Part shown: positions 1 to 64,000 of the stretch, in pieces | How positions within the stretch are numbered: the first letter of the stretch is position 1 | Layout of the letters: every line of letters begins with the position of its first letter | NCBI GenBank assembly: GCA_025917655.1 | Contig: CP084619.1 | Span: 3,887,001-3,951,000, forward strand | Direction: 5' to 3' | Origin: Chlorella sorokiniana | Taxonomy: Eukaryota; Chlorophyta; Trebouxiophyceae; Chlorellales; Chlorellaceae | DNA length: 64,000 nucleotides | Made by a program: the position numbers and the translations under genes | Notes under the pieces: model-generated | The model's input: only the letters and a program-made list of their open reading frames with translations | Told to the model about the DNA's origin: nothing | The model's database searches: none

Positions 1-3000
1 CTTCCCCCTTCTCACCCAGCAGCCTGCAGCAGGCCGGTGCACAGCGCTGTGGCCGCGGCTTCGTCGCCGGGGCCTGCCGCCCAGCGCTGCGCCAGCAGCA
101 GCAGCACAAAGGCGGCCTCCGCCGCGCCGCCCAGCTGTGCGGCTGCCGGGTCAACGGCCGCCGGCGCGTGCGTGCCGGCCCGGGCCCGTGCTTGCGCGCT
201 GAGGTCGGCCAGAGCGTCGCACAGCACGCCCAGCGCGGACTGCACCGCCCGGCCGGCGCGCCGTCGCTGCCACCGTCGCCGCTGCTTGTTGGGCGCAGCC
301 TGTGGGCCGCCGACAGCAGCGCCTTGAGGGCGGCGGCGGCCGCCAGGCGGGCGTCCTCCAGCGAGGCCGCCACGCTGGTGCCCTCCAGCCAAGCGGGCAG
401 CGCGCGCAGCGTGCTCAGCTGCTGCGCCGCCGCGCCGCCGCCCAGGCGCCGAGCCAGCTGCTGCCAGTCGTAGACGAAGGCCCGGCCGGGCTCCCGGTCT
501 GCAGCCACGCGCTCTGGCACCTCTGCCTGCTGCAGCAGCATGCGGGAGACGGCACGGGCGGCGGCAGCTGCCGGGAAGCTGCGCGCCGCCAGGCGCGGCG
601 CCTGCTCCGCCAGCACGCGCGCCGCCTCGCCCTGGCTGGCAAAGGGCGCAGCAGCGGCTGCGCTGCCGCCGCCAGGCGTGGCACCAGGGCCGCTCCCTGG
701 GCCGCGCTGAGCCAGAGAGCGTCGTCCGACAGCGCCGCTCCCAGCAGCTGCAGGGCGGCTGCCGCGGCGGCACACGCTGCACGCCCAGCAGCAGGCCGTG
801 CGTGGGCAGCGGCGCGCAGTACCGCTCCAGCAGCGGGGGCACCAGCTTCTCGGGCAGCCGCCGCAGGAAGCCGGCCAGCTCGGCAGGCATGCCGGCCGCG
901 CGCCCCCGCGCCACTTGCGCCTGCCGCACCCGCAGGCGGCGCCGCCGCCCACGCAAAGCACTCTGCCGCCAGGATCTGCAGCGCGCTCGCCTGCGCCGCC
1001 AGCAGTGCCGCCGTCGCCTCCTGGCCTGCCCACTGCTTGGCGGCGGCGCCCTCGTCGGCCTCGCCGCCGCGCAGGGCGGGCAGCGAGAGGGGTCCCGCCG
1101 CCGCCGCCGCCTCCGCCAGGCCCAGCAGATGGCCCCACAGCCCGGGCTGGCGCTGCAGCACCGCCACCGCACGGAACGCCGCCCCGCTGCACTGCCAGAA
1201 GGCAGCCAGCACCTGCGCTTGGCAGGCGGCGCGCGTCAGCGTATGTTGTGGTGGTGGGCGGTATGTGGGTGGTTGAGGGCGCGTGTAGGCATCAGCCTGG
1301 TTTGCTTGTCAGCGACCGGCTGGAAGGGCGGGCGTCTGCCGAGCTGCTGGCAGAGGCGCCCGCTGCGGCATGCTGCAAGGCGTCATCGCGCGGCCCCCAT
1401 CCACCCGCACAGCCGCCCCCCACACACACACACCTGCAGCAGCTTGGCCAGCACCGCTGGCTGCTCCGCCTGCAGCCGCTGCCGCGCCTGCAGCAGCTCC
1501 CAAAGCGCGTCTAGGCAGCCGCGCGGGCCGGTCGGCGAGCCCTTGCCGCCGCTGCCCGCCGGCTTTGGGGCGCTGCCCTCCGCCTTGGGAGCGCCGCCCT
1601 CAGCCTTGGGGCCCGCAGCTGCGTTGCCGCCGGCATTCTCCTGCAGGGGTGGCGCCAAGGGAGCAGCCGCAGTCGGCACATCAACATGCCCAGCCGGCCG
1701 CCAGCACAGCCCTGAGCGGCTTCGAGCCCGCCCGTCCGTCCCAACAGCCCCGACGCCCAGCCCTCGGAGGAAGCCGCTAACCAGCCAGCCCGGCCTTCTC
1801 CCAACCCTCCACAGCTGACACAGGAAATACGTGCCGTTGAAAAGCATGACACACGCAACTCCCCCATCCCCCAACACAACCCAGACACCCCTCAGCTCCC
1901 CCCTCCACGCGTTCCTCCCCCTCCCCCACACCCACACACCTTTTCCAGCAGCGCCTGCTCCAGAGTGCTGGGGAAGAGCAGGGCGTCCAGCAGGGAGGGG
2001 TGGTGCCGCACCGCGGCCGCCAGCACGTCGCAGGCGGCCCCCACCAGCGCGGGGCTGCCCGCCGCGGCGTCAGGGGCGAAGGCGGCGGCGATGGCGGCGC
2101 GCGCCGCCGAGGCCACGCCCCCTCCCCCTCCTGGGGCAGTAGCAGGGCAAAGACGGCGGCCGGCGCCGCGTCGGCGGCGGCCACCGCCAGGCAGTGCATG
2201 CTGCGCAGGACCAGGGCGCGACGGGCGGAGGAGAAGTAGGGGTAGCTGACGTAGGACAGCAGCACGGCCGCAGCGCTGGCAGGCTGCGCCGCCGTGCCGC
2301 CGCCGCCCGGCGGGGGCAGGGCCGGAAGAAGGCGGCGGGGGCGAGCCGCGCGGTGGGGCTGCCCGGCGGCAGCAGCACCGGCAGCAGGCGGTGCCATTCC
2401 TCGCAGGCCTCCTCCACCGCCGCCACCTCGTCCTCTCCGCGGGCGGCGGCGCCGCTGCGCTCCAGCACCTCGGCGTGGTGGGGCAGCGCGCACAGCAGGC
2501 ACGCCGTCATGCCGACGTCGTACCGCAGTACCGCCGCCGCCGCCGCAGCTATCGCTGACCCACCCTCCTCCGCGCCAGGCTCCCCGTCCGCGCCCTGAAG
2601 CCCCGCAGAGGCGGCGGCAGCGGGGGCGGTGGCTGAGGGCGCCGACAGCAGCGCCAGCCGCACGAGGCGCAGGGCCGCGCGGGCCAGGCGCCACCGGTCG
2701 GCTCGCAGGGCGTAGCGCCAGGAGCGGTGCTCCGCCAGCAGGCGGTGCAGGGCCCAAACCACCAGCAGCTGCAGGGCCGGGTCGGGAGACGCGGCTGCGG
2801 GGGAGGGGTGGGGGCAGGGGCGCCCGGGGCAGGCAGGCGGAACGCAGTGAACCATCTTGGGTGAGAGAGGTACTGCCATGGCAGCAGGGCGTGACGATCG
2901 CATAGCGCCCGCCCTGTGTTCAGGCGGACACTGTACTGCCTAAGCTGGACAGCTGTACTGCCGGCTGCGCCGCACCTGACACCAGCGTGGACAGCAGGCG

Positions 3001-6000
3001 AAGGAGGGCCTGGGTGGCTGGGTACTGCCCCGGCGCACTCTGCCGCCAGCAGCCGGCGCAGGAAGGGCGTGTCAAAGGGCTGCGCCGCGGCCTGGGGCGT
3101 GGCGGTTGCCGCCGCCGCCGCCGCCGCTGCTGTGGGCGTGACACCACAAAGCGACAGCAGCTCTGATGAAACGCGTCCAGGGATGCCTTCCGCCAGAGCA
3201 GCACAGATGGCAAGGCAGTCGGCTGCGGTGGAGAGGGCAAGGGAGCGTAGTGGGGAAGGGGTTGTCCAGAGGCAGGCAAAAGGCATGCTGAGCGGCTCAC
3301 TGACCAGCTGGCAGTCAGTGGCTCAGCGCTGAGCCAAAGGATCGTGGTGCGACCACGCTCACACAACAGCCCCCAAGCAGCAGATCTCAGATGCACCGCC
3401 GAGCAAGGCGCAGGTATGCCCGCGCCCGACACCGGGCCCCAGCCGGCTCACCGATGGCCCCTGTGGGCGGCTGCGCCAGCTGCGCCAGCACCGCCGCCGC
3501 ACGGCAGGCCAGGGACAGCAGGTCTGGGCCGCGCTGCCCCCCTCTGCCCCCCACCGGCACCTCCACATGAAGCAGCTGAAGCGCCGTCTGCGGGTCGCCC
3601 ACGCAGCACGCAGCCAGCAGGCCCAGCGCGGCCGCCAGCTCGTCGAGAGCGGCGGCGGCGTGCGCAGCGTCGGGGGCGGCGCGGGGAGCCGGGGGCACTT
3701 CTGCACCAGGGCCAGCGCCTCTGCAAGATCCGGGGGCATGGCTCAGCCGCAGAGCCTCCACACCAGCTGGCCCGCAGTTACGCACACAAAGGATGCTGGC
3801 ACTACCAAGCATGCGCCGGCCCCCCCCCCCTCTCCCTACCTGCCATGCGCGCCAGCAGGACCCACTGCCCCGTGCCCGGGGCAGCGCCAGGCGCCAGCGC
3901 ACCAGCGCCAGGCGGTCGAGGTCCTGGCCCAGCGGTACCGCCCACAGTGGGTCACTGGAGGGCAGGCCAGGGGCAGCTCCGCCAGCTCGCCCACCACGCC
4001 CTGGGGGCAAGGGTGGGGGTGGGGGTTGTTCAGTGTTCAGAGGGCGCATTTCGCAGAAAGAAATGTGCGTGTTGTTTTGTGTGTGTGTTGGGGGGTTCAA
4101 ACGGGGGAAGGGGCCATATTGCGCAGCGGAGGGGGATGGGCGTGCAGAGGAAGGACGACGCGGCGTGAAGCCTCCAGAGCCACGGTGTTGGTACGAAGGA
4201 AGCATGGTCTGACGGGGGGGTGAAGGGGGCAAGGGTGCACGCCGAGGCAAGCAACACACCTGCGGCAGCGTCAGCGAGCGGGCACCGGGAGCGGGATGGG
4301 CTGGCGGGTGCACACATCCCCGCCCTCCATGGCACCCTCCTCGATGGCTGGATCGGGCAGCGCGTGCAGGCTGGCCAGCCCCGCAGGCTGCGCCAGGTAC
4401 GCGGCGGCAGCAGCGGCTGCAGGGGGCCAGCACATGGGGGAATGGGGGCGCGTGTTGGGTCTCGTGGCAAAAAGAGCAGCCGCGTATTCCGCATTGGGCA
4501 ATGCGCAGCTTCAGAACGAGCTGCAGCCAGGGTGTGTAGCTCCCGCTCCGCCCGCAAACAAAACCGTCAGATGGAAAGGACGGTCAGCTTGAGAGGCAGG
4601 GGTTGGATTTTAGTGCAGCAGCCCGTCGCACCCGAGTCGGCTGTGGCGCTCAGCGCTGCCAGCAGGCTGTACAGGGGGTGGGCAGGGCGGGGAAGAGGCT
4701 CAGCAGCTCGCCCAGGAAGTGGCGAAGCGGCTCGTCGGCGGCGCGGTCGCCCGCCCAGAACCCCTCACACAGGGCGGGCTGGTCCCTGCGCAGTGGCAAG
4801 TGGGGGTGGTAGTGGCGTGTGTAGGGCGTGTGTGTGTGTGGTGTGTGTGTGGGCGGGAGGGAGGCGGCAATGGCAGGGCAGCGAGATGGAGTGCGTGGCT
4901 GCAGCACGTGCCCCGAGGCAGGCTGGTTGCTGGCAGCGCCTGCGCCAGCAGCAGCAGCAGCATGGACTGGGGCGGGTGCTCAGCAGGGAGAGAGGGAGGC
5001 GCGGATGCGTGCCTGAACAGGTTGCTCAGCGTCGCCACCACCAGCTGCGTCTGAGGGAGCGGCAGCGAGGCGGGGCTGAAGTCAAAGGCGGCAAACGCGG
5101 CCGACATGGTGCTGCAGCAGGGGGAGGAGGGGCAGAGAATGGGTGGCGAAGTGAGCCGAGGCGGGCGTTGCCAAGGGCGGCGGGAGCGCCCTCCTCGTTG
5201 CACCCTGATGGGACCACGCAGCAGCAGCGGCGCCACCCATCCAGCGACTCGCCTGAGCACGATGTTGTTGTACATCTCGGCGACGATGGGCGGTCCCGGC
5301 GTGCGCGGTGAGGTCACGCAGCGTGCGCAGCGCGTCCAACTCGTGCGCCCTTGCCGCGTGTGCCCGTAGTTGCTGCCGCCGCTGTCGCTGGGCCCCGCGT
5401 CGCCGCCGCGCGCCGCCAGGCACATCACAGCGGCCCAGGCCAGCAGCACGGGGAGTGGGGGCTGCGGCGGTGGGCCACCACGCGGCCAGCTCAGCGTGCA
5501 CAGCGTCGCGCACCGAAGGGGCTGCAAAGGCGTAGGAGTCGGGGGTGACGGGGTGCCCCCTGCCAGCGCCGCCAGCGCCTGATCCACGTCCAGCATCTCC
5601 AGCAGCAGCAGGGTGCCCTGTGCGTGGGTGTGGGTGTACGGGATGGGGTGGGGGGGCAGGAAGTAGCAGGGGACAACCATATGTATGTGCGTGCGCGCAT
5701 GTGGCGGGGAAAGAGGGGCGGAAAGTGCAACAGCGTGCACACCAGCCACAAGCAGGCGGTCCCTCCTTTGCCTCCTTGCCCTCCGCCCTCCCCCAAGCGC
5801 TCACCAGCTTGACCGACAGCTGCGCGGGCGACAGCTCAGCGCCGCCGTCGCCGCCAGGGGACGCGTACGGCGGCGCGGCACGGCTGAACAGGCGGCGTGC
5901 AGCAGCTTGGCCAGGGAGATGAAGCGTTCGGGGGGCACTGCTTGCGCGGGTGGTAGTAGATGAGCATGAGGATGTGCAGCAGGCAGCAGCGCTCATCGGC

Positions 6001-7107
6001 CTCCGCGGACGCCCGCGCCTCGGCCAGCGCTGCCGCGTGTGCCCCCAGGGCCCCGCCCTGCCGCGCCCCAGCCGCCAAGCCGCCCAGCGCGGCGCCGGTG
6101 AGCGGGGACAGGCCCAGACGCGCCATGCCGGCCAGCGACAGCGTTGTGGGGGTGGCTGCTGCTGCTGCTGCGGCGGCGGTGTGTCCCCCGCCCTCCAGGT
6201 TGGCCCGAAGCGCCGAGAAGGCTGCGTCCTCCAGGCCGGCCGCCAGCATGGCAGACAGCGACGACTCAACCTCGTCCAGCAGCGGGCCGCCGTCCGCGCC
6301 TGCGGGGCAGGCAGGTGTTGGTGTGAGCACATGGGGGATGGTGCCGCTGGTGTGCAAGTGATAGTGGTTGTGCATGTGTTTTTATAACAGGCGGGTGCAA
6401 GGGTAGGTGGGGCCGCCAGCCTAGATTCAGCTGCATTCGCGCACACCCCTCCCAGGCTGGCATAGTGGCATCGCGCAGCAGGGAGCAGGGCAGGCAGCGG
6501 CGCTCACGCTCCCCCTCCCACAGCAGCCTCTCGATGGACTCCAGCAGGCACAGGCGCTCGTTGAGGTAGAGCTCCGCCACCTCCAGGCGCTGATCGGGCG
6601 ACAGGCTGGCGCCGCCGCCGGCCCCTGCCGCGGGCAGCAGCGCGGCTGGGCCCGCCTTGGCCACCCAGCGGCGCAGCAGGATGTACGCCTGTACCTCGTC
6701 CAGGGCCAGGGTGCGGGAGAGGTCCAGGGCCGCGGGCGCAGCCCTGCCTCCACGGGCAGCTTCTTGGCGCCGATGCTCAGCGAGCTCTCGCTCTCCAGCG
6801 CCCGTCGGCTCGCCTCGCTGGGCGGCTGGAAGCCAGCAGTGCCGCGGGACAGCCATGCCTCATATTCTGCGGCGACGTGCGAAATGGGCAGGGGGCGTGT
6901 GGCTGGGGAGTGGCGTCCCTGCACGGCGGCCCCTCGTGGCGGCGGCGGCCGGCGCAAACTGGGGAGGCTGGGCCAGCGTGGCGCACCATGCAGCGTGGTC
7001 TTCAGCGTCTCAGTGGGCACAGCGTCGGGATCCTGCTTCAACGTCTGAAGCTGGTTGTACAGCTTCTGAAACGGGGGCCACCACAGGGCCTGGGCGTCAA
7101 ACGGCAT
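1..7107 (-). CDS. NUP188: Nucleoporin NUP188 homologue (partial, C-terminal part off the left edge)
   Basis: Scaffold nucleoporin of the inner ring of the nuclear pore. The N-terminus (start 7107) reads MPFDAQALWWPPFQKL, then a WLSRG...FQPPSEASRRALESE stretch, LDEVQAYILLRRW, YLNERLCLLESIERLL, LLHILMLIYYHPRK and WAAVMCLAARGG. These follow, in the same order, the landmarks of plant NUP188 (LWW..F, F.PP.EKSREAL, LDEVQSYIL, YYMERQCLL, WAVFLCL) as I know them. The rest is Ala/Leu-rich helical repeat, as expected for this alpha-solenoid. There are many short exons on the minus strand; some introns begin GTGTGTG. Only the first ~half to two thirds of a ~1,700-2,000 residue family is likely present. 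One frame break lies near 6742-6744: the reading switches after LPVEAG with no room for an intron, and one extra G in a GGG run restores it. It is divergent from the CSK gene. Family call is strong; exon ends are approximate. Confidence 0.78.
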
Positions 7108-7750
7108 CTCGTCAGCCGCCGCTGTCGCGCCGCCACCGCAATCTGCTCAGGGCTGACAAGCACTCAGGGCCTGGGTGTGCACGCTGTTTGAGGACGCCTG
7201 CACGCAATTGCAAGGCGAAGCCCACGTTCAGAAGCTAGAGCCAGCGCATACGACAGCAGGCAGCAGCATGCTGCGGCAAGCGGCCGCCAAGCGGCGCCGG
7301 CCTGCCCCTTGGGAATGCTGTGCCAGGGTGGCGATTGCCGCCAGGCATCGACTGATTCGTCATCATATATTGTGAAGTTGGAGACAAGCAACGAGGCCAA
7401 CTTGCAGCAGCTGGCGGTGGCCGGTTGCAACGCGACGGTACGCACGACCCTGCTCGCTGACCTCATATCAAACCATGAAGTAGAGCACACAGCGACCGCG
7501 CTCCTTCAAAACCAAAGAACACAATGGGCAGGTGATCAATCACCTCCTCAAACGCTGCTATAGTGCGATTGAAACGAAAAATATCATTCAGCATTCATGT
7601 GTCTCTGCCGATGTCGCCGTCGATAAGTCAATCAGGCAGCCTGGCAGCACGCCACCTTTCTTCTGATATTTTTTCCTTACCTTGAGGCCCATTGCTGCCC
7701 TTTGCTGTCGACATACATGCTCTGACATATTCCACGACTTGTGATGGGCC
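7108..7750. promoter_or_regulatory. Divergent intergenic region between NUP188 and CSK
   Basis: About 640 bp separate the NUP188 start (7107, -) from the first likely CSK exon. The right part (about 7350-7740) is visibly more AT-rich than the flanking genes and contains no convincing coding frame. It should hold both promoters; no TATA-like element could be assigned with confidence. Confidence 0.4.
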
Positions 7751-10264
7751 ATGAAGGCCATTCGGGCCCTGTCTCACGCAAGTCCGTCTCGTCTCTCCTC
7801 CGCCCCGCACTTTTGTGTCTGGCAGGCCCTTTACCAATGCCGCCTGCCTCTGAGGCATCGCCAGATTGCGTGCTGCGCAGCCACGGCAGGTGCGGCCTTT
7901 GCCACGGCCCGTCTTCTTGCTTCTGCCGCTGAACTGGCTTCTTGAAGCGACGCTGTCACGCCTTTGCAGAGAGTTCGGCAGAATGGAGCCGCCTCACTGG
8001 CAAGGCGAGCGTGACAGACAGTGCTGAGGCGTCCGCCGGCGTGCGCTCGCTCCTTCTAGACGAACTTGTGCAGGCAAGGCCCGAGCCTGGGCACCTTACC
8101 TCTGCAGCCAGCATGACGTGTTGTAGTACACCGTATGGCATGCGCTGCAATGGGGCAGGCGACTGCAGTGCAGGGCAGAAGGGGTGGCGGATGCGTGTTT
8201 GCATTATTGTTCCAACCGCTGCTGGCGGGGTCCACCTGGACCCGTCGCGGCCTGTTCCCCGCCTGCAGGCCAGCTCCGAGCTGCAGGAGCTTTGCTTGCA
8301 GCAGCTGAAGCTGCTCACCACAGCGCTGCAGCTCAGCCTGCAGGCGGTGCTGACCAGCAGCATCTCCATCGATGAGGAGGTGGACGAGGAGGCGCTGCGG
8401 CAGCACATGCTCGCCGACAGCGACTGCCTGCGCAGCACCGTCTACTGCCGCGCGCCGTCCAGCCTGCAGACGGGGCAGCTGCAGCTACAGCTGGTTGCTG
8501 CCTCTGGCGGCAGCAGCACTTTGCAGCCGCCGCCGCCGCAACAGCAGCAGCGCTTCCTGTTCCTGGGCCAGGATGGGATGGCGGGCGGCAGCCTGGCGGA
8601 CCAGGAGCAGTGGATCCTGGAGCAGCAGGTCATCGTACTGCCCGACTCGGGTGGTCTTGTACTGCCGCTGGCACACGCCGGCTTCCTGGTGGGCTTGCTG
8701 GTTGTGGAGCGCTGTGCCGCGGGGGAGCAGCAGCCTCAGGGCATGCCTGCGAGACAAGCAGGCGCAGTGGGCAACAGCAAAGCGGACACGGGCGGCGGCG
8801 ACGGCGGCGCCGTGCCAGCGTGCCTGCTGTTCCGCTCGGCAGAGCTGCAGCTGCTGAAGCAGACAGCCGCGGTGCTGGCCCTGGCCTGCGCGATGGACCT
8901 GCGAGCCGCGCTGGAGCGTGTGGGTGCTGCGTACCGCCAGCGCCAGGCGTCGGCGCTGGTGCAGGCGGTGAGCTGCACGCTGACCAGTGTCACGCCGCTG
9001 CGGAGCCTCTTCTGCTGCTTGCGATCACGCGCGTGGCGTAACAAAGCCTCCAACTTGGCTCCCACTCATCACTCGTGCGACTGCTCCCCCGACAGGCCAA
9101 GAAGCCGCTGAGCGTCATGCGCACGCTGGGGACCATGCTGCTGCCCCGCCTGCAGCCCGGGGAGCCTGACAGAGACTTTGCTCAAGGTGTGCCGTCGCCT
9201 GCGCCGTAGCCTGCAGGCTGCGCTTGCCCCCGCCCGGGTCTGTGCAGCGATGCAACATGCAGACATTGCAGCCAAGGCTGTTGTCCCTCCCTTTTTGGCT
9301 GCAGGCATCTTGGAGCAGGGCAGCCGGCTGCAGGAGGTGGTGCAGCAGCTGCAAGCAGCCCTACACCCGTCTGCAGCTGCGGCAGTCGTGCCCTCGGCCC
9401 TGCTGCAAGCAGGGGACGGCCGGCGGCAGCGCAAGGCCTTGCCCCAGAACAGCAGCAGCAGCGGCGGCAGCAGCAGCAGCAGTTCGGACGACAAGTCTGC
9501 TGGGCAGTGGCAGCTTTTGGAGCCTGGCGCGGGGCGGCCTGCGTTGCCCAGCAGCAGCATCGGTCGCGACTTCCAGGCCATTGAAGTGAGCACCGAGGAA
9601 CCAGCCTGCAGCCAGGCTGGGCCCGGGTCCCAGCCGCCCGACGCGGCTGTGCCGTCGAGCGTAAGCGGCAGCAGCAGCATTGTGCCGGTGTTTGGCAGCA
9701 GGGCCTCGGCCGACCTGCTGAACGTGCTGATGCCGCTGCTGGCCTCTGCCAGCAACTTTGCTGCCGTGAGCGGCGTCAGCTTCGCGATGGCCGAGCCCAG
9801 CAGCGGCCATGCAGATGGCAGGCCAAACACCCTGACCAACCGCGGCGGGGCAGCCACAGGCGCGCCCCGCCAGCCGCTGGTGCTGCCCGCTGTGGAGGTG
9901 GCGGTTGGGCCCGGCAAGCTCAAGCGCATGCTGAGCCAGCTCATCGACGGCGTGATTGCCTGCGCGGCGAGGGGGACCATGTGCAGGCCTCTGTGCTGCA
10001 GCAGCAGTGGCAGGGGCGCCCGGCGTGGCGGTCTCCCTGTGCTGCTGCCGCAGCCTGGCGCATGGCGGCGGCGGCAGCATCGCCGGCCTGCCGCACCCGC
10101 CCATGCAGCCCGAGTTTGCTTTCTTGCGCGGCTCAGCAGCAGAAGCTAGTGGCTACTTTGAAGTGAGCTCCAGCGCCTTGCCAGGCGGACAGCGCCTTAG
10201 CAGCAGCGCCCTGACAGCCACGCTGTGGCTGCCCGTGGTGGCCCAGGACGCAGGCTGGACCTGA
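7751..10264 (+). CDS. CSK: Chloroplast sensor kinase (CSK) homologue
   Basis: Modified two-component sensor kinase, known in plants to act in the stroma and couple plastoquinone redox state to plastid transcription. Matches to plant CSK in order: ELQELCLQQLKLL (8278 on; plant DFQRLCLEQLDLF), a GAF-like region ending VLPLAHAGFLVGLLVVER, then LACAMDLRAAL. The next exon (9096-9186) gives AKKPLSVMRTLGTML (plant RGPLSTIRTLSKML), followed by GILEQGSRLQEVVQQL, then an ATPase-like part with VAVGPGKLKRMLSQLIDGV and a C-terminal ATLWLPVV. The phospho-acceptor His of ordinary histidine kinases is absent at the PLS.MRTL position, as in land-plant CSK. A Ser/Gln-rich linker lies between. A frame change near 10.05-10.1 kb is probably an indel. 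An open frame from 7751 looks like a transit peptide (basic, Ala/Ser-rich), but its splice to the body was not resolved, so the start is uncertain. The stop at 10262-10264 is well supported. Confidence 0.72.
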
Positions 10265-11268
10265 GGCTTTTGGGCGCTGATATTTGCTGTGCCCCGGCCT
10301 CATGCCTGCTTCTCGCAACCGTAGTGTGCCATATAATTTCTCACAATGCCTTCTCGTCCCAATTCCTGTCCTTCCTCTTCGCTTCACTTTCCTGACCATG
10401 TGATTGTGCCTCTTGCACCTGACCAGTCTCACCTCAGTGGCAGTTTTGTTACCTGTTGTCACTCCTCCATCTGTCATTCTGAATCATCCTGGACAAAGCA
10501 ACACATGGTGCAAGTGCAGGCTGGATCATGAGGCAGGGTGCAGCGCGGCGGGAGCCAGGCGTGAGAGTCAGCTGGAGAGGGTGCAGCGGGCGCTCTAGTG
10601 TGTTGCCCCGTCAGCCAGTAACAGGCGGTGAGCCACAGCCCCGACCAGAGACAGCTGCAATTGCTGTGCCAAGCTCAGCTGCCCCGACACGCCTCGAGCT
10701 CTGCCATGTAGGGCAACTGGGGAGGTGCTCTGTGTGGGGGGGAGGAGGGGCGGGGGAGTATGCTGAGGGCGTCTGGCGGAGGTGTGTGGCGGAAGTGCTG
10801 CGCAGCAGCTGGACCCGTCCAATCATGCTCGCCAGGCCGCTCGGTGCCCAGACTGAGGGCTGACACTGTTACAACTCTTGGGCACACCCTCAGCGGGAAT
10901 GGGTGCTCTCCAACAAGAACGGGCAGCCGGATAGGGCAATGCCAGCAGCAAAGTGCACAGCTTGCCGGAAGGCCGCTTCCAAAAGTGGATATGCATCAAG
11001 AATACACACAGCAGAGGTATACTGGCTAAAGATAACACGCTCTTACTGCCTCCAGAAGGCCGCATATTATTGTCTGAAAAGAGGTGGCTGACGGGTAGAA
11101 AGCAAGGGAGGATGAAAAAGGTCAGTTTGCTAGATTGAAAGGAAGTAACCATTAGCAAAAGATAGAACAAAGTTAGACATGAATGTAGAGCTGGGGCATG
11201 GTGGGCTCGAGCAAGCTAGGCGGAGTAGAAGAGAGATCGGGAAGGAAGCACGTATGTTTTGGAGGCAA
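10265..11268. other. Convergent intergenic region, CSK / secreted protein A
   Basis: Roughly 1 kb between the two stop codons. It contains short open frames on both strands but none with recognisable protein sequence, intron structure or conserved motif. Around 10850-11200 it is AT-richer than the genes. Probably two 3' UTRs plus spacer; nothing else seen. Confidence 0.4.
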
Positions 11269-14200
11269 TCATGGGGCTTGTGGGCGAACCCGCCGCAAAT
11301 AAGACGCCTGCGCAAGGCAACTGCCCTGCAAAATGAGCATGGGCGCATTGCGCGTGTTGCGCGCGCGGAACTGTGCCGTGTCCACCTGCACCTTGCCTGC
11401 CACCTGCTGCGGCATCACCACGCTCAGCTTCAGCGTCTTGCCCATGTACTTGTTGAGCTTGGCAGGGTCAAGCGTGACCCTGGCGTACTTGCCCTTGATC
11501 TTGGCCATCACGCGCCCGTTGAAGGCGCCGCTGCCCACCTGCAAGCACGCAGCGCCGACGCAGTGACAACAGCAGGGTTGTGCGGGAGGGTTGTGCGGGC
11601 GCGTGGGCAGGGCGAGCTGTCGCATTCACTTCCATTCCCAGGACCTCACAGTCATGGCGGGCTGCTCACGCCTGACAGCCTTGCACCTGCCACTGCCAGC
11701 ACCCTCAGCTAGGCAGCGCCTCACCTTGACTGGGGTGCAGGTTTTGATGGGTGGCACACACGGCACGCCCGTCTTGGGGGCGCGCGCCGAGTTGTCATAA
11801 GCGTCGAGGGTGACTCGCGTCAGCTGGGCGGTCGTGCCCTGGGGTTGCCCACAGAACTAACGAAGAGCCAGAGCTGCGCCGAGGTGAGGCGTGTGGAGGC
11901 GGACAGGAAGGACATGTCAAACTCCAGGTTCACCCAGCGCGCCGTGGTCGGGATGTAGGAGAAGACCTTGAGCGCGTTGGAAGCTGATGCTGCGTTGCCC
12001 TGGATGTTCGTCGGGGTGGAAAGCACACCCTTCGCCGTCATCGGCACGCTGCCATAGGAATCCTGAAGGCGGCAGGGGGTGAAGGGTAAGTGGTCCGGCC
12101 ACAATGACTGCACCCAGGTTGACAGGCAAAGTACCATTTCGACCAGCGACAACGAACACAACAGACAGCCTGGTAAGGTCCGCATGCCAGCTCACCGTCT
12201 TCACAAAGGTGGCAAACGGCACCCGGTTGTTGGGAGGGCAGCCCTTCACCACCTCAACGTAAGTGGTCTGGGACACTGCATTGCGCATGACAGGGAGTAT
12301 CCGGCTCAATGACACCATGCAAAAGCCCCTCAGCTCAGCAGGCATAGCAGAGGCTTGCCTGCCAGCTGGCAGTGTGCTGGCAGACTATGCCCACCCACCC
12401 TTCTGCGTGCCCCTCAACACAGTGTCCTTGGCCTCTCCGTACATCTCCAGCGTGTGCCAGCCAGCCGTGAGCTGCTTCAGGTTGAGGGTGAGGGGCTCCC
12501 CATGAAGCCCTGCCCAGCAGGGGTGTACATCATGCCTCGGCGGTTCACCACCGTGACTTGCTTTGAGGTGCCCTGCAAGCAAGGCGTGCAGAGGCAGGGA
12601 TGCCTTGTGCTCACTCCAACAGGGCAAGCAGAGCTGCAGGCCGGCAGCAAGAGAGAGCTTCACGCCTCACCTGCGCCACACACAGCTCCCACCCAGCATT
12701 GTACTGCCCGCTCCCCCTTTCACCCAGCATGCGGAGTGAGCCCTCACCCTGTCAAACGCGATGACTGATTTGGTCACAGGGTAGCCCTTGTAGGTGTATG
12801 TAGCAGGCGGCGGCTCCACCATGCGCGAGACAAACACGGTGGTGCGCCACAGCCCTCCAAGCGGGATGGTGAAGATGGGGGCAATCTCCAGCTGCATGCC
12901 TTGCAGCAGAAGCAGTCAGTCCAGGCTGGGAAGCTTTCAAGAGTGGGTGTGCTGGGGCTCCCCTGAGGCGCTGGCTGAGTGAACAGTTCCCAGGTTGTCC
13001 CGCCCAGGACTTGGGATCCCCCTGCCCCACCTGTGTGAACTGCGTTTTGTCGTTCCAGCCCTTGAAGTTCAGCATCAGCTGGTCGGGACTGCTGTACTCG
13101 CAGTAGCGGCGGTCGCCAGCAATGCGGTCGCAGGGCTTGGTCGGCGCGTCCACCTGCAGCCGTGGGAGTGTGTGGGGGGTTACGCAGAGAGAGGCGCTGT
13201 GCTGCAACCAGCAGCGACTGGCCGGGGCATACAGCACTGCTGACGGCGCACGCACGGGCGCAGCCCACCATGACGGGGATCTGGTTCATCAGCTGGATGG
13301 ACAGGTACTTGGGGCTCTTGGGGTTCTTCTGTGTGGCCAGGCCCTTTTGAACACGTGCTCGTTTGTCATCAGCTCAAACTGCACGGAGCCGGTGGCCGGC
13401 ACAGTCGTCAAATCGTATTTCATGCCATCGCTCCAGGCGCAGGAGCGGTTGCCGGCGGTCCAGGTGCCTGGGGCGGGACGCATCGTTCCATACTGAGCGG
13501 TCCAGCCGTCCCGGAAGTCGCGCGCCAGGCAGCTGCGGACAGATGGCACACGCGGTGAATGGAGGCGCCAGTAATGGCAACGGCACTGTGTTACAGCTCG
13601 CAGGACAGCCGGTTGCTGTGAGCGATTGCTGAGGGTGCTGCGAGCACACGCTGCAGCCACCACAAGCGCCACAGCTGAAAGGCGCACCTGGTCTGGTCGT
13701 CGCCCAGGCGCCACTGGTCGTACAGGCAGCCCACGGGGCCGTAGCTCTGCCCTGGGTCCATCAAGCCCTTCCTGTTGCAGTCCATGACCTTGGCGCCGTA
13801 GGTCACCTTGACAGGGGCGATGCCTTTGATTTCGATGCTGTCGGGCGGCGCAGCCGGAACTGGAAGTCGCGCACAGCATCGGGGTTGGCGGCCTGGGTGG
13901 TCTTGAAGCTCCATGTGCCTTTAACCGGGATTTTCTGGTTGTACGGCATGCATCCCTCCTGGATGGTGGTGCCATGGCTGCCTGTGGCCGTATCAACCCA
14001 GGAATAGGTGGACCTGAGCAAATGGTGGAATGGGCGGGAGACTTGCTGGGAGACTAGCGGCAACATGGAGGGCATGTGTCCGCTGACAGCCAAGTCGCGA
14101 TCCGCACAATTTTTCAGGGTTGCATGATTGTAATTGGGGGAAAAGGGTGTAAAAGCGTGGGTTGGGCTGCCGGTTTACGTGCAGGCCGAGGGCTTGATCA

Positions 14201-14360
14201 CTCACCGAGTGAATAGCGGCTTGCTGGCAGTGCATCTCATCGGGTGTGGCTTGAAAGACTTATACACAACGTAGGGCGGAGGTGTTTCCAAGGCAGCCCC
14301 TTGGCAGCGCCAAGCAGACACGCTGGCGAGCAGCGCCGCTAGCAGCAGTGCCACCGGCAT
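11269..14360 (-). CDS. Secreted multi-domain protein, copy A (DNRLRE/CBM96-like C-terminus)
   Basis: No named homologue recognised. Start at 14360: MPVALLLAALLASVSAW is a signal peptide, followed by ALETPPPYVVYKSF. Later exons carry Cys-containing segments (EGCMPYNQKIPVKGTWSF, MDCNRKGLMDPGQSYG, CLARDFRDGWTAQYG, CDRIAGDRRYCEY), then LWRTTVFVSRMVEPPP, an Ig-like LNLKQLTAGWHTLEVYG, and a final ~190 residues (VNLEFDMSFLSAS...SAQLWLF... ending AQFRARNTRNAPMLIL). That ending resembles the DNRLRE/CBM96 beta-sandwich pattern (FD.S.L....A.L.L ... F..R.....P.L.V); this is inference. About nine to ten exons. Frame breaks with no intron at 13843-13845 (GGG) and 11841-11844 (GGGG); one added base restores each, and copy B is intact at the second site. 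Likely an extracellular or cell-wall protein. Tandem paralogue of copy B downstream of it on the window. Confidence 0.6.
11397..11834. repeat. Near-identical 438-bp block shared with 15299-15736 (copy A side)
   Basis: Read by eye, this block aligns to 15299-15736 with a constant offset of 3902 and no gap, with about five substitutions. It spans a C-terminal exon, the whole following intron and the next exon. The intron is identical, whereas other introns of the two genes do not align. This suggests recent gene conversion. Confidence 0.85.
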
Positions 14361-15218
14361 TTGCACTGGGCGAGGCGTTCGAAAGTCAAGCGAAAGTCTG
14401 GCAACTGAGGAGCCAGGTGGCCCGGAAGCCGAGTAGTACTTTGCTGACGAGTGAGGCGCGCGAGATGAAGCCGAGGCTTGCAGACAGGTGGGGCACGATC
14501 TCCGGCCTCACACTCAGAAGGCGAAGGCCCCGAATTGCGCCCCTGTGCTCCTGACGGCTGGCCCACACCTGGCATGGCGACGTCGGCAGCTTCAGCCTCT
14601 GTGAGAAGGCCTTACCTGATGTGACCCATGACACTTACCAGGAGTGGCTTTCATCCCATTAATCATCCACTCCCCAGGCCGATTGTTACGAAGCACTGCC
14701 ATTCAACCTACACAGCCCCTGTTGTAACCCCAGCAGCCGTCAGACACGGCCAGCATAGCTACTTCAGGCGCCGGTGTGATGCACACTGGTGTGGAGCTAG
14801 TTAAGACGTGCTGGCAGCAGCACAGGCACCGTTCCTGATCAGCTGAACTGGCGGCTTTGCAGTCAACTTACACCGTCTTTGATCCCTGCTACGAACGGTA
14901 ATGACGACAGGTCCTTTTCGCGCAGGGTTGCCGCAGGGGAGGGTTTCAAGAATGCCCACAGCCACCGCTATTACTTCTGCTATGCCCCAGAGGATGCAGA
15001 GCTCATCTTTCTCAGCACAGCCCACAACTCTCACCAAACCAGTGCATTGTGCAGCACTGACGAGGCCAGATCAATGTGCAGCTGCCAGCAAGCAGTCAAG
15101 GCATGCACAGCAGGCAGGGCTTCCAGCTGGCGAGGGCAGAGGGGCAGAGGGCAGCCAGAGCACAAATGGGCGTGCCTCCAGCAAACTTAGAAAACAATGG
15201 CAGCAAACACCCGACGGC
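14361..15218. other. Intergenic region between tandem copies B and A
   Basis: About 860 bp upstream of copy A and downstream of copy B, both on the minus strand. No convincing coding exon. The part next to 14360 should contain the copy A promoter. A short stretch at 15240-15290 still resembles the 3' end of copy A. Confidence 0.35.
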
Positions 15219-18200
15219 TCATGGGCAGCTGCCTTGCAGGACCAGGAAGGCTGCAGAGCGTGTGTTGCGCGCGCGGAATAGCGCCAAATCTGTCTGGCCT
15301 GCCACCTGCTGCGGCATCACCACGCTCAGCTTCAGCGTCTTGCCCATGTACTTGTTGAGCTTGGCAGGGTCAAGCGTGACCTTGACGTACTTGCCCTTGA
15401 TCTTGGCCATCACGCGCCCGTTGAAGGCGCCGCTGCCCACCTGCAAGCACGCAGCGCCGACGCAGTGACAACAGCAGGGTTGTGCGGGAGGGTTGTGCGG
15501 GCGCGTGGGCAGGGCGAGCTGTCGCATTCACTTCCATTCCCAGGACCTCACAGTCATGGCGGGCTGCTCACGCCTGACAGCCTTGCACCTGCCACTGCCA
15601 GCACCCTCAGCTAGGCAGCGCCTCACCTTGACTGGGGTGCAGGTTTTGATGGGTGGCACACACGGCACGCCTGTCTTGGGGGCGCGCACCGAGTTGTCAT
15701 AAGCGTCGAGGGTGACCCGCGTCAGCTGGGCGGTCGGTTCCGCCACAGAGGTAATAAACATCCAGAGCTGTGCGGCGGTGAGGTTGGTGAAGGCGGACAG
15801 GAAGGACATGTCAAACTCCAGGTTCACCCAGCGCGCCAGGACAGTGGTGGTGGAGGAAAGCTTCAAGATGTTGCTGGCCGCTGTGGCGTTGCCTTGGACG
15901 TTTTCGGGGTGGCGGGAATGCCGCTGGTTACTCGCACGCTGCCATAGGAATCCTGAAGGCGATGGCAGGCGAGCGCAGGTGGGGAGGGCGGCGCTTTCAC
16001 AGGCACAATGCAGCAGCATTGTGCACAGCTGTGCTGGGAATGGAAGTGGGCCATGCGCTCTTGCCAATCGCATGCCAGCTCACCGTGTTCACAAAGGTGG
16101 CGAACGGCACACGGTTGCTGGGAGGGCAGCCCTTCACCACCTCAACGTAAGTGGTCTGGGACACTGCAGCGCGCATGACAGGGAGTATCCGGCTCAATGA
16201 CACCATGCAAAAGCCCCTCAGCTCAGCAGGCATAGCAGAGGCTCGCCTGCCAGCCTGGAGCGCATTAGCAAAACAGCTTCACCCACCCCTCTGTGTGCCC
16301 TGTGTAACCGTGTCCTTTGTCTCCCCGTAAACGGTCAGCGTGTGCCACCCGGCGGTGAGCTGCTTCAGGTTCAGGGTCAGGGGCTCCCCAGCAAAGCCTC
16401 GCCCTAGCGGGGTGTACATCATGCCGTTTCGGTTCACAGCCGTGACTTGCTTGGAAGTGCCCTGCATGCGTGAAGCAGAAGAGTGGCTTTGCTGAGGTGG
16501 CAACACATCGGACTGGATAGGCAGCTGCATCATGCCAGCAGGCAATGCATTCAACCAATGCGGCTGGACACCAGCTGGCCAGCTGCCATGGCAGGGTGCT
16601 TGCATCGTACACACCACCCATGGACACACTCGATCATCCTAGTGGCAGCACGCATACCCACCCTGTCGAAAGCGATCAACGACTTGGTGACAGGGTAGCC
16701 CTTGAAGGTGGCGGTTGCCGGCGGCGGCTCCACCAGACGTGACACGAAAACTGTCGTGCGCCACAGCCCTCCCATCGGGATGGTGAAGATTGGGGCGATG
16801 TCCAGCTGCACTTGGGCATGGCAGACGTGAGATGACGTAGGCTGCCCGGTGACACGGACCTCAAAGTCTTACGAATGGCGGCAGCGGTCCACGGCAGTTG
16901 GCACACCAACATGCATGCGCAAATGCACCTGCGTGAACTGCGTCTTCTCGTTCCAGCCCTTGAAGTTCAGCTTCAGCTGGTCTGGCTGGCTGTACTCGCA
17001 GTAGCGGCGGTCGCCTGCCACCTTGTCGCACTGCTTGGTTGGCATGTCCGCCTGCAGCAGACAGCGGGCTAAGCACAGCCAAACATTGAGATCTGGGCAC
17101 CGAGTATCCGGGCAGGCCATCCATTATGCTGCCGCCGAGCATTTCATTCCAATCTGCCGCCACCGCTGCGCCGCAGCCGTCTGGCATGTCGCCGCTCCTG
17201 CCCCCAGCAGCTGGCACAGCCTGCACTCACCATCACGTTGATCTGGCTGAGCATCTGCATTGACATGTACTTTGTACTGCGGGGGTTCTTGTTTGTAGTG
17301 CCTGCCCTGAACATCATGGCATTGGTGAGCAGCTGGAACTGCATGGATCCTGTGGCTGGCACGGCCGTCAAGTCGTATGCCATGCCCTCCGCCCAGGCGC
17401 AGGAGCTGTTGCCGGCGGTCCAGTTGCCTGGGGCGGGACGCAACGTTCCAAAGTCTCGTGTCCAGCTGTCCTGGAAATCGCGTGCCAGGCAGCTGCAGGC
17501 AACAGCAAGGATGCGAGCGCCACTGGTTGAGCAGCGCTGTGGAGATGGCGGGCTGGTGGGGCGGCAGCCACAGTGTGGGCGCTGCCTACAGCACGACCTT
17601 GGCCGACCTCTTGCTGCTGAGTCCACCGCAGGCATCCCCATGCATATGGCTGGCGGCCGCAGGCGCGCCCGCCGCAACATGCACCTGGTCTGGTCGTCGC
17701 CCAGGCGCCACTGGTCGTACAGGCAGCCCACGGGGCCGTAGCTCTGCCCCGGGTCCATCAGAGTTCTCCTGTTGCAGTCCATGACACGGGTGCCGTAGGT
17801 AACCTTGACGGGGGCGACCCCGCGATCTCCACGTTGTCAGGCCGCCGCAGCCGGAACTGGAAGTCGCGAGAGACGTCGGGGTTGGCGGCGTGGATGGTCT
17901 TGAAGCTCCATGTGCCCTTGACCGGGATTTTCTGGTTGTAGGGCATGCAACCCTCCTGGATGGTGGTGCCATGGTTGCCTGTGGCAACATCCGCATACGC
18001 ATAGGTCGATCTGCATATGCATGATGGCGGCACTCGGCGGAGCCACTCAATCGGACTGAGTGCCCTTCAGTGTGGCAGGGGGCCAAAGGCAGTTGCAGCA
18101 CTGATTGATTTTCACCCACAAGGGGTACTTCTGACGTTAGGACTTGAAACTCAACAAGGGTCCTGGTTGTCTTTCCTCACAAAGGGAGGTGCTGCAGGCG

Positions 18201-18444
18201 GTATGAACTTGTACTGAATGCAGCAGGCTGCACGCTGCTGCGTGCGGGCAGCACCCTTTCCCCCAGGGCGAGCCCCGTCAAACGTCTCACCGCAAAAACA
18301 GCGGTTTGCTAGCACTGCAGCCCATGGGATGCGGAGTAAAGGCCTTGTAGCTGAGGTAGGGGGAAGTGCCTCCAGCGCAGCGGCATCGCAGACTGCGGCT
18401 CCAGCAAGGGCAAGCAGCGCCACGAGAACCCCTGCCGCATGCAT
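15219..18444 (-). CDS. Secreted multi-domain protein, copy B (tandem paralogue of copy A)
   Basis: Start at 18444: MHAAGVLVALLALAGAAVC is a signal peptide. The body follows copy A exon for exon: SYKAFTPHPMGCSASK, EGCMPYNQKIPVKGTWSF, MDCNRRTLMDPGQSYG, CLARDFQDSWTRDFG, CDKVAGDRRYCEY, LWRTTVFVSRLVEPPP, LTAGWHTLTVYG, VNLEFDMSFLSAF, and a C-terminus ending LFRARNTRSAAFLVL. Residue-level divergence from A is moderate in the N-terminal half and very low in the last exons. There are three frame breaks without introns: 18359-18363 (plus-strand GGGGG, just after the signal peptide), 17818-17821 (CCCC) and 15906-15909 (GGGG). Copy A is intact at the first and third, and is itself broken close to the second at a different run. 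Each is repaired by one extra base, so I read it as a functional gene with consensus errors. Function unknown; presumably extracellular. Confidence 0.6.
15299..15736. repeat. Near-identical 438-bp block shared with 11397-11834 (copy B side)
   Basis: Partner of the block in copy A. It includes an identical ~180 bp intron. A second, shorter near-identical tract joins 16123-16255 to 12231-12360 and again covers an exon-intron junction. Confidence 0.85.
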
Positions 18445-19561
18445 TTTCACAACTCGGGGCGTGAGAAAACAAGGCAGGAGGCTCGTGAGAATGGGGCGCG
18501 GACTGCAGCAACAGCGAGGGCGGCCAAAACGCGAAAATTGGCGCGATAAAGGCTTGTGCCATTGTAAATGCAGCAAAGGATGAACAGCTGAGGGAATTTT
18601 CGTGATCCCACGGGCCACTTCCACCTGGCAACTGGACCTGGCAGCTGGCGCCGGCCTGGAGTCACCTGCAAACCCTTTACAGATTGTCAGCACTCATGCC
18701 CAGTCCATGAAGCTTGGCTCTATCTGATAGCCAATGATCTGCTGCAAGGGTATGAGCCTTTGCCACCTGCAGCCATGCAGGAAGGGTTTCCCAGGCGACG
18801 CCAGCGGTCACATGTCGGCTGCCGGAGGGCACTCTGTCTGGCACTGGGTGCTGATGCTGCAAGAAGGCTCGCTGCGGTGTCATGCAGTACTGCGGTGCCT
18901 ACAAGTAGATACTGCTGTTGCGAGAGTGAAGAAAACGCGCACATTGACGGCGATCGGCGTCGGTGCCACTTCCTCTGGGTACACAACGCCCGCACATTCT
19001 GAACCAAGCGTGTCAGACCCCGCCACCACATTCCTCAGGCAACCTCTTTGCTCGTGACGCTATCTCGAGGGCATCGCATGTGAAATGGCACCCTTGAGAT
19101 GTGCGTTGATATGACTGCTGCCGGTTGAAGATTCTGTCGGCGGCGCGCTGCTGGCCAGCAGGTCACTTTCTGGGCACTTTCTGGCGGGGAATAATTGCTT
19201 CGCCACTGTCCAATAGCCAAAGATGATTTTCGTGGAGCAAGCCGCAAAATAAGGGTCGCAAGCCCCGGACGGGCCGCCGCTGGAGAAGCACAACATAGGC
19301 CACGGCTTTGCATGCCCAAGCTGGATCTTTCCGGCAGACCGTGAATTACAACGCCATGCAGATGCAACACCTGGATGCCCAGACCTGCCGTGGCTGCCGT
19401 GCCACTCATCTGAAGTACAGTTGTATTCACCAGCAATGTGTGTTTAGCAAGATGAGGTGTGTGACAAGCATCACAAGTCATAGGATAATCAGGCAGCCCC
19501 ACAAGCACAGCAGCCTACGCTGCGCCTGCGAAGTACACGCAGCTGGGACTGGGTCTGCCTG
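18445..19561. other. Intergenic region upstream of copy B
   Basis: About 1.1 kb between the start of copy B and the stop of the Sec14-like gene, both minus strand. Only short, unpatterned open frames. It should contain the copy B promoter and the 3' UTR of the Sec14-like gene. Nothing else recognised. Confidence 0.35.
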
Positions 19562-22500
19562 TCACTCGGGGGTGTGAGGTGCTGGCTCTGCCTGGGCCGC
19601 TTTGCTCTGCTGCTGCCGCTCATTCAGTTGCCGCACATATGCTAGCATGCGACGCTCCAGCTCCGATTCCCCCAGGGGCACCCTGCACGTGCCGCCGTAC
19701 TGCTCCGGAAGCTGCTCCGCGGGCACCCACTGCAGCAGCGCCGCCGCCGCCTCGACGCGCTGCTTCTTCGTGAACAGCTGCAGCTGTTCCCGCGTGCGCC
19801 GGGGTATCACGGCCGCCAGCACCTTCCAGATGACACCGCCCCAGGCGGGGGCGTTCAGCAGGAAGGCCTGTGAGCGAGGGGGCCGCATATTCAGGGGTCA
19901 GGGTTCAGGGGCCGCCAGGCCGAGGAGCAGCGTGCGGGCCCTGGCCATCAAGGCTGCAGGGCCTGTGACAGCTCACCGCACCGCAGGCTACAATGCCATC
20001 AAACAGTTCCTGTACATGCAAGACGTTCTTTCTTCGCTGGCCCCCCCCCCAGCCACCCCTGCACACAGACACACACACACACACACACACACACCTTGTG
20101 CAAGCGCTGCGGATAGTTGACCGCCAGCAGGGCGCCCCCACTTGCAGGTACCACTTGAAGGCGGCACTGGACACGTCCCGCATGGTCAGACCCTCCAGGT
20201 CGATGATCTTGACTGCGGGCCGGCCGGTGGTTGGGGGTGGCGGGGATGGAGTGGGGCGTGTGCTGGGGTGTGTGTGGCGGTGGAGAAGCCGGCGCGCGCT
20301 GGCGCGGGCAGCTAGGTTGCCGCAACAGCAACGTGGCGGCTTGCAAGGGAGAAGAGGCAGAATCGGCAGAGGAGAGAGCCGAGCCATCTGTGCAGACCTG
20401 CCTGCCAGCGCGCTCCCCCGCCGCCCCCCCCGCCCCCGCCCCCGAGGCCCCCGGGCTTTAATCTCCCCGGCGCACCCGTCTTGCCCTGGGGCAGTGGGCG
20501 GCGGTCCAGCACCCTGAAGGCGTACTCCATGCAGAAGAAGAGGTGGTGCAGCAGCTCGCGCTCGCTCACGCCTGCGGGGTGGGTGGGTGTGGGTGTGGGT
20601 GTGGAGGGGGTCGTATGTGAACGGAAGGGAGGGCTCAATCGGCGGGCATCCTTCACGGTGACAGGATCGCTGCACCGCCGCCAGGGCGCAGGCCTCAGCG
20701 GCGTGCCGCCCGGGCTGCGCAGGCAGCCAGCCATGGCCGGCAGCGCGGGCGCAGCGACGGCAGGCTGCCCCACCCGCCGCGCGCAGCTCCTCAAACGCGG
20801 CTCGCCAGCGCCCGTGCACTCCACCTCCAGCAAGCAGTCCGCCTGGCTGCTCCAGCAGTAGAACACCTGCGGGGTCGGCCACAAGGGGGCGTGGTTGGGG
20901 CTGGTTGGGGCCTGCAGCGGTGCAAAGCTGGACAGGCCAGCGGGCGTGGTCGTTGGGGGCCGGGATGGATGGATGGAGCCAGGGGCTCCTGCTCCCATGC
21001 TGCTCCCGTGCTGCTTGTGCTGCCGGCTCAGCAGCTCAGCGGGCCCTGCCCCTCCCACCGTCTGAACTCCGCCCCCCACCCCACCCACCCCTTCACCTGA
21101 GGGTAGTGCTTCTTAATCAGCTCGAACTTGGGCTGCGGCTGGCACACCAGGTCTGCCACGCCCTGAGCCTCCACCTGCACAAGCGCAGGCGACACCGCGG
21201 CGCCACGTCAGCCGGCGAGGCGGGGCACGCCGCGGCCGCAGCCGCCGGCCACCGCCAAGCGTGGGCACCGGCCCCCAGCCCGCCCCCATGCCCGCGAGCC
21301 GCGAGCCCTGAGCCCCGTTCAACGAGAGCAGCCGCGCGCGCAGGCTGTCGCCGGCCGGCACGCCTCCCCGTGCCGCCGCACCCACCCATGCCACCACGCC
21401 ACCCCCTGCCGCCCCACCCACCCATGCCACCATCTTGCGCAGCGCCTCGTACGCCTTGTCCCCCTGGCCCAGCCCCACCAGGAAGCGAGCGGCCACATCC
21501 GCAGACAGCACCCCCGGGTGGGCAGCCACCAGGCGCTGGATGGCGGGCGGCAGCTCCGGCGCGCCGCCGTCCAGCGGCAGCGGCAGCGCCGCCGAGGGCG
21601 CCGCCGGCAGCGGCGAGGAGGACACCACGCGCTGCACGGCGGGGGCGCCCGCGCCGCCCTGCCGCGACTCCGCCACCAGCACGGCGTGCAGCAGCGTGAG
21701 GCGCCACCAGCCCGCTGGCGGCGGGGCCTGCACAGGCCAAAGGGAGGCGGCACAGGCGGCAGGAGGGCAAGCTGAGGGGAGGTATCACGCCTCTCATACA
21801 AGCAATGTGTGAGCGGCCAGTCGGCAACGCAGGAATCCGCCGGCCGGGGCAGCCTGCTGCAGCGGCGGGTGCGCTGATTGGTTTTGGCTGCCTGACAAGA
21901 GCTCACCTCGAGCGGGGCAGCTGGCGGCGGCGGCGGCGCCCGCGCCTTGAGCTGCAGCACCACGATCGCCGCCAGCGCCGCCATGCAGCTGAGCAGGAAG
22001 GCGACGCTGTGCAGCACCCTGACGGGGCCCCGCCGCCGCCCAGCAGCTGCAGCCAGGCCGCCAGCAGCGGCACCGCCAGCACGGCGGCCAGCGCTGCGCG
22101 GCCGCTGGCGGCGGCGGGCGGCGGCGGGCTGCTGGAAGAGGCGCGGTGGTGGGGGCCGGGCGCCACACGGCGGCAAACTGCACAATGACTTCCAGGTTGG
22201 CGGCCGCGGCGGGCGGGGCAGCTGCGCCGCGCCCGCGGTGCGTCGCCGCCACCACGCAGACGGGCGCCCCCTGCCTCATCCGACTGCCGCAGCTGCTCCT
22301 CTGTGATGGTGGCCACGGCTGGGCCCAGCGGCGAGTGCAGCCACACCCGCACCGCCAGCTGGCAGCGGGGAGCGGCGGCGGCCTTGCCGTCGTCCTCAGC
22401 CCGCCCCCCGCGCCGCCGCCCCGGGCACCTGCGCCTGGGGCCGGCGAGCACGCTGCGACCGGGATGTCCAGCGGCTGCTGCAGCCGCGGGAAGGGGCACA

Positions 22501-23782
22501 CGATTCGCTCGCTGCCCAGGTCCACGCCCTCTGCCGCCGCCAGCCCCGGCGACGCCGCCGGCGACGCCGGGCCGGCCTCGCTGCACGGCGAAGCCTGGCC
22601 GCCGCCGCCGCCCGCGCCCGCCGAGCTGGCGGTGACCAGCGTGGCCACGGGTTTGCTGTCCAGCGGCAGGTCTTGGGCCAGCCACTGCACCGCCTGGCCC
22701 AGCCGCGAGATGGCCTCTTCCACGGCGGCGTGCAGCGCGGCGGCCTCCTGCGGCGTGTCCGCCTCCAGCACCACGCTGGAGATGTGTGGGTCGCGGTAGT
22801 GGCGCCGCATGAAGTGCTTCACGGAGTAGTTGCGGTGTTTCCAGCCCTCCACAGGGAATGCCAGGGGAAGGCCATGGCCTGAAGCCCCGGGGGGCACAGC
22901 CGGGCAGGGAGCAGAAACGCTGGGTGGGGCTGGCGGGGTGGCGGGGCAGGGGCGGGGTTGGCGGGGCAGCAGGCGCAGGGTTGGCGGGGGAGGCGCGGCA
23001 GCAGGACGGCGGCGGGTGTTGTGGGGAGGAGCAGCGCGGGAGGAGGCCCAGCTGTCCGCGGGGGCGCACCTTCCACACCGCCTTCCAGTCGTCGCTGGAC
23101 TCTGTGCTGCGCTGCGGCCGCTGCCGGCAGAACAGCACCTGCAAGAGGGCATGGGGGAGCGGGGAGGCGGGGGTGGTGGCAGGTTTAGGGGAGCTCTGCT
23201 TGCAGTGCAGGGAGGTACAGCGCAGCGCGGCAGTAGCATGGGTCGACTGCAGGGCTGGCCGACTGCAGAGGCATGCTGAGGCGAGGCCCCGACCCCCCCC
23301 GCCGCCCTGCTCCCTGCCTTGATGCGCCGCTCGTCGCGCTCCAGATCCGCCACCTGGCTCAGCGCGATGGAGAAGGTGAGGATCTGGCCCTCAGCCAGCT
23401 CAGCACCCAGCTCCTCGGCCCCCCTGCCGACCCGCCCTCCAAGCCCGCCCCGTCCGTCGGGCTCCCGTCGGCGCTGCCGGGCACGCTGCTGCCGCCCGCC
23501 CCGCCCTGGCCGGCGTGCGAGAGCTTGTGCAGCAACGCCAGCGGGCGCACCCCGGTGCGGCGCGGCGTGCGGTCGGGCGCGCAGACACCTGCTGCAGCAG
23601 GCTGGCCACAGCGGGCTGGCTGTCGGCGGCATCGCTGGCGGTGACGAGCTGGAGAGTGTCGGGGCTCAGCAAGACCAGGAAAGGCCGCGGGTCAGCCACT
23701 GGCGCATGCGGCTGGTGCCGGTCCAAAACTCCTCCCTACGGTAGGCCAGTAGCCGCACAACGCTGGTGCGGCAGGGCGGCAT
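19562..23782 (-). CDS. Sec14-like CRAL-TRIO lipid-transfer protein with N-terminal extension
   Basis: C-terminal half is a CRAL-TRIO/Sec14 domain, which carries phosphoinositides or other lipids between membranes. Seen in order: AARFLVGLGQGDKAYEALRK (CRAL-TRIO-N-type helix), FELIKKHYPQ, VFYCWSSQADCLLEVE, SERELLHHLFFCMEYAF, VKIIDLEGLTMRDVS, VNYPQRLHK, FLLNAPAWGGVIWKVL, LLQWVPAEQLPEQYGG. The last four are textbook Sec14 blocks. N-terminal to this is a long region: LLAYRREEFWTGTSRMR, PFLVLLSPDTLQLV, VADLERDERRIKA, NYSVKHFMRRHYRDPH. It reads like a PH-type fold, but this is inference. A hydrophobic segment (SVAFLLSCMAALAAIVVLQL, about 22.0 kb) looks like a membrane helix. Start chosen at 23782 (MPPCRTSVVRLL). 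One frame break lies near 23700 (QW to DPRPF) and needs one added base. About nine exons; a minus-strand intron begins with a long GT tract at 20069-20094. Confidence 0.66.
20069..20094. repeat. (AC)n microsatellite at an intron 5' end
   Basis: Uninterrupted AC dinucleotides on the plus strand. On the coding (minus) strand this is a GTGTGT run that starts directly at the splice donor after LHK of the Sec14-like gene, so the donor GT is one of many alternatives. Confidence 0.85.
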
Positions 23783-24930
23783 GCCTATTCAGGGCACACG
23801 ACCTCAAGGGTCCGGTGGCCGGCAGCGGCGGCAGCAGCGGTCAGCGGTGTCGGCTAGGTTGCCGCATCGCCCTGCTGTTGGGCAACTGGGACAGACGATG
23901 CAATCGACAAGCGGACAAAGGAACCCAGGGCGACGGCGCAGGCTTCCGGAGCTCCGCAAACAGCAAAGTCGGCCGCAATGAAACGCCTTAAGTGTAGCAA
24001 GTACTACACGACTTCAGTGGTGCCCTCGACTCCTCGGAGTCCCCGGCTTTGAACCCGACCTGTCGTCGCCGCCAGGTCAGCGCCGCCCTCCGCCCTCCCG
24101 GCCCATTCATTGCCTCTTTGCACTGTGGCACGCTTCCGTGCATGAAACTCCCGTGTATTTCTGGCATTTGAAAAAGTCTCAGTGCATGAGATGGGGTGCA
24201 TCCACACCATACTGCTGCCGCAAGCTTGCGATGAACAGCCGGCTGAGCATGATGGGGCGCTGAGCCGCTGCTGGGCGCCGGGCATGCTGAAACAAAGTAT
24301 GTGAACACTTACATGCAGGTGGGAGACCCATTGGGGCTTAATAAGCAACAATCACTTGCAGGTACTTGACTGACAAATGAAGGTATGCCAGATCCGGCAG
24401 GTCTTTCCCCCGTCCGCCGCCTTATGGGCAGAAGCGGCGCACCTGTTACAATCTTCAACTGTAACTTTGCGGTTCGTCTCCAAACCTTGTAAGCTGAGCT
24501 TAACACTTCATGGAGATTGTTCCAGGCTGCACAGAGGCCGCACCCACCAAACATCAGCTCTTTAGCAGGCACTGCTTTAGCGGCCTGACGGTCCCCTCAG
24601 CTGGTACCCTTCCAGCAAACTGTTCACAAAGCTTGATGGCCTGCATGCAAGGTTTGTTTGTGAAGGATATTACGCTTGCATTTTCGTTACGACAGTCAGC
24701 TCGAAAGGTAAGCTGAAGGTGCCTGGCGCCGGTGCTGGCCTGCAGGCACCCCCAAGTGCTCACTGCCGTGCTGCCCTGAGCCTGCAACCCTAAGAAACAT
24801 GCGTTGAAATTCAGTAAACAACAGTTTGCGATACTTCGCACCTACGTCCAGCGGCTTGCAAGCTCTCCGCACGAACCGATTGCCGGCATGTGCCGCTCCC
24901 CACTCCCGGTGGTTTGCAGCCCGAAAGCCG
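23783..24930. promoter_or_regulatory. Divergent intergenic region, Sec14-like / four-helix membrane protein
   Basis: About 1.15 kb between two divergent starts. Base composition is visibly lower in GC than the genes around 24150-24850. Short open frames on both strands show no recognisable protein. Promoters for both genes should lie here. Confidence 0.35.
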
Positions 24931-25953
24931 ATGGCGACCAACACCGGAATTCTCCTCGCCATTGTTTGGGCAGTGACCCTGTCGGGCGGGCTCGTCGTGC
25001 TGGGGGCCCTGGGTGCCCTGACTGCGGTGCGCACCAGCGCCAGCAAAGCCTCCCCTGCTTTCCGCGTCCACCCTGCCCTGCATTGGTCAGCTCAATGCAC
25101 CGTGGCTCTTGTTCCCTTGTCTGCCAATGAGTTCACCAAACCGGCATCCTGGCACATGCGTAGCGCTGCCGGTGCCGCCTGACGGGTGCGCCGGAGTGCT
25201 CACGCAAGGTTTGCCGCAACCCTCGCGCCATCCTGCAGGACTCTGGCATCTCACCCCTCATCGGACCCTACCGCCTCGCATGGACAGCATGGTAGGCAGG
25301 GGGGTCCGGGAGGGCTGCGTCGTGATTCACAGCGCCCTGCCCCGCCATGGGTCGCAGGTGCAACGGTGAAAAGGTGAAGCCAAGCAGCCACCGCCCCTGC
25401 GCTTGGCTGTGCTGCAGGTCCATCGAGGTGTATGCCCTGCTGCTGGTGCTGTATGCCCTTGTGGTGGGCCCCTTCCGCCAGTGGCGCGCCTCAGTGGTGG
25501 CCACCCTGGCAGCAATCACGTCTGTGCTGGTCTACCTCACCAACGAGTGAGCCCCGCCTGCAAGCGTCACACACCAGCTGCCAACAGTCTCGTGACGAGA
25601 CTGGCTGGGTGTGCTGCCCCTGCCTGCTGGCGCTGCTGCTCACATGGCCTGTGCTGCGCCCACCACAGGGTCTTTGTGGCCAAGGGAGCACTGCCGGGCT
25701 CCAACGGAAGCGAGGCGCGGGCCAACGCCGCTGGGGCGGGCCTCATCATTGTGCTCATCGGAAACTTTGTGCAGGTGGGTGGGGCGGTGAGCCTTCTGCC
25801 TTTCACTAGAGTCCCTGGATGGCAGCTGTCGCGCCGTGCTGTTTCTTTGCTTACTGGCGCGGTGAGCACCTGCTGCAGATTGCGCTGGCCGCCCTTCACG
25901 ACGTGGAGAGCGCAGCGGCGCACGATGGCCCTGCGCTGAAGGAAGTGGCCTGA
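24931..25953 (+). CDS. Small four-helix membrane protein, unknown function
   Basis: Exon model: 24931-25026, 25239-25291, 25418-25546, 25669-25774, 25879-25953. It totals 459 nt, 152 residues, all junctions GT-AG and in phase with no frame break. The protein has four hydrophobic segments: GILLAIVWAVTLSGGLVVLG near the N-terminus, VYALLLVLYALVVG, VVATLAAITSVLVYL, and AGLIIVLIGNFVQIALAAL. They are separated by short loops (SPLIGPYRLAW, NGSEARANAA), with an acidic C-terminal tail (HDVESAAAHDGPALKEVA). I do not recognise the family. The layout is like a small tetraspan integral membrane protein. It lies just upstream of, and co-directional with, the purple acid phosphatase (790 bp gap). Start chosen because the first ATG gives the complete first helix. 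Confidence 0.72.
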
Positions 25954-26743
25954 TGCGACACTGAGAGATTTACGATCGAAAAACTCAACTCGCTAGCGTC
26001 ATGAGGGTTCCACAGCTGGCTGCCTGACCTGTTGGCGTCACGCAGCAGACGGCGAGCCTGGCTGGGCTGCCCAGCGCGCGCTCTCAGCAAGCCGTACCTG
26101 CTGAATGATCCTTCTGTCATGCATCCCCCAAGCAGTGGTACCGTTCATACCCCGTGTAATCACCGTACTTTGAATATATCATTGTCCAACTTGAAAGCAA
26201 GGTGGAGTTTCCCGATTGGACGACAGGCAACACTCAGCAGCGGCGGCGGCGGGGGTGGAGGGTGAGCGCCTTGTGGGCGAACTAACCTATAATGCCTGCG
26301 TTTGAGGGCAATTGGCAGATACACACTGCAAGGGGCGATTGCATGCGCCAAGTCGGTCTCTTGTCTTGTCATGTGGTGACCAGTTTCGCAGCAGCCTGGT
26401 GCCGCGGAGGCAGGCCTGGTGGCCGCCAAAATTCCATTCGTGCGCTTCGTTTACACGTGTTTCCTCAACAATTTGAAGGCTCGACTGATTTTCACAGGCC
26501 AAGCGTAGTCTTGGCACACGTGAGCCCCAACCGAGGCTCGCCAACCCCAGCAGGGTCAGTGTGCCAGGCTTCCCCATCAATTTTCTCTGTGTCGCTGGGT
26601 GCATATCCCGCCTGGGTGGGTGGTGCGAGGTTCCGTTTCCGCCCCCCAGCCGCCGGCGCCTTGCGGCTCACGTCGCCGCCCGATCTGGGGACCGTGAGCC
26701 GACACGTCTGCAGAGCACACCGCAACAGGCTTCCAATCATTAG
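25954..26743. other. Intergenic region before the purple acid phosphatase
   Basis: About 790 bp. The first part is the 3' end of the four-helix gene. The frame open from 26292 has no protein-like pattern. Presumably the promoter and 5' UTR of the phosphatase; no specific element identified. Confidence 0.35.
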
Positions 26744-28640
26744 ATGGCTGGCTCTCCGACGTCTGGTTGGACCGCCAGGCCTGCGTCATTCTTTCTGCTG
26801 CTGCTGGCCCTGCTGCGCCCCACCGCCACGGCAGCGGGCCCCCAGCTGCGCTTCCGGGGGACGGCACCTTTGTCATTGCCCAGTTCGCCGACCTTCACTA
26901 CTCCAACGACCCAGGCAGGGACAGGCTCAGCGACGAGGCAAGAGGAGCTGCACTTTGCCATGGAAGGGCAGCCTCCTGGGAGACCGCACCTCTGCAGGTT
27001 GTCGGGACCACGAGGCTGTGCCCACACCGCCCCTGCTGCCCATGCAGGTCCAGTCAACGGTGCTGCAGGCCGAGAAGCCGGATTTTGTGGCGTTCAGCGG
27101 CGACCAGGTCTCTGGGTTCGCCTGGGACGGCCAGCCCGGCTGGTTTGAGGCTGCGTGGCGCCAGCTCATCGCCCCCGTCCATGCCGCGGGCCCGCCCTAT
27201 GCCTCGGTCCTAGGTGAGCGGCGGGGGACAGCAGGCACTCCCGCATGTGCACACATGCCCCTCGCTGCCTCCCTGCGCAGCCGCCTGCATTGCGTTCGCT
27301 CAGCTGCCTGCAACCCCTTGCGCTGCGCGCAGGCAACCACGACGGCGAGGCGGACCTGCGGCGCAGCCAGGCCACAGCCCTCGACGTGAGCACCGGCGGC
27401 AATTTGTCTCTGACGCAGGCAGGGCCGCGCTACCTGACCGGCGCGGGCAACTACTGGCTGGATGTATACGATGCTGCGGGCTCCCGCGTCGCTGCCCGCA
27501 TCTGGATGCTGGACAGCGGCAACCGCGGCTGCGACGAGCTGCCTGACGGCTGGTGAGAGTGCATGGAAGAGCAGCAGGCCAGCTGGGTGCCCCCCCCACC
27601 CCACACACACACCCCCACCCACACACGCACATACATAGCCCTCCCTCCCCTCCTCACTGCCTCCAAAAGAGGCGTAGCACCCATCCGACAACCTTGCTTG
27701 CCCTTGGCCCGTGTGCAGGGGCTGCGTGCCGCGCAACACGGTGGCGTGGGTGGAGGAGCGCGCGGCGGAGCTGCCCCGCGTCCCCTCCCTCGCCTTCATC
27801 CACATCCCCCTGCCCCAGTTTCTGGAGATGTGGAACGCGGAGCCCACCCGCGGCAGCAAGAACAGCAGCGTCGCGTGCCCGCTGGCCGACAGCGGCATGT
27901 TTGCCGCCCTGAAGCGGGCGGGCATCGGGGCGGTGTACAGCGGCCACGACCACGGCTGCGACTACGTTGGCACCTGGCAGGGCGTGCGGCTGGCATACGG
28001 GTGAGGCCTGCGCAGCCGGGGCTGCAGGCAGCGCATCGGGTGCGCTGCGCACAAGGCAAAGGCTACCAGGCAGGCATGCCAGAAGCTGCACGCCGCGCCC
28101 GACCCACGCATGCTGCGCCCACCCCTCCAGGCGCAAAACAGGGCACGGAAGCAGCGGGCCGAGGGGCCCCAAGGGCGCGCGCATCATCAGCCTGAGGCTG
28201 GGCCAGAGCACGGCGGCCAGCGCCACCTGGATCCGCACCGAAGCTGGGCTGCGGGACAGCCAGGAGCGCGTGACGCCGCCCGCACACAAACGCAAGCAGC
28301 AGCGGTGCACGTCTGGTGAGACACCACAGCCTGCCTGGGGAGCCGTGCGGCAGCTTGCGCGGAGGCAGCAGAGCGCCCTGAGTCAGCGTCTCTCTGAATG
28401 CCACGCCGTGACGTGCTCCCGCCCCCTACTCCCATCGCCGCAGACTACTGGCTGCTGCAGCGCCTGCGCGACAGGTCCTTTGTGCTCTTCCTGGTGACTT
28501 CCGTGGCCGCCGCGATTGCGCTCATTGCTGCCACCGCAACCACTGTGCTGGCCATGCGCTGGCAGCAGCGCCGGGCCAGGCGCTTGTTGGCAGGCGACAA
28601 GAGAGCCACCGAGGAGCGCCAGTGGCTGCGGGCTGTGTGA
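26744..28640 (+). CDS. Purple acid phosphatase (metallophosphoesterase), secreted and membrane-anchored
   Basis: Binuclear-metal phosphoesterase of the PAP28/29-like low-molecular-weight plant type. An N-terminal signal sequence (FFLLLLALLRPTATAA) is followed by LRF and DGTFVIAQFADLHYS. Metal-ligand blocks seen in order: ADLHY, FVAFSGDQVSG, GNHDGEADL (split by an intron near 27330), SLAFIHIPLPQF and YSGHDHGCDY. All are intact. A C-terminal exon (28447-28640) carries a membrane helix (VLFLVTSVAAAIALIAATA) and a short basic tail (RWQQRRARRLL), so the enzyme is probably held at the outer face of a membrane. Phosphate scavenging is the family role; substrate not inferable. A frame break at 26856-26860 (GGGGG), between the signal peptide and DGTF, is repaired by one added G. 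Family comparison (LRF..DGTF.I.Q.ADMH) supports that join. About six exons. Confidence 0.8.
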
Positions 28641-29253
28641 CCGGCCAACATAAATTGCCTTTTTCTGACAGAGCTGGCACGTAGCCTGCATGTTTTATTG
28701 AACTCATGGCTTTTGGACGGAAAGGTCTGCCGTGGTCAGCCAGACATGGCCGTTTCGTTTTATACCGTGGCCAACCTGTACAACAAAACCCAGCTTGAAC
28801 GAAAGCTTCCCCTCCATCCATCAATCTTCAAAATGCCTCCCGCAACAGTCTCTGCGCAGCCCTGCCTGTTCCTGCTGAACACTTACCTCTGCTGATTTCA
28901 TACCTCAACCACAATTCGTCATTACAAGCTTTTATTTTGTCAAACTCCCTGCCCAAGCCAATGGCATGTGCAAAACTGGATGTCGGCATGTTGGCAATGA
29001 TAAGAGAAACAAAAAGAGAGAGGGACAGCAGCAGGAGGGCAAGCAGGGAAGAGGTGACACAGCGGAGGCAGAAGGGGAAGATGGAGCATCACATGGGTGA
29101 AAACTGCGGTCGCGCAAGCCCGCATCTACGGGCTCACGGGTCAAAGGGTCGCTCAACATGTTCAGTGTCAGCAGCTGGAAGGAGGCAAGGCGCGCGCCTT
29201 GCAGTGCAGAGAGGGCCGGTGCTCAGGGCTTGCAGTGCAGAGCAGGCCCGTGC
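28641..29253. other. Convergent intergenic region
   Basis: Six hundred bases between the phosphatase stop (+) and the stop of the plastid-type protein (-). No coding pattern; A-rich around 28990-29060. Presumably overlapping or adjacent 3' UTRs. A ~35 bp near-repeat (around 29196-29260, gtgctcaggg with ccagtgcagag-like spacing) is seen twice. Confidence 0.35.
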
Positions 29254-31051
29254 TCAGGGCGAGCCCCGCTTCAGGCTCTTGAGCACCCCAACCGGATCAT
29301 CGCGCACGTCAGGCGCCCCGCCGCTGAAGAGGCCTCCGCGCGGCTGCAGGTGCAGCGGGGATGGCGCAGCAGCGGTTGGTTGTTGCACGCCCGGTCTCGC
29401 GGGAAGCTGCAACGGCACTGCTCAAGCCATGCCTCACGCGCTGCCCAGCCGAGTGCTGCCAGGCTGCCAATGCCCGCCTCCCAACTGCTGTCCACTTCAA
29501 GTGTTAGCTAGATGAATCTCTGGAGAGAAGCGTGCGCCCCCTTCCCCCCTCCTTCTTCCCCGCCACACACCTCCAGCTCAACCTCCAAGTCCTCCAAGAA
29601 GGGCGGGGGCCCCAAGCGGTTGCCCTCCCAGTTGGGCACGGCGGGCGCGTTGGGCGGCATCAGGTCCAGCGGGTTGGAGGGGTCTGCCGGCTGCACAAAG
29701 CCGGGTGATGCGCGGCTGCAGGTCGCGGATGGAGCGCTGCAGCTCGCGCACCGGCACGCCGCCAATCTCCTCCACCTCGATCGTGGCGATGTCCCGGATG
29801 TTGCCCAGCTCCACGGTGTTCACCTGGGGGAGATGTAAGTGTGGATATGTGGGTGGGTGAAGGGGGGTGTAGGGGGAAACAGGCAAGGGTATGAGATCAC
29901 GGGCAGCCGCGCTGACCACAGGTTTTACAGCGCGGCCACGCGGGCACACGGCCGCGTCGTCAGCAGCTGATGACCCCAGCTTGAGGCAGCTGCCCATGCT
30001 GCGCCACGCACAGCGAAAGCGACGCCCGCCCCCCCACACAACAAACACACGCACACGCACACACACCACACACCGCCAGAAAACAGCACCACCGCCCTCC
30101 CACCCCCACCCCCACCTTGCCCTCCGCATCCACAAACTTGTTGTACACCGTCCCCTCGCTGTCCACCACCAGCAGCCCCGTGCGCGGGTCCTCGGTGTCG
30201 TAGTACAGCGTGCCCGCGGCGTCAAACATGAACACGCGGCCGTACGGGTCCTGCAGCGACCACAGCGGGCACAGCACGGGCGGTGGGCTGGGCTGGGCCG
30301 GGCGCAGCCTCAGGAGACGCAGCCCATGGCGGACCATGCACTGCGACAGGCGCTGCCAGCGGCGGCTGGCCTGCCGCGCGGCGCAGGGCGTGCTGCGACC
30401 GTGGCCACTGAGCCGCTCACCGTCGTGGCGGCCACGAGGTTTCCGCCCTTGGTCTTCAGCAGCGCAACGTTCCGCTCCCTGTCCACCGCCGCCAGGGGGA
30501 AGCCGCCGCGCAGCGCCAGCCACCAGGCCGCCGTGCCGCCGAGCATGGCGGCAAACAGGCCGCGCCGGCTCCACCCCTTGAGCTCGTTCTCCTGCCAGGG
30601 AGGGCGGGCGGCGCAAGTAACTTGGCTGCATGCGACATCTGCTTGCTTCCGCAGGACGCTATCGTGCAACACCCAACCCCGCTCCCTGCTAGCACCAGCT
30701 GTGCGACATGCATTGCCCTGATGACCCACCACTACAGGCTCTGGGGGTGGCGGCGGTGGGGGTGGCGGCGGTGGCGGCATGAACGCAGGCGGCGCCGGTG
30801 GCACATTGCGCGCCAGCTCGCGGTCTCGGTCAGTCTGATAGCTGGACCTGCAGCATTCCAGGACAATCAGGTGTATCGATGCCGCTTGGAGCTTCAAGCC
30901 CAGCAGGAGAGGAGGAGAACGCTGACCTGGTGCAGAGCCTCCAAGTCCTGGACGCTATTTGTGTGCATAGCGATGCTTTCGAGGTGGTGCTACTGCGACA
31001 AGTGTCCAGAGGGAGCCCCTGCCGGAGGCCGAGGGGCGCAAGCTGCTGCAT
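29254..31051 (-). CDS. Conserved-looking plastid-type membrane-associated protein, unknown function
   Basis: Exon model (minus): 31051-30927, 30847-30736, 30591-30421, 30250-30116, 29823-29571, 29343-29254; all GT-AG. The N-terminal exon (MQQLAPLGLRQGLPLDTC..., Ser/Arg-rich) looks like a chloroplast transit peptide. Then come a polyproline stretch (30748-30780), GWSRRGLFAAMLGGTAAWWL (twin-Arg plus hydrophobic segment, lumen-signal-like), GNLVAATT, and a region of short beta-like turns: YGRVFMFDAAGTLYYDTED, TGLLVVDSEGTVYNKFVD. Next are a charged helix (IATIEVEEIGGVPVREL) and a C-terminus with FVQPADPSNPLDLMPPN and NWEGNRLGPPPFLEDL. I do not recognise the family. Within exon 5, QPRIT to GFVQP needs one base removed (or two added) near 29705; with one removed, all downstream phases fit exactly. 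A longer start at 31150 is possible. Divergent from PTOX. Confidence 0.62.
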
Positions 31052-31298
31052 GGCACTTTCAGCGCACCGGCCAGCACTGTAGGCAACCCGTATGTTTGAA
31101 ACGCACCCCAGCTCGGTTGCATATCGCGGCTGAGTCTCCGCATGGGCCACCTCACTCTGGGTGGGCTTAGTGATGGTTGTTGAAACCCTTTCTGCCTGTT
31201 ATTATCATTAAACCCGCCTGCCGTTACTGTTGATACTCAATAACAAGGGTGAAACACGCAGTCAGTGCACCAGGCTCGGAAAGCGCAGTTTGCCTGGG
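31052..31298. promoter_or_regulatory. Short bidirectional promoter between plastid-type protein and PTOX
   Basis: Only ~250 bp separate the two divergent starts (31051 - and 31299 +). The centre (31165-31255) is AT-rich against a GC-rich background. Both products carry transit-peptide-like N-termini, so shared control is plausible. No defined element was identified. Confidence 0.45.
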
Positions 31299-34255
31299 GA
31301 TGCAGGCCGCTATGCGCAGCCAAACGGGCTGCCAGCCTCTACGGGAGCATTCCAGATACCGTCTGCGCTCCAGGTAGCCGCGTACAGGTTCCGCCACAGG
31401 CCGCCTGGTTGCCACCGCCGCCCAGCCGTGCCGGCCGTCACCCGACGGCTCGCAACTTTTCTCACTGTGCGCTGTCTCCATCCACCCCTGACCTCTCGCC
31501 TACTTTCCTGCTGGCTGCTGCAGCGGACGAGTTGCGCTGCGTGTGCATGCGGTGACCACGCCTGCCAGGCCCGCGGGCTGGGCTGGCCAGCGCCCGCGCC
31601 TGGCGGAGAGAGCATTGGCACCAGCCACGGCAGCAGCGGGCTGCCTGCCCAGCGGGGGCGCCTGGCCTTTCTGGACGAGGAGGGCCAGGTCATCCACCCC
31701 ATGCCAGCCGACTACGGCTTCCGCTCCGGCGCTGCCCGCCTCTACCAGCAGGCAGGCAACGCGCAGCGGCTGCACTGGTGCTGGTTCCTCTGCTGTGCAG
31801 CCAGGCTGTGATGGTGCGCCCGACGGCCCGGCCCGCCGCGCTCAAGGCCCCCCCCCCCGTTTTCCTTTTCCCGACCTCCGCAATGAGCAGGACTACGGCA
31901 CCATCCCCAAGAATGTGGTGGAGCTGAGCCTGGACAGCTTCCAGCGCGAGCTGCGGGCGCTGCGCCGCGCCGTGCGTCACAACGAGTTGGCGGCGGTGGC
32001 GGCCGACGCGGCGGCGGCCGCCGGCGCCGCGCGCCCCAGCCTGCTCCGCCGCCTGGGCTTCGCTGTGGGCCAGGCTGCGCGCAGGTGGGCGCGGCAGCTG
32101 CCTGGCCCGCACCAGCCACAGGGGTGGGCGGTGCTATCCACCGACTCGCTGCCGCGTTCCACCCCTGCAACTGGCTCCTGCCCCTCGCGCTGCCTGCAGC
32201 GTGCTGGCGCGGGCAGACCGCTGGCTGGAGGGGCGAGGCGTGCTTGACGAGCTGACGGAGGCTCCGCAGACGCAGATGGAGGGCGCGCTGACGGCGGAGC
32301 AGAAGGAGGTGGGGCCGCTGCTGCGCGAACAGGGCTGCCGAGTGGCGCTGCGCCCGAGGCACTCGGGCTCCCGCAGCGTTGTCGTGCGCTTGAGGCTGAC
32401 CATGTTCCTTGCCATTTTACACCTCCAAATCCACACATGGACATCCTCTGACGTTATCTCCCTACCCTCCCCCTCACCCCCAGGTCCTGGACAAGCTGCG
32501 CCGCCTGAAGCTGGACGACGAGGCGGTGTCGGCGCGGGGCGCACGCGCCTGGCGGCCGCCGGCGGCCCGCGCCCGCGCTGCCCATCCGCGCGGCCTACTA
32601 CGCGCTGTGCTGGCTGCTGGATGTCGTGTACCAGGGGCGCCCCGTGGCGCGCTTCTGGTTCCTGGAGACCGTGGCCCGCATGCCCTACTTCGTCTACATC
32701 TCCATGGTGGGGACTCTGCTGCCATGGGGAAGCGAGCGGGCTTGCAGGCCGTGCCGCCGCTGCCGCCGACCTGCAGCACTGCCCGCAGCAGGAACGGTCT
32801 GGGAGGCGGAGCGAGCTGCGCGCGTGAACCGCCCGCCCAGCGGTTGGGGAGAGTGCTCGCTGCTGGTGTATGGACACAGCAACGCCTTGGGCTGGCAGCT
32901 GGTGCCCTTGCCCTGCCAACTAAAGAACACAACGCCCCCGCCCCACACACCACGCCCGCAGCTGCACCTCTACGAGAGCCTGGGCTGGTGGCGTGCCGGC
33001 GCTGAGCTGCGCAAGGTGGGCAGGGGCCCTGCCGCAGCCACCGCTGCTGCAAGCAAGATTGGCAGGCCGCCGGCGCTTGCTCCGTACCGCCCACCTCCCC
33101 GGCTGCCGCCCACCCCGCTGGGAGCCCCTTCCTCTCCCCCTTACTGCCCCCCCCCCCCCTCCCCGCCTCGCCACGCGCGCAGGTCCACTTTGCGGAGGAG
33201 TGGAACGAGCTGCACCACCTGCAGATCATGGAGGCTCTGGGGGGGACCTGCGCTGGGGCGACCGCTTCCTGGCGGAGCACGCCGCGCTGGCCTACTACTG
33301 GGTGCTGGTGCTGGTCTACCTGGCCTCCCCCGCAGCGTCCTACCAGTTCATGGAGATGATCGAGGTGGGGGTGTGGGGGTGTGGGTGTGGGTGTGCGCGG
33401 GGCGCGGCGTGACGGGGAGACAGAAGGGGGTTGAGCGCTTGCAGGAGTGCAGGGCAGGGCTGTGGAGTGCATTAAGAGGGCTGGGCCTGTTTGGCTTGCG
33501 CGCTGCCCGGCCGCGCCTCCCCTCACAACGGGTGCTGCTCAGCGGCCAGGCCTGCCGTCCAACTCAACTCGACACTTTTCGGATGCCGCCGTCCCTGCCC
33601 GTGCCGCGCTGCAGGGCCACGCCGTGGACACGTACGAGGAGTTTGCGGCGCAGAACCGCGAGCTGCTGAGCTCCATCCCGCCCCCTGGTGGCCCTCAACT
33701 ACTACAAGAGCGGCGACCTCTACCTCTTTGACGAGTTCCAGACCAGCTGCCGCGCCGGCGGCGAGCGGCGCCGCCCGCGCTGCAAGTGAGCCTGCCCCCT
33801 GGCGCCTTGCTGTGCGTTCGCGTGCTGCGTGCGGGTGGTCGGGTTGGCCGTCGCCAGCCTCTGCCCCCATGCCATGCATGGCCCCGTACCGCCTGTACTG
33901 CAGCAACCTGTACGACGTCTTCATCAACATCCGGGACGACGAGCTGGAGCACGTGAAAACCATGGTGGCCTGCCAAGACGGGACCATTGCACTCGATCTT
34001 GAGGTGGGCCAGCGCTGCTGACTCAGCGGCGATGCGGGCCCCGCAGGGCTCGACGGCCAGGATGGCCTCTACCGCTGGGGGGCAGCGTTCGCCTGACGCA
34101 GTGCGCTGTCGGTGTGTGATGCGGCCATCCATTGTTGCGTGCAGAATGCCGAGGCCATGGCCGAGCTTGCCAGCAAGGAGAACATCGCTACACTGGCGTC
34201 CTGGGACGGCGAGGGGGAGGGCGGGAAGCCCAGGCCGCCCAAGCACCTGCCATGA
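31299..34255 (+). CDS. PTOX: Plastid terminal oxidase (plastoquinol oxidase)
   Basis: Di-iron carboxylate oxidase that oxidises plastoquinol and reduces oxygen to water at the thylakoid (chlororespiration, carotenoid desaturation). All family blocks are seen: RFWFLETVARMPYFVYISM, LHLYESLGWWR, HFAEEWNELHHLQIMEAL, YQFMEMIEGHAVDTYEEF, LNYYKSGDLYLFDEFQTS, NLYDVFINIRDDELEHVKTM. The ligand set is complete: Glu (LET), Glu (YES), His (LHH), Glu (FME), Glu and His (DDELEH). N-terminal exon 31299-31372 splices to one giving a basic transit peptide. Frame breaks without introns: 31654-31658 (GGGGG, between transit peptide and LAFLDEEGQVIHP), ~32570, 33239-33245 (GGGGGGG, inside the invariant IMEALGGD), and near 33683 before LNYYKSGD. 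Each is cured by a one-base change. Stop at 34253-34255. About ten exons. Divergent from the plastid-type protein. Confidence 0.88.
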
Positions 34256-35236
34256 CAACCCCCTGAAACGTTACATGCCACGCCTTGATAGATAGCCGAG
34301 CCGTGCACACCGTCTCTGCCTGTATCGCTTCCGCTGTGTATGGTGCAGCCGACCCGGCTTGCCTGCTCGCCATTTTTCGTTCTGCAGTTTCTCTAATCTC
34401 CCATGCTCGCAGTGATCACCAGTGCTCCCAAGTCAATCAATCATACGTTTCGTTTATGCATGACTGCCGTTCTGTTCTGTCTGCTTCATATCCCTGCTTC
34501 ACCCATCAGCCAGCAGTATCCCACCTGCGCCGTGGCAAGGGCCGTGACAGAGCTGTGGTCCATGTAGTGTCAACTTGCATGTGATACATTACTCAATACA
34601 TCTGCCAGGTTTTTTTGTCAAGGGCCGCACAGCGGGCTGACTTTTTTGTAACAAGCTGAAGCCAGCCACCGCCGGGAGCGGTCGCATCTTACGCTGTACC
34701 GCATGTGCCCACTCGTGCTTTGAAGGCCACCACATCAAGCCCTGTCCATGTTTGCAGCGTTCAACGCTGCCAATCATCATGGCTATCCGCGGGCTGGCCA
34801 TCATCAATGGGCAGGTGCAGGAGATGTGCCAGTGGGACGTTGATAGGAAGCTGCGGCTGGGTGGCGGCAGGTGTGTGCTGCGCATGCTGCGCAGCAGTTG
34901 GGTGAGAGCGAAGCTGCCGTAAGAGTTCTGGCCTACTTCATGTGTTGGCGCCTGCGGAGGGCCGTCATCGCTAACAAAGCCTGAACATAAGGTGCGGCCA
35001 AGGGGGTGAGGTTTGACTTTAGTAGCGAGGATCTGTTTGTTGTCCCCGCCTCCAGCCGCCTACTCGCGTCGCAAACAGTTCTGCATCGCCATACATTCTC
35101 TAAAACCCGGCTGAACGCTCAAACCGTGACACTTTCCGGTTGTCAGTTCGCAACTCAGGCGGCCGCGCTCTTGTTTTCTGGCCGCCTTTCGCTCTGCAGT
35201 GCACGGCTACGTATTCACTCCTTTGGCAAGCGCCAC
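34256..35236. other. Intergenic region, PTOX to alpha/beta hydrolase
   Basis: About 980 bp, lower GC than the genes. Holds the PTOX 3' UTR and the promoter of the downstream co-directional hydrolase gene. A frame from 34780 (MAIRGLAIINGQVQEMCQW) is short and unsupported. Nothing else recognised. Confidence 0.35.
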
Positions 35237-38200
35237 ATGACGCTGCTCCGCGGGCGGGCCGAGCCCGCGGCGGCCTTGCTGGCGGCGGCAGCTTTGATGG
35301 CGCTCTTGCCTTGCACAGTAGCTTGGGAAGGGGACCTTCCCATCAACATGATTGCCCAGGGAGCTGGGATCGTCACCAACGAGAATGAGCAGGTGGTGGC
35401 GGAGAAAATGATGCGTGGGATGCTGGAGGTGGCGGAGGAGATTCGGACGGGCCAGGAGCGGCCGCCGCTTGTTGCTGCAATGGAGGCCCCCGGCAACCTC
35501 ACCGCGGTCAATGCCTCCGCCATCCAAGCAAAGGTTAGTGGGAGTGTCCCACTTACTGCGTGGATGCTCCTCCAACGCGAGGCATTGCTTGCCAGGCCTG
35601 TGTCAGTCGCCCTCTCCCCGCCGCCAGGCAACCGTCGGAGCGCGCCTCACTCTGCTCTGTGCCGTGCTTCTCCACAGATCTTTGCCCGTGCGCTGGCCAC
35701 CTGGCAAATGGGCGTCTGGAATTCTCCCTACAACAAAGGTCTGCGCCCCAAGAAGCTCAACTTTTATGACCGCGATCACTACTACCAGGTGCCCGACAAC
35801 CCCATCGGCACGGTGAGTGGGGCGGCGGGCACAGAGGGGGCGTGAGATGCGAGGGCCTGCAGCTTTACGCCTGTTGTTCACTGTGGTTGCACAGTCCCTT
35901 TCATTGAAATTATGACTGCATTGGAAACTTTCTGGCAAAGCCATGAGTGTTTGGTGGCGCCTCGTATGCCGCAGCTGGTGCTGTTCCACGGCTGCTACCA
36001 CGATGCCTCGGGCAACTGGCCCTACGACCCCACCCACTGCCCCGAGTGCCTGGGTCTGCCGGAGGAGGTGGCTCACGTCAAGCAGGTGGGCACCTGGGGA
36101 TTCCTCGCAAGACAAGCCAACAAGGCCCCCCAGCAGCGCTGGCGTGCTGAGAGGGCAGCTCTGCCCGCCCCCTGGCTTGCTGAGAGGGCAGCCCTGCCCG
36201 CCCGGGTGTGCAGGCGCTGGCCCACGGCTTTGCGGTGCTGGCAGTGGAGTCCAAGAACCGCAGCCGCAACGGCCGCTGCTTCAGCTCCGCCGCCGACCCG
36301 CTGACCAGCGACCAGTTTGAGGCGCCGTACGTCATCCAGGTGGGGCGCCGGCCGCTGGCATGCTGGTTGAGAGGCTGGCGGTGGGGTCGTTTCAGTCACA
36401 GAGTGCCAGCCTGCCAGCTACAGCCTCCCAGCTAGCCTGCACGCTGCCTTTGCCTTCCTGCCTGCAGAACTTCCTGTACCAGGAGGGCCTGCAGAACCTG
36501 CCCATCTACACACTGGGAATCTCTGCTGGCGCTGCCTTTGCAACCAAGGTGGGCAGGAACAGCGCAGCCTCTGCTTGTCCTCTTTGCTGCGTTGGTTGGG
36601 TGTTGAGCTCGACCAGCAAGTCAGCGACGGGCGGCCAGCCCTCAAATTGGGTTGCTGCAGGTCGTCAAGAACTTTTACGCCGTCAACTTTGGCGGCATCC
36701 TGAAGCCCATGGGCATCATTTCCGGTGAGCCAGGCTGGCGGGTCGCCCAACGCCGCGCCCCTGCTGACCCCGCCCAAGCGGCTGCCCTGCAGAGGTGAAT
36801 GCCCCCGTCACCTGGCGCTCCTGGGGGCTGGAGGGGCTCGACGGCAAACTCAAGTACAACCCCTTCCCGCCGGTGGCGTTCATTGCCATGGAGGTGGGGG
36901 CGCTGCTGCCGCTGCAGGGCGCCAACACACGGGGTGTGGGCGCGAGGGGACAGCGGGATATCCTGCCATCAGGGGCTGCGGTCCCGCTGCTCCTGACTGC
37001 CAGGTCCTTCTTCCGGCCGCCTGCTGCTGCCTTGACGCTCACTCCATCCTGCAGAGGGACAACGAAACCAACCAGCTGATCTTTGACCGAATCGCCGACC
37101 TCAAGCGCTTCAACGTGCCTGCCGACTACATCATGGTGAGCCTGGCGGCTTCCCAAAGCTCATGACCGTCATGCAGCACACCAGAACCGAAGGAGCCCTG
37201 GTTTGCAACCTGGTTTTGCCCCTCCAGCGCGACCAACCCCAGTCTGGCTGGATCCGTCCTGCCGTGCTCCGCAGGTCAAGTCCCGCGCCATCGATCGCCT
37301 GTGGTTCTACGATCGCTCGCCGGTCATCTCTGCCAGGCAGAGCTCGGCCATCGTGGAGGCTATGATGGAGCTTGGCTTCATCGACTCCAAGGGCAACTTG
37401 CAGTACGACCCGCGCATTGGCGCTCTGGTGAGTGCGGCGGGAAGGGGGAGGATGGGGGGGGCAATGCGATGACCATGCATCTTACGAAAGGGGGCTGCAC
37501 GCCGATGCATGACGTACAGTAAGCGTAGCAGCATCATGCTCATTGCCACCTGACGGACAGACGTGATGCGATAGACAGCTCCGCCCCTCAATCCGCGCGC
37601 CCGCCTCCCCCGGACATGGATCGCAGACACCTGGCAACCCTCTGACCAAGTGGAACGAGCGGCTGGTGCGGAAGCTGCCCTGGCTGCACATGGACCCAAG
37701 GAAGCCCCCATGCTGAGCGTGCTGTCCGACCGGTCAACCATCTTTGAGGGCAAGTGGAAACGGGGGGGGGGGCCCACGTGGCGACTGGCTGCCCCTGCTG
37801 ATACCTCTGTCTTGCCCATGTGCCCTCCGACTGCATCGCCTCTTGTTAGCTGTGTTGTAGCTGTGTTGACTGCATGCTCCTGCACAAGGCTGCCTTTGGC
37901 CTGCTTTGACAGGGGTGCGCCGTGCTGCCCGCAGAGATGAACGTCGCGTTTGCCTACCACGAGGGCATCGCCGACCATCTGGTGCCCTGCCTGGTCTGGC
38001 TGCGCTCTGGCGGCCGCCTCAACCTCAGGCAGCTGTCGCGCAAGCTGTCGGTGTCGCGTCTGCGTGACCTCACCATGCGCCGCGTCTACTGGTCGCCGCC
38101 GCCGCCCGCAAAGAAGCGCCCGCCGCCGCCGCGCCCCAAGCCCCGCCCACCGCCGCCTCGCCCCAAGCCCCGCCCCGCCGCCGCCGCGCCCCGCCCCGCC

Positions 38201-38380
38201 CCCGCCCCCGCCCAAGGCCTAAGGGTAAGCTGCCGGGTAGCAGCTCCTGCGAGCAGCGCCAGCTGGGAGGGGCAGGAACTCGACCACAGCATGCACGCCA
38301 TGCAAGCATGCATGCTCTTCTCCATCTGTGCTACTATTCCACAACCTCGCTGCCCACATGTCCCTGGATGCAGCCCCTAG
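35237..38380 (+). CDS. Secreted alpha/beta-hydrolase with proline-rich C-terminal tail
   Basis: Start at 35237, with signal peptide AALLAAAALMALLPCTVAW. Exons seen with clean GT-AG ends: 35237-35533, 35678-35812, 35975-36085, 36214-36339, 36468-36548, 36661-36724, 36793-36893, 37055-37135, 37275-37427, 37627-~37757, 37935-on. Alpha/beta-hydrolase landmarks: LVLFHGCYHDASGNW (oxyanion HG), YTLGISAGAAFATK (nucleophile elbow G-I-S-A-G), LWFYDRSPV, and a candidate catalytic His in FAYHEGIADHLV. Substrate unknown; I recognise the fold, not the enzyme. The C-terminus (38095-38215) is a hydroxyproline-rich-type stretch of alternating PPPP and RPKP blocks, as in algal cell-wall proteins, which suggests retention in the wall. 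The last intron did not phase exactly, so an indel or an unseen micro-exon is likely near 37757-37935. The stop at 38380 is tentative; a TGTAA poly(A)-type signal lies at 38695. Confidence 0.66.
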
Positions 38381-39341
38381 ATCATGATGACATGTGCAAC
38401 ATCGTGACGACGCAAGGCAGCTGCAAGGCTGGGAAACTCGCTCCAGCCTAATTTGATTTGCCCTCTCATCCGCTAGAGTGCCGCTGCCCATTGAGATGAT
38501 ATACATAAGAGCATCGAGAGAACGTACAGCATCCAGCTCCGATCATGAACCACCCTCGCAATGCTCCCACTTTTGCATGGTCCCGCCTTGAGGCGGTGAC
38601 CCACTGCTGCTTGTTGGCTCAACGCCGATCTGCTGCAGCCAAGAAATTTACGCATGCCCTCCGCTTCCTCTCACTGATCTTCTCTCTGCTGCCATGTAAT
38701 AAAATTACTGCCACTCTGGTGCCAGCCACTCCATCGCACCCTACATGTCCTACAACCAACACCCACCCAGGCTGCCAGCATTGAGCAAAGAGGGTCCAAC
38801 AGGACGCTTGCCTCTCGCACCAAACCGCCGCGGCTGCTCTGCCCATCAGGCTGTGAGCTTTCTTCCCAGCACTGGGGCTTGGCGGTAGGGCCACTTGAAT
38901 GCTGATGCCACCTTCCTGGAGCTTCTCGATTCTTTCTGGAGCGAGGGATTCCCCTGAGGAAGACTCCAACATCTTGCAGCATGGTTTGAGCATGAAATAG
39001 ACAAGGGACATGAAGGGGATAGGAATGAACATCACGCAATCGCATGCATGAAGAGGATACGGGGGAACGAAGGCAAAGCAGGGCAGCGCTCACACGAGAT
39101 TCGGGTCGCCCAATCATGAGCGATGCCAGGAAGCAAGAAGTTGCATGCAAAGGGCATACGCGTGCAGGCACCACACCGGCTACCAAAGAATAAGGGGTCG
39201 AGGCTATATGCTCACCCATGCTGTCACCAGGCCGCCCAAAACGTGCTGCCGTACCACAAAAAGACATCACTCCGGTGCCCCCGGCGGTCATTGTGAGTCA
39301 TCGTGAGTCTGCATCGACGCACTGCTTGGCGCCTCTGGCCT
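38381..39341. other. Convergent intergenic region, hydrolase / CDPK
   Basis: About 960 bp between the tentative hydrolase stop (+) and the CDPK stop (-). Pyrimidine-rich around 38640-38760. The minus-strand frames here show no domain. A TGTAA at 38695-38699 could be the poly(A) signal of the hydrolase transcript. Confidence 0.35.
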
Positions 39342-42300
39342 TCAGTTGCCGCCCAGCCAGGACTCTGAGACGTCGCTGGCCAGGCTGTCGCGCCGCATGC
39401 CGCTGCCGCCGCGTGGGGTGTCCAGGCTGTTTCGCCGGCTGCCTGCACTGCGGTACCCGCTGCTGCTGTACTGCTGCAAGATCTGCTGCAGTGTCATGCC
39501 GCCGCCGGCAGCACCGCCAGAAGGGCTGCACAGCGCCCGCTGGGGGCGAGGCGCGGGGGTGCCCCTGCCGCTGCTGCCCAGCGGGCTGAGGGGTGCGTGG
39601 CGGGAGAGGCTGATGACGGGGCTCCCCAGGCTCATGCTGCGTGCCAGGCCTGCGTATGGCCGGAATGGCGGGCTGAAGACGTGATGCCCCAGCCCACCGC
39701 CGCTGGCTGCTTCAACAGGGCTGGGCGGCTGCATGCGCGGTAGCAAGCTGATGGGAGACGGCGGGTCGGGCCCCAGCTGGTAGAACGCGGCGGTGGGGCT
39801 GTGCCGCTGCGGCAGGCTGCCCGCAGGGGAGGGCGGCTGGCGGTATGGCATGAGGTCTATTGGAGAGGGCGGCTCAGGCCCAGGGAAGCGGGAGTCGGGC
39901 GCCAGACACGGCGACTCCTCCGCATCGCCGCTGCCCAGCTTAAGGGCTGCCAGGTTCAGCCGGCGGGATCCGTCCAGCGGCCGCGGCGGCCGCCCAAAGG
40001 CTGTGCCACCTGAGGCGCGAGGCTGGCTCCCCGGCCCGCCTCCCTCGCCATTGCTGCGTCCCGCAGCAGGGCGCCTCGCTGGCCGGGCAGCGCTAAATGG
40101 GCCGGTGGCGGCCCTGCTGACCCGGATGCACCCTGCATAGGCTGCTGCTCCCCTGCCAAGGACAGGCTGCTCTGGCACGTAGGCGAATCCACCGCCTGCA
40201 TACGTGCCAAAATAAGCAGAGCAAGCTGTTTAGTGATGGAGGCAAGTGTGTGTATGCCAAAGGCGGGGTTGGGGTCGGGGCTGGGCGTGACAGGCGCGAC
40301 TCGTGAGTAGAGCATTGCTGCTGGTGTGATCTGCCTGCACCATCATCAATGCTGCCGCCCTGCGCGCCTGGGTGGCAGTTTCCGGCATCTGGTTCAGCAG
40401 CATGCGGCAGAAGGCTTCAAAGGAGAGGGAGCGGGGGAATTCGTTGGAGGGCTGCCGCCGCACGCTGCCGCCAGCAGCTCGCCGGCTTGGGATGGGTCGA
40501 TGCAGAGTTCTGTCAGTGCCTGTGAGGAGGGATTGCATGGCCTGGAAAGCATGGCTACCGGAGAGCTGCTGCGGCCAGGTCAGCTCATCACAGCACTCCC
40601 CATCGGCGCTCCCAACCACAGTGCGGCAACGCGCCTGCTTCATATCGGCTTCGGTGACAACGCCGGAGCCATCACGGTCAAAAAGTCAAAGGCGGCACGC
40701 AGCCGGGTGTCTGTCAGGTGTTCCTCCTCCAGGCAGGCTGCCATAGGGGAAGGGGGCGCAGCATCACCGGCAAAGCCAGCCAGCAAGTTGGCAGGGGACA
40801 GAGGATGGAGCGCAAGTATGGCCTGTGGGGCCCTGCAGGTCGACCTCCCCCACCCTTCATGCGGTCTGTGCTGGCGCCAGCGGGGCGCACCTGCCAGGAA
40901 CTGGTCGAGGGCGATGCTGCCCTGCTGGCATGTGTCCAGGGCCTCCAGCAGGCCCCGCAGCTCCTGCTCGCCCACCTGCAGGCGCGAGGCGGGGGCGGGC
41001 GGGCACTTCCTCAGGCGGCGGCCATGACACTCGTCCCACCTCAGTCACAGATCCTCTTTTCAGTGTCCGAGCACGTCCTGCATGCTCCTGTGCTTTGCAT
41101 GCGCCCGTGTTTCAGGTCGGTCAGCAGAGCGAGCTGCCGCGCTTGCCAGCCCCACCTCCTTGCCCTCGTGCCGCATCGCCGCCTGCAGATGCTCCAGGTG
41201 GCGCGGGCCCCGCACCTCCTCAGGGTCCATGTGGAGAGCCGCCACCAGCATGGCCAGCCGGCGAACGCGGGTGGCGGCTGCACCTTGAGGGGGCAGGCAG
41301 GGGCGCAAGATGACGAGAAGCTTGGCCAGCAGGAAGGCTGAAGCTTGAGTGCGGAAAGGTGCTGCTCCTGTGAGGGGAGACTGTGGGGTAGTGATGCAGG
41401 AGGCCATTGCCTGCCCAGCAAAGAGCTACCTGCCCCCACCTGAGAACTGCTGCACGTCCGCCCACCACTTCTCCAGCTGTTCCAGAGGCTCGGCCGCGTC
41501 GTCGCCGTGCAGCAGCAGGCTCTGCAGTGATGGGAGGCGCACCAAGCAAGTCACGGGGCGGCGTCAGAAAGGTACCTCCCACACAGCGCGCGGAACCTGC
41601 GGCAGGCCTCTCGGCTGCAGGCCGCCCAGCAGGCTAACCCCTGGGTGCCGCCCCCCCACCCCGAACCCCCAAGCCTGCGGGGCCTGTGCAGGTGTGCAGC
41701 GCCAGTGGAACCGCACCGCATGCACCACGCACCGCAAAGGACTGCGAGGAGACCATGCCGCGGGTGTCCAGCGCGCCCTGCCGCCGCATCAGCCGCTCCA
41801 GGCTGTCGGCGGTGCAGCTCACTCGGCACGCCTGCAGCGCCTCCTGCAGCTGCGCCACCGTGATCAGGCCGTCGCGATCCTGGTCCAGCTCGGCTGCGGC
41901 AGGCAGGGCAGTGCAGGAGAGAGATGCAGTACACGCGTACCTGTACAAAGGTCTCGTGCCACACGGCACAGCCAGCCACGCCCTGGCAGCAGCCAGTCAC
42001 ACCAAGACAGTAGCTCGTGCATTGGCAGGGACAGCGCAGGCAGCGGGGCGGCGACTGCCCACCAAAGATGGCGTTCACTGTGTTGGCGGTGAGCACCCTG
42101 CGCTGGTCCAGGGCTGCCGCTATGAACTCGTCCACATGCACCTGCGCAGGGTGGCGGCGGAGGGCAGGAGCGCAAGCGGCACCCACGTGAGCTCCACCAG
42201 CCTTTGACGTTGCGGCACTGCCGCAACGTCGACCAGCCCTTAGCTGAGGTGCTGGGTCTTACAGAAATGTTCAGTTGGAAACAGGTCGGACAATGAATGC

Positions 42301-43286
42301 TTACATACTCGAGCGTCCCACTCTCATAGCGGGCAAGCGCGCCAGCCCACCGCGGGCGCGCCAGGTGGCCCCCGCCCTCTCGCCCCACCATCCCCTTCCA
42401 GGGCCCTCCCCACCCCCAGGCCCACCCGCCCACCCACCCACCGTGCCGTGGTGCGCCAGGTCCAGCCCCGCCAGCAGGCCAGCCACATCCGCTCCCCCAG
42501 CTCCAGCCCCGCCGTGCGCAGCGCCACCGACAGGTCGTGCACGCTGATCTCGCCGTCGGCGTCGGCGTCGATGAAGTGGAAGACCTGAGCGGGGGTGAGA
42601 GGCGGCGCGTGTGCGTGTGTGTGCGTGTGGGGGCGGGGGGCGACTGTGCGATGTGTGTGTTCGAGTGGGAGCGGGGGCTGTGCGCTGGGTGTGGTTGAGT
42701 ACGAGTGTGCGTGCCAGGGGTGGTGGCAGAAATGCGGCAGTGGCAGTGGCGGTGGACTGGCACGTTGCCACCTGCAGGAAGCGATGCCTCAGGTAGGGCG
42801 CACCGTCGGCCGCAGGGCCAGGCAGGCCGCCCACCTTCCGCAGGCCCCCAATCTCTTCGTCGCTGAGGTGGCGCGCCGCGACGGTCATCAGCAGGCACTT
42901 GATGCGGTTCTGGTGCGTGAAGTTCTGCATGCGGTCGATGATCTCTGCAGGGGCCACGGGGCGCGGCAGCGGGACCCATGCGCCGCCATTTGTACTGCTC
43001 CAAGGCCACTGCCAAACAGTCGAGCATCGACGAGAATGCAGCAGCGCATGCAGCAGCACAGGCGCCTTCTTCCTGGCTGCCAGCGCACCAGTGCTGAGGG
43101 GCAGGGTGGCGGCTTCCTGCGTGATCCAGGGGTGCAGCAGGGCCTGCGCCACGCTCATGCGGGTGGAAGGGTCCTTGTCCAGCAGGCGGCACACAAAGTC
43201 CTTGGCCGCCGCGGAAATCTGGTGCCAGGGCTGGTAGTCAAAATCCTGGATGAGGGAAAGAGAACGTGTGGGTGGGTGGGTGGGTG

Positions 43287-43327
<41 letters not shown>

Positions 43328-45500
43328 GGGGGGGGGGGGCCGGCGGCGGGGGGGGCATGGGCTCAGCGGCCATCTTGGCAGGCAGCAAGGATGCCCTTCA
43401 TTTGCGCAGTCGCATCAACCACTTGCGGCAGCCCGGCATGTGATCGACCTCAACCTTGGCTCACCACCGGCCTGTTGAGGATGCGATGGAAGATAATTTG
43501 GTCGGAGGAGCCCCAAAAGGGGGAAGCCTGCAGCAGCAGGCCAGGCGGCGGTGCAGCGCCTCTGGGCAGCAGCACGGTCAACGCTGACGTTCGGGTCTGC
43601 CATGCCGCCAGTGCGCAGAGATCGCAGGAAGCAGCTCGAGCTATGACAACGTGCAGGCTTTTGGTTGCTGCGCCGGCAGGGTCGCAGTCTTCACCCCGCA
43701 CGTGGCAGTCCTCACTCACCTGACAGCAGCACATAAGCGATGGTGCCCACAGACCAGGCATCCGCCTCAAAGCTGTAAGCGCCCTTCAGCACCTCAGGGG
43801 CCACATAGTATGCTGACCCAACGCGGCTGCAGCGCACAGACGGCGTGTGGGGGGGGGTGTGGGGGAGGGGGAAGGGACCAGGGGCCAGCATGTTGCGACG
43901 TGCACAGAAGCAGTGACGGCGTGGCAGCTTACTGGCGACACAGCCGCCCCTGTGCGTGCGCCTCACCGGGCCCACCCTACCCGTCCCCACCTGTGGAAAA
44001 TGCCATCCCCTCCTCGCACAAACTTGGCCAATCCAAAGTCGATGGCCCGCAGGTTGTTCGCCGACAGCTCCCCGGGGTGCAGCAGCAGGAAGTTCTCGGG
44101 CTTGAGGTCTGCAGGCAGGGGAGCAGCGACCGGTGGAGCTGCTCAGCTGAAATATCGTGGCCCGTTTGGCGCCCCCTCTGCCGTTGCGAGCTCGCTACAA
44201 GCGGCCGAATGCCACCGCGCACCCCTGTGTATGATGCCCTTGCCGTGGCAGTGCTGGATCACCGACAGCACGGCGGCGGTGATGGACGCGGCGTCTGCCT
44301 CGGTGAAGAACTTGCGCTCGATGACCACGTCAAACAGCTCGCCGCCCAGGCACGCCTCCTGCCGTGGGGTGGAACAGAAGCAGCTGCAGTTGTGCAATGC
44401 AAAGCATGGCACAGGCAGCCGCCCACCCAGTGGCGGCAGCCCAACAGCAGTCCATGGCGCTGCGGGAGGCTGCAGGCCGCTGTCGGCCTGTAGGCTCCCC
44501 ACACCCTCAGCCCTGCTGGCTCCCGGTGGCTGCAGCCTGCAGGGGAGCGCCAGCCCCGCCCGCCTCCCTCCCAGCGCCGCCGCGCCGCAGCCGAGCGCAG
44601 CCGCGGCGCCTGCTCACCATGACTATGAAGATGTGGGAGGCGTCCTCCCACACCTCATGCAGGGCCACCACGTTTGGGTGGTCACACACCTGCAGCAGGA
44701 GCAGCACACCTGGCGCCACATGGACAACAACACTAGCCAGCATGCAGCTATGGAGCAGAGCAGGCAGGGACTGCATGCCAGCAGCTGGACAGACACAGAA
44801 TCATGAGGAGGATGGGGTGGTCGGCGATGGTTCCGCAACATCTACTGGTGCGGTGCCGTCAAGCGGCGGCATGCTGGCACAGCCAGCCCAGCTCCGCTCA
44901 CCGCCGCCAGCACCAGGATCTCCTCCACGGCTTCCTCCCGCTCATACTCGGGGTGCAGCTTGTCCAGCGCCTTGATGGCGACAAACTCGCCGGTGTGCTG
45001 GTTGCTACAAAGATAGGTGACCCCGTAGTAGCCTGCAGCATGCGAGTAAGCGTGGTAGGCGAACGGGCAACATCAGCAGCCTCAAATGCGTGATCTGCGG
45101 CCCATATGATAGCCTGTGAAGCACAAAAGTTCTCAAATACCACCGTCCTGCTGCGCACCTGTCCCAAGGACCCTGCAGGGAGGTCAGCAGAAGTTGAGGT
45201 ATACTAGATCTCAAAATGTGACAGCGTTCGCCATCAGCGCATTACATGCAAACACCGCCAAGCCTGCGAGGCCGCCCTCTGGGAAGCGGCCTAAGACCGG
45301 CGGCGCGCTGCCAACGCTGGCGACAAGCTTGAACTGCGTCACCCTTGGCGGCGCAACGAGAGCTCACTTGATGAAGCGGTAGCACGTGTGGGGATCCTCA
45401 AAGTGCCAGGGTTTGCCGTGAAGGGCCTCACTGCCAGGTGCCTCATCCTTCCACCCTCGACACCTGGGGGAGCGCTGGGCCTGGACCATCTGGATAACAA
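39342..45500 (-). CDS. Calcium-dependent protein kinase (CDPK) with extended EF-hand region and Ser/Pro tail
   Basis: Ser/Thr kinase fused to calcium sensors. Kinase blocks (minus strand): [67 protein letters not shown] joined to [44 protein letters not shown] and [16 protein letters not shown]. These are typical CDPK sequences with catalytic Asp and DFG present. A junction region ([19 protein letters not shown]) precedes EF-hand loops [12 protein letters not shown] and [12 protein letters not shown], plus two weaker hands. Further EF-like segments follow at 40.4-41.0 kb: [26 protein letters not shown] (canonical) and [11 protein letters not shown]. The last is an ~280-residue Ser/Pro-rich tail with repeated PPSPI.L.P motifs. 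One frame break at 40680-40684 (AAAAA on plus) sits inside the canonical EF loop. The 5' exon is uncertain (~45.4-45.8 kb). It could instead be two genes, split near 41.5 kb. Confidence 0.68.
43291..43339. repeat. (GT)n tract followed by a 15-base G run, in a CDPK intron
   Basis: Pure GT dinucleotides from 43291 run directly into a homopolymer of about 15 G ending at 43339. It is preceded by GTGG repeats (43266-43286). It lies in an intron of the minus-strand CDPK. The length of the G run is likely unreliable. Confidence 0.9.
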
Positions 45501-45885
45501 ATTTACTTGCACTGATTTGTAGTTCTAAATTAGGTGATGCCCGGCAGCGCCGCCTTGAGGGTGCTCGCACCCCTTCCCCAGCTGCCGACGACCGACAGCA
45601 TGAAAACCTCGATGAAACTTCACAATTTGATGCGTCGTAGGTCAAATATGTATGACAACGTGCCCAAACCCCTTGCATTGCTAAATCCCGCTGACTTGCG
45701 CTTGACAGGTGGGTAGGCGTGGCCACGCGTGGCTTGTGCCATGTGCGTGATTCTCGCCGAACTGTCGCATCGAGGGTTGTGCCTGGATCATCTCTTATCA
45801 TCAGCACAACTGCTGTATGCTGGACCCAGCCCCAGCCCTCGTGTAGCTCTCCTGCCGCTTTTACAGGAGTTTCTAGACCGTGGTC
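45501..45885. promoter_or_regulatory. Divergent intergenic region, CDPK / MoxR ATPase
   Basis: Lower-GC stretch of a few hundred bases between the 5' region of the CDPK (-) and the MoxR start (+, 45886). The exact CDPK start is unresolved, so part of this may be its first exon. No element identified. Confidence 0.35.
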
Positions 45886-48800
45886 ATGTCTGCGATCACT
45901 TTTTCATTGAAATATGCTGCACAGGGGGCAAACCGCCTGCGCAGCGCTGCTGGAGCAAGGCGCAGCTTTTCCCAGCGACCGCACCAGCCCTCCCCAGCCG
46001 GCTTTAAGGGGCGACACGCATCCGTACAAGCATCTGCCGATCAAGGCAAGCTTGGCAGGGCCGCCCAGCAACAAAAGCCCTCGCCGCCGATCCCCTGCTG
46101 CCGCCCACCCTGCCAGCGCGCGCTGCCCCCTGCAGGCGCAGCGGAATCGCGGCTGAGCCAGCTGCAGCAGCGCGAGGCGGAGTACAAGAGCCAGCTGGAT
46201 TCGCTGAAAGCGGCGGCGCTGGAGGCCAACGCCGCCGCGCTCTCCGCCGCCGCCGCCGCCGCCAGCACCTCGGGACGCTTGTCGGCCGAGGCTGGCGGCG
46301 CCGACCTTGCGGGGCTGCGGCAGCGCCTGGAGTCGGCAGTGGCGGCCATGCAGCAGGGCCTGGTGGAGCGCGACACGGAGGTGCGCCTGCTGCTGCTGGC
46401 GGCTCTGGCAGGCGAGCACATTCTGTACATCGGCCCCCAGGCACCGCTAAGTCGGAGCTCGGCCGCCGCCTCTCCCGCCTCTGCCACGGCTCCTACTTTG
46501 AGCGCCTGCTCACCCGCTTCTCGGTGCCCGAGGAGCTGTTCGGGCCGCTGTCCATGCGGGCGTTGGAGGAGGACATGTATGTGCGCCAGACGCGGGGTGA
46601 GAGCCAGCAACGGGCGCCGGGATGCAGCGGCTTAGCTGCAGCGCGCTCGGTCTGCGGGCAGGGCACCGTCGCTGTTCTTGCAGCAGATGACAGTCCGGCA
46701 TCCGCTCGTGACTTTACAGACCATGCAGCTAGTCCCATCCGTGCATGCCAGCCCTGCTCGCCCTGCATGCTGCATGCCCCATGCCGCGGCGCTCACACAC
46801 CCATACCACCCGCCCACCCACACCATCCCACCCCGGCCCCCCCGCCCCTGATCCTGCCTCGCAGCTATCTGCCTGAGGCTACCGTGGCTTTTGTGGACGA
46901 GATCTTCAAGGCCAACTCCGCCATCCTCAACACCCTGCTCACCCTGCTGAACGAGCGGCTGTTCGACAACGGCGCCTCGCGTGTGCGCGTCCCGCTGCTC
47001 TGCCTGGTGCGCGCGGGATGGGTGTGTGGCGTGGCGCGCGGGGAACTGTAGCAGCTTTTAACCGGGGCAAGCATTGCGTGAGGGAGGGGAGGGAGTGTGT
47101 GTGAGCTTTGTCTGTGTGCCTGGGGCCTCGCACAGCGCACCTGGTGCCCGCACTGGCCAGCCCTGTTGGGCAGTCGATCAACCTCCCCTCTAACCTGCTG
47201 CTTCACCCCTCCCCCTGCCTCACATCCGCTCGCGGTTGACCCCCTGAACAGCCCCCTTTAACCCCCACCCCCACCCACCCCCCGCCCCCAGGTGGGTGCC
47301 TCCAACGAGCTGCCGGAGAGCGAGGAGCTGGATGCGCTCTACGATCGCTTCCTGCTGCGCCGCCAGGTGTCCCAGGTGTCGCAGGCCGGCCTGCTGGAGA
47401 TGCTGGCCAACGGCGGCGGCCGCAAGCAGGTGGGGGTGGGTTGTTTGTGTTTATGCGTGTGCATGTGCGCGCATGTGTGCAAGCGTGGACTGGCCGGTGG
47501 ATGGACAGATGGGGAGGGTGTGTGCACCACACGAGGTGGAGGGCAACATTGCTGTGGCTCCGCTCCCCCTTGCTGGACAGGCCATCGCGCTGCGCAGCCC
47601 CGGCACGCCTGAGAGCAGCGACGACGAGGCGCTGGCGCCGCTGCTGTCCGAGGACGACTTCCTGCTCACGCGGGAACGGGCGCTGGAGGCGGTGGAGGTG
47701 CCCGCAAGCGTGCTGCAGCTCATCGCCGACTTGCGCACGTACCTGCAGGTGGGGGCGGGGAGGAGGCAACAAACGTGGCCTGACGCGAGGAGCCGTAGCG
47801 GCGGCTCCGCTAGCGCAGCCCCGGCGGCTGCCTTCGTGCAAGGGCTGCTTCTTGGCCAAGCTGGTTCCTGGTTCACGGTCTTGCTGCCATTCGCCCCCAC
47901 TCCTTGCGGGTTCACGTTCAACCCTGCACGTGCGCGCCCCCGAAAGCATGCACACCACCATCACCCACACGCAGGACAAGTGCGAGCCGCCTGCGTACGT
48001 GTCCGACCGGCGCCTGGTCAAGGCGGTGGCGCTGATGCAGGTGGCGGCCTACACGTGCGGCCGCTCCCGCGTCGCCCCTACGACTGCCTGCTGCTGCGCC
48101 ACGTGCTGTGGCAGCGGCCCGAAGAGAGCGAGCGCGTCTACGACTGGCTGCTGAGGTGGGGTGCTGAGCCAGGGGCTGCTGTGGCACAGCGGCGGCAGGG
48201 CCCGCCGCGGCCGCCTTGGCTGCGCGGATCCAGCGTCGTAAGGAGCGCTTGCACACACGGAGCACGGATCCGTGGCTGCGCCTCACCCGCGCCCCGCGCC
48301 TCTGTTCCCCGCGCTCCCTGCTTCCTGCAGCAACCTTGCGTCCGACGACGGCCTGCAGCAGATGCAGTACCTGCTGGGGGCATGTTTGGCCGAGCCTGCA
48401 AGTCGCTGGGCAGCGCCGAGGAGCTGGGCAAGGTGGCGGCGGAGGTGGGGGACCTGCGGGAGGCGCTGACCGACAAGCTGGCGGGGCTGCTGGCGACGGC
48501 GGCCGGCGGCTTCCCGCCGTTAGCGACAACCTGTGGCTGGGGCAGGACGAGGCGCAGGTACGGGCCTCGTCCGGAGCCCACGCATGCACGCTGTCTCCCT
48601 GGCCGAGTGTCTGCCTGGTGTTTGCCCACAGAATCGGTGGTCCCTTGAAGCTTGCACCCAGACCAAAGAGGCGCTGTCTTGTCCTCCGCCGACCGGCTCC
48701 AGCGGCGGCCTTCCCACCATCCACTGTGCTGCCTGGCTGCCATGCCGTGCAGGCCATCGAGTCTGCCCTGGCCCCCAAGCTGGAGAAGACCAAGGCTGCG

Positions 48801-49957
48801 GTGGAGGAGCTGCTGTTTGAGGTGGTCACGCTGGAGGTGGGTGCCCCTGGTGTCGCGAGTGGTGGGGAGTGGGTGGCGGAATGGGGGTGGTGGGGTGGTG
48901 GGGGCGCATCAGCCTGTCCGCAACGAGCGCGCTTGGCAAAGACTTTGGCGGCCTCGTGGCCTTCTTTCGCGCTATAATCAATGCGGAGCGGGGGCGGCGT
49001 CTCGACAGGCTGCTCAGCCCCGGCAGAGGCCGCATCATGCTGCGCACGTGACAGCGCATGCGGCAAGTGTGGCTGCAAAGCCCCTCAATTGGGCTGCACG
49101 CGTGCCAGGCCGGTGTGCTGATGCGGGGGCCGGCATTGTTGCGCAGGTGGCACTGCAGAACAATGCCACAGCGCTGGACCTGGCGCAGCTGCTGCCGCAG
49201 CGCTGGCACGCCTTCTTACGCTGACCTCCCCACCCCGTCCCGCCCCTGCTGGGCGCCCAGCACAACCTAGGTAGCCCCTGCCGCAGAGCTGTCTTAGGGG
49301 CTCCAGCCTGTTGCCACCTGCGCCCCCCCGGCCCCCACCCACGCCGCGCCTGACCAGCGGCCTGCCGGCCCGCTCCTCTCGCCCGTGCGTGTAGGTGTTG
49401 GTGAAAACGGGGCTGAGGCGGTGCTGGTAGCTGAGATCATGCCCGCCCAGTGGGCTCGCTTCCTGCGCAACGCGCCGCCTGAAGCGACGCAGCTGCGGCC
49501 GTACGCCCGGCCCAGCGCCTGAGGGCCCCAGCAGGGCAGCCACACCGCCAAAAACAACCTTCATGCTCGCATAGCTTCCACCCCCTTTCACCTCTCAGCA
49601 GCTGCCGAAGCTTTGGCCGTCAACATCAGACAGCCCCCTCTGTGGATCACGCCTTGCGTCCCCCTGCACCTGAGAGTGCCTGCTCCACCCTGCTGCAACC
49701 CTGTCCTCGTGCCGGAGCAGGCTGCTGTGCGGCGTGACGTGCCACCGGCCATCCTGGCGGAGGCGATGCCACGTCACTTCAGCGATTTTGTCCGCAACGG
49801 TCCCATGGACAAGATACGTCCGCTGGGCACCACCCCCGCACCGCAGCGTGCGCAGCAGCGCTACGCCGCGCCCCAGACCTTCACCTCTGGCACCTCCACC
49901 GCCGTCTACTACCCGCCGCAGCAGCCGCAGCAGCCAGGCGGGGAGTGGCAGGCCTAG
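45886..49957 (+). CDS. MoxR/RavA-type AAA+ ATPase, plastid-targeted
   Basis: AAA+ chaperone-like ATPase of the MoxR family, RavA subgroup. Start at 45886: MSAITFSLKYAAQ followed by a basic Ser/Arg-rich stretch, a good transit peptide. An Ala-rich coiled coil (SRLSQLQQREAEYKSQLD) is followed by LVERDTEVRLLLLAALAGEH. The Walker A motif is broken at 46434-46438 (CCCCC); one added C gives the family sequence GPPGTAKSEL. Then FERLLTRFSVPEELFGPLS, Walker B ATVAFVDEIFK, sensor LVGASNELPESEELDALYDR (Arg finger), VPASVLQLIADLRTYLQ, VSDRRLVKAVALMQVAAY, a second break at 48075-48078 (CCCC) before YDCLLLRHVLWQRPEE, and a C-terminal coiled coil (KLEKTKAAVEELLFEVVTLE). The last ~800 bp hold three related modules (see findings). 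A stop at 49222-49224 could be the true end if the others are not used. About ten exons. Confidence 0.8.
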
Positions 49958-50129
49958 CAGCGCGAACGCCTCACGCGCCCGTTCTCCTTGCGTTTCTCGT
50001 CCCACCTTCTGCGTCGCTCTGCTCCTGCCCTGCTTCTGTATTTTCATTCAGTCATCACTGCCATTCTTTCCTTTGTCATTGCTCTGCGCAAAAGTGGTAG
50101 GTTGAGAGGCTCTGTGCACAAGGGTGGTG

Positions 50130-50899
50130 TCAGGAGGCATCAGCTGGTGAGGTATCCACTGCTCCAGGGCACCACGGGCCCTTGTGCAAAGAAAGCGGGC
50201 TGCTGGCCGGGGCCAGATCCTGCTTCTTGAGGCTGCAGGAGCCCTGTTCATATATCCTGCCGGAGCCATCATCACTGCGGAGGGAAGAAAGGGCTTTTGG
50301 TAAGTGTTGGGGCCTGCAACTTCGGTTGCCTCCTTCCAGGTCGGGTAGCGTTCGCAAAGCAATCTGCTGATTGCTGCTCGGCTCACTCACCAGCCCCCGG
50401 ACACAGGGCAATGTACAAACACGTTGCAGCCCTGCTGCTGCTGGCAGCGTGTGCAGCAGCCGGCGGTGTTGGGCACGCCGCGCAGATTGCTGATCACGTC
50501 GCCGCGTGCGTTGAAGTTTGGCAGGAGCACGCACTGCCCTGGAGGCAAGCCAGCTGGCGCAGACCCAGTAGCAGCGGCGGATGGGGGCGGTGTGGAGGCT
50601 GCAGCCTCTGGCGACGGCGGTGAGGCTTGGGCGGGAGCAGGTGAGGAGGGCTCGGGTGCTGGCGGAATCAGCGTCTGCACAGCAGCCTCGGGCGCAGGCG
50701 GGGATGGCGGCTGCGGCGGGGCAACCTCGGCTGCCGGTGCTGGGCCTGGGGAGGCGGGTGGCTGAGTTCCAGGGACTGGGAGGGCCAGCTGGGAGGGCCT
50801 GGCAGCAAGAGAGCACCCAGCAGAAGCTGTCAGCAGCAGGGTTAGTAGGGCAAGCCCAGATGAGTTTCTCTTGGGTGACGGGCACACCATGGTGCTCAT
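50130..50899 (-). CDS. Secreted protein with Pro-rich linker and PAN/Apple-like domain
   Basis: Two exons: 50899-50391 and 50274-50130, GT-AG, in phase, no frame break. The N-terminus MSTMVCPSPKRNSSG is followed by the hydrophobic LALLTLLLTASAG and CSLA, a signal peptide. A ~100-residue linker rich in Pro, Ala and Ser (PPSPPAPEAA, PPAPEPSSPAPAQ) follows, as in algal wall glycoproteins. The C-terminal domain has the PAN/Apple Cys pattern: GQCVLLPNFN, NTAGCCTRCQQQQGCNVFVHC, then across the intron GGCDDGSGR, QGSCSLKKQ and GPWCPGA. This fold binds carbohydrate or protein outside the cell; ligand unknown. The intron was chosen because it rebuilds the conserved HCP..GGCDDG join. Start could also be at 50890. 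Tail-to-tail with the MoxR gene and divergent from the coiled-coil gene at 51602. Confidence 0.76.
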
Positions 50900-51601
50900 T
50901 TCAAGTATGTTTTCCACGACAGGAACTATACTCGAGGCGTGCCAGCATTTTTGAGAAGAAAAGGGCCCAAAGGCGGGCGGCGGCAGTGGCGGGACAGGGC
51001 GCCGTCCTGGTCTGATGGCCACGCAGGCTCCCAGACCCCAATATATGGCGCCCTCGCTTCAGGAATCGTTGTCCTGCCTGTCAATTACAATGCCTTGTCC
51101 AACTTGACCCGTCACGCTATTTACACTCCAGTGAAAGGCTCATTGCCTCTCGGCTGCCTCTTCTGCCGGGGACCGCGGGCCACCCAGTGCACATTTTGTC
51201 TTGTGCGGAAGCTGCTTCGACCCGGCCTTGCTGCGTGATAGAGAGGGCTGCCGAGCAGCACGCTCCTCTGGAAGCTGTGCGTTGCCCGCGCTTCCCGCCT
51301 GAACCACGCGTGCAAGTGTTGGATGAAGGGTTCTAGCGTGGTTACTGCAATGCTCAAGCCAGCGGTGGGTATGCGCCTCGCGGCGCCTGGGTGCCCCGCC
51401 GCTCGGCGCCCTCTTCGCGGAGGCCCCTGCCGCGCCGGCGCTTGGCGGTTTGACGACCTGACCACCTCTCCCACAGGTGTGCCACTGAAAAATGCGGCCT
51501 GTGCAGCACCGCTCTGCCTTGTGCTTTACGGGTCCTCGCATCCTGCTTTACACGCCTGCTTTACCACACTCCGGGAAGCAGATGCCGCGAGCCTGACCGC
51601 C
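50900..51601. promoter_or_regulatory. Divergent intergenic region, PAN protein / coiled-coil membrane protein
   Basis: About 700 bp between divergent starts. Frames here (for example 51323 on, +) have no domain and no clear splice into the next gene, though an upstream 5' exon of the latter cannot be excluded. Promoters expected; none defined. Confidence 0.35.
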
Positions 51602-52423
51602 ATGTCAACTGTGGACCAGCTGTGGGCGGAGCAGATGCGCGCCATGGAGCGCGCCCAGTCTGAGATGGCCGAGATGCAACGCATGGTGAGCGCAATGGCC
51701 AAGCTCATACTGCGTGCCCGGCCTGTGCTGCTCTGTGCAGCTGCGCTGCCGCCGCTCCTCCCAGCTCATTGACACTACCCTTGCCCTTCCCTCAACACAG
51801 ATGGACCAGCGGTTTGAAGCAGCGCAGCGGGACGCGGATGCGCTGCAGCGGGCGGGCACGAGCGGGCGGCAGCTGCAGCAGGAGCAGCTGGTTGGGCCGG
51901 GCGGGCCGTGCGGCTACCGCTGGCAGCGATCCGAGCGGCAGGAGGGGCCAGGTGGGCAAGCGGTGGGATTGCTGCAACAACGATTTCTTTAAGCGGAGGC
52001 TGTCTGCGAGTGTGGACGCCCGGCGTGTGGGTGTCTAGCAACCTCAGCAGCTGGGCCCCGCTCCTCCTTCCTGCTGCAGGCGGCTCCTTCCGTGCCTACC
52101 ACTCGGAAAGCTTCACCGTCATTGGGGTGCCGCCCAGCGGCTGCAGCACGTACGCCCAGCCTGCCGCCGCGCAGTTTGGCGGCCTGGCGGGAGCGCCGCT
52201 GCTGGCGGTGGCGGCCCTGGTAGGGTTTTGGGCGGCCGCCGTGGCGCGTTTCCACCAATGTTTCCACCTCACCATCTACAAGGAGCAGCACCGCTGGTGG
52301 CTGCTGCTGCTCTGGCCCCTGCTGCTCCTGTTCTCGTCCGAATTCAGGCAGCAGTTCCTGGCAGCGGTGCGCGGGCGGCAGGCCGGGCCCGACGGCGGCG
52401 ACGGCTTCGTACCCAGCAGCTGA
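51602..52423 (+). CDS. Coiled-coil membrane protein, family member 1
   Basis: Exons 51602-51685, 51801-51951, 52080-52423; 579 nt, 192 residues, all junctions GT-AG and in phase. N-terminal amphipathic coil (MSTVDQLWAEQMRAMER, then FEAAQRDADALQRA), a Gly-rich loop, and a middle segment SFRAYHSESFTVIGVPPSG with one Cys. C-terminal membrane region in two helices: LLAVAALVGFWAAAVA and WWLLLLWPLLLLFSS, separated by FHQCFHLTIYKEQHR. The tail is basic then Gly/Asp-rich, ending FVPSS. No named family recognised. Fragments of its last exon recur at least three more times over the next 4 kb, so it is the apparent intact parent of a local duplication cluster. A TGTAA poly(A)-type signal is present at 52488-52492, 65 bases past the stop. 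Confidence 0.66.
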
Positions 52424-52487
52424 TGCTCTCTGCTTGATTTGTGCTCCTTGCCTCCCTTCGCACTGTGTTGTACTGTACCTGTATGAC

Positions 52488-52492
52488 TGTAA
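52488..52492 (+). terminator. TGTAA polyadenylation-type signal
   Basis: TGTAA is the usual near-upstream poly(A) element of green-algal nuclear genes. This one lies 65 bases after the stop of the 51602 gene, at a typical distance. Confidence 0.45.
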
Positions 52493-52568
52493 ACGATCAG
52501 CGAATCCTCATGCGAAGGTCTTACGGCAAATTTTGCAAATCACAGCAGGCTTTGTACCGACCATTCCA

Positions 52569-52776
52569 GGAAGTGAGCACTGAGCCGCCCCAAGGGCCTT
52601 GAGCCCCGCCCTGCATCTCCAGAAAGCTGTTATCGCAGGGTGCTCGCCCGGGAAGGCCCCTGTTAGCCCGTGGGATGGCCTCCCAGGCAAGCAGGACAGG
52701 AGCGGGAGGCGGCGGGGCACCCTGCGGCGGCGGTATCAGCAGGCAAGGAGTGCTTCACTTGTGCATGGCCATCCTC
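52569..52776 (+). repeat. Segmental repeat R, copy 1 (decayed MnSOD leader)
   Basis: Shares with R2 (55311) and R3 (56799) the order ggaagtgagcactgagccgc, aagggccttg, gccctgca, gggtgctcgcc, gggaaggcccctg, cccgtgggatggcctcccag. It ends with gtgcatggccatc, the same start-codon context as MnSOD at 57017, but the frame then runs to a stop within a few codons. So it is a duplicated MnSOD 5' region without the gene. Confidence 0.8.
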
Positions 52777-53508
52777 ATTCGCCCGGTATGATTCGATTTG
52801 CTTTACGATTGCAATGGGATCGTAACAAGCAGGCGTGTCGCCCACAACATAAATTTTGACAGACTATTCAGCAAACCAACTTCTGCAAATGCAGTTACAA
52901 TACAATTCGGAGATGTCAAGTTTGACTTTACGGGTGGTTTCAATGTCTCCTGGTCGTGCCATTCGCTGAACGAGGCGTCCTGCAGCGGTACACCTGTGGT
53001 GCGATGCTGGTGTACAACCAAATCCACCGTTTCCTTCCTGAGGACGAAGTTCGCCAACCCCACCGCCTTCGACCCAGAGCTCTCCGAGCATCAACCGCTA
53101 GCAGGCAGAACCTGAGGTGAGGGCCAAAGCAGGCGAGGGGTGGGCGTTTGCGGACCTCAGGGGCTACAGTTCGGCTTCAAGTTGCGAGTTGCGGTCGGAC
53201 GCGAGCTCAGCGGGCATTCTGCTGCCTGTGCGGGTGACCATGATGGGCTTGAAAGCCTTCCTCCTCTGGTTTGCTGGTGTCCTTGCCGCAGGAACAAGCA
53301 TGATCCAGGCCTGCCTTCGTGGCGTAGTTCGTGGACAGACGTGGCGCACTTTGGCGCCTGCCGGTGGACGCTCTGCTTGTCCGCCTGGCTACCTACCTCA
53401 GCTTTCAACAGCTGTCTCCAAGGTGGGAGGTCTGGGGGCGCTCTGGTACCATGCATTTGCGTAGAGCTGCTCTTGTATGTGAGTGTGCGTATCAGCTCGC
53501 TCGCCGCC
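52777..53508. other. Low-GC spacer without a supported gene
   Basis: Clearly AT-richer than the surroundings between about 52790 and 53080, with frames on both strands (for example 52803-53063 minus, starting MGLANFVLRKETVDLVVHQ). None has a recognisable domain or intron structure. May be an insertion between repeat copy R1 and the next family member. Confidence 0.3.
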
Positions 53509-54447
53509 ATGCCTCCCACGCAGCAGATCAGGGGCTACAAGAACGGTCCAGCGGATGACCAAGATCTGTATAGTGCGTGCCTGCTGCTGTCGCTCGGCTG
53601 TAAAGCTTGTGATGCGTGGTGTTGGCCGGGTGCACTGCTCACCTTGTATGTTTCCATCATCATGCTTACGTTTGTTTTGCCCTCTCTGCCTGGCATGCGC
53701 CGCCCGTCCCCTGTTCCCCTGGGCAGCAACCATGGTTGTCTTTGAGCGCCTCACGTACGCCCAGGTCCAAGAGCGAAAGAAGAGGTTTGACATCACGCAC
53801 ACCGCAGTCTTGGTGCGTGTGTGTGGTGAATTGGGGATTTGATTGTTACTGTGCGCCAGCACGCTTTGCTGCCTGATGGATTGCCTTGAATGCTGCAACC
53901 ATTGCATTTGCGGTCCGGTGACTGTGCTCCTACTTTCAAAGCTGGGCATATGGAGTGTCTCCTGCCATGGCTGACTGCCCTTGTTCCTGCCTGCTCTCAC
54001 GTCGAACAAACTGGATTAGCAGATAGATGAGCCAACTCAGTACCAGCAGGTGCGTGCAGTGCACTGCACATGTGCGTTTGTATCTGGTTGCTACGGCTGA
54101 GTGCTTCCTTAATTTTGGAAAGTCTCCTTCCCAGCACCCCTCCGGCCTTGCTTCACGATGCAGCTGTAGCCTACCATCTCTTTCAGTCCTGCCCTGCCTG
54201 CCTTACCCTGACGCAGGCGCAAGCCAAAAAGTTGGCTGACGTCGAGGCGAGGCTTCGCACAGTGGAGGCGGATGTGCGCCATTGGAAAAATACTGCAGCT
54301 GACGTTGAGAAGAGGCTTTACGAAGCGGAGAGGGATGTGCGCTTCTGGAACAATTTCGCAACTGGCGCGGTCTGGACAAGCGCCTTCATGGGGGCAAGCT
54401 GTATTGCCGGGTTCATATTGATCAAAGTGTTGGAGCCTGTGACGTGA
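53509..54447 (+). CDS. Coiled-coil membrane protein, family member 2
   Basis: Exons 53509-53572, 53727-53812, 54023-54049, 54217-54447; 408 nt, 135 residues, phases consistent, no frame break. MPPTQQIRGYKNGPADDQ begins it, then FERLTYAQVQERKKRFDITH. A tiny 9-codon exon (IDEPTQYQQ) follows, then a regular coiled coil with an internal repeat: LADVEARLRTVEADVRHWKN and AADVEKRLYEAERDVRFWNN. It ends with one membrane helix (WTSAFMGASCIAGFILIKVL) and a short tail. No named family recognised. A tail-anchored coiled-coil protein is the simplest reading. The segment from its second intron to the start of exon 4 is duplicated at 55530-55936, and its coiled-coil type recurs in the inverted repeat at 56.2-56.4 kb. 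Confidence 0.64.
53835..54216 (+). repeat. Direct duplication D, copy 1 (introns 2-3 and mini-exon of member 2)
   Basis: Collinear with 55530-55936. Shared landmarks: aatgctgcaacc, gtgctcctactt, ttgttcctgcctgc, the mini-exon ending taccagcaggtgcgtg, tgagtgctt, cagctgtagcct, and tgacgcag at the acceptor. Identity by eye about 70-75 percent with small gaps. Confidence 0.75.
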
Positions 54448-54939
54448 TACTGGCTTTGCCCGGTCGGGGCTTCGCTCCTCAATGTCCCCTTCATCGATGT
54501 ACATCAGTCATGCTTGTTGTATACGCCGGTCCTGTTTCTTATATCTGTGGTTCGTGACAACCAGAGTTCATTGCGCCAGTGCGCTGCTTTGTTGGGCGCA
54601 CAGCCTCCCATATCCAGTGTCCCAAATTTATGCATTGGCTGTCTCTTGGCGCGCACGCCCTGCATGCCCTTCTCAACTGTATTTTTGCCACTCCTAAATG
54701 TTAAATCGCTGTACCTGAGCAAAGTCAAAAGAACGCTTTGAATGATTCCGTAGCTGGATGGGCGGTTTTCCAGCCTCACCTCAGAAGTGTCTGATCTACC
54801 CTGCTCCCATCATGCCCTTGCTACTGAGCAGGCTGCTGTGTGGCGTGACGTGCCCCAGCCAATCTGGCAGTAAGTACGCCTCGCCCGCCACCGCACAGTT
54901 TGGCTGCCTGGTAGGCCGCTGCTGATGGCGGCTGCCTTG
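54448..54939. other. Spacer between member 2 and the decayed membrane-anchor copy
   Basis: About 490 bp, relatively AT-rich, 3' UTR of member 2 then sequence with no coding pattern. Around 54830-54920 (caggctgctgtgtggcgtgac, cgcacagtttggctgcctgg) it begins to resemble parts of the MoxR 3' exon and of member 1. Confidence 0.3.
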
Positions 54940-55176
54940 GTTGGGTTTTCAATGGCTGCCGCGGCGCACATCTACCACACTTTCCACCTCACCATCTACA
55001 CGGAGCAGCATTGCTGGTGGCCGCTGCTGCTCTGGCCCCTGCTGCTGCTGTTTTCCTCCAAGTCCAGGCAACAGCCCCCCGGCGGCGCTTACCGCCGGCG
55101 GCAGGCTGGCCCGGCGGCATGGGCGGGGCAGATGGCGGCGGCTACTGACTTCGTCCCAGCAGCTAATGCTGCATGA
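54940..55176 (+). pseudogene. Decayed copy of member 1 last exon
   Basis: The frame reads MAAAAHIYHTFHLTIYTEQH then WWPLLLWPLLLLFSSKSRQQ and ends FVPAANAA, matching member 1 FHLTIYKEQHRWWLLLLWPLL and its FVPSS end. The upstream exons (coiled coil, Gly loop) are missing. Possibly still transcribed but truncated. Confidence 0.7.
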
Positions 55177-55310
55177 CCAATGCTCAGTGCAGTCCCCTGC
55201 TGTACTCCACCTTTTTGCCTGTACGTTGTTCAACGAAACCTTATGCGGGCTTCTTTGATCCAAAGGCCTTAAAGTACTTTGGCAAGTCAAAGCAAGAAGG
55301 GCCCGGTCCC

Positions 55311-55510
55311 GGAAGTGAGCACTGAGCCGCCACAAGGGCCTTGGACCTCGCCCTGCACCTCCAGAATGCTGCGTTCACAGGGTGCTCGCCTGGGAAGGCC
55401 CCTGCTGGCCCGTGGGATGGCCTCCCAGGCAAGCAGGACAAGAGGCAGGGGAAGGCAGCAGGCCGCGGCTGGGCACCCAGGCCGCGGCGGCAGCGGCAGA
55501 GGGGCCCGAG
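55311..55510 (+). repeat. Segmental repeat R, copy 2
   Basis: Same block order as R1 and R3, closest to R3 (both preceded by tgatccaaaggcctta and ggcaagtcaaagcaagaa). It ends in gagtgcgtcacgg, corresponding to the MnSOD leader, but the start codon region is lost. Confidence 0.8.
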
Positions 55511-55529
55511 TGCGTCACGGGAAGGGTTG

Positions 55530-55936
55530 GGGAGTTGAATGCTACTGTGCGGCTTGCTGCTGATGGAGTGGCGTGAATGCTGCAACCCCTTGCGTTGCTA
55601 CGTGTGCTGTGCTCCTACTTGCGAAGCTAGGCACGGAGTGTCTTCGGCCATGATTGTCTTTGTTCCTGCCTGCCCTCGTGCAAGATCAAACTGGATAAGC
55701 TGATAGACGGGCAAACACCGTACCAGCAGGTGCGTGAAGTGTGTCTGTGTGTAATTGGTTGCAGTGCCCGTCTGTACGGTTGAGTGCTTGCTTTTCGTGG
55801 AACAATCTCTTAGTTGTGACAATCTCTTTCCCATCGCGATTTGCACCCGTCCGATCTTGCAGCATGGGACAGCTGTAGCCTCCATCACTCTCAAACTTGC
55901 GCTGCCTGCCTTGCCTGCTTTACTTTGACGCAGATG
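55530..55936 (+). repeat. Direct duplication D, copy 2 (fragment of member 2)
   Basis: Partner of 53835-54216. The mini-exon is recognisable (LIDGQTPYQQ followed by gtgcgtga), as are both flanking introns. At the acceptor where the coiled-coil exon should begin (tgacgcag, 55936), the sequence instead enters the inverted repeat. So this is a broken copy of member 2. Confidence 0.75.
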
Positions 55937-56071
55937 CAGGCTGGCCCGTCCATGCCGCCGGGCCAAGCCAGCCGCCGGCGCACCGCCGCCGGGGTATGGA
56001 TGAAAAGAGGAGCAGCAGGGCCCAGAGCAGCAGCAGCCACCAGCGGTGCTGCTGCTTGTAACCTGCCAGTA

Positions 56072-56317
56072 TCAGGTTGCAGGAATGAATCTGTACTCGG
56101 CAGCGCCAGGTGACCCCAGGGCGCCTAAGACGCCAGCCAGGTAGGACGCGCCCAGTGCTTTCGTCTTCCAATCAGCGAGCTGGTGCACGTCTACCTCCAC
56201 TTTGTTGAGCTTTTCTTCAAGCTTCTTCTCCACTTCGTGGAGCTGTTCCTCAAGCTTCTTCTCGACATCGTCCAACTTTGTGCTTTGCGCTTGCGACGTA
56301 ACAGGCGCAAGGCACAA
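56072..56317 (-). pseudogene. Coiled-coil fragment in the left arm (minus strand)
   Basis: Open frame with heptad-like DDVEKKLEEQLHEVEKKLEE, then LADWKTKALGASYLAGVLGA (weak membrane helix) and a stop after YRFIPAT. It begins at the palindrome centre, so it has no upstream exon or promoter of its own on that side. A rearranged piece of the same family. Confidence 0.55.
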
Positions 56318-56319
56318 AG

Positions 56320-56541
56320 TTGGACGATGTCGAGAAGAAGCTTGAGGAACAGCTCAACGAAGTGCAGAAGAAGCTTGAAGCAAAGCTCAACAAAGTGGAG
56401 GTTAGGCGCCCTGGGGTCACTCGGCGCCATCGTATACAGATTTCTTCTTGCCACCTGATACTGGCAGGTTGCAAGGAGCAGCACCGCTTTTGGCCTGCTG
56501 TTGCTTTGGCCCCTGCTGCTGCTGTTTTTGTCCGAACCTAG
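56320..56541 (+). pseudogene. Coiled-coil fragment in the right arm (plus strand)
   Basis: Mirror image of the left-arm frame: MDDVEKKLEEQLNEVQKKLE, then the frame runs into a shifted anchor segment and stops. The LADWKTKALG part is deleted, as the ~65 bp difference between arms shows. Confidence 0.55.
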
Positions 56542-56798
56542 GCAGCAGCTCCTGGCGGCGGTGCGCCGGCGGCATGCCCGGCGGCATGGACGGGCCAGAT
56601 GACGGCGGCTACAGAATTTTTTCCAGCAACTAATGATGTTTGCATGGCTAATGCTCAGTCCAGTCCCCTGCCCCACACTGCTGTACTTCACCTGTATGCC
56701 TGTACGCTGTTCAACAAAACCTCATGCGGGGAGCACCTTCTTTGATCCAAAGGCCTTAAGAGTAATTTGGCAAGTCAAAGCAAGAAAGGTCCGGTCCA

Positions 56799-57020
56799 GG
56801 AAGTGAGCACTGAGCCGCCCCAAGGGCCTTGGACCCCGCCCTGCACCCCCAGAATGCTTCGTTCGCAGGGTGCTCGCCTGGGAAGGCCCCTGCTGGCCCG
56901 TGGGATGGCCTCCCAGGCAAGCAGGACAGGAGGCAGGGGGTGAGGCTGGGACGCGGCTGGGCACCCAGGCGGCGGCGGCAGCGGCAGAAGAGGGGGCCGG
57001 AGTGCGTTACCCGTGCATGG
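56799..57020 (+). repeat. Segmental repeat R, copy 3 (functional MnSOD 5' region)
   Basis: Third copy of the block, running without a break into the MnSOD leader and its ATG at 57017. An upstream ATG at 56870 inside the repeat is in frame with MnSOD, so the repeat may also supply an N-terminal extension. Confidence 0.8.
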
Positions 57021-58040
57021 CCATCGCTCAGCTTCAGGGCTGTGCGACCCCCTCCTGCACCATCGTTCAGGTGCGGCTGCCCGATCTGCCCTACGACTAC
57101 GGCGCTCTGGAGCCGGTGATCAGCGGAGAGATCATGGAGCTCCACCACAAGAAGCACCACCAGGTATCCCTGCGGTGCAATCGCTCCTAACCAACGTTGA
57201 GAGCGGCAACGCGCGCTGCGGCACCCCACCGTGCCCTCGCCGCCCTCCGCAGGCCTACGTCACAGGCGCCAACAAGGCGCTGGAGCAGTACAGCGAGGCG
57301 GAGCAGCGCGGCGACGTCGCCGCCATGCTGGCGCTGCTGCCCGCGCTCAAGTTCAACGGCGGCGGCCACATCAACCACTCCCAGTTCTGGAACAATCTGG
57401 TCCCCGAGAAGGTGCGCAACCCTGCCGATGCCGCTGTCCAACAACACTAGTACCACAGGGCTGCCAGGGCTGTGCCGTGGGCGGGGTCCTCACAGACGCG
57501 CTTGGCATGCCCCCTGCCCCGTGCGCCGTCGCCTCCAGGACTACCGCCCCCCAGCGGCTCGCTGGAGGAGGCCATCAACGCCCAGTACGGCGACCTGGAC
57601 GGGCTGGTGGCCAAGTTCAACGCGGCGGCGGCGGGGGTGCAGGGCTCGGGGTGGGCCTGGCTGGCGTGGAGCCCCGAGGCCCAGGGCCTGGCCATCTCCA
57701 CCACCCCCAACCAGGACCCGCTGCAGCCCACCACGGGGCTGGTGCCGCTGCTTGGGGTGGACGTGTGGTGAGCGCCGCTTGGACCCGGGGAGCCAGGGGC
57801 CAGGGGGCAGGGCCGTGCCCAGCCTCCAGCCTGCAGCTTTTGAAGGCCTCCGGCTTGTGGCTGTCCTTGCTACCACCCTTTCGCCCCCTACACCACGCCA
57901 CCTGCCACCCCTCCTCCCTGCAGGGAGCATGCCTACTACCTGCAGTACAAGAACGCCCGGCCCGACTACTTGAAGGAGGTGTGGCGCGTGGTGAACTGGC
58001 GCGACGTGGGCGCCGCTTCCAGGAGGCCACTGGGCAGTGA
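57017..58040 (+). CDS. Manganese superoxide dismutase
   Basis: Converts superoxide to oxygen and hydrogen peroxide. Exons 57017-57163, 57253-57411, 57539-57767, 57924-58040. Mn/Fe-SOD blocks: [42 protein letters not shown] (the Mn-type GGGHINHS), [41 protein letters not shown]. Metal ligands: His of HHKKHH, His of NHS, Asp and His of DVWEH, all present. Two breaks: 57547-57552 (CCCCCC) before SGSLEEA, and near 58013 before RFQEATGQ. Adding one C to each gives 217 residues with every intron phase correct. The usual mitochondrial leader is short or absent from the 57017 start; an in-frame ATG at 56870 would add 49 residues. Location in the cell is therefore unclear. Confidence 0.88.
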
Positions 58041-58340
58041 AAGCGCCCAGCGCCTGCGGCCGTAGGCCTGCCCCGACTGCCCTTCCCAGCCACCGCCCTC
58101 CTGGCCAGGTCCTGTGCCTGATCAGATGCTCTTCGGCGTGCAGCGACATACTATTCCAGCGAAACATCAACAAATCAAGCGGAAAACGAGCTTTATTGCG
58201 CAAGATAGCAAGCAAGACAAGGCAGTGGTATGCAAACAGCAAAGAGCAAGATAGAGACTCCCCACCAGCAGTGGACGGCTAGCTTATGCACGGAGGGCTG
58301 CTGGACCTTCGGGGTTTGCGTGGAGCAGCAGTGGGGCGCC
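58041..58340. other. Convergent intergenic region, MnSOD / VPS13
   Basis: Only ~300 bp separate the two stops. The middle (58135-58260) is A-rich with no coding pattern. The two 3' UTRs probably meet or overlap here. Confidence 0.4.
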
Positions 58341-61300
58341 CTAGACGGCCTGCTCCCTCTGGGAGCGCCTGCTGGCCTCTCGCTCCTCGACGCTCACAAC
58401 GGTGCGCGGCACCCCAGCAGGGGGCGGGTCTAGGGAGCGCATCGGCACAAATGTGCTCAGGCGGTTGTCCACCTGTGCGGGTGTGGACAGGGGGCAGAGC
58501 TCCAGCGCCTCAGGCGGTGGAAGCGTGCTGTATGTGCTGCATGGCTGCGCTGGCGAGGCACACGGGCTGGAAACGCACGCAGCCGCCACGTCGGCGGCGG
58601 CCCTTTGCAAGGGGTTGCAAGCGGCGGCTGATCGGCCGCACACCTGCCACACAGACACCTTCCACGTCTCAGGGTGGTGCGCTTTGTGCTGGCGCAAAGA
58701 CCCTGTGCGGCTGCTGCCTGCCAGCTGCGCGGCAGCTGCCCGCAGAGCAGGCTGCGGGTCGTAGTGCCAGATGGGCGAGTTGAAGACGCCGGTGGCAGCA
58801 GTCAAATCGCTCCTGCAGGAATGGGGCGGGAAAGGGGGCGACAGCTCGTATGGAACATCAGCCGGCTGGAGAATGTTGGCTGAAGGCAGTCATGAAGGCA
58901 ATAACATGTGGCTGCAGCCTGATTTCCATGGCAACCGTAAACTAAGCTCTTTCATCATCCCAGGCCTTGAATCCCCCCAAGCCACCTCCGCTGCAAGCTC
59001 CTGGCACCGCTCGCTGCTGCCAGAAGCCATGCCTCGCGGCCAAAGCAGCCTGCACCGCCTGCGGGTGCTCTCACCTGATGCACAGGTACTCATCGGTGGC
59101 TGGCACCTCAGGTTTCCCCCGCACAACCGCCCCCAACGCGGAGTAACCGGGCGGTGCCACGGGCATCCACATCGTCACGGGCGCTGGCCGTTGTGGCGCC
59201 AGATGAGGGAATACTCCTTGGGACGCGCCACCAGCGGAGGCTCGCCCTCGTTTGCCCTGGAACAGGGGGGCACCGCGATCCGCGAGATGGCAAAGAGGGT
59301 CAGCGCACAGAACAAGGCTGCCCGCTGGGGGCGCAGGGCTGGCAGGCAACGCCATGCATCATCGCAGGCAAACGGCGCCCATTCACGCGGCTGCACCCTG
59401 TTGGGCCATGCAGGCGCCTAGCCATGCGCGCGCGCCCCTCCCGCCCCCACACACCGCACACACACACCCTTCCCTTACCTGATGTGCAGGCTGGCGTCGT
59501 CGCGGAAGCAGGGCACCGGTGTAGCGGGCGGGTCCAGGCCCAGACCCACACGCGCCCACGGCCCGGTAGCCTGGTGGGGGAAGTGGGAATGTAGTGTGGA
59601 GGTGGTATGAGGGCGGGCAGAGGGGGGGGGGGGGGATTTGAAGGGAGGCCGGGCGTGCCAAGGTGCGCTGCAGCGACGCAGGCCAAACGCGTGGCAGGGC
59701 CGGCGTGTGGCGGCGGCTTTGCCAGCACGGCCACCCACCTGTGGGCGCGGCCGGCCTCCAGAAGCTGACCACCGGCTGCTTCTTGGGGTTGGTGTGCCAG
59801 GTCAGCGCAAAGTCCAGGCACGGCATGCGGAGCGGCAGCTGCTCCACCGCCGTGCCCGCCGGCAGCCGCGTGGCGGCGTCGTGCCGCGCGCTCCACTGCT
59901 GGTTGCGGCGCAGAGGGTCCAAATAGTACTTGCGCAGCACCTGGCAGCAGTTTGGCAGTACATTGTATCGATAGTGCAGTTTAACAGCGGGCGTAGCAGT
60001 CAGAACAGAGAGGCGGAGACAAGAGGGAGAGGCCAGGCATGCATGCAGTGGAAGCCGTGGCAAGCACCGCTGCAGGCCACCCACCTGCTCCGCCTCCAGC
60101 TTGACCTGCGGCGCCTGCGGCGTATTCTCAAAGCACTTGAGCTGGTGCGCCAGGCTCTCCGCCTCCTGCTGGACACGCCAAGGCGGCAAAGCAAGAAGTC
60201 AACACCCTACAGGAGCCCTGCTTGTGGCAGGTTCAGCGACAGACATGCAGTCCTGCCTGCCGGCGGCAGGCATGCACGCGCATGCGCTGCGTCGCTCCCC
60301 GCCGCCCACCGGCTGGTCCAGCTTCCCCTTTCGGTGCACCACCAGCCGGTCTGGGTAGCGCATCTCCCGGCTCCAGCGTAGCTCTAGTGCCAGCACGTCT
60401 TCCCAGCGCACTGCAGGCGGGGGTGGGGCGGCAGGGGATCCCCCATGGGGACGCCGTCGGGCGGCCGATGCATCCACAGCAGCTGCCCGCTGCGGCGCTC
60501 TTCAAGCGACCGCCAGGGCAGCGCAGACGGGGAGCTGCTGCTGGCAGCGCACCTCGCCACTGCACCTCGCCAGGCGGCACGTCGCTCACAGCTGCAGCTC
60601 CTGTGGGGGCAGGGTGCAAGGCAGCAGCTGCATGACGAGCGGGTTCCCTGGCGCTTCACGCAGCAGGATCCGAGCAGAAGGGCCCCCGCCACAGACGCAG
60701 CCCATGCGTCGCCCGGCCTGCTCACCGATCTCGGCTGCGCCGTCCAGCTGGGTGAAGCCAGGGCGTGCACCAGCAGCAGGCCGGCGCTGGTGAGGAGGAC
60801 CACGCGGTCCTCGGGCAGCACAAAGTGCTCCTCGTAAGCCTCTGCGGGGGCGAGGAGCAGGCGCAGGCGTGGCTGGGCGGCGAGCAAGACGTCACCAAGG
60901 GCTGCAGGAGCAAGATTGAGGTCACGGTAGCTGCACGGCAGGGTTCACTACACAGGGTGGCACGCACAGCGAGGCTGAGGCACAGGCAAGGAACAGCTGC
61001 GCACCTGTGATCGCTGCCCCTGCACGCTTGCTGCGCAGCCCGGCGGGCGTGGAGAGCAGCGTGTTGCGCAGCAGGGCCTGCCCAATCTCCTCGACGCGCG
61101 ACTGCGCGGGAGCGGGGAACACGCGGCAAGAGCAGGGATGATGGGAGCGACACACGCTGCTTCAACGATTCACATTGCCATGCCGCCTAGCGCCCTTCAC
61201 CCCTGGCAACCAGCTTCAGTCAATGACTTGGCGATGCTGAGCCCCCCTCTCACCTGCTTGGTGGATCCGTCGCGCACCAGCGGCAGCAGCCGCCCTCGCC

Positions 61301-64000
61301 CGTCACCACACGGGCGGGCGCCGCCGCTCCATCACCAGCAGCTGGTCCTTGGGCCTGCCAAACGTAGCATCCACGCCCTCGGCGGCGCTGCGCAGGCAGG
61401 GTCACGCGGATGGGGTTTGAGGTGGAAGCGGGGTTGGCCGGTGCCAAGGCCAGCCAGACCTGGCAGGCGTGGCCCTTACAGGGCACTGCAGCTGCTTCCG
61501 CTGTGGTCCTGCTGCCGGCAACTACGCCCCGCCTCCGGCACCCGGCCGGAAGCGCTGCCTTCGCATCCACCCCACCCACCACCACACACCCAAGCCCCAC
61601 CACCACCAACACAGACACACAGTCGCGCCCACCTGAGCGCGTCCAGCACGCCGCTCACTGGGTTGGCCACCGCGCCGATGATGCCCCGGCCGATGCCCTT
61701 CACCGCGCCCTCCACCCCCGCCGCGCGCCCCGCCAGCGGCTTCTCCACCAGCCCCGCACCCCCCGCAGGAAGGAGGAGCCCAGGGCGCCGGCGCCCTCCA
61801 GCATGCCGTCGCCGATGTCGGTGATGGCCCGCTTCTGCTTGGCCTCAGCCTGCTCCGCGGCGGCGCTGCGTGGCGGGAAGACATGAAGGGAGGAGTGGGG
61901 ACATGGGGTGGCTGGGGGCAATCATAGCAGGCAGTCAGCAGGCAGGGCAACGTGACATAGGCTGCGCAGGAAATAAGTGTAACAGCGGCCTGTACCTCGT
62001 GCTGCCGGTGGCGAGCTTGGAGACCGCGGCGCTCAGCGCGCCCAGCGCGCGTGACGTGCCGCCGATCAGGCCGAAGTTGCGCATGAGGGACAGTGTGACG
62101 CTGCAGGGACGCATGATTCACAACAGCAACTCAGTCCTTCAGCTCATTGCAGCCAAATCGACAGAAAAGATCAGTGGGCCTGAACTGAACAAAGCGTTCT
62201 GCTCGAAGTGCCCCCCCCCCCCCCCCTTTCGCTTGCCATCACAACACCTAACTGGTCCCCCTCCCCCGGTCCCCCCCATTCCCCCCCAAACAAGCACGCA
62301 CTAGAAGAGCTGCGAGCGGATGTGGTGCAGGATGGACGCGGTGAGCGCGCTCTGCAGCATGACCACGTTGGACTCGCTGAGCCCCTGCAGGCTGATGGGG
62401 GCCGCCTGGAAGTTGGCCAGGTCGATGATGGAGCCCAGCAGGCCGCCCGCCAGGTCCCTGCAGCAGGGGGGGTTAGAGCAAAGGATGCGCAGGGCCCAGC
62501 GGGTGACCGGGGGCAGAGCAGGGAGGCAGCAAGGCGCAAGAAGTAGAGCGAGTGGCACCATCAGGGGCCCGTGTGCAGTAGCGCTAGCAGAAAGCAGCCT
62601 GCTACCTAGGTGGACTCCGCCACCCAATGCTTGTGTCCCCAACCCCCATGCCCCACCAACTTCTGCACCTGGGCCGCGAGAAGGGGTCCCCCTGGAAGGA
62701 GATCTGGGTGCGCAGCGTGTCCACAGCCAGCAGGCGGATGCGCACAGGCACGTCGGGCGGCGGCCACGGCGCGCCGCCGTCGTCCCCCCGCCTCCGCGGC
62801 GGCGGCCAGGGAGCGCTGCAGGCGCTGCACCAGCTCCTGCAGGCTCCACACCAGCGCCTCGCTGATGGCCAGCTGCACGGCCACCGGCCACCTGTGGGCG
62901 TGGGTGCGGGGGGAAGGGGGAGCAGAAGTGGGTGGCGGCTAGGTGGCACAGGCGGCCAGCAGAGAGGGACAACCAGCTGCTGCTTCCCAGGGCACAGGGC
63001 TGAAGCGTGGGGTTGCGGGAATTGAGCCAGAAAGGGCAGTGAGGGGCGGGCGTGCCGCAGCGCCTGACGGCCACCAGCGGCATGTAGCTGCGCCCGCGCG
63101 CCCCCAGCACGCTCGTGACGGTCACCGCCAGCAGCGGCTGCGCGGCGGCAGCGCCCGCGCCGCGCCCGGGCTGCTGCTGCGCCGCCGCCAGCACCACTGG
63201 GAAGGGGGTGCCGGGCAGAACGTCGTCCAGCTGCAGGCGGTGCACGCTGAACCGCATGCTCTTGTAGGCTGCAGGCAGCGGGTTTTGAAGGGACGAGAGC
63301 GGGGGGCCCATTAGCCGGTCTCCTGGTTCAGAAGTAGGAGCCAGATCCCTTAATGGGGAGCCTTTGCCTGGTGCATTTTGGCAGTACAAGGGCGAGCAGG
63401 GCTGGATGGAGGCCTGCACCTGCCCCCCCCCCTCCCCTACCCCAATCCCAGGTGCCGACCTGAGGCCGGGTTGCTGCCCCAGGCCACGCTGGCGCGCAGG
63501 TCGCTGGCGCTCAGCAGCAGCACCTCCCGGGGCGTGTGGTCCACCACAGACACCTCCAGCCCAGGCAGCTGGAAGGACAGCGAGACGGCGGAGTGGGAGG
63601 CCTGCAGCGACTTGGCGCCTGCAGGGGGCGGGTTTTCATGGGGAGGAACGTGAGGGCAGATGCACTGGGCAGGGCGCGTAGAGTTCGTTCAAGTATGATG
63701 TCGGCGCAGGACCAGAAGAATTGGGGAGACAGGGGTGCGGGTGCACACAGGCAGTGACTTTGCAGCGGCAACCGCACAAGCAGCCAACATGCGCTTTGCT
63801 GGCTAGCGCCCGCCCGGCGCCACGCCAGCCCGCCCCAGCCACCTTCTGTGAGCAGCGGCTCGTGGCCCGGCGCCACCAGCATGACGCGGTCGACGCCGCC
63901 GCGTCCCAGCACCCCGCTCCCTCGCCAGCTATCGGCACGACGCCGGTGGGACCCACGGTGACCTGCGATGGAAAAACAACGGGGGCTGAGCGAGCAAGGA
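58341..64000 (-). CDS. VPS13: VPS13-family bridge-like lipid-transfer protein, C-terminal part (5' end off the right edge)
   Basis: VPS13 proteins span membrane contact sites and move bulk lipid. Seen on the minus strand in order: YKSMRFSVHRLQLDDVLPGT and PFPVVLAAA; WPVAVQLAISEALVWSLQEL; LGSIIDLANFQAAPISLQGL; then the ATG_C-like region LMRNFGLIGGTSRALGALS, GDGMLEGAGALGSSFLRGV, VEKPLAGRAAGVEGAVKGIG and RGIIGAVANPVSGVLDALR. This glycine-rich pattern is characteristic of VPS13. Next, a PH-like part (RVVLLTSAGLLLVHAL, VRWEDVLALELRW), then a plant-type C-terminal domain with KEYSLIWRHNGQRPVTMWMP, PPGYSALGAVV, YLCIRSDLTAATGVFNSPIW and RLSTFVPMRSLD, ending REQAV. Introns are short; some contain long C runs (62211-62226). 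The full protein would be several thousand residues, so most of it lies outside the window. Confidence 0.78.

Follow-up and report, generated by a model that had tools for sequence, protein, structure and literature searches.

The window analysed here, a 64,000-nt stretch of the Chlorella sorokiniana genome, contains a long fold-back that lies among gene fragments next to an Fe/Mn-SOD gene. The locus raises the question of how a fragment of a coiled-coil gene came to face an inverted copy of itself across a loop of a few bases, and whether the resulting hairpin is a source of small RNAs, as had been proposed, an element with a role in splicing or coding, or a relic without function. The evidence presented below points to a real inverted duplication that most likely arose as a by-product of segmental duplication within the locus and is now decaying.

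A tandem array adjoining the Fe/Mn-SOD gene

Repeat comparison within the window reveals that gene fragments are arrayed in tandem next to the Fe/Mn-SOD gene and that this array is decaying (Table 1). Unit 1 consists of a gene that we denote gene A, followed by a copy of the 5' region of the SOD gene. In unit 2, gene B precedes a gene A tail, copied in truncated form, and another copy of the SOD 5' region. Unit 3 opens with a gene B copy truncated at its 5' end, continues with the fold-back and a further tail of gene A, the third in the array, and leads into the SOD 5' region with the gene proper. Given that the gene B homology in unit 3 begins inside an intron (55507 aligns to 53816), the first exons are absent from this unit. 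A donor-like GTGCGTG at 55730 directly follows the small internal exon of this copy, which ends at 55933 with a splice-acceptor-like GACGCAG; the inverted arm starts at 55941. Gapped identities amount to 88% for the 3' end of the tail and 84% for the intron (units 2 and 3), 82% for the gene A tail (units 1 and 2) and 71% for the gene B exon compared with the right arm of the fold-back. In the entire genome, at least eight DNA matches were detected, and all those detected lie within this locus.

Table 1. Coordinates of the window and of the array features in it (gene labels are ours)
Feature	Position	Strand	Remarks
Window	contig C2 3887001-3951000		genome of 38.8 Mb in 15 contigs
Gene A	51602..52423	+	source family of the tail KEQHRWWLLLLW...; predicted exon model
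SOD 5' region copy, unit 1	52520..52709	+	most diverged copy; AAG replaces ATG at 52624
Gene B	53509..54447	+	several exons; predicted exon model
Gene A tail, second copy	54867..55176	+	truncated
SOD 5' region copy, unit 2	55262..55500	+	ATG ORF from 55366; upstream of the truncated unit
Gene B intron/exon/intron copy	55507..55933	+	matches 53816 onward, 84% identical
Small internal gene B exon, copy	55684..55729	+	splice sites predicted from sequence
Left arm	55941..56293 (353 nt)	-	inverted copy of last exon and 3' flank
Open coiled-coil exon, minus arm	56072..56290	-	72 codons and stop
Loop	56294..56301 (8 nt)		CGACGTAA; resembles splice-acceptor-end remnants, likeness judged by eye
Right arm	56302..56598 (297 nt)	+	collinear with tandem unit; without 65 nt present in the left arm
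SOD 5' region, unit 3	56750..56990	+	presequence-like ATG ORF at 56854; gene proper carries Sod_Fe_N

The product of gene B combines a coiled coil with a short hydrophobic C-terminal tail, and its last exon showed no Pfam family above the cut-off. A Pfam search with six ORF translations yielded Sod_Fe_N alone above the cut-off; the weaker matches, mostly for the coiled coil, were judged compositional and rejected. The coiled-coil exon has a distant paralogue elsewhere on the contig that carries the window (C2:81431-81577), which is 41% identical to gene B in the match. This paralogue, on the minus strand, reads MQAQSTKLE, and the minus arm of the fold-back reads AQSTKLD.

The SOD 5' region with its presequence-like ORF thus occurs three times in tandem, twice upstream of other units. 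The copies in units 2 and 3 are 94% identical and those in units 1 and 3 are 87% identical (gapped). The ORFs starting at 55366 and 56854 encode the same 25 residues and differ by two synonymous codon substitutions, with no other changes. We take this ORF to resemble a mitochondrial presequence; an in-phase splice from it to the SOD body was sought by eye and none fitted.

Structure and uneven divergence of the two arms

The first-pass annotation had described the fold-back as a duplicated local gene fragment with arms of about 296-351 bp around a loop of about 12 nt. The repeat comparison and the arm alignments support this description, and the fold-back lies where it had been placed; the arms measure 353 and 297 nt, and the loop is shorter, with 8 nt (Table 1). 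In the gapped alignment of the arms, 253 of 283 columns are identical (89%), with an alignment score of 230 compared with a maximum of 31 among 500 dinucleotide shuffles. The perfect core, previously given as at least 26 bp, turned out to be a run of 44 bp (56312-56355), and over their inner 101 nt the arms show 95% complementarity, in agreement with the earlier figure of about 95 percent pairing over the inner 100 bp. When folded as RNA, the segment 55935-56604 yields -549 kcal/mol compared with -272 (sd 6.8) for 20 shuffles, so that, as far as the fold itself goes, the very long hairpin predicted before was recovered.

In both arms, the coiled-coil exon reaches TGATACTGGC, which is known from the end of gene B, and then joins a tail of the gene A type (KEQHRWWLLLLW...). 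Because this joint between the gene B stop region and the gene A tail is common to both arms, it is older than the inversion. The tail of the right arm and the DNA downstream of it follow the order of the tandem unit, being collinear with unit 2, which identifies the left arm as the inserted copy. With homologous arms in opposite orientation, related sequence in the same locus, and one arm collinear and the other inserted, the fold-back belongs to an already known kind, the inverted duplication of a gene fragment. Each arm has sustained losses of its own: the 65-nt loss from the right arm leaves its exon out of frame, and the left arm has a gap of about 13 nt in its tail, where the right arm and both outgroup tails retain the sequence. 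Accordingly, the same coiled coil is present on opposite strands, as had been noted, but only the minus arm carries it in frame to a stop. An error of the assembly or a fold-back read would be suggested by the tiny loop, because inverted repeats of this shape form a known class of artefact. However, 30 of the 283 columns differ between the arms, and the pieces lost are not the same in the two, so that such an origin appears extremely unlikely.

A second likeness to an acceptor followed by an exon start is seen across the loop and the beginning of the right arm, with an acceptor-like CAG (56302-56304) immediately preceding the right-arm exon. This arrangement, together with the intact exon in the minus arm, would be compatible with a role in splicing or coding, whereby the inverted copy, located in an intron that extends from the donor at 55730 to an alternative acceptor ending at 56304, pairs with the exon and controls its inclusion, or whereby a small gene is expressed from the minus strand. 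We consider such a role very improbable: the right-arm exon is shortened and out of frame, the gene B homology starts in an intron with the first exons missing, and each of the four differences within the coding part of the inner stem is non-synonymous.

The divergence of the arms is unevenly distributed. From the loop outwards, identity per 40-base window is 95, 95, 98, 73, 90, 77, 96 and 100%; the inner 118 columns account for five differences and the remaining 165 for 25 (Fisher p 0.003, with the border set post hoc). Because the outermost 47 columns are well matched as well (27/28 and 19/19), there is no smooth gradient from the loop, and simple uniform decay would not predict such a pattern. 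Coding constraint as the cause of the well-matched inner stem was rejected, given the four out of four non-synonymous differences there. Palindrome-correcting repair is sufficient to account for the uneven decay; it is also possible that structural selection keeps parts of the stem paired.

The 30 differences between the arms include 16 transitions and 14 transversions, and the transitions that keep G-U pairing are distributed as 12 on the plus strand versus four on the minus strand (p 0.077). When direct repeats outside the fold-back were compared, the five comparisons together gave 54 C/T and 35 A/G differences (some copies are shared among the comparisons and the directions are unpolarised); three of the five lean towards C/T and the two that involve the SOD 5' region show the opposite (3:4 and 4:6). 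Measured against the C/T share of the direct repeats (54/89), the G-U excess has p 0.31, so that strand-biased mutation is enough to explain it, and selection for pairing on the plus strand was rejected. Polarisation of the differences by the outgroup tails (seven derived in the right arm, four derived in the left arm, three shared, and 10 with the outgroups in disagreement) revealed no clear asymmetry between the arms. The AT skew is -0.17 and -0.14 over 52001-56000, the lowest values among the 32 steps in the window. Together with the C/T excess in three of the five repeat comparisons, this low skew may reflect strand-biased mutation.

Hairpin RNA: candidate machinery and targets

The extreme fold and the uneven decay of the stem also fit a different reading, namely a young hairpin-RNA (proto-MIRNA) locus with the SOD 5' copy at 55262-55500, 94% identical and located just upstream, as the putative promoter of a plus-strand transcript, whose stem of about 300 bp would be diced to siRNAs, some of which would pair with the gene A mRNA. 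Domain searches make RNAi machinery in this genome plausible. On contig C1, Piwi is matched by four pieces of exon size, of which one is above the cut-off alone and three together with their neighbours, and a PAZ match near these pieces falls just below the cut-off (27.8 vs 28.8 bits). The genome further contains a Dicer_dimer match above the cut-off, an RNase III match on the same strand about 4.5 kb away from it, which is below the cut-off and interrupted by one TGA, and two additional RNase III matches above the cut-off on contig C3. The combination of Argonaute-type and Dicer-type domains with the extreme fold suggests that the hairpin could possibly be diced and serve as a small-RNA source. 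PMC8059543 reports symbiotic algae of Paramecium bursaria with a Dicer homologue in which no Argonaute and no small RNAs longer than 20 nt were found, so that, as far as this account goes, the presence of one part is no predictor of activity.

For the identification of potential targets, the hairpin was compared with 21-nt windows from positions 1-51000 and from the DNA on either side of the fold-back within 51602-58065. The gene A region, counted with its introns, has 12 exact and 21 one-mismatch matches among 802 windows, all within 52277-52329; the exact matches cluster around one 32-nt stretch. The gene B region has 0/947 matches at 0-1 mismatch and 2/947 at two mismatches, and the tail region of unit 2 has two exact and 14 one-mismatch matches among 783. 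Neither exact nor one-mismatch matches were found among the 1037 windows of 52424-53480, the 664 of 55251-55934 or the 1441 of 56605-58065, and none of the 50980 windows of 1-51000 matches the hairpin at two or fewer mismatches. The earlier suggestion that the hairpin silences or tunes the genes at 51.6-54.4 kb is therefore largely unsupported: gene B lacks matches at 0-1 mismatch and those in gene A center on a single 32-nt stretch, which does not support silencing of both neighbours.

The 12 exact 21-mers common to the hairpin and the gene A region, along with the candidate machinery, are in line with the proto-MIRNA reading, but the lack of matches at 0-1 mismatch in gene B, the fall of the G-U excess to p 0.31, and the lack of any match to Rfam 15 at the gathering score in 50000-58500 count against it, and on balance we regard it as unlikely. 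A scan for bacterial-type promoters and terminators returned 0 and 0, the models being bacterial and hence uninformative for a eukaryote. What speaks for a hairpin-RNA gene, a possible but unlikely reading, is confined to its fold, the candidate machinery and a single short match to a putative target. In its most elaborate form, this would be a newborn gene in which a SOD 5' copy, placed upstream by segmental duplication, confers SOD-like expression on a dsRNA that is passed to Dicer and Argonaute and thereby tunes gene A via the 32-nt stretch, with repair or selection maintaining the pairing of parts of the stem; this form seems quite improbable.

Origin of the fold-back and comparison with known inverted duplications

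The explanation that we favor, and consider probable, is an inverted duplication by template switching in the truncated unit, followed by decay, with the present fold-back most likely being a neutral, non-coding relic. Under this scenario, a tandem array of gene fragments would have grown upstream of the Fe/Mn-SOD gene, and its third unit would have arisen as a 5'-truncated gene B copy; there, a deletion would have brought the gene A tail directly behind the coiled-coil exon. A strand synthesised leftward would then have reached the splice-acceptor region and snapped back on itself, copying about 350 nt, that is, the exon and its 3' flank, inverted and in place, before rejoining the original template at most about 20 nt from the point of departure. 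The resulting near-perfect palindrome would have decayed subsequently, the left and right arms losing different pieces.

Acceptor-like sequence lies no more than about 20 nt from either junction of the fold-back, although decay hides the exact points, and microhomology at the junctions is limited to a few bases at most (by eye). An inverted copy beside its source, two junctions near one kind of sequence and a tiny loop fit a snap-back switch with return, which we infer to be the best account of the placement of the fold-back. Neutrality and lack of function are likewise inferred and are to be weighed against the uneven decay of the arms and the minus-arm exon that is still open.

Four known systems can be compared with this locus. 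The short-range template-switch mutations of the four-point model, as presented in PMC7954356, create inverted repeats and often lengthen the sequence; like the fold-back, they place a local inverted copy beside its source and make a hairpin. The largest event given there is 128 nt, however, compared with the approximately 350 nt copied here, which counts against the template-switch account, and the junctions here are blurred by decay. The large human fold-back inverted duplications, for which PMC3907307 also invokes intrastrand fold-back, have unduplicated spacers of 766-70,466 bp in 21 sequenced junctions, whereas the event here is local and its spacer is 8 nt. In the case of MIR161, MIR163 and MIR1444, which are described in PMC5223194 as inverted duplications of target genes, the fold-back arms are extensively similar to a gene family, as they are here. 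In contrast to MIR1444, which is described there as tail-to-tail, the arms here are head-to-head, with the exon starts at the loop; compared with the MIRNA genes of that account, the gene B matches are too weak. The mitochondrial coding palindromes of Nematomorpha resemble the fold-back in that protein is encoded on each of the two arms of a long inverted repeat, but, according to PMC6649704, they are perfect and reside in working genes, whereas the palindrome here is imperfect, with one arm out of frame, and belongs to a truncated unit.

The locus is a dissectable case of a gene fragment that has become a long hairpin, with the units, the flanks, the order of events and the decay still readable. 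Should small RNAs be found, it would represent an early-stage hairpin-RNA gene with the duplicated 5' region as a possible promoter; if there are none, it would be an example of palindrome decay.

We compared the window and 20 stretches of 10 kb from contigs C1-C3, 264 kb in total (about 0.7% of the genome), with themselves (BLAST with low-complexity filter, E 1e-6, at least 60 bp, spacer up to 3 kb). Outside the fold-back locus, a single inverted pair was detected, with two matches, in C2:3400001-3410000; thus, such fold-backs are not a common background in this sample. This pair involves positions 6818-7355 and 8912-9320 of the respective stretch, with 93% and 72% identity and spacers of 2287 and 1556 nt. 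Finally, long CA/GT dinucleotide tracts beside runs of C or G are present elsewhere in the window, at 20035-20094 and 43278-43357.
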